A DNA stretch of 42,787 nt, taken from a virus. Shown here piece by piece: positions 1 to 42,787 of this stretch. The stretch is from the IMG/VR virus record IMGVR_UViG_3300023087_000036, positions 1-42,787 of that record; one strand, written 5' to 3'. Position 1 is the first letter of the stretch. Every line of letters starts with the position of its first letter. The notes below the pieces were generated by a model. That model was not told the origin of the DNA. It was given only the letters and a program-made list of their open reading frames with translations, and did no database searches. A program made the position numbers and the translations under genes.

Positions 1-2
1 GC

Positions 3-677
3 GGCACAAACTTAGGAGAAATTGATGATCTTAGGTATTTTACTAACAAGTTGGTGCGTGGTTTACGCATACCTAGTTCTTATCTACCCACAGGCGCTGA
101 TGACGGCGCATCGCAATATAATGATGGACGAGTAGGCACAGCATACATTCAAGAATTAAGATTCAACAATTACTGTGAACGCCTACAATCTATGCTTGAA
201 GAAGTGTTTAACAGAGAATTCAAACTATATTTGCATTCAAAAGGTGCAAACATTGACTTTGCAATGTTTGATTTAAAACTAACACCTCCGCAAAACTTTG
301 CAGCATACAGACAAGCAGAACTAGATAATAATAGAATCAATACATTTGGACAGATGACTGCTATACCATTTGTTTCGAACAGATTTGCACTGAAAAGATT
401 CTTAGGTCTTAGTGATGAAGAAATCAAAGAAAACGAACGCTTATGGAAAGAGGAAAACGAAGATATTATACAAGTAGACGTCGATCCAGCAGGAGAGATG
501 AGAGGCGCAGGAATAAGCTCTGCCGGAATGGCCGGAGACGTTGGAGGCTTGGAAACAGGCTTAGAGGGCGATTTAGGAGGCATTGAAGGCGGTGATGCTA
601 CTCCACCAGATACTAATACAGGTGCCGACCTAGGTGCTGCTCCTGCACCTGGAGCAGAAACGACTCAAACGATATAA
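3..677 (+). CDS. 20: Portal vertex protein gp20, C-terminal part (5' truncated by window)
   Basis: The frame is open from the window edge with no start codon, so this is the C-terminal ~225 residues of a longer protein. The stretch with RYFTNKLVRGLRIPSSYLP, then EVFNREFKLYL and LKLTPPQNFAAYRQAELDNNR, matches the conserved C-terminal part of T4-like portal proteins, the dodecameric ring at the head-tail vertex through which DNA is packaged. The last ~60 residues are a low-complexity Gly/Ala/Glu/Asp tail (DVGGLETGLEGDLGGIEGG and similar) that is probably disordered; I do not know it from T4 gp20. Position directly before the prohead core and protease genes supports the call. A TTG at 51 is an internal codon, not the start. 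The stop overlaps the late-promoter-like octamer of the next gene. Confidence 0.9.
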   Translation, partial: GTNLGEIDDLRYFTNKLVRGLRIPSSYLPTGADDGASQYNDGRVGTAYIQELRFNNYCERLQSMLEEVFNREFKLYLHSKGANIDFAMFDLKLTPPQNFAAYRQAELDNNRINTFGQMTAIPFVSNRFALKRFLGLSDEEIKENERLWKEENEDIIQVDVDPAGEMRGAGISSAGMAGDVGGLETGLEGDLGGIEGGDATPPDTNTGADLGAAPAPGAETTQTI

Positions 678-680
678 ATA
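673..680 (+). promoter_or_regulatory. Late-promoter-like octamer TATAAATA
   Basis: This is an exact match to the T4 late promoter octamer TATAAATA. It overlaps the stop codon of gp20 and is followed by ATACT and then the ATG at 686. In T4 the octamer lies at about -13 to -6, which would place the transcript start on the ATG itself. No Shine-Dalgarno lies upstream of 686, consistent with a leaderless message. Confidence 0.5.
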
Positions 681-685
681 ATACT

Positions 686-934
686 ATGCTACTACGTGAA
701 TTATATTACTTTGATCCAAAAACAATGGAACCAGTTGAAGATAATACCTACGAAGCCGAGGATGATATCAGTGTGATTACAGTTGATGACAACCGTAAAA
801 CTCGTTTAACCTTAAAAGATATTAATCGTGCTCGTAAGGCAAGTGATTCGCACAGAGAAGAAGTAGCAAAAGAACAAGAGTTCATAAAACAAATGTATGG
901 TCAGCCACCTGAAGGAGCAGCAGGCGGACTATAA
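686..934 (+). CDS. Small hypothetical protein downstream of portal
   Basis: 82 residues, starting MLLRELYYFDPKTMEPVEDN, soluble, acidic and mixed charge, ending in a Gly/Ala/Pro-rich tail. I do not recognise a domain. It lies 8 nt after the portal gene and its stop is directly followed by the ATG of the next gene (TAAATG), so it is in the head operon. The position is where T4 carries gp67/gp68, but the better gp67 candidate is at 1633. An accessory head role is inferred from position only. There is no Shine-Dalgarno; the start sits 5 nt after a TATAAATA octamer. Confidence 0.75.
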   Translation: MLLRELYYFDPKTMEPVEDNTYEAEDDISVITVDDNRKTRLTLKDINRARKASDSHREEVAKEQEFIKQMYGQPPEGAAGGL

Positions 935-1528
935 ATGACAGTATCCTTTGTTTTAGGCAATGGTGTTAGTAGACAATCAGTTAAATTAGACAAGCTAAAA
1001 GCACATGGTAAAATATATGCTTGTAATGCTGTTTACAGAGAGTTTTCACCTGATTATCTAGTGGCAGTTGACACAAAAATGATAATTGAAATTACAGATA
1101 CAGGTTATCATTTGAATAACGAAGTATGGACAAATCCCAACAAATTAACCAAAACAAATCCTAATTTACACCTGTTTGAACCCAATAGAGGTTGGAGCAG
1201 CGGTCCTACTGCACTCATGCTAGCAAGCAAACATGCTGCTAAAACAATATACATTTTAGGCTTCGATTACGCCGGTTTAGGCGTCGATAATAGCAAAGTA
1301 AACAATGTATTTGCTGGCACTAAAAACTATAAAAATGTCAACGATAGAGCTACATATTTTGGTAATTGGGAGCGTCAAACTATGGCATGTATAAAAGAGT
1401 TTCCTAAAACTAAATACGTTAGAGTGATAGAACACAAAGAAAGTTTTGTCCCTGATAAGCTAGAAGGATTAGCTAATTTAACGCATATTACACTAGAAAA
1501 ATTTAACAATAAATTTAATATTTTGTAA
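935..1528 (+). CDS. Putative glycosyltransferase-fold protein (GT42 / DUF115-like)
   Basis: 197 residues. The N terminus FVLGNGVSRQSV (residues 5-16) followed by YACNAVYRE (28-36) and, further on, GWSSGPTALMLASKHAAKT then IYILGFDY (86-112) follow the layout of GT42 sialyltransferases and the related DUF115/MAF family: a Gly-Asn-Gly nucleotide-binding loop, a CN-x-x-Y motif, and an SG-x-x-A helix followed by IYxxGxDY. Those enzymes use nucleotide sugars, such as CMP-sialic acid, to modify glycans or flagellin. Catalytic residues beyond the binding loop cannot be assigned by eye, so activity and substrate are unknown. It is unusual between portal and scaffold genes and may decorate a virion or host glycan. 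The ATG follows the previous stop directly and translation is probably coupled. A fold assignment to DUF115 rather than GT42 is equally possible. Confidence 0.55.
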   Translation: MTVSFVLGNGVSRQSVKLDKLKAHGKIYACNAVYREFSPDYLVAVDTKMIIEITDTGYHLNNEVWTNPNKLTKTNPNLHLFEPNRGWSSGPTALMLASKHAAKTIYILGFDYAGLGVDNSKVNNVFAGTKNYKNVNDRATYFGNWERQTMACIKEFPKTKYVRVIEHKESFVPDKLEGLANLTHITLEKFNNKFNIL

Positions 1529-1537
1529 TAAAATTAT

Positions 1538-1563
1538 AAAATGGGCTGTTTTGACCCCATTTT
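1538..1563 (+). terminator. Hairpin downstream of the GT42/DUF115-like gene, weak terminator
   Basis: AAAATGGG (1538-1545) and CCCATTTT (1556-1563) form an 8-bp stem with a 10-nt loop. A T run follows only at 1571-1576. It could be a leaky terminator separating the upstream genes from the scaffold operon. Confidence 0.4.
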
Positions 1564-1585
1564 CTGCGTATTTTTTCCAAAAAGT

Positions 1586-1597
1586 GTAAATATAATA
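1586..1597 (+). promoter_or_regulatory. Possible late promoter upstream of the gp67-like gene (GTAAATATAATA)
   Basis: GTAAATA overlaps TATAAT at 1591-1596, about 40 nt upstream of the ATG at 1633 and after the hairpin. It is degenerate relative to GATAAATA, so only weak support. Confidence 0.3.
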
Positions 1598-1632
1598 GAC
1601 AGCCTTGTAAACATATATAAAGGAGATAAACA

Positions 1633-2628
1633 ATGGCAAAAGCAAACAAATTTGAAGAAATGCTTGAGCGCCTAGTCAATGAAGACAAAGCAGGTGCGGA
1701 AGAGCTATTCCACGAAATCGTGGTAGAAAGATCACGTGAAATTTATGAAAACCTACTAGCTGAAGACGAAGAAGAAGTTGATGAAGCAAACGACGAAGAA
1801 GTAGATGAGTCTGAAGACGATTTAGACGAAGCTGCTGACGAAGAAGTAGATGAGTCAGAAGACGAGCTTGATGAAGCAGCTGACGAAGAAGTCGAAGAAT
1901 CAGACGAAGACGACCTAGACGAGTCATTTTTTGACGAAATGGGTGGCGATCCAGCAGACGATATGATGGGTGACGTTGAAATGCCAGGCGCAGACGAAAT
2001 GGGCGCTGAAGATCCAGAAATGGGAATGGGCAGCGAAGACGATGACCTAGAAGATCGTGTCATGGACCTAGAAGACGAACTAGCACAGCTACAAGCAGAA
2101 TTCGAAGCAATGATGGGTGATGAAGCTGGCGACGACGAAGGCGACGACGAAATGCCAATGGACATGGACATGGATGACGAAGGCGACGACGAAATGCCAA
2201 TGGACATGGATTCAGAAGAAGGCGACGACGAAGAAGAAGCTGAAGAAGAATCAACTGAAGAAGCAGTTGAAAAATCAGAAACTGAAACAATGCGTGAGTA
2301 TGTTGAAAAAGTAACTGCAAAAATGGGCGACGATGGCGCAGCAGACGGTAAAAAGTCAACTGTAGCTGGCAAAAACGACATGGGCGGTTCAGCAGCAAGC
2401 ATAGCACGTAATGATGTTGCAAATGATCCAGAAGCAGGAGCAGGCAAAAAAGTTGCTGGTTCAGCACTAAGTGATACATCTGCAAAAGAAGATTCGCATG
2501 GTAACGTAAATGTTCCAGGCGCAAAAGCAGCAACTAAAATGGCTGCAACACCTGGCCACGGCGCTGAGAAAAAGGGCAAGCCAGAGACTGCTGATAAAGG
2601 TGCAGGAAGCACAATTAAAGGCAAATAA
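1633..2628 (+). CDS. 67: Prohead core protein, gp67-like, with expanded acidic repeats
   Basis: 331 residues, extremely acidic. Residues 1-45 (starting MAKANKFEEMLERLVNEDKA, then EELFHEIVVERSREIYENLL) resemble the helical N terminus of T4 gp67, a prohead core component of only about 80 residues that also ends in an acidic run. Residues ~50-100 are tandem Asp/Glu repeats of the type DEEVDESEDDLDEAA. Residues ~165-205 repeat DDEGDDEMPMDMD. The C-terminal third is Lys/Ala/Gly-rich (AATPGHGAEKKGK). Sites fitting the gp21 protease consensus [LI]xE are present (for example NLLAE and QLQAE), as expected of a core protein digested during maturation. A good AGGAG (1621-1625) lies before the ATG. The order core, gp21, gp22, gp23 matches T4. 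The assignment rests on the N terminus, composition and position, not on an alignment. Confidence 0.65.
   Translation: MAKANKFEEMLERLVNEDKAGAEELFHEIVVERSREIYENLLAEDEEEVDEANDEEVDESEDDLDEAADEEVDESEDELDEAADEEVEESDEDDLDESFFDEMGGDPADDMMGDVEMPGADEMGAEDPEMGMGSEDDDLEDRVMDLEDELAQLQAEFEAMMGDEAGDDEGDDEMPMDMDMDDEGDDEMPMDMDSEEGDDEEEAEEESTEEAVEKSETETMREYVEKVTAKMGDDGAADGKKSTVAGKNDMGGSAASIARNDVANDPEAGAGKKVAGSALSDTSAKEDSHGNVNVPGAKAATKMAATPGHGAEKKGKPETADKGAGSTIKGK
1792..1920 (+). repeat. 45-bp tandem repeats in the acidic core gene
   Basis: Copies begin at 1792, 1837 and 1882, a strict 45-bp period. Each starts GACGAAGAAGT and encodes about 15 residues of the form DEEVDESEDDLDEAA. The third copy is partly diverged. 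Confidence 0.85.
2134..2217 (+). repeat. 42-bp tandem repeat in the acidic core gene
   Basis: Two near-identical copies start at 2134 and 2176, each beginning GACGAAGGCGACGACGAAAT and encoding DEGDDEMPMDMDMD. A third, partial acidic unit follows. Confidence 0.85.
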
Positions 2629-2638
2629 GGACTGATTG

Positions 2639-3262
2639 ATGAGATTACTAAACGAACATTTGAGTTTCGACCAAGCTAAAATAGTAGTTGAGTCTGCTAA
2701 TGAAGGTAAAGATCTTTATATGAAAGGTATTTGCATTCAAGGCGGCGTTAGAAACGCAAACCAGCGAGTTTATCCCGTTAATGAAATTGGCAGGGCTGTC
2801 ACCACGCTCAGCGAGCAAATTAGCGGTGGCTACTCAGTGTTAGGTGAAGTAGATCATCCAGACGGTCTTAATATTAACCTTGACCGTGTGTCACACATGA
2901 TTTCAGAAATGTGGATGGACGGGCCAAATGGTTACGGTAAACTTAAAATACTACCTACTCCGATGGGAAATCTAGTAAAGACAATGCTTGAAAGCAGCGT
3001 TAAACTAGGCGTCTCATCGAGAGGTAGTGGTAATGTTACAGAAGATGGTAGCGGTGAAGTTTCTGATTTTGAAATCATCACTGTAGACGTTGTGGCGCAA
3101 CCAAGCGCCCCAGGCGCATACCCAACACCGATTTACGAACACCTTATGAATACTCGCGGTGGTTATAGGGCGTTTCAAACATCTAGGGAAGTTCAAGGCG
3201 ATAAACAGGCACAGAAGTATTTAAAAGAGAGCTTATTAGGTATAATAAGCAAACTCCAATAA
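2639..3262 (+). CDS. 21: Prohead core protease gp21
   Basis: About 207 residues, close to T4 gp21 (about 212). Conserved blocks are IQGGVRNANQRVYP (matching the gp21 IFMQAEVVNRNKRLYP region), GEVDHP with the catalytic His, and GVSSRG with the catalytic Ser, then VDVVAQPSAPGAYPTP. This is the serine protease that matures the T4 prohead by cutting after [LI]xE motifs in scaffold, core and capsid proteins. The TTG at 2636 is possible, but the ATG at 2639 has TAAGGA at a proper distance, so I chose it. It sits between the core protein and gp22, the T4 order. Confidence 0.93.
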   Translation: MRLLNEHLSFDQAKIVVESANEGKDLYMKGICIQGGVRNANQRVYPVNEIGRAVTTLSEQISGGYSVLGEVDHPDGLNINLDRVSHMISEMWMDGPNGYGKLKILPTPMGNLVKTMLESSVKLGVSSRGSGNVTEDGSGEVSDFEIITVDVVAQPSAPGAYPTPIYEHLMNTRGGYRAFQTSREVQGDKQAQKYLKESLLGIISKLQ

Positions 3263-3279
3263 CGAGGAGAGGATATAAA

Positions 3280-4374
3280 ATGTTAGATGCTTTAAAATCA
3301 CTCTTCGAAAACTCAGCACTATCAGAAGAAGTGCGCACAGAACTAGAAGAAGCATGGAACGCAAAGGTGAAAGAAAATCGCCTACAGGTCACTGCGGAAC
3401 TACGTGAAGAATTCGCAAAGAAATATGAGCATGATAAGTCAACAATGGTTGAAGCCATTGATGCTATGATGACAGAAAAACTTAGCGAAGAAATTGCAGA
3501 ATTCCAAGAAGATCGCAAGCAATTGGCAGAAGCAAAAGCTAAATTTGCAATTGCACAGCGTGAAAATGCTAATCTTATGAAATCATTTGTTAGTGAAAAC
3601 CTAGCAAAAGAAATCAAAGAACTACATGCCGATCAAAAAGCAACAGCAGACAAGTTTGTTGCATTAGAAGAGTTTGTAGTTGAATCACTTGCAAAAGAAC
3701 TTGCAGAGTTTTACGAAGACAAAAAAGATCTCACAGAGACAAAGGTTCGCCTTGTCCGTGAAGGTAAAGCACACATTGACAAAGTCAAGTCAGACTTTGT
3801 TAAGAAAAGTGCTAAACTTGTATCAGAAACTGTATCTAAAGGGCTTACAAAAGAGATTACAGCTCTTAAGGAAGACATTGAAGATGCACGTAGAAACGAC
3901 TTTGGTCGCAAGCTATTCGAAGCGTTTGCAAACGAATATCAACATTCTTATCTAAATGAAAAGGGTGAGACTGCAAAAATGCTTAAGGTAATTGCTGCAA
4001 AAGAAAAGCAATTAGCAGAAGCAAAGCAGGCTGCGGGTAAAGCAATCAAACTTGCTGAAGCACAAGCTAATCAAAACAAAATGATTACTGAAAGTGTGCA
4101 ACGCAAAGAAAAACTCGACGAATTGGTTATGCCATTAAGCAAAGACCAACGCGATGTTATGACAGACTTACTGGAAACAGTTCAAACCGACAGACTACAA
4201 AGTGCGTTTGACAAATACCTACCGTCAGTAATTGGCAGTAAAAGTCCAGCAAAGAAGAAGGCAGTTTTAGCAGAAGGCAAAGAAGTAACAGGCAATAGAA
4301 AACAAACAAATGACGTTAAAGCAGGCGCAGACCACAATGTGGTAGATATAAAACGCCTTGCTGGATTGAGTTAA
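3280..4374 (+). CDS. 22: Prohead core scaffold protein gp22
   Basis: 364 residues, almost entirely charged alpha-helical coiled coil and longer than T4 gp22 (about 269). Internal repeats are visible, with the pattern FV-x-E-x-LAKE[IL]-x-E-x-x-x-D-x-K recurring at about residues 65-80, 105-120, 130-150 and 175-195 (for example SFVSENLAKEIKEL and EFVVESLAKELAEF). Many LAE sites (QLAE, KLAE, VLAE) fit gp21 cleavage, expected for a scaffold degraded during maturation. A strong AGGAGAGG precedes the ATG. Placement between protease and major capsid is as in T4. It acts inside the prohead and is lost from the mature virion. Confidence 0.88.
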   Translation: MLDALKSLFENSALSEEVRTELEEAWNAKVKENRLQVTAELREEFAKKYEHDKSTMVEAIDAMMTEKLSEEIAEFQEDRKQLAEAKAKFAIAQRENANLMKSFVSENLAKEIKELHADQKATADKFVALEEFVVESLAKELAEFYEDKKDLTETKVRLVREGKAHIDKVKSDFVKKSAKLVSETVSKGLTKEITALKEDIEDARRNDFGRKLFEAFANEYQHSYLNEKGETAKMLKVIAAKEKQLAEAKQAAGKAIKLAEAQANQNKMITESVQRKEKLDELVMPLSKDQRDVMTDLLETVQTDRLQSAFDKYLPSVIGSKSPAKKKAVLAEGKEVTGNRKQTNDVKAGADHNVVDIKRLAGLS

Positions 4375-4384
4375 GGAGATACCA

Positions 4385-5566
4385 ATGTCAGAACTATTAG
4401 AAAGCCGTTGGAATGATACCAAGTCAGCACTTCTTGAAGGCCTAGGTGGCACCAAGAAAGCAGTTATGGCTACTACACTTGAGAATACTCGCAAGTATTT
4501 GGCTGAGACTGCAACAGCAGGTGCTACTTCAGCAGGTAACATTGCAACTTTAAACCGTGTGATCCTACCAGTGATCAGACGTGTAATGCCAACAGTTATT
4601 GCAAACGAACTAGTTGGTGTGCAACCAATGACTGGTCCAGTTGGCCAAATTCACACTCTACGTGTGCGTTACGGTGAAACAAACAACGCTACTGGAACAG
4701 ACAACGATGTAACAGCAGGTGATGAAGCACTAAGCCCATTCAAAATTGCTGAAGCATATTCAGGTGACGGAACAGCCGGTAAAGCAGCAGCAACAGCAGC
4801 TCTTGAAGGCCAAGCTGGACGTAAGTTAAGCATCCAGATCTTGAAGCAAACTGTCGAAGCAAAAACCAGAAAGCTATCAGCTCGCTGGACATTTGAAGCT
4901 GCTCAAGACGCACAGTCACAGCACGGCATCGACGTTGAAGCAGAGATCATGGCTGCTCTAGCACAAGAAATTACTGCTGAAATCGACCAAGAAGTTCTTG
5001 GTTCACTAAGCTCACTAGCAGGAACTGCAAGTGAAACTTACGATCAGGCAGCAGTTTCAGGAACAGCAACATTCGTTGGTGACGAACACGCAGCACTTGC
5101 AGTTCAAATCAACAGAGTGTCAAACCAGATCGCACAGCGCACACGCCGTGGTGCTGGTAACTGGGCAGTTGTTAGCCCATTCGCGCTAACAATTCTTCAG
5201 TCAGCTACAACTTCAGCATTTGCTCGCACAACAGAGGGCACATTTGAAGCACCAACTAACACCAAGATGGTTGGAACACTAAACAACGCTATGAAAGTTT
5301 ATGTAAACACATACTCAGGCGACGGTGAAGCAGTTCTAATCGGATACAAAGGTTCAAGCGAATCAGATGCAGCGGCATTCTACTGCCCATACATCCCGCT
5401 AATGAGCTCAGGTGTTGTTCTAGATCCTTCAACATTCGAACCAACTGTATCGTTCATGACACGTTACGGTTATGTTGAACTAACAAACACTGCGTCATCA
5501 CTTGGTAACGCAGCTGACTACCTAGGCAAAGTTGATATCACAAACGGAAACGTTTCATTCAGCTAA
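4385..5566 (+). CDS. 23: Major capsid protein gp23
   Basis: 393 residues, HK97-fold capsid protein of the T4 gp23 family (T4: about 521). The N-terminal segment, then NRVILPVIRRVMPTVIANEL, VGVQPMTGPVGQIHTLRVRY, KTRKLSARWTFEAAQDAQSQ and the C-terminal FMTRYGYVELTN are conserved gp23 features. KYLAE followed by TATAG around residue 41 fits the gp21 cleavage consensus, predicting removal of a ~41-residue propeptide (T4 removes 65); this is inferred. AAGGAG lies just upstream, 11 nt after gp22. The gene is followed by a strong intrinsic terminator, ending the head operon. Confidence 0.95.
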   Translation: MSELLESRWNDTKSALLEGLGGTKKAVMATTLENTRKYLAETATAGATSAGNIATLNRVILPVIRRVMPTVIANELVGVQPMTGPVGQIHTLRVRYGETNNATGTDNDVTAGDEALSPFKIAEAYSGDGTAGKAAATAALEGQAGRKLSIQILKQTVEAKTRKLSARWTFEAAQDAQSQHGIDVEAEIMAALAQEITAEIDQEVLGSLSSLAGTASETYDQAAVSGTATFVGDEHAALAVQINRVSNQIAQRTRRGAGNWAVVSPFALTILQSATTSAFARTTEGTFEAPTNTKMVGTLNNAMKVYVNTYSGDGEAVLIGYKGSSESDAAAFYCPYIPLMSSGVVLDPSTFEPTVSFMTRYGYVELTNTASSLGNAADYLGKVDITNGNVSFS

Positions 5567-5587
5567 GTCTATGTAGCATAGAAAACA

Positions 5588-5615
5588 AAATAGGCCCTAC
5601 GGGGCCTATTTTTAT
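5588..5615 (+). terminator. Intrinsic terminator after gp23
   Basis: ATAGGCCC (5590-5597), TACG loop, GGGCCTAT (5602-5609), then a T-rich tail. It closes the head operon 22 nt after the gp23 stop. Confidence 0.85.
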
Positions 5616-5643
5616 GGTAAGTAGTTCTAGTGGAGATATAACA

Positions 5644-5838
5644 ATGCCAATTGGAACAATTTACAAATATAATTCAAAAAGAAAATTCAGTGTAATCAGA
5701 CCAAAAGAATGGAAAACCAATTTAATAGATGTTCTGTTTGAGACCAAAGACTTTGAATGCAAACTTGGCGATAGTGTTGAGTATGATGAAAAAGAAGTTA
5801 ATGGCAAAAAATATGCACAAAATATCAAAAAAATATAA
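5644..5838 (+). CDS. Small cold-shock-domain-like protein
   Basis: 64 residues from the ATG at 5644, which is preceded by GGAG at a good distance. An upstream in-frame ATG at 5614 overlaps the gp23 terminator and is rejected. The pattern GTIYKYNSKRKFSVIRP, DVLFETKDF, LGDSVEYDEKEVNGKKYAQN follows the cold-shock (CspA) OB-fold plan: K-G-x-V-x-x-[FY]-N, RNP1-like K-x-F-x-x-I, RNP2-like DV-x-F, then G-x-x-V-x-[FY]-x and a final A-x-N. Several canonical RNP aromatics are missing, so it is a divergent member. Cold-shock proteins bind single-stranded RNA or DNA and melt RNA structure. It lies directly upstream of the independent RNA unit at 5847-6129. It has no promoter I can see and may be expressed by read-through of the gp23 terminator. 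Confidence 0.6.
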   Translation: MPIGTIYKYNSKRKFSVIRPKEWKTNLIDVLFETKDFECKLGDSVEYDEKEVNGKKYAQNIKKI

Positions 5839-5846
5839 AAAAATGG

Positions 5847-5874
5847 TTGACTTTTGTTTTGTATATGTTATATT
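5847..5874 (+). promoter_or_regulatory. Sigma70-like promoter for an intergenic RNA
   Basis: TTGACT (5847-5852), 16-nt spacer, TATATT (5869-5874). The predicted start is near 5881. It does not resemble the late octamer used elsewhere, so this unit would be read by host-type sigma factor, probably early or throughout infection. Confidence 0.6.
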
Positions 5875-5880
5875 AAGAAC

Positions 5881-6129
5881 ATAACAAAGACGACGGTCCG
5901 AGTTAGATAGTGCAAGGAAACGCTGTTGAGTAGAGGCAGTAACTTGGCTAGTAGCTGTAGTGGCAGCGCATGATTGTGGAGACATGAAGATGCGTATTTT
6001 GGAAGTAACTATCCGATGCTAGGCTTCGCTTTATTAGACAGGATCTACAAAGGCGATTGTTGGTAATCCTTAATCCAACCTATCAAAATTATATAGAAAG
6101 GTCTGCAACATAATTGCAGGCCTTTTTTT
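5881..6129 (+). ncRNA. Candidate phage-encoded structured RNA (~250 nt)
   Basis: No open frame of useful length covers this 400-bp gap, yet it has a sigma70-like promoter at its left end and a strong intrinsic terminator at its right end, so it looks like a free-standing RNA gene. Local pairings visible by eye include CGCAT (5967-5971) with ATGCG (5990-5994), GCTG/CAGC at about 5954-5967, and GTTGG/CCAAC at about 6059-6079. I could not match it to tmRNA (no tRNA-like acceptor or T-arm), RNase P (no conserved P4 sequence), SRP RNA or a tRNA. A micro-ORF of 10-12 codons (ATG at 5985 or 5991) exists but has a poor ribosome site. Family unknown; function as an sRNA, a decoy or a protein-binding RNA is open. 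Confidence 0.55.
6100..6128 (+). terminator. Intrinsic terminator of the intergenic RNA
   Basis: AAGGTCTGCAA and TTGCAGGCCTT pair across a short CATAA loop (one G-U pair), followed directly by TTTTT. Strong on the plus strand. Confidence 0.85.
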
Positions 6130-6159
6130 GTGGCGATTATAACCCATTTTTTCTTTTTG

Positions 6160-6167
6160 GATAAATA
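6160..6167 (+). promoter_or_regulatory. Late-promoter-like octamer GATAAATA, structural cassette
   Basis: GATAAATACTTGTG (6160-6173) lies 80 nt before the gene at 6248 and just after the RNA terminator. The same 14 nt recur before gp19 (37049-37062). The leader between it and the ATG contains a GCGG/CCGC hairpin (6203-6215) and an AAAGGAG ribosome site. Confidence 0.6.
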
Positions 6168-6247
6168 CTTGTGTCTAATAGAATGCCTTAAGGCAAACTT
6201 ATGCGGACCCACCGCGTAGACCTAGAACGTCAATAAAGGAGAAACAA

Positions 6248-6676
6248 ATGGGACGTCCAATCAATGCAGATAAAATAGGATACGGCACAGGTCGTATCGC
6301 AGTAACACGCCACTTTTTTACAGGCGGCGCAGAAGCAACAACAGCAGCACATATTGTAAGACAAGCAGGCAACGGCAAATATGTTGTCCGCCTAGATTCA
6401 AATGCAGGCGATCCAAGTGCTGACGAAATTCTAACACTAGCTAACAAAGCAGGCACAGGTGGCGGCGAAGCTCTTGTAGCAGGTGAATTTACAATCGATG
6501 CTTACGGAACAGATTCTACAACTTATCAAGTAACCAAGTTACGCAATAGAACTGTGCAACTAGAAGCAGGCGGAACAGAATTCAATGCTGTATACGGCGT
6601 AGGTAACGTTCCAGAAGCAAGAGAAACAGGAACTAATCCAGCAACTACATTAGCCGTAGCATTACCTGCACAATAA
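6248..6676 (+). CDS. Putative virion structural protein
   Basis: 142 residues, starting MGRPINADKIGYGTGRIAVT and rich in Gly, Ala, Thr and beta-prone residues, with no signal peptide or membrane segment. I do not recognise a named family. It has an excellent ribosome site (AAAGGAG) and a late-type promoter, and it opens the run of fibre-like genes that follows gp23, so an abundant late structural protein such as a decoration or collar component is likely by context. Sequence alone does not define the role. Confidence 0.65.
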   Translation: MGRPINADKIGYGTGRIAVTRHFFTGGAEATTAAHIVRQAGNGKYVVRLDSNAGDPSADEILTLANKAGTGGGEALVAGEFTIDAYGTDSTTYQVTKLRNRTVQLEAGGTEFNAVYGVGNVPEARETGTNPATTLAVALPAQ

Positions 6677-6688
6677 GGATAATAGCCA

Positions 6689-7900
6689 ATGGCAACTAAG
6701 ATTCAAAGATTAGGTGTAAAAGAATACAAAGTTGTTTTAGATACCACCGGTGACGTATCAGGTGGAACAGAAAATGCCACTGTAACTTTTGACGTAGGAC
6801 AATACGGTAGTTTATCAGTAACCGGAGGATTAAATGTCGCCGGAGAAATTACTAGTATATCTAGCACAGATTTAGAAGTTAGCGACAATATAATTTTTAT
6901 TAATGTCGGTGGAGGCACACCTGCAGGAATACCTGATGTTGATCCATTGTTTGGTCAAAGTGGTATTACTGTTGAAAGGTTTGCAGCCAGTGGTAACAAT
7001 CCACAACTAGTCTTTGATGAAGCGTTGCGAACAATTGATGGATCAAATTTTGGAAATCCATCAATTGAACCAGGATTAGCCGGTGCATTTACATTACAAA
7101 CAGAAAACTCTGGTGCTGATCCAAATCCTCAGTTAAGAACACCTTTAGGATTATGGACACAAAGCATCAGTGTATCAGATGATAACAATCTTTATCTACT
7201 CAACAACCAAGCAACATCTGGAGCAGCACAAGGTGGATCAGTTGAATCTGCTTTAGGCATAGTAACAGTTAGAGGTGCTGCATGGGAACTTGATGGAGGT
7301 AGCACACTTGTTCCATATGAAGAAAGAGTATTTCCATATGAAACTAGGGATACATTAAGAAAAATTATCAACGAAGACGGCAATCAGGATAGATTAGCTA
7401 GTCCTCCAGATTCTGATGCACTTATTACAGCAAAAACACTAACTGATTATGTTAGAGATTATCACGAGTTTAATTTCCAAGGCAAAATTGCAAAAGATTA
7501 TGTAAGTGGAACAGAAACTAAAGTTGAAATTTTTGATGATGACGTTGATGGATCGGGTTCATTTTCTGTTCAAATTGATGTAAACAGTCAGCCAGCGGCA
7601 AAGTTCTATTCTAATAGAGCAGAAATTAGTGATGTAGAAATACAAACAAATACAATTTCATCAATTGGTGCAGCAACAAGTTTAACCTTGCAAGGAAATG
7701 GACTAGGTGTTGAAATAGATGATTTTGCAGAATTTACAGTGCAAGATCCTTTAACAGTTGACATACCAACAACAGGAACACGAGTTTATGCTAATACTTT
7801 AGCAGATGGAGGAACAGGACTGTATTTTGCACACCAAGACGGAACAAGAGATGAATTAGTAAGTAGGAATAAAGCATTACTTTTCAGTATAATATTTTGA
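6689..7900 (+). CDS. Tail-fibre-like structural protein
   Basis: 403 residues. MATKIQRLGVKEYKV and the following beta-rich N-terminal half carry fibre phrases such as LSVTGGLNVAGEI and TDLEVSDNIIFIN, also seen in modified form in the giant protein at 15026 (DLTVTGDLQIDG, TLQVDDKNIELG). The C-terminal half has repeated beta strands (VEIQTNTISSIGAATSLTLQ) and a TLADGGTGLYFAH segment. This composition is typical of trimeric beta-structured fibres or adhesion adaptors. It lies 12 nt after the previous gene with an AAGGA site. The precise part (short fibre, collar whisker or fibre base) cannot be told from sequence. Confidence 0.6.
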   Translation: MATKIQRLGVKEYKVVLDTTGDVSGGTENATVTFDVGQYGSLSVTGGLNVAGEITSISSTDLEVSDNIIFINVGGGTPAGIPDVDPLFGQSGITVERFAASGNNPQLVFDEALRTIDGSNFGNPSIEPGLAGAFTLQTENSGADPNPQLRTPLGLWTQSISVSDDNNLYLLNNQATSGAAQGGSVESALGIVTVRGAAWELDGGSTLVPYEERVFPYETRDTLRKIINEDGNQDRLASPPDSDALITAKTLTDYVRDYHEFNFQGKIAKDYVSGTETKVEIFDDDVDGSGSFSVQIDVNSQPAAKFYSNRAEISDVEIQTNTISSIGAATSLTLQGNGLGVEIDDFAEFTVQDPLTVDIPTTGTRVYANTLADGGTGLYFAHQDGTRDELVSRNKALLFSIIF

Positions 7901-7911
7901 GGAAATAAAAA

Positions 7912-8244
7912 ATGTCAATAGCAAACGCAACAATAAACACAACCGATACTATAGTATTAACTGTTCCTGCTGATAAATCATATGCTATTACTACGATCTT
8001 AATTTGCAACGTTGCAGTAGACGACGGAACTGGAACTGCTGATACAAATTTTGATATGCACGTTATACCAAGCGGGCAAACAAAAACTGATACAAATTTA
8101 GTAATCAACAATGTAGAAGTAGCAGCAGAAGATACGTTTACTTTCAATGTAGAAAGATTAGTTTTAGATCAAGGTGATCAAATAGTGTTTGTAGGAAAAT
8201 CACCAACGAATTTAAGTGCAACAATAAGTTATTTGGAAGTGTAA
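7912..8244 (+). CDS. Small beta-rich structural protein
   Basis: 110 residues, starting MSIANATINTTDTIVLTVPA, with alternating hydrophobic strands (SYAITTILICNVAVDD, DQGDQIVFVGK, LSATISYLEV). This resembles a small beta-sandwich virion protein, but I do not assign a family. The ribosome site is GAGGAAA. Its stop codon directly abuts the ATG of the giant gene at 8245 (TAAATG), so the two are probably translationally coupled, and it may cap or attach that fibre. Confidence 0.6.
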   Translation: MSIANATINTTDTIVLTVPADKSYAITTILICNVAVDDGTGTADTNFDMHVIPSGQTKTDTNLVINNVEVAAEDTFTFNVERLVLDQGDQIVFVGKSPTNLSATISYLEV

Positions 8245-11200
8245 ATGAAGTTTTTTAAGAGACAAACCATACATGAGAGAAAGGTTGGAGACGGCAGTTT
8301 AATTCTTACTGCTGACGGCAACATCGAAATTACCCCTCCGAGCGGAAATGTAATTGTTGATGGAAACGTTACCATATCCGGAGATGCTACAGGGCCACGA
8401 ACAACCGATGTCTTGTATGTAAGTCAAGATGGTAACGATGCAAATGACGGACGCAGCGAAGGCAAATATGGATCTAAAAGGACAATTAAAGGTGCTGTAG
8501 AAGTAGCTCAATCAGGAACAACAATTATTGTTGCACCAGGGGATTACTACGAAGAAAATCCTATTGTGCTACCTGATTTTGTTACAGTTACCGGGCAAGG
8601 GGAATTGCGTAATACACGAGTATTCCCAAAAAATAACACACAAACAATTTTTTACATGGGCAACGGGTGTTATCTATACCAGTTGACATTCCGCGGTTTA
8701 AGATATCCAGGTTGGTGTGCAGAAATACGTCCAGGCACACTTTGCACAACCTCACCTTATGTTCAAAACTGCACAAACATGAATGGTCCTTGGCTTAATG
8801 ATGGAACAGAATTTATACCTTTTGAAACAGTGCAGATAGAAGGAATCGAACCTAGCGCAAGGCCGCTGCAAGTTGAAGATTATCCAGATTTACCATTTGA
8901 TAAACAAATAAATGACACCGGCGGCGGCGGTGGTATGTATGTCGACGGTGACGCTTATGATCCAGCATCTCTTGTATTCAGTTTTGTTGCTGACGCATTT
9001 ACACAGATTGCACAGGGCGGTATAGGCTTCTGGATTGATAACTTTGGATATACACAAATTGTTAGTTGTTTTACAGTTTTCTGTTCAACAGGATTCAAAA
9101 CAACAAATGGTGGTTACCTCAGTATCTCCAACTCAGTAAGTGACTTTGGTTTGGAAGGCATTGTTGCAGACGGGTTCTATCCTGTAGCATATACAAATGC
9201 AAAACCAGTTCAAGATTACTTCTCTAGTGTGGCTAGTGTTACAGTGCAAAATGCAGGCGCCGGTTATACTTCTGCTCCAACGGTAACAATTGAAGCACCA
9301 GACGGCGCAGGTGGCGTAACAGCAACAGGAACCGCAGGTATAGATGCTACAACAGGCAAAGTAAGTGGCGTTACAATTGTAAACAATGGTAGTGGATATA
9401 CTAGAGTTCCTTCTATTACATTTACAGGTGGCGGCCCAACTGTTGACGCACAAGGCGTTGTAAATCTGCAAACTAATAGTGTGATACAAATAAACAGTTT
9501 GCGAGACAAACCTGCAACAGGTAGTATTATAAAATTTCAAGATGATGCAAACTATTATTACATTACTGGTTCGGAAATTATTAGCGCACCGTTTAATTAC
9601 GATGAGGAAGTGTGTAGAAGAGATACAAGAAGAATCATTGATGCCGTAACAGGCGATGTTGTTTTAGGAACAACATACCAATCACAAGCAGCAGCAACCA
9701 GTTATTTACGTGCTACAGCAACAAAAGTTCTTAACAACCAGTTAGCGCCTACTGTTTATGCACTAGAAGCAACTAGAGATTTAATGAAAGCCGAAATTAC
9801 TAATCAGGCTATGAAAGACGAAATTGATTCTAGATTCAATATAATAACAAGCACGTTGAATGCAGGCGACAGTAGTGTTATTCCAGAAGCTGGAAGTGAT
9901 TTAGTCCTTAACGATTTAAGTGAAATTGATCCAGGCATACGACAAGCCAAAGACAATATATTAGACAACAGAGATTTTATTATTGAAGAAATCACTGCAT
10001 ATATCAATGATCAATTCACAGAATTAAGTTACAACCAAGCACAATATGCCGAAGATATGGAAACTCTTATTAAAGGTGTAGCAATGGATGTTGCTATTGG
10101 TAGTAATCAGCATGTTGTGAGATTAGGACAAGAAATAGAAATCCGTCCTAGATTTAAAGATTTATATATTAACAGTTTCAAGCATATTCAAAATGCATTA
10201 GAAAGTTTAGCTCAAGTTCAAGCAGATTCTACTTCGTTAGATCGTGTTACTGAAGCAATGAATACGTTTGTAAATATTACTGATGACGGCGACAGCAGTG
10301 CTATTGTAATTGACTTTCCAAATCATGCAGCAGCTTCTGGCACATACAATCCAAAAGATGCTAAGGATCAATTAATTGCAAACAAAGACTTTTTGGTAGC
10401 TGAATTTATAGCATTCATACAAAATGATAATCCATCATTTACATTTGACCAAGCACAATTTGAATTAGACTTCGAACGAATTGTAGATGCACTAACTTTT
10501 GATATTTTGTATGGCGGTGACAGTGCATTGGTGCAAGAAACAAAATATTACTACAATAATTTTGACTTCACAGCACTATTAGATACCGAGTTACAAACAA
10601 TGGTAGATGCATTTGCAAGAATGCGTTTTGTAATCGGCAGAGTTGTAAGAGGGCAATTTGTTACAAAGACAACAGGCAATGCAGAATCGCAAGACTTTTC
10701 ACAACTTAATGCAACCCAAAGCGAATCAGCTACGTTAGATGCACTTCTTTTCAATACACAAGATGTAATTGAAAATTTAACTCTAAGCAGACTGCCTGCA
10801 ACAAAAACATATCCATTATTTGAACAAGAGCCGCAAGGACAACAAGATGCAGCAAACACAATACTAGGACAAGTCACTTCTATAATTTCTAATGCAGAAG
10901 CAGATATAGTTGCAACTTATCCTACATTAACATATAATGTAGATAAATGTAAAAGAGATGTTGGTTATATAATTGACGCAGTTTATATTGATGCGCAATT
11001 AGAAACTAATCATAATAGTATAACAGCAGGTCTTGCATATCACAGAGCCAATACTGCATATCTTGACGTAGAACAAAAGCCAGCAACTATAATAGCACTA
11101 TTAGAAGCGAAAAGACTGAGCAAATTAGCAGCAGCAAGAGATGCAACTTTTGCAAACAGGGTAGATGCGCTGTGGGAAGATGTAATTAATCTCATACAAT

Positions 11201-14200
11201 ATGACCAGTTGCCAAGCGAGGGCACCGAATACACTGTGCCTGGACCAGCAAGTAACGAATTGGTTTATACAAGAGATCAATTAGTTGGCAACAGAGATTT
11301 CTTAAAAGCAGAAACTACTGCATATATAAATGACAATTACTTTGTTTACGACCAAGCAAAATGCGAAAGAGATACAGGATTAATCATTGATGCAGCATAT
11401 TTTGATGCAGCGTTTGGCACAAATTATAATCAAGTAACAGCTGGACTTTCATACCAACGTGCAAACAGTGCTTATGTTCAAAGCGATCAACAAACACAAA
11501 CAGTAGGTGCAATTAACTTTGCCAAAGGAGAAGCAAGCACTGCCACTGCAGGAGACGCTACAGCGCAAACTAGAGTAGAAGGTGCATTTGACGAAGTTGT
11601 TGATATTATACAAAACGGTAATACCAGCACAGATGATGCTGCTGATCCACTAGTATTTCCAACCGCAAATGCTGTTGCAACAGCGGCAGCACAAGAAGCA
11701 GCATTACAGTTACAAAACAACAGAGCATTTTTAGCAGCAGAAGCAGTTGCATTTATTGACAACAATTATGTAAACTTTACATACGATAGTGCTAAATGTG
11801 AAAGAGATGTGGGTTTAATGTTAGATGCAGTAGCTCTAGATACTGCACTTGGAACAAATTACAACAGTGTTACAGCTGGTCTTGCATATCAAAGAGCAAG
11901 TAGCAGTGTTGTGCAAGATGGGCAATTGCTACAAACCAAAGCAGCAATTGAGTATTTGCGTGACGAAACTGTTTTATTAGGATTTACATCTGCTGCTGAA
12001 CCTAGAGTTATTGCAGGTTTTAACGAAATACTTGACATTTTGGAAAACGGTGTAGTTAGCACAGATACAGCAGCAGATCCGTTAGTATTTCCATCTCCTA
12101 CAGGAGGAAGCTCAGACAAAGTTGCAGCTAAAGCACAACTTATTCAGAATAAAAATTTCATTATAGATGAAATTGTTTCATGGATTGCCAACAACTTTCC
12201 AGCTTTAACTTATGATCAAACAAAATGTGAAAGAGATGTAGGATACATTGTTGATGCATTATGCCACGATGTTTTATACGGCGGTAACTTTGCAACACGC
12301 ACTGTAGCAAATAGTTACTTTGTAGATGGTGTAGGACAACTAGGCGATGCATCGGAAGAAACAGCAACAGCCGCAGCGTATGAACGATTAGCAGATATTG
12401 TAGGAGATATTGTTATTGGTGCAAATGTTGTTCCTTCTCCTGCAACAACAATATTACAATCTAATCCGGTAGAAGGAAATGCAAGTTCTACAGAAGCAGA
12501 TGAAGTATCAGGCTTAGTTCAGGTAATAAGGCAAGTTATTTCAGATGGTGATTTAACAAGTTTGCCAGCAGAACAATTACCAAGTGTGCTTTGGGCTGAT
12601 GTTGTTTATCAGCAAGGCTACAACACAATAAAAGGTAATAAATCAACTTTACAAACAGATGTAACAACATTTATTAGTGATTCTTTCCAGAGCTTTACAT
12701 TTAACAGCGATAAATGCAATAGAGACACAAAATATATTGTTGATGCATTGACATACGATATACTTTATGGTGGTAACAGTGCAAGTGTAGAAGCAGCAAG
12801 AAGTTATTATGTTGGAACATCAAATCAAGTTGCAGGACAGCAAACCGAAACAGCAAATGCGTTAGCGTATGTTGCTACACTATTAGGCGATGTGTTATTA
12901 GATGTTGCAGTAGCTAATCCTGAACAAACAGACGAAACGCAAGATGTAAGTGCCGGAGCAGCTAGTGCAACAGAAGTTACCAAAGCTCAATCATTGTTGC
13001 AAACGTTCCAAGATGTAATTGTTAACGGTGTTGACAACCTTCCTACAAAGACACTGCCAGATTTAACATCAACAGATGCAGGTGTAAAAACTGCAATTGA
13101 TAATTTAAATGCTGAAAAATCTACTATTATTACAGATACAATCGGCTTTATTTCTACAACATACAACGGATTTAGTTACGACGAAGACAAATGTGAGAGA
13201 GATGTAGGTTACATTGTTGATGCAGTAGTGCATGATGCATTATACACAGGTAACTTTGCAACATTAGTTGCAACAAACGCTTACTTCTTAGGTGCAGCAC
13301 AATACATTCCACCTAGTCAGGTGTCTCAAACTGTTGCAGCATTTACTCACTTGAAGCAAGTTGCTGGTGAATGTATTAAGGGTATAGCAGTTACTCCAAC
13401 AGCAGGAAATAATGAATCTCAGTTCTTAGGAGGCAATTACGGAACTACAGTAGAGGAAACTATTGCAGATGACTTGTTTGATCTTGTTATAAATGCTATC
13501 AATACAGGCGGCACTGTTGGTCCTGAGTATTCACAAGTATTGCCAGACTTTAGTTGGCTATCTGAAGGAACAAAATTGGTTGCATCTGAATTGTTAGCTT
13601 CTAAGGCAACAACACAAGACGCTGTAATTACTTACATTACTGATAATCTAATTGGTTTTTCATATAATGTAGACAAGTGTCAAAGAGATACAGGTTATAT
13701 TATAGATAGTGCATTATACGATATGATGTATGGCGGTAATAAGCAAACACGAAGAGCAGGCGAGGCATACTATAATGGTGCTATATTAGGTGCAGCAAAA
13801 GTAGGAAATGCTGATCAAGTCCTAGTAACTGCATATACATATTACCATTTGGCAAATGTAATGCAAAAAGTTGCAAACAACGAACCAATCACACCTAGTT
13901 ACAATAACCCACTTACACAAGATGTTAGTATTCCTGATGGAACAACAATAGGTGGTGATACCTTGAAGCTGCTAGTAGACAGAGTTGGTCTTGCAGTGCA
14001 ACAAGAATATGTCACAGGATGGACTGAACTTGATCATAATTATGCATTAGGCAGCAGTGCGTTTTTAGCAGACAGAAATACAATACTTGCAGCAGAAGAC
14101 ACTATTGTTGATACAGCTATTGCAGATCTAAACTTGACATTTGGTGGTATTGCAAACATCAATATTTTCCCAGGATTAATAAGTGTAACAACAGACAAGC

Positions 14201-14916
14201 AAGGATCGTTATACAACGTATCAACCGTATCTACATCAGGACATGCGTTTGAATATGTTGGTGCAGGGATAACATACAATGCACTTCCATTCTTTGGCGG
14301 AACTGCAATACCTGAAGAAGAAATCAAAGAATCAAACCAAGGTAAAATATTTGCAGGCGGAACAGTTGACCAAATTGGTAACTTTAGAGTTGGTAACTTC
14401 TTTGGAGTAAACGCACTAGACGGTAGTATAACACTTAATGCGAACCAACTAGATCTAAGTGGACTTACAAGCATTGGTCCACTAATAAGAGAAGGTGTTC
14501 CGGTTGGTGTAGAATTAAAAGAAATAAGCAACAATCCTGCACTATTAGCAAGTAATGGCGCACAAGATGCAAATACAGCGCCTACACAATTAGCTGTTGC
14601 ACAGTATGTTGAGAACAGATATTTAAATAAATTAACAGGTGGAACAGTAAACGGTTCTACAACATTTGATATAGATGTTACAGTTGATGGCAATTTAATA
14701 TTAACCAACAATGATTTAGAAGTGCAATACGGCGGAACAGGTGTAAGCACATTTACTGAAGATGGTATATTATACGGTGACACTGCTAACCCTTTAAAAG
14801 TTACAGCAGCAGCAGGTAGCGCTGATGCAACAGACAGTTTTCAAATACTCACTGTAACAAGTGATGCCGATAGCACTCCAATATGGACTGATACAATTGA
14901 TGGTGGTAGCTTCTAA
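8245..14916 (+). CDS. Giant fibre-like adhesion protein with beta-helix domain and ten helical repeats
   Basis: 2223 residues. Residues ~55-330 look like a right-handed beta-helix (pectin-lyase fold): DVLYVSQDGNDANDG, TIIVAPGDYYEENPIVLP, VTVTGQGELRNTRVFP, then strand ladders. Residues ~330-400 hold two GAGYTSAPTVTI / GSGYTRVPSITF repeats. Residues ~450-1940 hold ten copies of a 138-164 residue unit, each opening [FL][ST][YF][DN]-x-x-K-C-x-RD-x-x-x-[IL][IV]DA and followed by YGGN- or GTNYN-like loops (starts near 450, 594, 732, 895, 1033, 1178, 1321, 1485, 1643, 1805). Two copies lack the Cys. The C terminus (FEYVGAGITYNALPFFGG, TVDQIGNFRVGNFFGVN, VQYGGTGVSTF) matches a segment of the next giant protein. 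There is no enzymatic motif. Most likely a long tail or collar fibre; exact location unknown. Confidence 0.75.
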   Translation: MKFFKRQTIHERKVGDGSLILTADGNIEITPPSGNVIVDGNVTISGDATGPRTTDVLYVSQDGNDANDGRSEGKYGSKRTIKGAVEVAQSGTTIIVAPGDYYEENPIVLPDFVTVTGQGELRNTRVFPKNNTQTIFYMGNGCYLYQLTFRGLRYPGWCAEIRPGTLCTTSPYVQNCTNMNGPWLNDGTEFIPFETVQIEGIEPSARPLQVEDYPDLPFDKQINDTGGGGGMYVDGDAYDPASLVFSFVADAFTQIAQGGIGFWIDNFGYTQIVSCFTVFCSTGFKTTNGGYLSISNSVSDFGLEGIVADGFYPVAYTNAKPVQDYFSSVASVTVQNAGAGYTSAPTVTIEAPDGAGGVTATGTAGIDATTGKVSGVTIVNNGSGYTRVPSITFTGGGPTVDAQGVVNLQTNSVIQINSLRDKPATGSIIKFQDDANYYYITGSEIISAPFNYDEEVCRRDTRRIIDAVTGDVVLGTTYQSQAAATSYLRATATKVLNNQLAPTVYALEATRDLMKAEITNQAMKDEIDSRFNIITSTLNAGDSSVIPEAGSDLVLNDLSEIDPGIRQAKDNILDNRDFIIEEITAYINDQFTELSYNQAQYAEDMETLIKGVAMDVAIGSNQHVVRLGQEIEIRPRFKDLYINSFKHIQNALESLAQVQADSTSLDRVTEAMNTFVNITDDGDSSAIVIDFPNHAAASGTYNPKDAKDQLIANKDFLVAEFIAFIQNDNPSFTFDQAQFELDFERIVDALTFDILYGGDSALVQETKYYYNNFDFTALLDTELQTMVDAFARMRFVIGRVVRGQFVTKTTGNAESQDFSQLNATQSESATLDALLFNTQDVIENLTLSRLPATKTYPLFEQEPQGQQDAANTILGQVTSIISNAEADIVATYPTLTYNVDKCKRDVGYIIDAVYIDAQLETNHNSITAGLAYHRANTAYLDVEQKPATIIALLEAKRLSKLAAARDATFANRVDALWEDVINLIQYDQLPSEGTEYTVPGPASNELVYTRDQLVGNRDFLKAETTAYINDNYFVYDQAKCERDTGLIIDAAYFDAAFGTNYNQVTAGLSYQRANSAYVQSDQQTQTVGAINFAKGEASTATAGDATAQTRVEGAFDEVVDIIQNGNTSTDDAADPLVFPTANAVATAAAQEAALQLQNNRAFLAAEAVAFIDNNYVNFTYDSAKCERDVGLMLDAVALDTALGTNYNSVTAGLAYQRASSSVVQDGQLLQTKAAIEYLRDETVLLGFTSAAEPRVIAGFNEILDILENGVVSTDTAADPLVFPSPTGGSSDKVAAKAQLIQNKNFIIDEIVSWIANNFPALTYDQTKCERDVGYIVDALCHDVLYGGNFATRTVANSYFVDGVGQLGDASEETATAAAYERLADIVGDIVIGANVVPSPATTILQSNPVEGNASSTEADEVSGLVQVIRQVISDGDLTSLPAEQLPSVLWADVVYQQGYNTIKGNKSTLQTDVTTFISDSFQSFTFNSDKCNRDTKYIVDALTYDILYGGNSASVEAARSYYVGTSNQVAGQQTETANALAYVATLLGDVLLDVAVANPEQTDETQDVSAGAASATEVTKAQSLLQTFQDVIVNGVDNLPTKTLPDLTSTDAGVKTAIDNLNAEKSTIITDTIGFISTTYNGFSYDEDKCERDVGYIVDAVVHDALYTGNFATLVATNAYFLGAAQYIPPSQVSQTVAAFTHLKQVAGECIKGIAVTPTAGNNESQFLGGNYGTTVEETIADDLFDLVINAINTGGTVGPEYSQVLPDFSWLSEGTKLVASELLASKATTQDAVITYITDNLIGFSYNVDKCQRDTGYIIDSALYDMMYGGNKQTRRAGEAYYNGAILGAAKVGNADQVLVTAYTYYHLANVMQKVANNEPITPSYNNPLTQDVSIPDGTTIGGDTLKLLVDRVGLAVQQEYVTGWTELDHNYALGSSAFLADRNTILAAEDTIVDTAIADLNLTFGGIANINIFPGLISVTTDKQGSLYNVSTVSTSGHAFEYVGAGITYNALPFFGGTAIPEEEIKESNQGKIFAGGTVDQIGNFRVGNFFGVNALDGSITLNANQLDLSGLTSIGPLIREGVPVGVELKEISNNPALLASNGAQDANTAPTQLAVAQYVENRYLNKLTGGTVNGSTTFDIDVTVDGNLILTNNDLEVQYGGTGVSTFTEDGILYGDTANPLKVTAAAGSADATDSFQILTVTSDADSTPIWTDTIDGGSF
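9592..14080 (+). repeat. Ten tandem protein repeats of 138-164 residues with CxRD motif
   Basis: Repeat starts near nt 9592, 10024, 10438, 10927, 11341, 11776, 12205, 12697, 13171 and 13657. Each unit begins with a KCERDVGYIVDA-type helix, then a low-complexity Ala/Thr/Gln stretch, then an NRDFI..E..AFI helix. Coordinates mark the opening of each unit and are approximate by a few bases. Three further copies lie in the next giant gene. Confidence 0.85.
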
Positions 14917-14931
14917 AAAGCTGCCACTTTT
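14903..14931 (+). terminator. Intrinsic terminator overlapping the stop codon of the 2223-residue gene
   Basis: GTGGTAGCTT (14903-14912) pairs with AAGCTGCCAC (14918-14927) across CTAAA, followed by TTTT. The TAA stop is in the loop, so translation to the stop would open the hairpin. Confidence 0.75.
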
Positions 14932-14939
14932 ACTCCTAT

Positions 14940-14947
14940 GATAAATA
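14940..14947 (+). promoter_or_regulatory. Late-promoter-like octamer GATAAATA before the second giant gene
   Basis: The octamer lies 78 nt before the ATG at 15026. The leader carries a small hairpin (ACGAT 14956-14960 with ATCGT 14965-14969) and a near-consensus AGGAGG at 15011-15016. Confidence 0.6.
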
Positions 14948-15025
14948 ACATTATAACGATTTCTATCGTATAAAAACGGGCGTCTACATAGACCTGACCC
15001 AGACCTAAATAGGAGGCAGTTGCAA

Positions 15026-18000
15026 ATGGCAACAAAGATTAGACACAAGCGAAGTGCGGTCGCGGGTAAACAACCCCTAGTATCTCAATTAGATTCAGGT
15101 GAATTAGCAATCAACACAGCAGACGGTAAAGTATTCTTACTGCGTGATGATTCAACTGTGCAAGACATAACACGCCGTATATTTGACGGCGATACAGAAA
15201 TTACCATCGACGATCAAGGAGATAGCGCAGCAGCAGAAATTAATATTAGGGTAAACGAACAAGACACTGCTCAATTTACAGCAGCAGGTATGAACTTGTT
15301 CAACGATCTTGATATTGAAAATGCAAAAACTGTCACATTTAAAGAACTTACAGCATCTGGAGATGATGGTGTAGGACTGAAAGCACCAGATGTTCTAGAC
15401 TCAGGTTACACAATGACATTGCCTCCGTCACGTGGTTCTGTAGGTCAAATTTTAGCCACTGACGGCAACGGACAATTATTTTTCCAAGACTCAGACATTT
15501 TTGGTGGTAACGTAGTTTATGTTTCGCAAGAACAAGGTGATGACGCCAATGATGGACAGAGCGCTCCGGTAAAAACTGTTAAGAGAGCCTGCCAAATTGC
15601 TTCCGGGTTGGTTTACAATGCAGACGGCACAATTAACTTTAAACGTGTTAACATCAAAGTTGCGGTTGGTGACTACACAGAACAAAACCCAGTTATTGTT
15701 CCAGATAACACAGTTATCAAAGGTGACGGTTTGCGTGGTTGTATTATCCGTCCTGCAAATGCTAACTTGGACATGCTACGTGTTCGTAACGCATGTTATT
15801 TTGGTGAATTTACATTCCGTGACGGCATTGATAGTAACAATGTTCCGACTATTACAGCAGACTATGCTGTGGCATTTGATGATCCGTTTGATACAGTTAT
15901 TACAGACCGTGCAGATTATACAAACTTACCTGACACTAGACCAACAATTACTACTTCGCCCTATATACAGAACTGTTCGATTATTTCATTCTTAGGTATG
16001 AACGGTGCAAAGATTGACGGTAGTAAAGTTGAATCGCCCAACGTTCCTTTGTTTGGTATCGAAGCTGAAAATCCAGTAATTGGTGCTATACCTGAACAAG
16101 GTAAGTCAATGGTTGCTAACGCCTTTACTATTTTGTCATTTGGCGGAACAGCATGGCGCCTAACCAACGATGCATATGCACAGATCGTGTCTTGTTTTGA
16201 AATCTTCCTACTCAACGGTGTTTACTGTCAATCAGGTGGATATTGTTCAATTACCAACTCTGCTACAAACTTTGGTTTATATGCACTAAGAAGTAGCGGT
16301 TTCTCACCTAAGGCATTCCAATTTGACAGAAGTTTTGTTACAGCAACTGGTAGCAGTGAAGGTAAGCAAACAGTTAGTATTGTAGGTATCAATCGTGATG
16401 CACCTGTTGAAGAATTTGTTCTACGTTTTAGAGAATCAGATAATAAAACAGCGCATGATTTATTACTTTTGAATAAAGATCTTATTGCTGACGATACTGT
16501 AACATATATCAACAACCAGATTGCAGCAGCAACACCAAGTATATGGGCCGGATTCACATACAATGAAGCTAAATGTCGTAGAGATGTCCAATTATTATTA
16601 GACGCAATAAGATATGACCTTTTATTTGATAGTAATCATAGAAGTGTAAGTGCTGCACTCAGATACTTTAGCGGTAGCTTCTCAAACTTTGCAGATCAAA
16701 AAGATCAACACATTGCTGCATTTGGCCAAGCAAAAACATTTACCGCAAATTATATCACTGATGCTACAGCAACTTCTAGAGCAAATGCTCTATGGGATGA
16801 AATAATAGATATTATTACCAATGGTGATGCTAATACTGTGCCAGGTGACAGTGTTGCAGCAGCATATTCAAGACCAACGCCAACAGGCGGAAGTGACAAT
16901 GCTAGTGACAGCGGATTTGCTAATGCTGTAACACAATTGATCAACAACAAAGATTTTATTGCTGCTGAAGTAAATGCGTGGATTAATACACAAATTGCAG
17001 GTGACATTGAACCGTTTGCTATTGGATTTGTTTACAACGAAGCAAAGTGTTTAAGAGATAGTAAGTTAATTGTTGATGCATTGTTATATGATTTGACATA
17101 TGGCGGTAATTTACAAACAAAAATTGCAGCTGATGCTTACTTTATTGACGGCACTGCACAATATGGAACAGGACAACAAGAAGAAACTGTAGCTGCATAT
17201 GGCAGACTTAAAGAAGTTGTATCACAGGTTATTGTTGAAACAGCAGTAAGTGTCAGTGCAGGAAATGCAGAAACACAAGACACAAGTGCAGATGCAGGTA
17301 GTGCTGGCGCTGCTACATATGCAGAAAACAGAATACAGGAAATAAGAGATTTTATTGGCAGTGTAGGCGCAACGCCAGTAACAGTAATAGAACCAGATAT
17401 TTCGTGGACATCTGCAAGTTTACAAACTGCGTTTTATGAACTAGACGAAGAAGGCAGAATAAACATATCACAAAATGTTACACAGTATATAAACGAACAG
17501 ATACAGGCTAACATTTGGTATGGATTTACATATGATGAATCAAAGTGTAACAGAGACACACAACTTATTGTCGAAGCGGCTGCAAAAGATACATGGGATA
17601 CTGGTAACAGATATTCACGTAGTGCTGGTTTAGCCTACTACACCCAAAACTTGCAAGACAGTTCACGTATTAGTATTAGTGGGCAAGAATTACAAACAAT
17701 TGCAGCAATAGATTATGCTAAAACAGAAGCAATAACATATATTTCAAGTTTATCAGCAGCAGTGCAAAACTTTGTAGGATCTAGATTTGATATTGTTACA
17801 ACTATTATAAACGATCCTGATGATTTACCAGATCCAACTGAAGTTAGTTCAGAAGGCGATGTAACAAACAACTTCAAAACAACACCAACTGAGACTACTT
17901 TCAATGCTGCTACAGAAGTAAATGCAACAACAAATATATTTACAATTACAGGACACGGATTTACAAACGGTCAAAAAGTTATTTACGATCCAAATGGTAA

Positions 18001-21000
18001 TGCAGTAATTCAAGGACTTGACGACGAACAGCAATACTACATCAAACTGTTAAGCGAAGATGAATTTACACTAGCGTTTGACGATAGTTTGGATTTTAAT
18101 GTTAACATTATTGCTGCAAGCACAGGAACACACAAGTTTTTCTCAGACGTTATTGAATTTTTTGTAGAAGAAATTTTAAGCTCGCATACAACATATCAAA
18201 CACTTGAACTTGAATCAGGTTCAGAAACATTTGAATTTGTTCCAGGAAGGGCTATCACAGGCACAACTGGTTCTAATAATAACAGTGCTATTGTTTACAG
18301 CTGGGAACCAAGAATTCGTAGACTTATTGTCAGTATTGAAGAAGTTGCGGTTGGACAGAGCTTGTTACGTATTCAATTTGACGAAACCAGCACAATCGAT
18401 TCAGATCATGCTGCTTCGCCTAATACAACAATTGGCGTAAACGAAGCAGCTACAAAGTTAGGATTAGGCACTGCAACATTTAGTGTAACTGCTACTGACG
18501 GTAGTTCTAGCTTGACAAACTTGCCTAACTTGCCAGAAACACAGTGCTGGTTCCACAGACCTTCTGTTGTCAACTCATCTGCACATACTTGGGAATACGC
18601 AGGTTCAGGAACAGACTATAACGCTCTACCACAAAACGGTGGTAACACAAGATCAGAATATGAACAGTTTGAAGAATTACCAGGACGTGTTTATTCATCA
18701 GGAACAAACGAACTTGGTGACTTTAAAGTTGGTGACTTTATTACAGCGTTCAACAGAACTGGTAACATTACATTTAGAAACAAAGTGCAGGTGGACGAAC
18801 TTGATGCTTTGAGACTTAGCTTGTCAGATGTTGCTATTGAAGAAATTTCAACCAGTGTTAACTTGGGCGACGATGAAATTGGTGGACCAAGTGATGGCAG
18901 ATTGTCAACACAGTTAGCAGTTAGAAGCTTTATTTCAAACAGGCTAGGCGGCTTTGTTGACAAAACTGTATCTACTGCGGCTGTTCCAGGTGCTATTGTT
19001 CAGTTGAACGTTAACGGTCAGCTCAACCCTGATTTGATTCCTGCCACAAGACAGTTTACAAACACAAACACAAATGGTTACCAATCAAGATTAGAACAAG
19101 TAGATGATATTCCTGCTATTGATTTGAAAGCTGGTGATATTGCTACAGAAAACTATGAGCAAGTCGAACTTACATTATCAGCTAATACATTCAATGCATC
19201 CGACGGTGATACTATTACACAACCTGGTGTAACAGGTGCCATAGGATATGCAAAAGGTAATTATGCTTTAAGCGGAAATGTAATTGTTGTAACAATTGGA
19301 GGTGCATGGGACGACACAGATGATTCAACTGGCGACCCATGGGAGACAAGCTCAGGAAATATATTTGTCAATGGCGTAGATTCCGGTGTAAGTATTAACT
19401 CAAAAGGACCAAGCACAGAGATTGTTGACAACTGGTTCCTACGTAGTTCAAATTCAAGCCAGTTCTTGGTATTAGACCCAACTCAAAATTATACGTTTAC
19501 AGTAGATGATACATGTAGTTTGACATTTGCTGAACGTAACAGCGATGTTGCTACTGTAACTACCAGTGCAGCTCACAATTTACAAGTAGGCAATACAGTT
19601 CAAATTTTGAACACAACAGATGAAACTTACAACGAAAATGGACTTGTGTTGAGTGTTCCTAGTTCTACAACATTTACGTATACTAACGTAGACAGTGCTG
19701 ATCCTACAAAAGCAAGTGCAGCAGCAACAGGAACAGTTAGAACTATTGTTACCTCTGCAGACGGTAATGCTCAAGGTGCTGTAACAGAATTCCGCAGCGG
19801 TATTGCTGTAAACGTAGACAACGCAAATATCGTAGGCGGTAGCGGATATACTCCTGTGTTAGGAAATTTAGTTTACGAATCAGTGCCTTTACAAGCCAAA
19901 ACAGGATCGGGAACAGGTGCTAAAGCAAACATCACAGTCACAGCAGGACAGGTAACAGATGTTGATGTTTCAAGAGGTGGCACCGGCTATGCGGTTGGTG
20001 ATTTACTAGAAGTAAATGCTAGCGATGTTGGTGGCACAGGTAGTGGTTTTGAAATTGAAGTAACATCTATTGAAAAACGTGCATATGTAAACATTTTAGG
20101 CGGTGAACTATTTGTCGCTAGTGCATCATCATTAGACTTTGTTGAAGACAACACTGCTGTTGCAACATCAAAAGATATAAATCAAGATGATGTAATTACA
20201 CACAACTTTTTAGCAGGTGACACAAGCGGTGGAGGTGCTGTAAATTATACTACATATAGGATAACAATAACAAACCACGGTTTTGGTAACGGCGATCCTG
20301 TATTTTACGACACACTAGGCAATGTTCCGATTGGCGGATTGCTAAACGAACAAGTTTATTATGTAAAAGTAATTGATGCAAACACTATCGAATTGTATGA
20401 AGGATTTGCGCTGCTTAACCAAGTTGAATTTACAAGCACGCCTGCTAACAACAATCATAATATTACTCGTCAGACAATTAACATTACTGACAACAGTGTA
20501 ATTGTAGAAAACCACGGATTAACAACAGGCGATGCAATACGTATCGAGTCATTGTCAGATGGTTCTACATCAAATGAATTGTTTAGCACCGGAGGTGCTG
20601 GTGGACCAGTAGATAGTGGCTCAAGGTTCTTTGTTGGATCGGTAACAACCAACTCATTTACACTTCATGCACTGCGTTCAGACGCATTAAGCAGTATCAA
20701 CGATTTGGTTACAAATGCGCAAGACATTACCACTACAGGAACAGGTAGTGCAGAGGTTATTGTTAACAATGTTCAAGTTGAAAGTGTTATCAACACTTCA
20801 AGCAGATTGATTGCAAACTGGAACACTCTTGCTGTTACAAACATTGACGCAGAAAATATTATTTCTGGAACAATATCTCCAAGTAGACTTGGTTCCAGTG
20901 GTGTGCCAAACTCAGACAGCTTCCTAAGAGGTGACAGTGCATATGCTACTGTGGTCCAAAGTTTGAAAGTTGCAACGACAACAGACAATCCAATCACACT

Positions 21001-24000
21001 TACAGGATCTAGTTTAAGTGGAGAGTTTTACGGTGATCCAGTTAACATTGGTATTGCTAATGCCGATTATGATCCACTAGGAACATTTTCTACACTAGGA
21101 ACAAGTAGGTTCTTACAGACACAATTTGATGTAAACACAGATGGTAGCGGCGAAGTATTCATTAAAGATGGAGTTGTTGATGCCGGCACATTAGACAGCT
21201 TGGATAGTGCTTACTTCCTAAACCCCGCAAACTTGACTAGCTTAGTGCCAGTAACAAGAGGCGGAACAGGCATTGGCACATATTCTATTGGTGCTATACT
21301 ATATGCACAATCTGCTTCTACACTAAATGAATTACAAATTGGAAGACAAAATACTTTCTTAAGGTCAAATGGCACAGAACCAGAGTGGGGAACAGCACTT
21401 GATCTTGCTGAAGGATTAGATGTTGGATCTGCATCACTTACATCGTCAAGCACCGGCGCTGGTAGACTGTATAATACAAATGTAACCAGTTTAGAAATTG
21501 GCGGAGATGCAACAAACATTTCAATCGGCAGTGCATCTGGTTCAAGAAATTTATTTACGTTTATTGCTAGCTATGAAGCAACAATATCGAGAGATGTCGT
21601 AGTAAATTTAGAAACAATAAATCAAAACGCAGCAGATGTAGCACAAAACGGTGATAAAGAAATTGTTATGGCAGATACCACAGGTATATTAGCTGGAATG
21701 ATTGTTACCGGCAGTGCAAGTATTCCTGCAAATACAACAGTTAGTGGTGTTACAGACGATGCGATTTATTTAAGCGTGGCAACCACCGGATCAATATTGT
21801 CTGGCACAACATTAGCATTTACATATACTCCTTATACACTAGGTATAAATCCTGGAGACAGAATCAATATTGGCAGTAGTGGAGTAACTAACTTAGACGG
21901 AACATGGCCAGTAAGCGGTGCAACAGATACTGCAACATCGTTTACTATTAGAACAGATGATCTTGTTACAGCAGATCCACTTGATGTGCCAGCTGGAACT
22001 GCTACAATCAATGGAAATTTGATACTGCGTAACGAAAGTATTGTTATTGGACAAGCAGAAACAAGTGCAACTCCTAATGACGGTATTATAAAAGGTGTAG
22101 ACGGACTAGGAACCAATGTAGAAGGCGGCGACCTTACAATACAAGGGGGTTTAGGAACAGGATCTGCAACCGGAGGAGATGTTGTAATTTCTACTGGTGA
22201 TATAGGTTCTTCTGGAGATACAAAAAATACATCACAAGTTAGAATTAGGGTCAATGCCGGCGGCGTTACAGAAGTAACAGGATATACAAACTTCTCAAGT
22301 AGTGGTGCTATTAAATTACCTGCTGGTAACACAGCAGCAAGGACATCTCCACCAGCAGCAGGCGATGCTCGTTTCAACACAGAAACCGTTGGTTTTGAAG
22401 GATACGATGGAACTGCATGGGCACCATTAGGTGGTGTAAGAGATGGCGATCAAGACACATACATCATTGCAGAAACTAGTGCAGGAGCAGATAATGATGA
22501 TTTAGATTTCTACACAGCAAATGTGCAAAGATTACAAATTGATCAGGACGGTGATTTTAGATTTGGTGATAGCATTAATAAAGTCATAATGGATTGGGCA
22601 ACTGGTAACACACAGATAGCAGGCGATTTGACAGTCACTGGTGATTTACAAATTGATGGCACAACCACAACCATCAATTCAACCACTTTGCAAGTAGACG
22701 ATAAAAATATTGAATTAGGCACTGTGGCTTCTCCTACAGATGCAACTGCAAACGGTGGCGGTATAACACTAAAAGGTGCAACTGATCACACTATTACTTG
22801 GAGTAATGCAAATGATAGTTGGGACTTTAGCGAACATGTTAATGCAGCAGCCAACAAAGAATTTAGAATTGCAAACACAAGCGTTTTAAATGCAACCACA
22901 CTAGGTGCGAATATTATAAACAGTAGCTTACAAACCAGTGCAATGACAACTGTAGGCGTGCTAGACTCTGGTAGTATATCAAGCGGATTTGGCAATATAG
23001 ATATTGGCACCAGTGTCTTTACAGGTAGCGGAAGTGGGTTAACCACACTTAATGCAAGTCAGCTTACTTCAGGAACTGTTTCAGGTTCTAGACTAGGCGG
23101 AAATCAAACTATGTCTGGAATAAAAACGTTCAGTGATACAAGCTCTGCCACATCAACTACAACAGGTGCTATACGTGTCAGCGGTGGTATGGGCGTAGCA
23201 GGTGCATTATATGCTGGTAGTTTGAACACAGCAAACGGAAGCGGAATTGACAACTTAAATGCAAGTAACCTAGATAGTGGAACTGTGCCAAATGGTAGAA
23301 TAACAGGTATTTACAGTAACTTAACTGGAACAGGCGCATTAAACCAAGGTAGCATTACAAGCGGATTTGGCAACATCAATATTGGCACAAGCACATTTAC
23401 AGGTAACGGTAGTGGACTTACAAACGTAGATGCTGAAACATTAGATGGTATTGACAGCACAGGGTTTGTAGCTGTTGGTGGCGATGTAATGACCGGACAA
23501 CTACAGTTCAACAACACATCAACTGCAAGTTCAAACAGTATTAGATTTGGACCAGGGCCGGCGGGCAGTGACGATGCGCACATTGAATGGATGGGCGGAA
23601 GTAATGCCGGAAAGTTAAGAATATCAACCTCGGACGATACTGGAACAGAAGCTATCGAATTTGGCGATTATGATAATACCGACCGAGGCGGCACATTTAC
23701 ACAGTGGCTGAACATGAATCGCACTACATTCACATGGCAAGGAAACACAATTTGGCATGCTGGTAATGACGGACCAGGTTCCGGTCTTAATGCAGATTTG
23801 TTTGATAACCTAGGCAGTGGGTCGTTCTTGCGCAGTGATACAAATGACAGTTTCTCAGGAACACTTAGTGGATCTGGTGCTATCAACATCAGTGGTAATA
23901 TCACAGGCAATGTGTTCACTGGAGACGGTAGTGGTCTAACAGGTATTAGTGCTGACGATGCAAACACACTAGACGGATTAGACAGCACAGCGTTCTTGCG

Positions 24001-24721
24001 TAGCAATGCTGATAACGATAGTGCAAGTGGTAGATACAGCACCAGTGGAACCAAAATTGAAGCAGGTAGAGGCACAGGTAGTGTTGCAATGACAACCAAT
24101 GATGGGTATGGTAATGCTAACCTTTGTTTCAACCACGACAGTGGTGTTCCTGATATAAATGGTTCAAGTGCTAGGATTGAGTCAAGTGTTGATAGCAGCA
24201 CTCAAACTATGACTTTTGAAGTTGGTAACAGCACCTCAAATGGTGTGGCTGTAAGTTTAAACACAAAAATGACTATTACCACAGGCAGTGTTGCTGTTAC
24301 TGGAAATTTAACAGCAACAGGCGAAGTAACTGCTTACTCATCAGATGAACGTCTTAAAGAAAACTTTGCACCAATAGAAAACGCTTTAGACAAAGTCAAA
24401 TCTTTAAATGGATTATATTTTGATTGGAAGCCAGTTATAGATGAGCTAGGATTTGAACCAGATAACAAGACTAGAGATGCAGGTGTTATAGCACAAGAAG
24501 TGCAAAAAGTATTACCGCAGGCTGTAGCATACGCTCCGTTTGATACACGTTATGAAGTAAATGACGATACAGGAGAAATGGAACGTCATAGCATAAGCGG
24601 TGAAAATTATTTAACTGTTAAGTATGAAAAAATGGTTCCGTTGTTAATTGAAGCAATTAAAGAACAACAAAATGAAATAGATGAACTCAAGGAGATGGTT
24701 AAAAAACTACTCGATAAATAA
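15026..24721 (+). CDS. Giant tail-fibre protein with beta-helix, helical repeats and C-terminal Peptidase_S74 chaperone
   Basis: About 3231 residues from ATG 15026 (AGGAGG 9 nt upstream; an in-frame TTG at 15020 is less likely). The N terminus KIRHKRSAVAGKQPLVSQLD then GELAINTADGKVF is the attachment segment common in marine phage fibres. Residues ~160-440 are a beta-helix like that of the 8245 protein. Three CxRD repeats start near 510, 668 and 833. Then come a YNALPQNGGN module, GSGYT/GGTGYAVGD repeats, and GGTG and TLDGIDSTGF / FLRSDTNDSFSG fibre repeats. The last ~125 residues start SDERLKENFAPIENAL and contain AGVIAQEVQKVLP. This is a Peptidase_S74 intramolecular chaperone, which drives trimer folding and releases itself at the Ser-Asp bond (S3106-D3107 here). 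Likely the main receptor-binding fibre; the receptor is unknown. Confidence 0.85.
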   Translation: MATKIRHKRSAVAGKQPLVSQLDSGELAINTADGKVFLLRDDSTVQDITRRIFDGDTEITIDDQGDSAAAEINIRVNEQDTAQFTAAGMNLFNDLDIENAKTVTFKELTASGDDGVGLKAPDVLDSGYTMTLPPSRGSVGQILATDGNGQLFFQDSDIFGGNVVYVSQEQGDDANDGQSAPVKTVKRACQIASGLVYNADGTINFKRVNIKVAVGDYTEQNPVIVPDNTVIKGDGLRGCIIRPANANLDMLRVRNACYFGEFTFRDGIDSNNVPTITADYAVAFDDPFDTVITDRADYTNLPDTRPTITTSPYIQNCSIISFLGMNGAKIDGSKVESPNVPLFGIEAENPVIGAIPEQGKSMVANAFTILSFGGTAWRLTNDAYAQIVSCFEIFLLNGVYCQSGGYCSITNSATNFGLYALRSSGFSPKAFQFDRSFVTATGSSEGKQTVSIVGINRDAPVEEFVLRFRESDNKTAHDLLLLNKDLIADDTVTYINNQIAAATPSIWAGFTYNEAKCRRDVQLLLDAIRYDLLFDSNHRSVSAALRYFSGSFSNFADQKDQHIAAFGQAKTFTANYITDATATSRANALWDEIIDIITNGDANTVPGDSVAAAYSRPTPTGGSDNASDSGFANAVTQLINNKDFIAAEVNAWINTQIAGDIEPFAIGFVYNEAKCLRDSKLIVDALLYDLTYGGNLQTKIAADAYFIDGTAQYGTGQQEETVAAYGRLKEVVSQVIVETAVSVSAGNAETQDTSADAGSAGAATYAENRIQEIRDFIGSVGATPVTVIEPDISWTSASLQTAFYELDEEGRINISQNVTQYINEQIQANIWYGFTYDESKCNRDTQLIVEAAAKDTWDTGNRYSRSAGLAYYTQNLQDSSRISISGQELQTIAAIDYAKTEAITYISSLSAAVQNFVGSRFDIVTTIINDPDDLPDPTEVSSEGDVTNNFKTTPTETTFNAATEVNATTNIFTITGHGFTNGQKVIYDPNGNAVIQGLDDEQQYYIKLLSEDEFTLAFDDSLDFNVNIIAASTGTHKFFSDVIEFFVEEILSSHTTYQTLELESGSETFEFVPGRAITGTTGSNNNSAIVYSWEPRIRRLIVSIEEVAVGQSLLRIQFDETSTIDSDHAASPNTTIGVNEAATKLGLGTATFSVTATDGSSSLTNLPNLPETQCWFHRPSVVNSSAHTWEYAGSGTDYNALPQNGGNTRSEYEQFEELPGRVYSSGTNELGDFKVGDFITAFNRTGNITFRNKVQVDELDALRLSLSDVAIEEISTSVNLGDDEIGGPSDGRLSTQLAVRSFISNRLGGFVDKTVSTAAVPGAIVQLNVNGQLNPDLIPATRQFTNTNTNGYQSRLEQVDDIPAIDLKAGDIATENYEQVELTLSANTFNASDGDTITQPGVTGAIGYAKGNYALSGNVIVVTIGGAWDDTDDSTGDPWETSSGNIFVNGVDSGVSINSKGPSTEIVDNWFLRSSNSSQFLVLDPTQNYTFTVDDTCSLTFAERNSDVATVTTSAAHNLQVGNTVQILNTTDETYNENGLVLSVPSSTTFTYTNVDSADPTKASAAATGTVRTIVTSADGNAQGAVTEFRSGIAVNVDNANIVGGSGYTPVLGNLVYESVPLQAKTGSGTGAKANITVTAGQVTDVDVSRGGTGYAVGDLLEVNASDVGGTGSGFEIEVTSIEKRAYVNILGGELFVASASSLDFVEDNTAVATSKDINQDDVITHNFLAGDTSGGGAVNYTTYRITITNHGFGNGDPVFYDTLGNVPIGGLLNEQVYYVKVIDANTIELYEGFALLNQVEFTSTPANNNHNITRQTINITDNSVIVENHGLTTGDAIRIESLSDGSTSNELFSTGGAGGPVDSGSRFFVGSVTTNSFTLHALRSDALSSINDLVTNAQDITTTGTGSAEVIVNNVQVESVINTSSRLIANWNTLAVTNIDAENIISGTISPSRLGSSGVPNSDSFLRGDSAYATVVQSLKVATTTDNPITLTGSSLSGEFYGDPVNIGIANADYDPLGTFSTLGTSRFLQTQFDVNTDGSGEVFIKDGVVDAGTLDSLDSAYFLNPANLTSLVPVTRGGTGIGTYSIGAILYAQSASTLNELQIGRQNTFLRSNGTEPEWGTALDLAEGLDVGSASLTSSSTGAGRLYNTNVTSLEIGGDATNISIGSASGSRNLFTFIASYEATISRDVVVNLETINQNAADVAQNGDKEIVMADTTGILAGMIVTGSASIPANTTVSGVTDDAIYLSVATTGSILSGTTLAFTYTPYTLGINPGDRINIGSSGVTNLDGTWPVSGATDTATSFTIRTDDLVTADPLDVPAGTATINGNLILRNESIVIGQAETSATPNDGIIKGVDGLGTNVEGGDLTIQGGLGTGSATGGDVVISTGDIGSSGDTKNTSQVRIRVNAGGVTEVTGYTNFSSSGAIKLPAGNTAARTSPPAAGDARFNTETVGFEGYDGTAWAPLGGVRDGDQDTYIIAETSAGADNDDLDFYTANVQRLQIDQDGDFRFGDSINKVIMDWATGNTQIAGDLTVTGDLQIDGTTTTINSTTLQVDDKNIELGTVASPTDATANGGGITLKGATDHTITWSNANDSWDFSEHVNAAANKEFRIANTSVLNATTLGANIINSSLQTSAMTTVGVLDSGSISSGFGNIDIGTSVFTGSGSGLTTLNASQLTSGTVSGSRLGGNQTMSGIKTFSDTSSATSTTTGAIRVSGGMGVAGALYAGSLNTANGSGIDNLNASNLDSGTVPNGRITGIYSNLTGTGALNQGSITSGFGNINIGTSTFTGNGSGLTNVDAETLDGIDSTGFVAVGGDVMTGQLQFNNTSTASSNSIRFGPGPAGSDDAHIEWMGGSNAGKLRISTSDDTGTEAIEFGDYDNTDRGGTFTQWLNMNRTTFTWQGNTIWHAGNDGPGSGLNADLFDNLGSGSFLRSDTNDSFSGTLSGSGAINISGNITGNVFTGDGSGLTGISADDANTLDGLDSTAFLRSNADNDSASGRYSTSGTKIEAGRGTGSVAMTTNDGYGNANLCFNHDSGVPDINGSSARIESSVDSSTQTMTFEVGNSTSNGVAVSLNTKMTITTGSVAVTGNLTATGEVTAYSSDERLKENFAPIENALDKVKSLNGLYFDWKPVIDELGFEPDNKTRDAGVIAQEVQKVLPQAVAYAPFDTRYEVNDDTGEMERHSISGENYLTVKYEKMVPLLIEAIKEQQNEIDELKEMVKKLLDK
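16553..17900 (+). repeat. Three further CxRD helical repeats inside the second giant fibre
   Basis: Units begin near nt 16553 (FTYNEAKCRRD), 17027 (FVYNEAKCLRD) and 17522 (FTYDESKCNRD). They have the same order of motifs as the ten units in the neighbouring giant gene, showing that the two genes share a mobile or duplicated module. Confidence 0.8.
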
Positions 24722-24724
24722 GAC

Positions 24725-24750
24725 GATAGCCGGATTTGCCGGCTATCTTT
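24725..24750 (+). terminator. Intrinsic terminator after the giant fibre gene
   Basis: GATAGCCGG (24725-24733), ATTTG loop, CCGGCTATC (24739-24747), then TTTCTT. Nine perfect base pairs; it ends the fibre transcription unit. Confidence 0.85.
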
Positions 24751-24751
24751 C

Positions 24752-24787
24752 TTGACATATTTTAAATAGTGTGTTAGCATATTAAAT
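24752..24787 (+). promoter_or_regulatory. Sigma70-like promoter plus late octamer before the accessory cassette
   Basis: TTGACA (24752-24757), 17-nt spacer, TAGCAT (24775-24780), directly after the fibre terminator. An ATTAAATA late-type octamer overlaps at 24780-24787. The cassette could therefore be read both early, by host-type holoenzyme, and late. The -10 is imperfect. Confidence 0.45.
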
Positions 24788-24803
24788 AAGAAACGGGAAT
24801 ATA

Positions 24804-24979
24804 ATGGCATTACCTCCAACCGGAAGCACAATTACAATGAGTCAGATCCGCAATTATTTTGGATCTTCGACCACCCCTATCAACTTAGGAGGCACGTTGG
24901 GCCCATTTATTGGCATTTCCAATGGTAATCCATATCTATGAGCGCTAGCTTTGGCGGTTATTATTTCCCAGCAACATAA
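24804..24979 (+). pseudogene. Small structural protein gene interrupted by an apparent 1-nt deletion
   Basis: ATG 24804 gives 45 codons (starting MALPPTGSTITMSQIRNYFG, ending GISNGNPYL) before TGA at 24939. The next frame continues MSASFGGYYFPAT to TAA at 24979. Small tail or collar proteins in marine phages commonly begin MALP-x-SG-x-ISxSxI and end SNGNPISMSxFYG-like. Adding one A after 24932 would restore GNPISMSASFGGYY in a single ~58-residue frame, so I read this as a frameshifted copy. A sequencing error, a real inactivation or a programmed shift cannot be separated here. The ribosome site is weak. Confidence 0.55.
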
Positions 24980-24991
24980 TAGGAGTATACT

Positions 24992-25363
24992 ATGAAAACA
25001 CTATACGAAGTCTTAAACGTAGACTTGGCTGAACACTATACAAAAGCACGTAAGAAATTTGCTTTAGAATCTTTGTCTTTAGAGGAAACTTTAAAAACTG
25101 AAGCAACCGCAGCTATTGATGCTATGGATATTCCAGAAGATGATGACAGTCATCACTGGATTCAAAAATTTGGTAGAGCCGCAGGTGCTGATCTTTTAAC
25201 ATTAGGAAAGGTGCAGCCTGAAAACATGTTAGCCATGGCCAATCTCGGAGAAGAAGATTTTCAAAAAGCAGTGAAAGTTGCAACTACATCAGCCCGCAGC
25301 ATGAACACGTTAACTGTAGAAGCAGAAAAAGAACTTAATCAAGAGACAGCACCAACACTTTAA
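24992..25363 (+). CDS. Hypothetical helical protein upstream of glycosyltransferases
   Basis: 123 residues, starting MKTLYEVLNVDLAEHYTKAR, acidic and mostly alpha-helical, ending in an AEKELNQETAPTL tail. No family recognised. It has a good AGGAG site, and its stop overlaps the start of the GT2-like gene (TAATG), so the two are translationally coupled in one accessory operon. The function is unknown. Confidence 0.75.
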   Translation: MKTLYEVLNVDLAEHYTKARKKFALESLSLEETLKTEATAAIDAMDIPEDDDSHHWIQKFGRAAGADLLTLGKVQPENMLAMANLGEEDFQKAVKVATTSARSMNTLTVEAEKELNQETAPTL

Positions 25364-25953
25364 TGAAATTAAGTATATGTATTCCTGCACGGGATCAGGT
25401 TCATACTGTATTTGCACGTAGTCTTGCATATCTCACTGGTAAACTTACTGAGAAAAATATAGATTACGAGTTGCATATTGTATCCAGCAGCGTGATTTCG
25501 GAATCTAGAACTAGGTTAGCAAATGAAGCATTAGATGCAAATGCTACCCATATGCTTTGGCTAGATACTGATTTACATTTTCCGCCCACTGTTGCAGATA
25601 AATTCTTACGACACAATAAGGATATTGTAGCAGCTAATTACAGCACACGATACAGTCCTTATCAATCTGTTGCATTTACAAATCCTAATAACATTGAGGA
25701 AAGGTTAAATGCAACATCAGGTATGCACAAAGTTTGGGCAGTTGGTATGGGTTGTATGATGACCAAAGCAGAGGTATTTTCAAAAATACCAAAACCGTGG
25801 TTTGCACATCAGTATAATAAAGACACTGATAATTTCAGTGGAGAGGATATATATTTTTGCAACCAAGCATACGACAATGATATACAAATTTGGATTGATG
25901 CAGATGTAAGTATGCAGATGGCACATATAGGAATAAAGGCTAATACATTATGA
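25363..25953 (+). CDS. GT2-like (GT-A fold) glycosyltransferase
   Basis: 196 residues. MKLSICIPARDQVHTVFARS is the nucleotide-sugar-binding start of GT-A enzymes. NEALDANATHMLWLDTDLHF carries a DxD motif at D68-T69-D70 for metal and sugar-nucleotide binding. GMHKVWAVGMGCMMTKAEVF and GEDIYFCNQA (an ED acid pair) are typical of family 2 enzymes and of their small phage relatives. The protein is soluble with no membrane segment. Donor and acceptor are unknown; possible targets are host surface glycan, virion protein or DNA base. Its stop overlaps the start of the next gene by 4 nt, and the next gene also bears GT features, so they likely act together. Confidence 0.75.
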   Translation: MKLSICIPARDQVHTVFARSLAYLTGKLTEKNIDYELHIVSSSVISESRTRLANEALDANATHMLWLDTDLHFPPTVADKFLRHNKDIVAANYSTRYSPYQSVAFTNPNNIEERLNATSGMHKVWAVGMGCMMTKAEVFSKIPKPWFAHQYNKDTDNFSGEDIYFCNQAYDNDIQIWIDADVSMQMAHIGIKANTL

Positions 25954-28583
25954 GAGCTATAGACAAATTTGAACGTTACGGCAGTCATATTTTTAATGGA
26001 CAAGACTATTTAAAAAATCATATTTTAGATAAATTTCCTGTGGTGTATACAGAGGATACAAATAATTATAAACAAATTTGGGAAAGTGATCAATATAGCA
26101 ATTACGAATATGTTTGGTTAGTAGATTCAAATATTAAAACATTTGATACATTTCCTTGGTATTTCAAACCTAAAGAAACTACCGAAATGAATATACACAA
26201 ATTTCCTTATGTATACAAAAATAGCAACAAGGTTATTAGTGTAGATAAAGTAAAGCTAATTCCTACACAACAAGGCAAATACAAAGACAAACTGCACAAT
26301 TACATTTGCGGACAGTATGATCCCTACTTTGGCAAAGAAAAGTTTGATATATTTTTGATCAGCGACGATGTTGATCAAAAACAATGGGCAATAGACAATA
26401 TAGAAAATGTTCAAATAGTTGATACATTTTATGATGCTCAACAACGTTCTTTTACAGATATGTTCTGGGTAATATGGAATGATACTATACCTAGAAATAC
26501 ATTTAAATTTTCTTATGTGCCAGATGATTGGAGTTTAGACTATGTGCATACATTTGGAAATGGAGACTTAGATCAGCTAGACGGTATTATCTTGTGTCCA
26601 AAAAATTACAAAATAACTGAAAAAGAATTAGAGCATAGATTTTATGCAAATAAAAAAGAGATACGCATAATAGCAAGTGATCCTAAACCATATGATGTAT
26701 TCAAGATCAACAATTATGATGATTATCTGCATGCCTGCAAGTATTCACACTCTACAATGTTTTGGGGAATACCGGATTGTATAGATATTGTAAATCAAAA
26801 TATTTTTGAAACGTATATTAGTCATCATGATAAATCATATAGAAATCAAAATCATGTTTACAAAAACGGAACACGTTTTGATGGAATGGTATTATACAGT
26901 AAAAATAGTCCTGTTTCAGAAAAAGAAATAAAATATAAATTTATCGCATCACGAATTGAGCACGATTTACTAGTAAGTAACCCCAAGCCTTTTGATCGAT
27001 TTACTATTAACAGCTACGAAGATTACCTTAATGCAATGAAAGATACATCCACAGATATGTTCTGGAGTATTCCGGATGATGTATCGGTTAACGAAGACTT
27101 TGCATGGGACAAAGAATTTAACAAAGACGAAATAGACAGAAGAACAAATTACGTTTTCTTAAATGGCGAGCATAGAGACGGCGTGGTGCTGTTCAACAAA
27201 TTTGAAGAAGTTACAGAAAAAGAAATTGAGAATAGATTCTATGTTAACAAGAAAGAAGTAGATATTGTTGCAAGTGTGCCAAAAAAGTATGACAGATTTA
27301 CAATAGATAGTTATGAAGATTATACAACTGCATTGTATAGCAGCAAGTCTAACATGTTTTGGGGCGTGCCTAGTGATGTTAATGTGAGAGACGGATTTGA
27401 GTTTGACCTATATTTTGCTCATTATAATTCTTACGATAGAAATATAAATCATATCTTTTTCAATGATATTCATAGAGACGGAGTAGTATTGTTTAGTAAA
27501 AAAACACTAGCAACAGAAAAAGAAGTTGAAAGTAGATTTTATGTCAACAAAAAAGAATGGGATATTGTTGCAAGTGATCCAAAACCGTATCCAGTGTATA
27601 AAATAGACAATTATGATGATTATACAAAGGCATATGAATCATGTGATACAGATTTATTTTTTATACAACCTAGCGATATTATTGTAAATGATAATTTTGA
27701 TTGGAATTTTTATGTAAATCATCACAATCTATACGAACGAAAAATTAATCATGTTTGGAAAAATGGCATATTTTATGATGGAATTGCTCTTACTAGTAAA
27801 TCAATAAATCTAACAGAAAGGGAAATTCAGTATAGATTTTATGCTATAAAAAAAGAGCACGAAAGTATAGCAAGCAGTCCTAAACCTTTTGACATTGTGT
27901 TTATAAGTAATGGCGAACCTAACGCTGATAAAAATTACAAAAAATTATGCGATAGATTTCCTCATGCTAAAAGAATTGACAAAGTAAAAGGTATTCATAA
28001 CGCACACATTGCTGCTGCTAAACTTTGCAATACCGACATGTTTTGGGTTGTTGATGCAGATGCAGAAATAATTGAAGATTTTAATTTTGATTTTCAAATC
28101 AGCCATTATGACTTAGATGGAAAGAACACTGTGTATGTTTGGAGAAGTTTAAATCCTGTTAATGGTTTAATATACGGATATGGTGGGGTAAAGTTGTTAC
28201 CTAGACATCTAACTGAAAATGTTGATGTAAACTCGGCAGATATGACAACTAGTATAAGTCGTAATTTTAAAGCAATAGATGAAATGAGTAACATAACTGC
28301 ATTTAATACTGATCCATTTAACACATGGAAAAGTGCGTTTAGAGAATGCGTAAAGTTGTCCAGTAGAACTATAGATAGACAAAATGAAAAAGATACAAAG
28401 TTTAGACTGGATGCATGGTGTAGTAGGGGCGAAGATAAATCATTTGGCACGTTTGCACTTGAAGGCGCCCGTGCAGGAAAATTATATGGAGAAAAATATA
28501 AAAATTCTCCAGAACAATTATCAAAGATAAATGATTTTGAATATTTACAAGATCTGTTTAAGCGATCATATCCACAAGTTTAA
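25950..28583 (+). CDS. Large protein of tandem degenerate glycosyltransferase-like repeats with one intact DxD unit
   Basis: 877 residues. Residues ~130-645 hold five ~97-117 residue units, each with KPYDVFKI-x-x-YDDY, then TDMFW-x-[IV]P-x-D, an aromatic stretch, N-x-[IV][FW]-x-NG-x-x-x-DG-x-VLFSK, then TEKEIE-x-RFY-x-NKKE and [IV]ASxPK. The last unit (from ~645) instead reads FDIVFISNGEPNADKNYKKL, DTMFW-like TDMFWVVDADAEI (D702-A703-D704) and YGYGGVKLLPR, resembling a real GT-A domain. The repeats align with this DxD segment but have lost the acidic pair, so they look like serial duplications that decayed into binding modules. The C-terminal ~160 residues (DAWCSRGEDKSFGTFAL) are unique. Substrate unknown. 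The 3' end overlaps the convergent Nudix gene by 26 nt. Confidence 0.65.
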   Translation: MRAIDKFERYGSHIFNGQDYLKNHILDKFPVVYTEDTNNYKQIWESDQYSNYEYVWLVDSNIKTFDTFPWYFKPKETTEMNIHKFPYVYKNSNKVISVDKVKLIPTQQGKYKDKLHNYICGQYDPYFGKEKFDIFLISDDVDQKQWAIDNIENVQIVDTFYDAQQRSFTDMFWVIWNDTIPRNTFKFSYVPDDWSLDYVHTFGNGDLDQLDGIILCPKNYKITEKELEHRFYANKKEIRIIASDPKPYDVFKINNYDDYLHACKYSHSTMFWGIPDCIDIVNQNIFETYISHHDKSYRNQNHVYKNGTRFDGMVLYSKNSPVSEKEIKYKFIASRIEHDLLVSNPKPFDRFTINSYEDYLNAMKDTSTDMFWSIPDDVSVNEDFAWDKEFNKDEIDRRTNYVFLNGEHRDGVVLFNKFEEVTEKEIENRFYVNKKEVDIVASVPKKYDRFTIDSYEDYTTALYSSKSNMFWGVPSDVNVRDGFEFDLYFAHYNSYDRNINHIFFNDIHRDGVVLFSKKTLATEKEVESRFYVNKKEWDIVASDPKPYPVYKIDNYDDYTKAYESCDTDLFFIQPSDIIVNDNFDWNFYVNHHNLYERKINHVWKNGIFYDGIALTSKSINLTEREIQYRFYAIKKEHESIASSPKPFDIVFISNGEPNADKNYKKLCDRFPHAKRIDKVKGIHNAHIAAAKLCNTDMFWVVDADAEIIEDFNFDFQISHYDLDGKNTVYVWRSLNPVNGLIYGYGGVKLLPRHLTENVDVNSADMTTSISRNFKAIDEMSNITAFNTDPFNTWKSAFRECVKLSSRTIDRQNEKDTKFRLDAWCSRGEDKSFGTFALEGARAGKLYGEKYKNSPEQLSKINDFEYLQDLFKRSYPQV
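26336..27885 (+). repeat. Five tandem GT-like protein repeats
   Basis: Units start near nt 26336, 26689, 26988, 27285 and 27584, about 300 bp apart after the first. Each encodes a conserved MFWxxPxD core, a NG-x-x-x-DG-x-x-L turn and a RFYxNKKE helix. Units three and four are the most alike. Confidence 0.8.
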
Positions 28584-28998
28584 TTACTGTATCTAACTTG
28601 TTTAAATTTGTTTTATTACGTAAGGTATTGTTTAATCCTTGATGCAATGGTTTTGGCCATTTTTTGAATGCAACCCATGCATATCCATCGTGTTCTTTGT
28701 TCAATGCTGGAATAAACTCCTGTTCTACAACACAAAGATATGTATGAAAGAAAAACTGCTGATCGTTAGAAATAAAACTTTCCAGTGGCACCGTCTTTTT
28801 TATTAAAGGAATTTCTCCAATTTCCTCTTCAATTTCTCTTTGCAATCCTTCCCATGGAGTTTCGCCGTCTTCGTTTGTTCCGCCAACAAGTCCCCATAAT
28901 TCTTTATGTTTGCCTTGAGTTCTATGTAATAATAAAAATCTTTTTGTTTTTAAACTATAAAAAAGAGTTCCGCTACATATAATTTTTTTGGTGCTCAT
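28558..28998 (-). CDS. Nudix hydrolase
   Basis: 146 residues on the minus strand. The Nudix box G-x5-E-x7-REIEEEIGE is clear (GTNEDGETPWEGLQ preceding it), with upstream ICSGTLFYS and FLLLHRTQGKHKELWGLVGG as in MutT/NudE-type enzymes that hydrolyse nucleoside diphosphates linked to another moiety, using Mg2+ at the Glu pair. The last position of the box is Glu rather than the usual hydrophobic. The exact substrate (nucleotide sugar, dinucleotide or oxidised dNTP) is not readable. It follows gp15 by 12 nt with no clear ribosome site and is likely the last gene of the minus-strand unit. It converges on, and overlaps, the 877-residue GT-like gene. Confidence 0.88.
   Translation of the reverse strand: MSTKKIICSGTLFYSLKTKRFLLLHRTQGKHKELWGLVGGTNEDGETPWEGLQREIEEEIGEIPLIKKTVPLESFISNDQQFFFHTYLCVVEQEFIPALNKEHDGYAWVAFKKWPKPLHQGLNNTLRNKTNLNKLDTVIKLVDMIA
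28574..28601. terminator. Weak bidirectional hairpin at the convergent gene ends
   Basis: ACAAGTT (28574-28580) pairs with AACTTGT (28595-28601) across 14 nt, flanked by short T/A runs. It covers the 3' ends of both convergent genes and could slow or stop both transcripts. Low stability. Confidence 0.3.
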
Positions 28999-29010
28999 AC
29001 AGTAGTTATT

Positions 29011-30804
29011 TTACAACACTAAATCCCAAGTTCCATTTGAATAGTATCCGTCAATACTACGTTGCCAGAAATAACCATTAAAGTAATATTGCTTATTAGT
29101 TGTGAGATTAGTTGAATAAACAATGTCATCGGTTTCACTTGCATCAAATACAATATTCCAATTGTTTCCGTCCCATTCAACTATATCGTAATGATCGGCA
29201 ATAAAATCTTCGCCTCCGGTTCCTTTCCATGCATCAGCGCCATCATGATTCATGTGTAGCACATACCTAATTTTTGCATTATCAGGCGCTGTATTATCAA
29301 GTTTAATTGTATACTTGTCATCTCTATTAATAGCTGTAGATGTAACCTTTGTTCCATTTACAAACACGTCATGTCCATATACTATATCAAAATCTGTATC
29401 CGTGTTAATTATATTATCAGGCAAAGTAAATGTTTGTCTTCTTTCTACTTTGCCACCAATGGGTGCAAGCATTAATAATCTTGTTCCGTTTGGAATATCT
29501 GCAAGTGTTGTGCCAAATGTTTTTATAGGATGGAAAGTTCTTGGATTTATAATGTAATCAAGTGTGCCTTCTAAAGATGCACTTCTTGCTGGACCAGGAA
29601 TAAGGGTGTCTTGAGGAAGTGTGTCAATGTCCCAATCAATTTCTAATGTAAACTTATCTCCGTCTTTTATTACAAAAGTTCCTACTACTGGATTAATTAA
29701 CTCTGCTCTTTTTAATCTTATTTGACTTATACCAGGTTGATATGTTGCAAACTCTTCAGATTCGATAACGTGTTCCCATGTTATATCTCCAATACGCAAC
29801 TGTTTGTTAATTGCAAGGCGTGCAGTTTCGTCTTCTACTATTATATCAAAATTGCGATAAGTTGTTACAACAGGAGATTTTACACTTACCGCTGCATCGC
29901 TAGAAATACCAAAAGTATTTCTAGGTCTAGTGTCATCATCAGGATCTACTATGACATCATCATATGTTTGCGTATTGCCTGACAAATCATTTGTCACTGC
30001 TGTTTGGCCTTGTGCTCCAGTATTTGTTTGTCCAGCATTTATTACACTGCCATCTGGTAATATTGTAATATCCTCTGTATTAGTAACATCAGTTCCTGTA
30101 TCAGGATTAAACCCTCCTAGTTCTACAGTTCCTGTATCTACATTGAATACATTAGTAATAATACTTGTAATAACACCTAGTTTCTTGACTTTGGCTGGCG
30201 GAGAAATATAAATCGGAGCAGTAAAGGCCATAGTGGCTACATCAATATCTGTATCTGTTCCAGTAGGAATACTTCGGCTACTAAAAGTAAGACTATCCAT
30301 ATTTAGGACTGTTAAACTTGTCCAGTCTACATAATTGTCACTGGTTTGCAATTCTAAATCAGGATTGAATACCATTAATATTTGTTCCATGATTTGCAAT
30401 TTTTGTTCTGTATTTGTTGACCATAAATCAACGTTTACACTCAAATTGTATGGAGTTGGGTGTAATCTTTCTACAGTGTAACCATTACCTTGAGCTGTTG
30501 TATAGGCATTTGTGTCGTAATTGTATTCTCTTTCACGCACACTTACTTTGCTTACAAAACTGCTATCACTCAAGCGAGTCCTATCCATTTCTAATCCTGT
30601 AATGTATACTGCCATACGTGGAGCACTAGGCATTTTGTTTTCGCTATTGTCACGCATTATATTAGCAACTTGTCTTGTTAAGTCTCCATACATGACCGGA
30701 ACCTGTGTAAGATTGCCTTCGCTGTCTTGGTAACTTACAAAGCTGAAAGCTCTAATTATTTGACTAATATATCTGCGTATCTGTCCATCGTAAAAAAATT
30801 GCAT
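29011..30804 (-). CDS. 15: Proximal tail sheath stabiliser gp15, C-terminally extended
   Basis: 597 residues on the minus strand, about twice T4 gp15 (about 272). The N-terminal third matches gp15: MQFFYDGQIRRYISQIIRAF, VPVMYGDLTRQVANIM, PTPYNLSVNVDLWSTNTEQK, then QIMEQILMVFNPDL and a conserved YISPP. gp15 caps the top of the tail tube and sheath and joins it to the neck. From ~residue 230 an Asp/Thr-rich linker leads to beta-rich domains and ends with three short aromatic motifs (VEWDGNNWNIVFD, YYFNGYFWQRS, YYSNGTWDLVL) like those in gp14 and gp18 here. The start overlaps the gp14 stop by 1 nt (TAATG). The orientation is opposite to the other tail genes. Confidence 0.85.
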   Translation of the reverse strand: MQFFYDGQIRRYISQIIRAFSFVSYQDSEGNLTQVPVMYGDLTRQVANIMRDNSENKMPSAPRMAVYITGLEMDRTRLSDSSFVSKVSVREREYNYDTNAYTTAQGNGYTVERLHPTPYNLSVNVDLWSTNTEQKLQIMEQILMVFNPDLELQTSDNYVDWTSLTVLNMDSLTFSSRSIPTGTDTDIDVATMAFTAPIYISPPAKVKKLGVITSIITNVFNVDTGTVELGGFNPDTGTDVTNTEDITILPDGSVINAGQTNTGAQGQTAVTNDLSGNTQTYDDVIVDPDDDTRPRNTFGISSDAAVSVKSPVVTTYRNFDIIVEDETARLAINKQLRIGDITWEHVIESEEFATYQPGISQIRLKRAELINPVVGTFVIKDGDKFTLEIDWDIDTLPQDTLIPGPARSASLEGTLDYIINPRTFHPIKTFGTTLADIPNGTRLLMLAPIGGKVERRQTFTLPDNIINTDTDFDIVYGHDVFVNGTKVTSTAINRDDKYTIKLDNTAPDNAKIRYVLHMNHDGADAWKGTGGEDFIADHYDIVEWDGNNWNIVFDASETDDIVYSTNLTTNKQYYFNGYFWQRSIDGYYSNGTWDLVL

Positions 30805-32222
30805 TAGAAATCTGACCTCGGTCTAAGTGCTTTTGATATAGCCTGTCTCTCGGCTTCACGTCTAGCATACAAGTAAATATCGTATCTTCCTGTTTTTTGT
30901 ATTGTTTCTTGAACACTATCTATAATAGGTAATTGAATTCGTAATTTTCCATTTCCGTCATCTAAAAATAGATCTTCATGTTCAGCAACAGCATAATCTT
31001 GTAATAATCTTGTTTCTTGATTGGTTATAGTCACATAAAGTGCTGTGGTTGGAAAATCTAACCTTGTATCAATAATTATATCACCCTCTGTTGCATTGAT
31101 AACATCAGAACCAAGTTTATTGAAATACATGTAATTAGTATTATTAATAAATGTTCCTTTTTGTGTATCTCTAGTTGAATCTGGATTCATTGTAGTTCTT
31201 ACATTGTCTTCAACTTTTTTCCATGTTGTGCCAGTAAAATAAAACAACCTATTTGGAAAAAAATCTTTTCGTAGAAAGTAGTCGCCTTCTGAACTTAATG
31301 CTGTCGCTGGAAAGTTAAATCCTTCTCCATAAGGAACTCCATTAGGTGGCAATCCGTCGCCAACCAGATATCCTAGATATGCACTATTAGGTGGATTCAT
31401 CATTACCATGTCAGAAGTGATAAGTCCATCAGCAGTAAGTTCTGTCGTATCTGCACTTAACAAATATACTTCACCGTTTTCTCTAACTGTAATAGTAAAA
31501 AATTGTGCAGTGTCATATCCACTAGCTTTAACATCTAATTCCGCCTGCGCAATAACAGCATCGTTGATTTCCATTTCTTTATTGTATGTGCTGAGGACAT
31601 CACGTAGTGTATTGCCATCCGGATTATCTTCGTCTGCAGGTAAATTTAAAATATCTTTATATTCTTGGCTGTCTACTAGTTGTTTTAATTTTAATCTATA
31701 TAAATGTGGATACCAAGTTTGACTGAATCCTTCTGCTGCGCGATTCACATCTTCTACCACATAAAATCGTTTTAATGCCACGTCAAAATCATTCAATGCA
31801 TACTCATCCTTCAAGTGTGGCAATTCAATTACATCACCGCTTATAAATTTTCTGCCTAATGTTTTTACACTGCTGTTGATATGAACAGTTAGAAAAATCA
31901 TATCGTTGCTTAAAAATATACCAAATTGACTTAGATCAAAATCGGCATCTTGCACATTGTAGTGCCCACGCATGGTGTAAACATCTTCATCGTATTTTCT
32001 GTCTCTGTTTTCTAGAAACAGCAAATCTTGTATGTTCTTTACACTAACATTAGAGTATTGTGGTTTATCAGCTGTAGCATCGTCGTCGCTTGCTAATTTT
32101 GGACCTAGATACTTATGCACAACTACATCTGTTCCACCTACAGTGAATTGTTCAAAGATAATATTATCTAAAAAATCGTAGTCGTTACTTTTATCCGGTC
32201 TGTATAAACTTAATCGTGGCAT
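30804..32222 (-). CDS. 14: Neck protein gp14, C-terminally extended
   Basis: 472 residues on the minus strand versus about 256 in T4. The core fits gp14: EQFTVGGTDVVVHKYLGP (gp14 VAESIQMRGVECYYVPR region), FGIFLSNDMIFLTVH, GDVIELPHLKDEYALNDFDV then FYVVEDVNRAAEGFSQTWYP (gp14 GDLIYFPMDNSLFEINWV). gp14 is part of the neck that joins filled heads to tails. Residues ~225-472 are an added region with a GDYFLRKDFFPNRLFYFTGT then TWKKV module (~311-340). It starts 4 nt after a minus-strand GATAAATA octamer with no Shine-Dalgarno, which predicts a leaderless message. Confidence 0.8.
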   Translation of the reverse strand: MPRLSLYRPDKSNDYDFLDNIIFEQFTVGGTDVVVHKYLGPKLASDDDATADKPQYSNVSVKNIQDLLFLENRDRKYDEDVYTMRGHYNVQDADFDLSQFGIFLSNDMIFLTVHINSSVKTLGRKFISGDVIELPHLKDEYALNDFDVALKRFYVVEDVNRAAEGFSQTWYPHLYRLKLKQLVDSQEYKDILNLPADEDNPDGNTLRDVLSTYNKEMEINDAVIAQAELDVKASGYDTAQFFTITVRENGEVYLLSADTTELTADGLITSDMVMMNPPNSAYLGYLVGDGLPPNGVPYGEGFNFPATALSSEGDYFLRKDFFPNRLFYFTGTTWKKVEDNVRTTMNPDSTRDTQKGTFINNTNYMYFNKLGSDVINATEGDIIIDTRLDFPTTALYVTITNQETRLLQDYAVAEHEDLFLDDGNGKLRIQLPIIDSVQETIQKTGRYDIYLYARREAERQAISKALRPRSDF

Positions 32223-32226
32223 ACTA

Positions 32227-32247
32227 TATTTATCGACACGATAAATA
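32227..32247. promoter_or_regulatory. Divergent, perfectly palindromic late-promoter pair
   Basis: TATTTATCG (32227-32235) and CGATAAATA (32239-32247) are exact inverted copies separated by ACA. They give a GATAAATA octamer on each strand, facing gp14 (minus, ATG 4 nt away) and gp13 (plus, ATG 16 nt away behind a TTGGAG ribosome site). The two octamers are so close that two polymerases could hardly bind at once. Confidence 0.65.
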
Positions 32248-32263
32248 CTATTGGAGATAAATC

Positions 32264-33025
32264 ATGGCCGATACAACTACAGAAAAGCAAGAAATATTCA
32301 ATTATGTCAACACCTTTTTAGGTGGCGGCATGGTAGACGTTGAACTTGATCCAATACATTATGATACAGCTTTAGGCAAATCATTAAGCAAATATAGACA
32401 GCGTAGCGAAAACAGTGTTGAAGAAAGTTATATAACTTTACCGTTTGAACAAGATAAAAATGAATACATACTGCCTCAAGAAATTATTGAAGTAAGAAAA
32501 ATTTATAGGCGCAGTATTGGCAGTAGATTAGGCGGTAGTGCAGATGGCGGCAGTTTGTTTGAACCGTTTAACCTAGCATATACCAACACCTATTTGTTAG
32601 CAGGTAGTGGTATAGGCGGCTTGGCTACATATGATTTCTTTGCCCAGCAACAAGAATTAATAGGACGCATGTTTGGTAGCTTTATTGAATTTACATGGAA
32701 CACAAGCAACAAAAAATTAACTATATTACAGCGTCCAAGAGCCGACGAAGAAGTGTTGTTATGGTGTTACAATTATAGACCAGATTTTGAGTTATACAAA
32801 GATTACAAGGCATTTCAATGGATAAAAGATTACACACTTGCTAATTGTAAATACATGCTCGGAGAAGCACGTAGTAAGTTTTCAACTATTGCCGGACCTG
32901 GTGGCGGCACTACACTAAATGGCGATGCCTTAAAAGCAGAAGCACAGCAAGAAATGGAAAAACTAGAACAAGACTTAGCCATGGCTGTTGCAGGCGGAAC
33001 AGGATACGGCTTCCTAATTGGTTGA
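32264..33025 (+). CDS. 13: Neck protein gp13
   Basis: 253 residues, slightly shorter than T4 gp13 (about 309). EIFNYVNTFLGGGMVDVELD then PIHYDTALGKSLSKYRQRSE matches the gp13 N terminus (DEIFDYVKDSLG, VNVELTENQYNTAL), and the C terminus LANCKYMLGEARSKF, GDALKAEAQQEMEKLEQDL matches its helical end. gp13 forms the neck ring with gp14 and seals the packaged head. It reads opposite to gp14 and gp15, from the shared promoter. Its 3' end contains a sigma70-like promoter for the next gene. Confidence 0.8.
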   Translation: MADTTTEKQEIFNYVNTFLGGGMVDVELDPIHYDTALGKSLSKYRQRSENSVEESYITLPFEQDKNEYILPQEIIEVRKIYRRSIGSRLGGSADGGSLFEPFNLAYTNTYLLAGSGIGGLATYDFFAQQQELIGRMFGSFIEFTWNTSNKKLTILQRPRADEEVLLWCYNYRPDFELYKDYKAFQWIKDYTLANCKYMLGEARSKFSTIAGPGGGTTLNGDALKAEAQQEMEKLEQDLAMAVAGGTGYGFLIG

Positions 33026-33050
33026 CAAACAATAAATTTTCGCATAATAT
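33022..33050 (+). promoter_or_regulatory. Sigma70-like promoter for the dNMP-kinase-like gene, leaderless arrangement
   Basis: TTGACA (33022-33027), 17-nt spacer, TAATAT (33045-33050), then only AAGCT before the ATG at 33056. The predicted transcript start falls on or beside the ATG and no Shine-Dalgarno is present. The -35 overlaps the gp13 stop codon (TGA in TTGACA). An early, host-sigma promoter inside the late neck/tail block fits a nucleotide-metabolism gene. Confidence 0.65.
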
Positions 33051-33055
33051 AAGCT

Positions 33056-33559
33056 ATGAATAAAAAGAAACTGTTGGTAATCGGGCATGGCAGACACGGT
33101 AAGGACACTGTCTGTGAAATATTACGTGATAAGTATGGTTATAGTTTTGAAAGCAGCAGCGCATTTTGCTCTAAACTTTTTATCTATGAGCAACTTAAAG
33201 ATAAGTATGGTTATGATAATGAAGCACAATGTTACGCCGACAGGCATGCTCACAGAGCAGAATGGTATGATGCTATCTGTGATTATAATGAAATTGATGG
33301 AGCTCGCTTAGGTCGAGAAATTTTTAAAGCTCACGATATATATTGCGGGTTACGCAACAAACGTGAATTTTTTGCTATGCAAAACACTGGTGTTTTTGAT
33401 TATTGTATTTGGGTCGATCGTAGTGACCATCTGCCACCAGAAGGATCTGACAGCATGAGTCTTAAACAATGGATGGCAGATTTTACCATTGATAATAATT
33501 CTAACTTATCTAATTTGGAATTTAATGTAGATCAACTGATAGATTATTTACACAGTTAA
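33056..33559 (+). CDS. P-loop (deoxy)nucleoside monophosphate kinase-like protein
   Basis: 167 residues. LLVIGHGRHGKDTVCEILRD is a Walker A P-loop (GHGRHGKDT, residues 9-17) of the nucleoside-monophosphate-kinase type, like T4 gp1 (GVKRSGKDT). FSYS-like SSAFCSKLFIYEQL, an ARLGREIF helix and a C-terminal FDYCIWVDRSDH strand fit the family. Such enzymes make dNDPs from dNMPs for phage DNA synthesis. The T4 enzyme is larger (about 241 residues), so substrate range is uncertain. It has its own early-type promoter, 30 nt after gp13, and does not share the late octamer. Acting in the cytoplasm, it is a metabolic gene inserted between neck and sheath genes. Confidence 0.7.
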   Translation: MNKKKLLVIGHGRHGKDTVCEILRDKYGYSFESSSAFCSKLFIYEQLKDKYGYDNEAQCYADRHAHRAEWYDAICDYNEIDGARLGREIFKAHDIYCGLRNKREFFAMQNTGVFDYCIWVDRSDHLPPEGSDSMSLKQWMADFTIDNNSNLSNLEFNVDQLIDYLHS

Positions 33560-33602
33560 ACACGTATTTTACGGTTCAAAACCCCCTTTTCTCCACTGAT
33601 CA

Positions 33603-33610
33603 GCTAAATA
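33603..33610 (+). promoter_or_regulatory. Late-promoter-like octamer GCTAAATA before gp18
   Basis: It lies 32 nt before the gp18 ATG, in an 83-bp gap. It is followed by an AGGAG ribosome site at 33629-33633. Confidence 0.55.
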
Positions 33611-33642
33611 ATAGTAATAATGACCCATAGGAGATTAAAACA

Positions 33643-36600
33643 ATGGTAGGATTAGTATCACCAGGCGTTCAGGTAAATGTAATTGACGAGAGCTTTTACA
33701 CCCCGGCCGAACCTGGCACAACACCACTTATTTTTGTAGCAACAGAACAAAATAAATTAAACGGAGCAGGAACAGGTGTAGCTGAAGGAACCCTTAAAGC
33801 TAATGCTGATAAAGTTTACTTGATCAGTTCACAAAGAGAACTTGTTGAAACTTTTGGAGATCCGAAGTTTATAACTGATGCTAATAACAACCCAATTCAC
33901 GGGGGTGAACAAAACGAATACGGATTGCAGGCAGCATACTCATATTTAGGTGTAAGCAACCTTGCTTATGTAGTTAGAGCAGATGTTGACCTTGCAGCTC
34001 TTAATGCAAGTGCAATTCCAACAGCAGCCGATCCAACTGATGGCACATATTGGTTAGATACCGAGTCATCAACTTACGGATTTTTTGAGTGGAACGGCGC
34101 AAGTATATTAACAGCAGGCGGTCAAACTTTTACAAACAAAGTTCCGCTTGTAATCACAGACGAAACACAGTTAGTAGGAAATACTGCAACCAGTAGACCA
34201 AAAGGGTCAGTTGGTGCTATTGGCGATTATGCCTTGGTTGCAACCACAAATGTTGTTAAAGCATATTACAAATCTCCAGGTAATGCCACAGGCTTAACAG
34301 CTGGGCAATGGGTAGAATTAGGAAGCGCAAATTGGAAAGCAAGCTGGCCTGTTGTAACAGCAACAAATCCAAACGTAACTATTACAGCTGGTGATGCATT
34401 TGATATTACAACAAATGGCGGTTCAATTACTGTAACTGCTACAGGCGACCTTACACAATTTGTAACTGACATTAATACAGCTACAGCATCGGCATCGAAT
34501 GGTGTAAGTGTAGCACTAATTGATGGTAAACTAGAATTTTATGTCGATGGCAGTGACGGAGAAATGACACTAGCTGATGGTAACAACACGCCTCTAGATA
34601 CACTCGGTATCACAGCTGGACAGTATGTTACTCCAAGATTAGAAATTGCACCTCACACAGAAGTGCCAGAATACAAAACTAATGACACTACACCAAGACC
34701 AACAGGTTCTTTCTGGATTAAAACAACCGAACCAAATCTAGGTGCTCGTTGGAGAGTAAGACGTTGGAACGAAGATACTGAACTTTGGGATAGTAAAGAT
34801 TCACCAATTTACGATTCAAACGTAGATGCTCTTTATGAATTAGATCGTTCTGGTGGTGGATCAAATCTAACAATAGGCGATTTATATATCCAGTCAAATG
34901 TTGCAGCTGATACAAGTCCACTAGGCACATTTAAAATCTTTGTTAGAAATGCTACTGGAGCAACCACAGTAACAACAGGCAAAATTGATACAACTACATT
35001 TACAACAGGAGCTAAGTCATTTGATATTAGCGAAAGTGATGCAGGTTCAACAACAATGAGCGCTGCTCAAACTGCAACATTTACAGCGACAGGAAGTTCA
35101 GATGATGCCGATTTAATGGCAGAAGCAATCAACGCACTAAACTTTGAAAACATTGTTGCAAGCGTTGATAGTCAAAGCAGAGTTACTATTACACACAGAG
35201 ATGGCGGTGAAATACACTTTGTAGATACCAGCAATGCGCTAACAGATGCAGGCTTCACACCATATGATACTGTTGCTCTTACAGGCACACTAAACCTATA
35301 TTGGCAAGATGGCGCAAGCGGCAGCAACCCAGAGCAATACAAAGCATCTCTTTGGAAGCCATTAACATATGTAGCCAGCGAAGATGCTCCAACAGCATTA
35401 GCAGCAGACGGTGCATTATGGTATAGCAGCGTTATTGACGAAGTTGATATTATGGTCCACAACGGTGAAAAGTGGGTAGGACTATTATACGATGGTGCAT
35501 CAGGGCAAAGCAATATTGCAAGTCCTTACTACAATGTAGATCCAGCACAAGCGCCAGATCCAGCAGGACCATTTGTAAGAGTTACAGCACCTGAAGACGG
35601 TGATCGTTCTGATGGTGGAAATTTAGTTGATGGCGATATTTGGATTAGCACAGCAGATATTGAAAACTATCCATTAGTATATCGTTATAATGCCACATTA
35701 GCTGAATGGATTCAATTAGATGCAACAGATCAAACAACTGAAAATGGCGTATTGTTCGGCGATGCACGTTACAACACTAACGGCGCTAACAGCGACGAGC
35801 AGGGTGACATTGCTGACTTGCTAACAACCGATTATGTTGATCCAGATTGTCCAGATCCGGCACTATATCCAAAAGGTATGCTATTATGGAATCTACGTAG
35901 AAGCGGATTTAACGTGAAACGTTTCGTTCGTAACTATATTGATACTGCACAAGATAACCCACAATACGGCGCAGGCGATGGCGAATCAATGATAAACTAT
36001 TATCCACATCGTTGGGTAACCGAGTCTGCCAACCAAGCAAACGGTAAAGGCAGCTTTGGCAGATTATCGCAACGTGCAGTGGTTGTGCAGCAGCTACAAT
36101 CATCGGTCAACAGCAACCAAGATGTTAGAGACGAAGAAAGACGTGTATTTAACTTGATTGCTACGCCTGGTTATCCAGAGCTTATTGGCGAGATGATAAG
36201 TCTAAACTACGACAGAAACTTAACAGCGTTTGTTGTAGGAGATACTCCAGCAAGACTAACTCCAGATGCAACTTCATTAAATGATTGGGCAACAAATGCT
36301 GCACTAGCAGTTGAAGACAACGATCTTGGATTAGTGAGCAGAGATGAATACATGGGTGTTTGGTATCCATGGGGCTTCACTAGTGATAATGCAGGAAACA
36401 ATGTAGTTGTTCCTCCAAGTCATATGGTGCTAAGAGTAATAGCATTGAATGACCAAGTTGCTTATCCATGGTTTGCACCAGCAGGAACAAGACGAGGCGG
36501 TGTGACAAATGCAAGCAGTGTTGGTTATGTCAATTCCGAAGGAGAATTTGTAAGTATATCACTTAACGAAGGTCAGCGTGATACGCTATACACTCAAAAC

Positions 36601-37005
36601 GTCAACCCAATTACATTCCTTGTAGGTGCAGGGCTTGTAGTATTTGGACAGAAGACTCGTGCAAGAAATGCAAGTGCTCTAGATAGAGTAAACGTAGCAA
36701 GACTTATTATTTACATGAGAAGTCAGCTTACTAAACTTGCTAAACCGTATCTGTTTGAACCAAATGACAAAATTACAAGAGACGAAGTAAAACAAGCAGT
36801 AGAAAGTTTACTAGTTGAACTTGTAGGACTTAGAGCACTTTACGACTTCTTAGTTGTATGTGACGAATCAAACAACACTCCGGCAAGAATCGACAGAAAC
36901 GAACTTTACGTTGATATTGCAATTGAACCAGTAAAAGCAATTGAATTTATTTACATTCCGTTGCGTATTAAGAACACTGGTGAAATTTCAGGATTGTCTG
37001 CTTAA
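33643..37005 (+). CDS. 18: Tail sheath protein gp18 with large central insertions
   Basis: 1120 residues versus about 659 in T4. The N terminus LVSPGVQVNVIDESFYTPAE plus LVETFGDPKF matches gp18. The C-terminal ~400 residues, including DRVNVARLIIYMRSQLTKLA, VCDESNNTPARIDRNELYVD and IEFIYIPLRI, are the conserved sheath core that contracts. Residues ~130-690 hold extra beta-rich domains with at least four motifs of the form G-[TSAD]-x-[WY]-[LIY]: DGTYWLDTESSTYGFFEWNG (~133), TGSFWIKTTEPNLGARWRVR (~355), DGALWYSS (~590), GDIWISTADIENYPLVYRYN (~664), each followed by a W-containing strand. In T4 the sheath's extra domains face outwards, so these probably decorate the tail surface. It has a good AGGAG site. 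Confidence 0.93.
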   Translation: MVGLVSPGVQVNVIDESFYTPAEPGTTPLIFVATEQNKLNGAGTGVAEGTLKANADKVYLISSQRELVETFGDPKFITDANNNPIHGGEQNEYGLQAAYSYLGVSNLAYVVRADVDLAALNASAIPTAADPTDGTYWLDTESSTYGFFEWNGASILTAGGQTFTNKVPLVITDETQLVGNTATSRPKGSVGAIGDYALVATTNVVKAYYKSPGNATGLTAGQWVELGSANWKASWPVVTATNPNVTITAGDAFDITTNGGSITVTATGDLTQFVTDINTATASASNGVSVALIDGKLEFYVDGSDGEMTLADGNNTPLDTLGITAGQYVTPRLEIAPHTEVPEYKTNDTTPRPTGSFWIKTTEPNLGARWRVRRWNEDTELWDSKDSPIYDSNVDALYELDRSGGGSNLTIGDLYIQSNVAADTSPLGTFKIFVRNATGATTVTTGKIDTTTFTTGAKSFDISESDAGSTTMSAAQTATFTATGSSDDADLMAEAINALNFENIVASVDSQSRVTITHRDGGEIHFVDTSNALTDAGFTPYDTVALTGTLNLYWQDGASGSNPEQYKASLWKPLTYVASEDAPTALAADGALWYSSVIDEVDIMVHNGEKWVGLLYDGASGQSNIASPYYNVDPAQAPDPAGPFVRVTAPEDGDRSDGGNLVDGDIWISTADIENYPLVYRYNATLAEWIQLDATDQTTENGVLFGDARYNTNGANSDEQGDIADLLTTDYVDPDCPDPALYPKGMLLWNLRRSGFNVKRFVRNYIDTAQDNPQYGAGDGESMINYYPHRWVTESANQANGKGSFGRLSQRAVVVQQLQSSVNSNQDVRDEERRVFNLIATPGYPELIGEMISLNYDRNLTAFVVGDTPARLTPDATSLNDWATNAALAVEDNDLGLVSRDEYMGVWYPWGFTSDNAGNNVVVPPSHMVLRVIALNDQVAYPWFAPAGTRRGGVTNASSVGYVNSEGEFVSISLNEGQRDTLYTQNVNPITFLVGAGLVVFGQKTRARNASALDRVNVARLIIYMRSQLTKLAKPYLFEPNDKITRDEVKQAVESLLVELVGLRALYDFLVVCDESNNTPARIDRNELYVDIAIEPVKAIEFIYIPLRIKNTGEISGLSA

Positions 37006-37017
37006 ACATTATATCAT

Positions 37018-37044
37018 GAGAGGGCAAAAATTAAATGCCCTCTC
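37018..37044 (+). terminator. Hairpin between gp18 and gp19 without U tract
   Basis: GAGAGGGCA (37018-37026) pairs with TGCCCTCTC (37036-37044), loop AAAATTAAA. Nine perfect pairs but followed by AAATGA rather than T residues, so it may be an mRNA 3'-end stabiliser or processing site rather than a classical terminator. Confidence 0.5.
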
Positions 37045-37048
37045 AAAT

Positions 37049-37056
37049 GATAAATA
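37049..37056 (+). promoter_or_regulatory. Late-promoter-like octamer GATAAATA before gp19
   Basis: GATAAATACTTGTG (37049-37062) is identical over 14 nt to the motif at 6160. The gp19 ATG is 24 nt after the octamer, with an AATAGGAG ribosome site between. Confidence 0.65.
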
Positions 37057-37080
37057 CTTGTGAATAGGAGAATATATTAA

Positions 37081-37704
37081 ATGGCAATCTCAACACTTAC
37101 TAATATTACAGTTCCATTAGCAAACGATACAAGTGCTAACAACCAAGGCTTGTTAATGCCTAAACTACAGTATCGTTTCCGTGTTACACTAGAAAATTTT
37201 GGTGTTTCGGCTGATACACAGGAACTTACAAAACAAGTTGTTGACGTTAGTAGACCAAACGTTAACTTTGAACAAATGACACTTGATGTGTATAACTCAA
37301 AAGTATTTCTTGCAGGTAAACATACTTGGCAGGAAGTTTCACTTAACCTAAGAGACGATGTTAACGGCAACGTTCAAAAAATGGTTGGTGAACAATTACA
37401 GAAACAATTTGATTTCTTTGAACAAGCAAGTGCAGCATCAGGACAAGATTATAAATTCTTAATGCGCATGGAAATACTAGATGGCGGTAATGGAACAAGC
37501 ACACCTAATGTTTTAGATACATGGGAACTATATGGTTGTTACTTAACCAGCGCAAATTATGGAACACTAGATTATTCACAAAGTGCTCCAGTGCAAGTCG
37601 AACTTAGCATTCAGTATGATAACGCTGTTCAAACACCAAACGGAACAGGCGTAGGAACTCCAGTTCCACGTAACCTTAGCTCGCTAGCAACTGGCGCAGG
37701 CTAA
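37081..37704 (+). CDS. 19: Tail tube protein gp19
   Basis: 207 residues (T4 about 163). PKLQYRFRVTLENFGVSADT, LTKQVVDVSRPNVNFEQMTL, HTWQEVSLNLRDDVNG and DTWELYGCYLTSANYGTLDY are the standard gp19 tube signature. Hexameric rings of it stack to form the DNA-conducting tube inside the sheath. The C-terminal ~25 residues (NGTGVGTPVPRNLSSL) are a flexible tail. It has its own late octamer and a terminator immediately after, so it can be made in the large amounts needed. Confidence 0.93.
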   Translation: MAISTLTNITVPLANDTSANNQGLLMPKLQYRFRVTLENFGVSADTQELTKQVVDVSRPNVNFEQMTLDVYNSKVFLAGKHTWQEVSLNLRDDVNGNVQKMVGEQLQKQFDFFEQASAASGQDYKFLMRMEILDGGNGTSTPNVLDTWELYGCYLTSANYGTLDYSQSAPVQVELSIQYDNAVQTPNGTGVGTPVPRNLSSLATGAG

Positions 37705-37725
37705 TTATAAAGAGATTGCCGTGAT

Positions 37726-37755
37726 AAAAGGAGCCCCTGAGGCTCCTTTTTTTAT
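37726..37755 (+). terminator. Intrinsic terminator after gp19
   Basis: AAAAGGAGCC (37726-37735), CCTGA loop, GGCTCCTTTT (37741-37750), then TTT. Strong plus-strand terminator; the A-rich left arm also makes it usable from the other strand. Confidence 0.9.
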
Positions 37756-37777
37756 AATATACGCATTTAAAAAATAA

Positions 37778-37785
37778 GATAAATA
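37778..37785 (+). promoter_or_regulatory. Late-promoter-like octamer GATAAATA, leaderless arrangement
   Basis: The octamer is followed by TTAAT and then the ATG at 37791; no Shine-Dalgarno is present. The predicted transcript start coincides with the start codon. Confidence 0.6.
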
Positions 37786-37790
37786 TTAAT

Positions 37791-39089
37791 ATGACAAACT
37801 CGGCACAATTTGATAACTTACAAAATATTGGGTCAAACAAAGGGTATGTAGGTGACTATGCTCATGCTGCTGCTTTATACCTACGTGCAGGATATAGACT
37901 TGCTCCTAAAACAAAATTTCTTTATCATGTTAACATTGGTATTAATCCAAGTGCATTAAAGTCTTTGGGTGCGGCAGGTAACTTCCTACAAAACAATAAA
38001 AAAGAATTAAATTTACTAGTAAGCACTGTGGAACTGCCACGATTTACTGTAGACACTGATACAAAAAATCAGTATAACAGAAAGAAAATTATACAAAGAC
38101 GCACACGTTACGATCCAATACGTATGACGTTTCATGACGATAGACAAGGTAACACAACACTTTTTTGGGAAGCATATTTTAGATATTATAACCAAGATCC
38201 AAATTATACGTCACGTTTTGCATTTCCTCCAAACAACATGTATTCTGGAGGACTAAGAAGATATGGTTTAGATAGAACCAACAGATTAAACACCCCCTTC
38301 TTGCAATATATAACAGTGTCTCAATTGTATAGCATTCAAGGATCGCACGAGTTTACAGGATTTACTTTGATTAATCCAATGATTACCAATTGGGAACATG
38401 ACGAAATGGATCAAAGTAACGGAAACACTTTTGCTAGAAACACACTGTCAATTGAATATGAAAGTGTATCTTACGAGAGAGAACAAAGCGGAGAAGATAG
38501 TCCTCCTGGCTTTAGAGATCCTGCTTATTATGATACAGGAAAAAGTAAACTGTCTACTAATATTCCTGGCACACAAGGCCGTTTTACAACAGGCAATCTA
38601 TGGGCAGACTTAACAAACGGCAATAGAGACCTGGGCACTCTTTTAAACGCATTTAGATTTATCAATCAAGATCTGCCTACAAACAACACAGGATTTAATA
38701 TTCCGTCGGGACAAACAAATATTTTAGCAAGTGTTATAGGTGGTGCAAGTAGTTTTGCTTTTCCTAGATCTTCAAATTATAACGAACTTACACAGACATT
38801 GCAAAAAGTTTCAGATTTTTCAAATGTGTTGAGTGCATTAACAAATAGCGAAGTTAGAGACGAAGCAAGACGAAATCCTGCATTTGCAGCAGAGCTAGGA
38901 CAATCTGCAATCAATCTTTTGCCTCCTAGTTCTTTTACAGCATCTTTACAACCTGTAGTAACGTCAATTGGTTTGCTAGGCAGTGTAAACGAGAGAAACG
39001 CCGCATATAACAATTTAAGCTCTAATCAAAGACAGAGTTGTGTAAATACTGCTGTATCTAATGTGTCAACATTACGAGCAAGGTTTTAA
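37791..39089 (+). CDS. Tail-tube-like baseplate/tail protein (gp19-fold; gp48 or gp54 candidate)
   Basis: 432 residues. The middle (RFTVDTDTKNQYNRKKIIQR, DPIRMTFHDDRQGNTTLFWE, FTGFTLINPMITNWEHDEMD, NTLSIEYESVSYERE) follows the tube fold shared by T4 gp19, gp48 and gp54: a strand, a 'polarity' loop, then a sheet ending in [EY]YESVxY. The last ~170 residues (from SKLSTNIPGTQGRFTTG) are a separate helical/disordered region. In T4, gp54 initiates the tube on the baseplate and gp48 caps it, so this is probably one of these; I cannot decide which. It stands right after gp19. It starts 5 nt after a GATAAATA octamer with no ribosome site. Confidence 0.6.
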   Translation: MTNSAQFDNLQNIGSNKGYVGDYAHAAALYLRAGYRLAPKTKFLYHVNIGINPSALKSLGAAGNFLQNNKKELNLLVSTVELPRFTVDTDTKNQYNRKKIIQRRTRYDPIRMTFHDDRQGNTTLFWEAYFRYYNQDPNYTSRFAFPPNNMYSGGLRRYGLDRTNRLNTPFLQYITVSQLYSIQGSHEFTGFTLINPMITNWEHDEMDQSNGNTFARNTLSIEYESVSYEREQSGEDSPPGFRDPAYYDTGKSKLSTNIPGTQGRFTTGNLWADLTNGNRDLGTLLNAFRFINQDLPTNNTGFNIPSGQTNILASVIGGASSFAFPRSSNYNELTQTLQKVSDFSNVLSALTNSEVRDEARRNPAFAAELGQSAINLLPPSSFTASLQPVVTSIGLLGSVNERNAAYNNLSSNQRQSCVNTAVSNVSTLRARF

Positions 39090-39091
39090 CA

Positions 39092-39475
39092 ATGAGTAGT
39101 ATAACAGATCCTAGTATAAATCCAGAAACAAATCCTAATAATCCTAAAGGTAGTGTAAAAGCATTCTTTGACAAGTATTTTGTCAAAACAATCAGTATGA
39201 ATGCAAACGAAGTAGATAGTGTTGTTGGATTTTTTGAAAAGAGAGGTTTTGACAAGCAAAGCGCAATTGCGACAGCAAGTGTTTTGCTACAACAGGCTAA
39301 AATAGATAATGTAAAAGTTTTTAGTCTACTGGATACACTTAGAGGTTTAGACGATGTTCAGATCAGTCAGCTTGTAGCAACCGTGCTTAACAGCAATAGA
39401 AGTGCAGTCAGTGGATTAGGCTATAAATTAAACGCAGACTTTATTACCAAAGAACAGAGAAATATTAAACTCTAA
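39092..39475 (+). CDS. Small virion structural protein typical of marine T4-like phages
   Basis: 127 residues. GSVKAFFDKYFVKTISMNAN then EVDSVVGFFEKRGFDKQSAI and QQAKIDNVKVFSLLDTLRGL look like a conserved helical protein that I associate with marine T4-like phages, where it lies near tail and head-completion genes. No enzymatic motif is seen. The stop overlaps the start of gp4 by 1 nt (TAATG), and it follows the tube-like gene by 2 nt, so it is co-transcribed with both. Probable role in baseplate or head-tail joining; inferred from context only. Confidence 0.65.
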   Translation: MSSITDPSINPETNPNNPKGSVKAFFDKYFVKTISMNANEVDSVVGFFEKRGFDKQSAIATASVLLQQAKIDNVKVFSLLDTLRGLDDVQISQLVATVLNSNRSAVSGLGYKLNADFITKEQRNIKL

Positions 39476-39912
39476 TGTCACGTTTTGCGCAAGGAAAATA
39501 TACACCCAAGAATCCTGACAAGTATGTAGGAGGACGTAGTCCTACTTATAGAAGCAGTTGGGAATTTGCGTTTATGAGATTTTGCGACACAAATGAGAAT
39601 GTAAGCAAATGGGCAAGTGAAGCAATCAAGATTCCTTATCGAAATCCATTGAGCGGTAAATTTACAATTTATGTTCCAGACTTTTTTATTGTATATGCAG
39701 ATAAAAATGGAAAGCAACACGTTGAATTAATAGAAGTTAAACCTGCGAATCAAACCATCCTAGAAAAAACAGGAAAAAGTAGAGCTAATCAATTACATTT
39801 TGCAGTAAATCAAGCCAAATGGGCAGCAGCAAGAGCATACTGTAAACAAAAAGGAATGATGTTTCGTGTGGTAAACGAAGGAGATATTTTCCACCAAGGC
39901 AAGCGCAGATAA
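39475..39912 (+). CDS. 4: Head completion protein gp4 (TnsA/endonuclease-like fold)
   Basis: 145 residues, matching T4 gp4 length (about 150). PKNPDKYVGGRSPTYRSSWE, FAFMRFCDTNENVSKWASEA then IPYRNPLSGKFTIYVPDFFI and LIEVKPANQ are the gp4 signature. The nuclease-like residues RSSWE, PDF and EVKP (Asp, Glu-x-Lys) resemble PD-(D/E)xK enzymes. gp4 (also called gp50/65 in T4) acts at the last step of head filling before the tail joins. Start overlaps the previous stop. Confidence 0.88.
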   Translation: MSRFAQGKYTPKNPDKYVGGRSPTYRSSWEFAFMRFCDTNENVSKWASEAIKIPYRNPLSGKFTIYVPDFFIVYADKNGKQHVELIEVKPANQTILEKTGKSRANQLHFAVNQAKWAAARAYCKQKGMMFRVVNEGDIFHQGKRR

Positions 39913-39915
39913 ATA
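39908..39915 (+). promoter_or_regulatory. Late-promoter-like octamer GATAAATA before gp16
   Basis: It overlaps the end of gp4 and lies 26 nt before the gp16 ATG at 39942. No strong ribosome site is seen in the leader. Confidence 0.5.
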
Positions 39916-39941
39916 ATAGTAGTATTTAATGGACTACAACA

Positions 39942-40427
39942 ATGACAAAGAAACTTGAAGAAATGTTAAATCTGCCGGAAAACAAAGACTTACCAGAGCA
40001 AGAGCCGGAAGTCGAATTACCAGCAGAACATGAATCTACCTTTAGAGACATAGAAGAATTTGATAAGATAGCCAGTGCGCTGCCTACTGTAAAAGGCTTA
40101 GGAGACATGGCAGACAAAGAACTCAACGAAGTTGCAAACAAAGCAATGAGTGCATATGAGGATCTAATGGACTTAGGCATGAATGTTGAAAGTCGATATA
40201 GTGGAAGAGTTTTTGAAGTTGCTGGCACTATGTTGAAAACAAATCTAGATGCAAAAGTTGCTAAACTAGATAAAAAACTCAAAATGGTTGAGCTACAACT
40301 TAAAAAAGAAAAAATGGATAGAGACAGTGGCCCAGGAGATGGAGACATTGTAAACGGTGAAGGCTATGTTGTAACAGATCGCAACAGTTTGTTGGAAAGA
40401 CTCAAGGGCCTTGATAAAGATAAATAG
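39942..40427 (+). CDS. 16: Small terminase subunit gp16
   Basis: 161 residues (T4 about 164). The layout is as in gp16: an acidic disordered N terminus (LPENKDLPEQEPEVELPAEH), a helical core including ESRYSGRVFEVAGTMLKTNL then DAKVAKLDKKLKMVELQLK (T4: [29 protein letters not shown]), and a C-terminal NSLLERLKGLDKDK helix. Small terminases form rings that recognise DNA and stimulate the gp17 motor. The large terminase begins 2.3 kb downstream, after three extra genes, unlike T4 where 16 and 17 are adjacent. Confidence 0.8.
   Translation: MTKKLEEMLNLPENKDLPEQEPEVELPAEHESTFRDIEEFDKIASALPTVKGLGDMADKELNEVANKAMSAYEDLMDLGMNVESRYSGRVFEVAGTMLKTNLDAKVAKLDKKLKMVELQLKKEKMDRDSGPGDGDIVNGEGYVVTDRNSLLERLKGLDKDK
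40419..40426 (+). promoter_or_regulatory. Late-promoter-like octamer GATAAATA inside the 3' end of gp16
   Basis: The octamer is followed by GCAT and then the ATG at 40431; it overlaps the gp16 stop and there is no Shine-Dalgarno. Leaderless arrangement. Confidence 0.5.
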
Positions 40428-40430
40428 CAT

Positions 40431-41144
40431 ATGCGAGTAAAAGAAGTAATCATAGAAGGTTCTGATATTGCTTTACTATATCATTCTACTTCATATACAC
40501 ATGCAGCAGGTATCCTAAAGGACGACGGCTTCAAAGGCGGGACTGTTGATGGTAATGGACGTATATCAAGAGACAGTTATATAAGTTTTAGTAGATCTCC
40601 TAGCAATATGTATAATAGAGGTAATATAAATTTAGGCGTTACTTTTGAAATAAATCAGGAAAAATTAGAAAAGATATTACAATCTGGAGCAGATGCAGAT
40701 ACATCTGGAAGACAATACGGATTAAAGCCTTTTGTATTCCATCCCAAATACGTTGACGAACTTGAGACAAGATGTGACATGAAAGGCTGTGAAAAACTAA
40801 AAAATTTAAAAAAATTTGTAAGAGCTATACATGTCTTGTCGCCCGACAGTGTAAAAATTATTGCTGATGCCGAAGCAGGCTTAAAGGATATTCCTGCGGT
40901 AGAATTAGTAAACATGAAGAAACATGCAGAAAAACGTGCTGCTATGGCAGATGATGTTTTAAAACTGGCTGCACAAAAAGGCTTGCGCACACATGTATAT
41001 TTAAATCGCGCTGATTGGTTGAATAAACGCATTGACAAAAGTTTCACACCACAAAGAGGCAAACCGTCAAAAATATGGCGAATAGTAAAAGCCCTAGTCA
41101 AGCGTAATATTGTTGGGGCAGTTAGGATAGCAAGAGATAAATAG
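40431..41144 (+). CDS. Putative ADP-ribosyltransferase-like protein, candidate head-internal effector
   Basis: 237 residues. LLYHSTSYTHAAGILKDDGF (residues 15-34) followed by SYISFSRSPSNMYNRG (49-64) resembles the start of ART-fold proteins, in which a His in a YH-x-[ST] loop and a [YF]xS strand hold NAD+ (seen in Tpt1/DarT-like and many phage-encoded relatives). The third catalytic motif (Glu) cannot be pinned by eye. The C-terminal half is Lys/Arg-rich and helical. The N terminus MRVKEVIIE-G ends in IxE, the gp21 cleavage pattern, similar to T4 capsid-targeting peptides. T4 packages an ART (Alt) that modifies host RNA polymerase, so an Alt analogue is possible. This is inference; a plain hypothetical protein is the alternative. 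It starts 4 nt after a late octamer. Confidence 0.4.
   Translation: MRVKEVIIEGSDIALLYHSTSYTHAAGILKDDGFKGGTVDGNGRISRDSYISFSRSPSNMYNRGNINLGVTFEINQEKLEKILQSGADADTSGRQYGLKPFVFHPKYVDELETRCDMKGCEKLKNLKKFVRAIHVLSPDSVKIIADAEAGLKDIPAVELVNMKKHAEKRAAMADDVLKLAAQKGLRTHVYLNRADWLNKRIDKSFTPQRGKPSKIWRIVKALVKRNIVGAVRIARDK
41136..41143 (+). promoter_or_regulatory. Late-promoter-like octamer GATAAATA
   Basis: It overlaps the end of the ART-like gene, 22 nt before the ATG at 41166. AGGA at 41153-41156 can serve as a ribosome site. Confidence 0.5.
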
Positions 41145-41165
41145 TATATAATAGGATCCTTAGAT

Positions 41166-41723
41166 ATGAAAAATTTTGCTGATTATTTAACTGAGTCAAA
41201 AAAGACTTATGAATTTAAAATTGGAATTGCAGGCGAATTGCCTGAAGATTGTGCAAACACAATGGAAACAGCCATGCAAAAGTTTGGTTGCATTAAGTTA
41301 TCAGATGGTAAGAAAACACCAATACAAGAACGTCCATTGGATTTTCCACAGTTGGAAAATATGGAAGTTACATACTTTGAAACTGAATGCACATATCCAA
41401 CTACTCCTCAAGTATTGCAATATTACTTAGGACAATGCACAGGTATACCACAAAGCAATATTATTGTTCGTAGTCCAAATGAGCAACAAGAATTATATCA
41501 GCAAGAAGAAAAAGAAGAAGAATACACAGCAAAATTGACAATTGAAGACATGGGCGGCGAAAGCGCTCAAGAGTCTGTTGGCGGCAACCGTGTAATGGAT
41601 CTATTAAAAGAATTAGAAACTGCTCGTAGCGAAAGAAGCAACGACTATGTAGGCGACGGTCCTGTTGGAGAAAGCAGCGACATAGGTGATGCTGAAAACT
41701 CTAAAAGCACCATAGGAGCATAA
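41166..41723 (+). CDS. Hypothetical protein with capsid-targeting-like N terminus
   Basis: 185 residues. MKNFADYLTE-S matches the form of T4 internal-protein capsid-targeting sequences (MKTYQEFIAE-A): M-K-x-aromatic-x-x-[FY]-[IL]-x-E, ending in an LxE gp21 site. The body (residues 14-105) is a mixed alpha/beta domain (YEFKIGIAGELPEDCANTM, MEVTYFETECTYPTTPQVLQ) that I do not recognise. The rest is a Glu/Gln-rich, disordered C terminus. It may be an internal head protein packaged with DNA, inferred from the N terminus. The ribosome site for the next gene (AGGAG) lies in its last codons. Confidence 0.7.
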   Translation: MKNFADYLTESKKTYEFKIGIAGELPEDCANTMETAMQKFGCIKLSDGKKTPIQERPLDFPQLENMEVTYFETECTYPTTPQVLQYYLGQCTGIPQSNIIVRSPNEQQELYQQEEKEEEYTAKLTIEDMGGESAQESVGGNRVMDLLKELETARSERSNDYVGDGPVGESSDIGDAENSKSTIGA

Positions 41724-41724
41724 A

Positions 41725-42633
41725 ATGACAAAAATAAATGAAGAAATTAATATCAGCGGTAGTGCAGAAGAACTGCTACGTCTAATGAAGCTAGCCGGTG
41801 CCGATGATGCAAAACCAGTGGATGCAGGCGATATCAGCAGTCATACTCATGCAGAGCCAGAAACAGGCGGTTGCGGTAGTTCGTCTGAGGACATGGGCGA
41901 TTACATACGCATGGTATCTACAGAAGAAGAAGAAGTTGACGGCGACTTTCAAGACGCTACAACAGAACCAGATGAAGATTATACAATGGACGTGAGTGCT
42001 AGCATACCAGCTGGAAACGATTTAAATCGCAAAAAGGATTTAAGAGCAATACGTGTTAAAGATCCAGCAGTAACACTTGAAGACAAGCTACGTGCAGAAT
42101 TAAAAGGTGTGTTAGCTGAAAAAATGGCAGCGTTACAAGAACACGATGATGCACCAGATTGGGTTAAAATTTTTACGCCTGGAGTAGCAAGAGCAATGAT
42201 GGGTCATCCAGACTTTAAAACAATGTCATCTGACGAAATGCGTCTTCCAGGAACAAGCGGTAACAACCCCGGAATGTTTTACAAGCCAGATGAACTAGCA
42301 ATGCCAGAGCCAGAATTAGATAATCCACTAGCAAGAATGATAAGCAAACTTTATGCTGCTGGCGAAATTACACATGACGAATACGAAGACAGTATGGAAA
42401 AAATACAATCCTATACCGGAGATCCAGAAGACTTTAAATGGTCAGGGCATAACGAGTCAACAGATGTGTGTGAGAAATGCGGAAAAGAAAGCTGGAGAAC
42501 ATTAACCGACGAAGAAATAGAAGAAGGCGAACGTCACGGTAACGACAGCATGTATGACAAATGCTGGGACGGTTTCGAACGGGTGCCAGGAACAACACGA
42601 GGCGAAAAAGGTTCGTGTCAGAAAAAAACATAA
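41725..42633 (+). CDS. Hypothetical acidic protein with C-terminal Cys motif
   Basis: 302 residues. Residues 1-95 are acidic and probably disordered (EEEEVDGDF and similar). Residues ~100-145 are helical (EDKLRAELKGVLAEKMAALQ). The C terminus holds CEKCGKES (C249-x2-C252), with later Cys at YDKCWDG and GSCQKKT, which could form a small zinc ribbon. No known family recognised. It overlaps the upstream gene's ribosome region (1 nt between stop and ATG) and is followed by a strong terminator, so it ends that transcript just before gp17. Confidence 0.7.
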   Translation: MTKINEEINISGSAEELLRLMKLAGADDAKPVDAGDISSHTHAEPETGGCGSSSEDMGDYIRMVSTEEEEVDGDFQDATTEPDEDYTMDVSASIPAGNDLNRKKDLRAIRVKDPAVTLEDKLRAELKGVLAEKMAALQEHDDAPDWVKIFTPGVARAMMGHPDFKTMSSDEMRLPGTSGNNPGMFYKPDELAMPEPELDNPLARMISKLYAAGEITHDEYEDSMEKIQSYTGDPEDFKWSGHNESTDVCEKCGKESWRTLTDEEIEEGERHGNDSMYDKCWDGFERVPGTTRGEKGSCQKKT

Positions 42634-42652
42634 ACATTCCCCCCAGAACTCA

Positions 42653-42678
42653 ATAGCGCCTAAGGGCGCTATTTTTTT
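42653..42678 (+). terminator. Intrinsic terminator before gp17
   Basis: ATAGCGCC (42653-42660), TAAG loop, GGCGCTAT (42665-42672), then a run of T. Strong. Confidence 0.88.
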
Positions 42679-42679
42679 G

Positions 42680-42687
42680 ATTAAATA
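42680..42687 (+). promoter_or_regulatory. Late-promoter-like octamer ATTAAATA before gp17, leaderless arrangement
   Basis: ATTAAATA is followed by CAGT and the ATG at 42692; no Shine-Dalgarno is present. It lies directly after the terminator. Confidence 0.5.
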
Positions 42688-42691
42688 CAGT

Positions 42692-42787
42692 ATGAGTAAA
42701 AGTTTAGACGGTGTTTTAACCAAAAAAGCAAATCAAAGAGAAACCTACACAGAAGATCAGATACAAGATCTTGTTAAGTGCATGGAT
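42692..42787 (+). CDS. 17: Large terminase subunit gp17, N-terminal end (3' truncated by window)
   Basis: Only 32 codons are present: MSKSLDGVLTKKANQRETYT then EDQIQDLVKCMD. This is the start I recognise from marine T4-like large terminases, where L-x-x-x-L-x-KKAN-[KR]-[KR]E-x-[FY]T-x-[ED]Q[IV]-x-[ED][FL]-x-KC-x-D precedes the ATPase domain. gp17 is the ATP-driven packaging motor and headful nuclease. The ATPase and nuclease motifs lie beyond the window. The position after gp16 and three intervening genes supports the call. Confidence 0.75.
   Translation, partial: MSKSLDGVLTKKANQRETYTEDQIQDLVKCMD

Follow-up and report, generated by a model that had tools for sequence, protein, structure and literature searches.

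Back-to-back T4-type late-promoter octamers between the divergent gp14 and gp13 neck genes of marine T4-like phages and a predicted leaderless gp14 message

The 41-bp intergenic spacer between the gp14 gene (start 32222, leftward) and the gp13 gene (start 32264, rightward) of a T4-like phage probably carries two complete late promoters of the T4 type, from which a rightward RNA is predicted to begin at 32253 and a leftward, leaderless RNA at the AUG of gp14. The window analysed here, 42,787 nucleotides of IMG/VR virus record IMGVR_UViG_3300023087_000036, is a 42.8-kb structural fragment of a virus that, among cultured phages, is most closely related to jumbo T4-like ones. Positions 32227-32247 read TATTTATCGACACGATAAATA, that is TATTTATCG-ACA-CGATAAATA, with perfect 9-bp arms and a 3-nt centre (21 bp in total), and the octamer GATAAATA is present once per strand within this palindrome, as a leftward late-promoter octamer at 32227-32234 on the minus strand (predicted to span -13 to -6, with 4 nt between it and the gp14 ATG) and a rightward one at 32240-32247 on the plus strand (predicted +1 at 32253 by T4 spacing, PMC2988020), separated by the 5-bp spacer GACAC (32235-32239), the length of which varies among relatives. 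A sequence-only reading of this DNA had already described the perfect inverted repeat, its 3-nt centre and the octamer on each strand, and the sequence agrees. The window has no other perfect 9-bp/3-nt inverted repeat (0.26 are expected in each simulated window), and among 300 first-order Markov windows none had two GATAAATA copies back to back at 0-16 bp from each other; the 21-bp palindrome is confirmed as real and not due to chance. The window holds 10 copies of GATAAATA versus 2.7 expected, nine on the plus strand and one on the minus strand, most of them upstream of structural genes and in the same direction as the gene, and the sole minus-strand copy is the leftward octamer of the palindrome, which heads the only leftward structural cluster. 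The octamer of T4-type late promoters is TATAAATA, or NATAAATA in S-PM2, and lies upstream of late and structural genes (PMC2988020, PMC2984593); the octamers of 32227-32247 match the 8-bp TATA box NATAAATA on both strands and share the place upstream of late genes, the first base here being mostly G. No sigma-70-like match overlapping 32227-32247 was found, and no -35 is evident at either octamer of the spacer, the upstream region of each being the start of the other gene. We read the palindrome as two T4-type late promoters that stand back to back and would fire apart, their activity being inferred from the octamers. An RNA hairpin or attenuator was considered and rejected, with a weak fold (z -1.3), no terminator-like site and a palindrome lying upstream of both predicted starts.

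The gp14-like neck protein gene (30804-32222, minus strand, 472 aa, PHROG 11591) is the first in a leftward unit that continues with a gp15-like tail-sheath stabiliser gene (29011-30804, minus strand, PF16724) and a NUDIX hydrolase gene (28558-28998, minus strand), an order also found in PA5oct and Vibrio phage 2.275.O. Its start codon is the ATG at 32220-32222 on the minus strand, predicted to lie within 1 nt of the transcript 5' end, and M1 of gp14 is invariant in alignments. The rightward gene (32264-33025, plus strand, 253 aa) encodes the gp13-like neck protein; it belongs to PHROG 211, 'head-tail adaptor Ad2', a name also borne by T4 gp13, matches T4 gp13 in the PDB (E=1.6e-4) and is preceded by a GGAG Shine-Dalgarno sequence at 32253-32256 on the plus strand, 7 nt before the ATG. 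The assignment of the 30804-32222 product as gp14-like is supported by structure prediction, since the top four Foldseek matches of the model are T4 neck entries with gp14 (E=4e-6 to 6e-4), and gp14 is the protein of the chains matched, 9lu7_M and 9mkb_0; the model has low confidence (mean pLDDT 52), the sequence-profile link of this protein to T4 gp14 is not significant, and no PDB sequence match to it was found. The earlier statement that two neck genes are served stands in that gp14 and gp13 flank the site, and falls short in that the leftward unit also holds gp15 and NUDIX. The gp14-like protein is enlarged (472 aa versus about 385 aa in most relatives and 256 aa in T4), as are the gp15-like protein (597 aa, 29011-30804) and the sheath (1120 aa, 33643-37005).

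The comparison set consisted of 65 distinct spacers, all taken from relatives in IMG/VR in which gp14 and gp13 likewise diverge; many of these loci are related, so that the counts represent non-independent events. The minus octamer is separated from the gp14 ATG by 5 nt in 48/65 spacers, by 4 nt in 3/65 and by 7-8 nt in 10/65, and gp14 has no Shine-Dalgarno sequence where this distance is 4-5 nt, one being absent in the window too; gp13 nearly always has a GGAG-type leader in the relatives. In T4 the late octamer starts at -13 (PMC2988020); it therefore ends at -6 and leaves 5 nt before +1, so this spacing combined with a 5-nt gap predicts a gp14 transcript that starts at the AUG, without a leader. 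With the 4-nt gap of the window, +1 would fall on the U of AUG under strict T4 spacing, and therefore a one-base shift is needed for a start exactly at the AUG. Judged by these distances, the gp14 mRNA should be leaderless in most relatives; a T4-type late promoter set for a leaderless start is unusual among T4-like phages, and this leaderless-type spacing (4-5 nt, no Shine-Dalgarno) was missed in the sequence-only reading. The predicted leaderlessness of gp14 is not universal, because the octamer-to-gp14 gap is 8 nt in nine distinct relatives, equivalent to a 3-nt leader, and four relatives (L054, L055, L061 and L068) have gp14 with a Shine-Dalgarno leader and the octamer 21-28 nt away. As a separate observation, the codon aligned with gp14 M1 is ATT in L054, L055 and L068, where GGAG lies 7 nt before the ATT and no ATG, GTG or TTG precedes it in frame, and AUU initiation of a structural gene is possible in these three; in L061 and L062 the M1-aligned codon is ATC, with an in-frame ATG two codons upstream.

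The same division was observed beyond gp14. The octamer-to-ATG distances of the relatives are bimodal, with 54 cases at 4-5 nt, 76 cases at 15-24 nt and only 2 cases at 9-14 nt, and a Shine-Dalgarno sequence accompanies 1/54 cases of the short class versus 73/76 of the long class; permuted motifs, utilized as a control, gave no bimodal distances. Over nine marine contigs (1.16 Mb), the pattern ATAAATAN{4,5}ATG was detected 49 times versus 4 in the reversed control, and the N{9,13} spacing 16 times versus 27. The families with 4-5 nt spacing include gp14, an 82-aa gene (PHROG 13986), the second tail-tube gene and a 111-aa gene. Within the window, leaderless spacing is displayed on the plus strand by late octamers at 37778-37785 (second tail-tube gene, 37791-39089, with 5 nt to its ATG) and 40419-40426 (gene 40431-41144, with 4 nt to its ATG), and the octamer TATAAATA at 673-680 on the plus strand is separated by 5 nt from the ATG that starts the 82-aa gene (686-934), a 5-nt spacing that recurs for this gene in many relatives; the late octamer at 37049-37056 on the plus strand belongs to a tail-tube gene (37081-37704) with a Shine-Dalgarno leader, 24 nt from its ATG. 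The led class of the relatives peaks at 16 nt from octamer to ATG, which fits minimal leaders beginning at the Shine-Dalgarno sequence, and in the window the predicted rightward +1 is the first G of GGAG, leaving an 11-nt gp13 leader (32253-32263). At 24713-24760, GATAAATA stands at the end of a 3233-aa ORF, and only a few bases further on come AGCCGG-ATTT-GCCGGCT, which resembles a hairpin, and a T-rich stretch. This may be a tandem of promoter and terminator, or the match may be due to chance.

This spacing was also observed in the cultured phage HTVC008M (Pelagibacter phage, 98 kb), where 11 octamer-like sites lie exactly 5 nt before an ATG and 11/11 of these ATGs are independently annotated starts, those at 6280, 7562 and 19456 among them. 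Two of them form a divergent pair, 18916 leftward and 18943 rightward, that is predicted to be leaderless on both strands; these are gp2 and gp4 (L201 18905-18955), with a 26-bp spacer and abutting octamers, each 5 nt from its ATG. The gp13, gp14 and gp15 genes of HTVC008M are co-directional, unlike those of the window, and its divergent pair serves other genes. No octamer-ATG spacing of 4-5 nt was seen before T4 genes at 81-149 kb, there was no clear excess in S-PM2 (6 vs 3) or P-SSM2 (6 vs 10), and 34 cases were counted versus 34 in the control over Phosso, PA5oct, GAP32, Atu_ph07, T4, SCTP-2 and Vibrio 2.275.O, a lack of enrichment on which the cultured jumbo relatives were rejected as carriers of the spacing. 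PA5oct, one such relative, differs in having a led gp14, with GATAAATA about 20 nt upstream and AGGAG.

It is unlikely that the gp14 message instead begins farther upstream on the minus strand, inside or beyond gp13, and that the 5-nt spacing merely reflects compaction. The spacer is indeed compact, and translational coupling could serve where the upstream gene is co-directional, as at 40431; however, the gene upstream of gp14 is divergent, hence coupling is impossible there, and compaction leaves the exact 5-nt peak, the near-empty zone at 9-14 nt and the partition of Shine-Dalgarno sequences unexplained. Moreover, the Shine-Dalgarno sequence is absent at gp14 whatever the 5' end of its message, and the divergent genes at 18916 and 18943 of HTVC008M show the same spacing on both strands.

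Returning to the two predicted promoters, both octamers are kept in 65/65 distinct spacers, which supports the earlier proposal of a divergent late promoter between gp14 and gp13, the conservation of both arms in related phages being the check that had been suggested with it. The distance between the octamers varies from -1 to 16 bp, with 5, -1, 0 and 6 the commonest values, and each octamer holds a narrow distance to the start signal of its own gene across the relatives. As the octamer spacing is variable, the units are two promoters and the dyad symmetry is incidental; the palindrome, on the sequence comparison, appears as a by-product of two promoters set back to back, and the idea of the palindrome as a functional unit is not supported. 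Exactly one back-to-back pair was detected in 4/9 marine contigs scanned, the window included, and none with the strict pattern in seven cultured phages other than T4; Phosso has a degenerate divergent octamer pair at its gp14/gp13 boundary. In a more distant relative (L094, 2930-3015) the octamers are 2 bp apart, with gp13 at 5 nt and gp14 at 7 nt, and both genes may be nearly leaderless.

At the gp14/gp13 site, host RNA polymerase carrying a gp55-type late sigma would occupy either of the two octamers, and one octamer would be used at a time because footprints so close must overlap; mutual exclusion of the two promoters is therefore plausible on steric grounds. The rightward RNA would start at 32253 on the Shine-Dalgarno sequence with the minimal gp13 leader, and the leftward RNA would start within 1 nt of the gp14 AUG and run on into gp15 and NUDIX. 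In T4, the strand bearing the clamp-loading nick sets the polarity of activation, and switching the nicked strand switches the polarity; clamp orientation could therefore choose the direction on each DNA copy, and by analogy with this T4 biochemistry the loading direction of the sliding clamp may set the direction of transcription at each copy of the site. The octamers, their conservation, their spacing and the presence or absence of Shine-Dalgarno sequences are established by sequence alone, and it is from this level that we infer activity, exact 5' ends, exclusion, clamp polarity and leaderless translation.

The sequence-only reading saw in the palindrome a means of keeping gp13 and gp14 at a fixed ratio by mutual exclusion of the two promoters; such a purpose is improbable. 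In favour of it, exclusion is plausible for identical octamers with footprints that overlap, no relative examined lacks the pair, and the T4 neck PDB entries contain 12 gp13 and 6 gp14 chains (48/4 and 24/4). Against such splitting, the geometry is not fixed, given spacers of -1 to 16 bp; a ratio near 1:1 rather than 2:1 would be expected of identical octamers; at basal output, the bidirectional promoters of E. coli competed little (PMC12825309); and T4 and PA5oct make the same proteins without a pair at gp13/gp14. With the two octamers identical, the clear and consistent asymmetry between the genes is in their translation signals, a GGAG leader for gp13 and none for gp14, and to tie the 2:1 gp13:gp14 chain count to this asymmetry is speculation.

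A single active arm, with the other octamer a by-product of -10 symmetry or AT-rich sequence, is very unlikely. Boxes of the ATAAATA type are rich in A and T, and bacterial -10 elements with symmetry often initiate in both directions (PMC12825309), but the octamers here are complete, separate and conserved, each keeping within a narrow range of distances from the start signal of its own gene, and the minus octamer is the only GATAAATA on the minus strand of the window. A site for a dimeric regulator, or for recombination or packaging, to which the perfect 9-bp arms and 3-nt centre would be suited, is made extremely improbable by the range of arm spacings in relatives (-1 to 16 bp), with the octamer-to-own-gene distance maintained, and by the occurrence of the same octamer singly upstream of other late genes.

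The pair of late promoters has a close precedent, since overlapping divergent late promoter architecture is already known from T4. T4 genes 26/51 (NC_000866 116441-116461) show the same 21-bp geometry, a minus-strand GATAAATA, 5 bp and a plus-strand TATAAATA, and this sole such pair in T4, like that of the window, comprises opposite octamers with a 5-bp spacer, within one polymerase footprint and flanked by late structural genes that diverge. Divergent transcription of this T4 26/51 base-plate cluster from overlapping promoters was reportedly described by Scarlato et al. 1989 (Virology). The T4 pair is unlike the window's in having a second, nested minus octamer, TATTTATAAATA, in serving other genes, and in that a Shine-Dalgarno leader precedes both 26 and 51 (distances to the ATG 12 or 21 nt and 17 nt). 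Bacterial bidirectional promoters, which have a shared symmetric -10, one polymerase at a time and start sites most often 18 bp apart (PMC12825309), resemble the window site in divergent initiation from one short site; the window differs in having two separate octamers, with predicted starts about 32 bp apart, and a single -10 shared by both directions was not found with a 5-bp spacer in the window and up to 16 bp in relatives. The leaderless mRNAs of mycobacteria (PMC4633059) are alike in the predicted 5' AUG without a Shine-Dalgarno sequence, and differ in relying on a host sigma, whereas a phage late-sigma octamer is proposed here. Nothing on leaderless T4-type late transcripts was found in the literature searched.

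T4 late transcription is a textbook system, and leaders are present on the T4 late genes checked. What is unexpected against this precedent, from sequence comparison, is the late octamer at 4-5 nt from the ATG, the divergent overlapping pair being known. A wider proposal, in which a defined subset of late structural messages in a marine T4-like clade and HTVC008M is leaderless through the 5-nt octamer, clamp polarity picks the direction at divergent sites such as gp14/gp13 or the gp2/gp4 site of HTVC008M, and the mode of translation (leaderless, Shine-Dalgarno or, in some relatives, AUU) sets the relative protein yield, is put forward tentatively, as a possibility less likely than not. The prediction of leaderless late mRNA is testable in the cultured pelagiphage HTVC008M, and start predictors that demand a Shine-Dalgarno sequence could misplace such starts in gene calling. 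If the prediction is true, late-gene translation in marine phages and HTVC008M would rely on a different mode of initiation.
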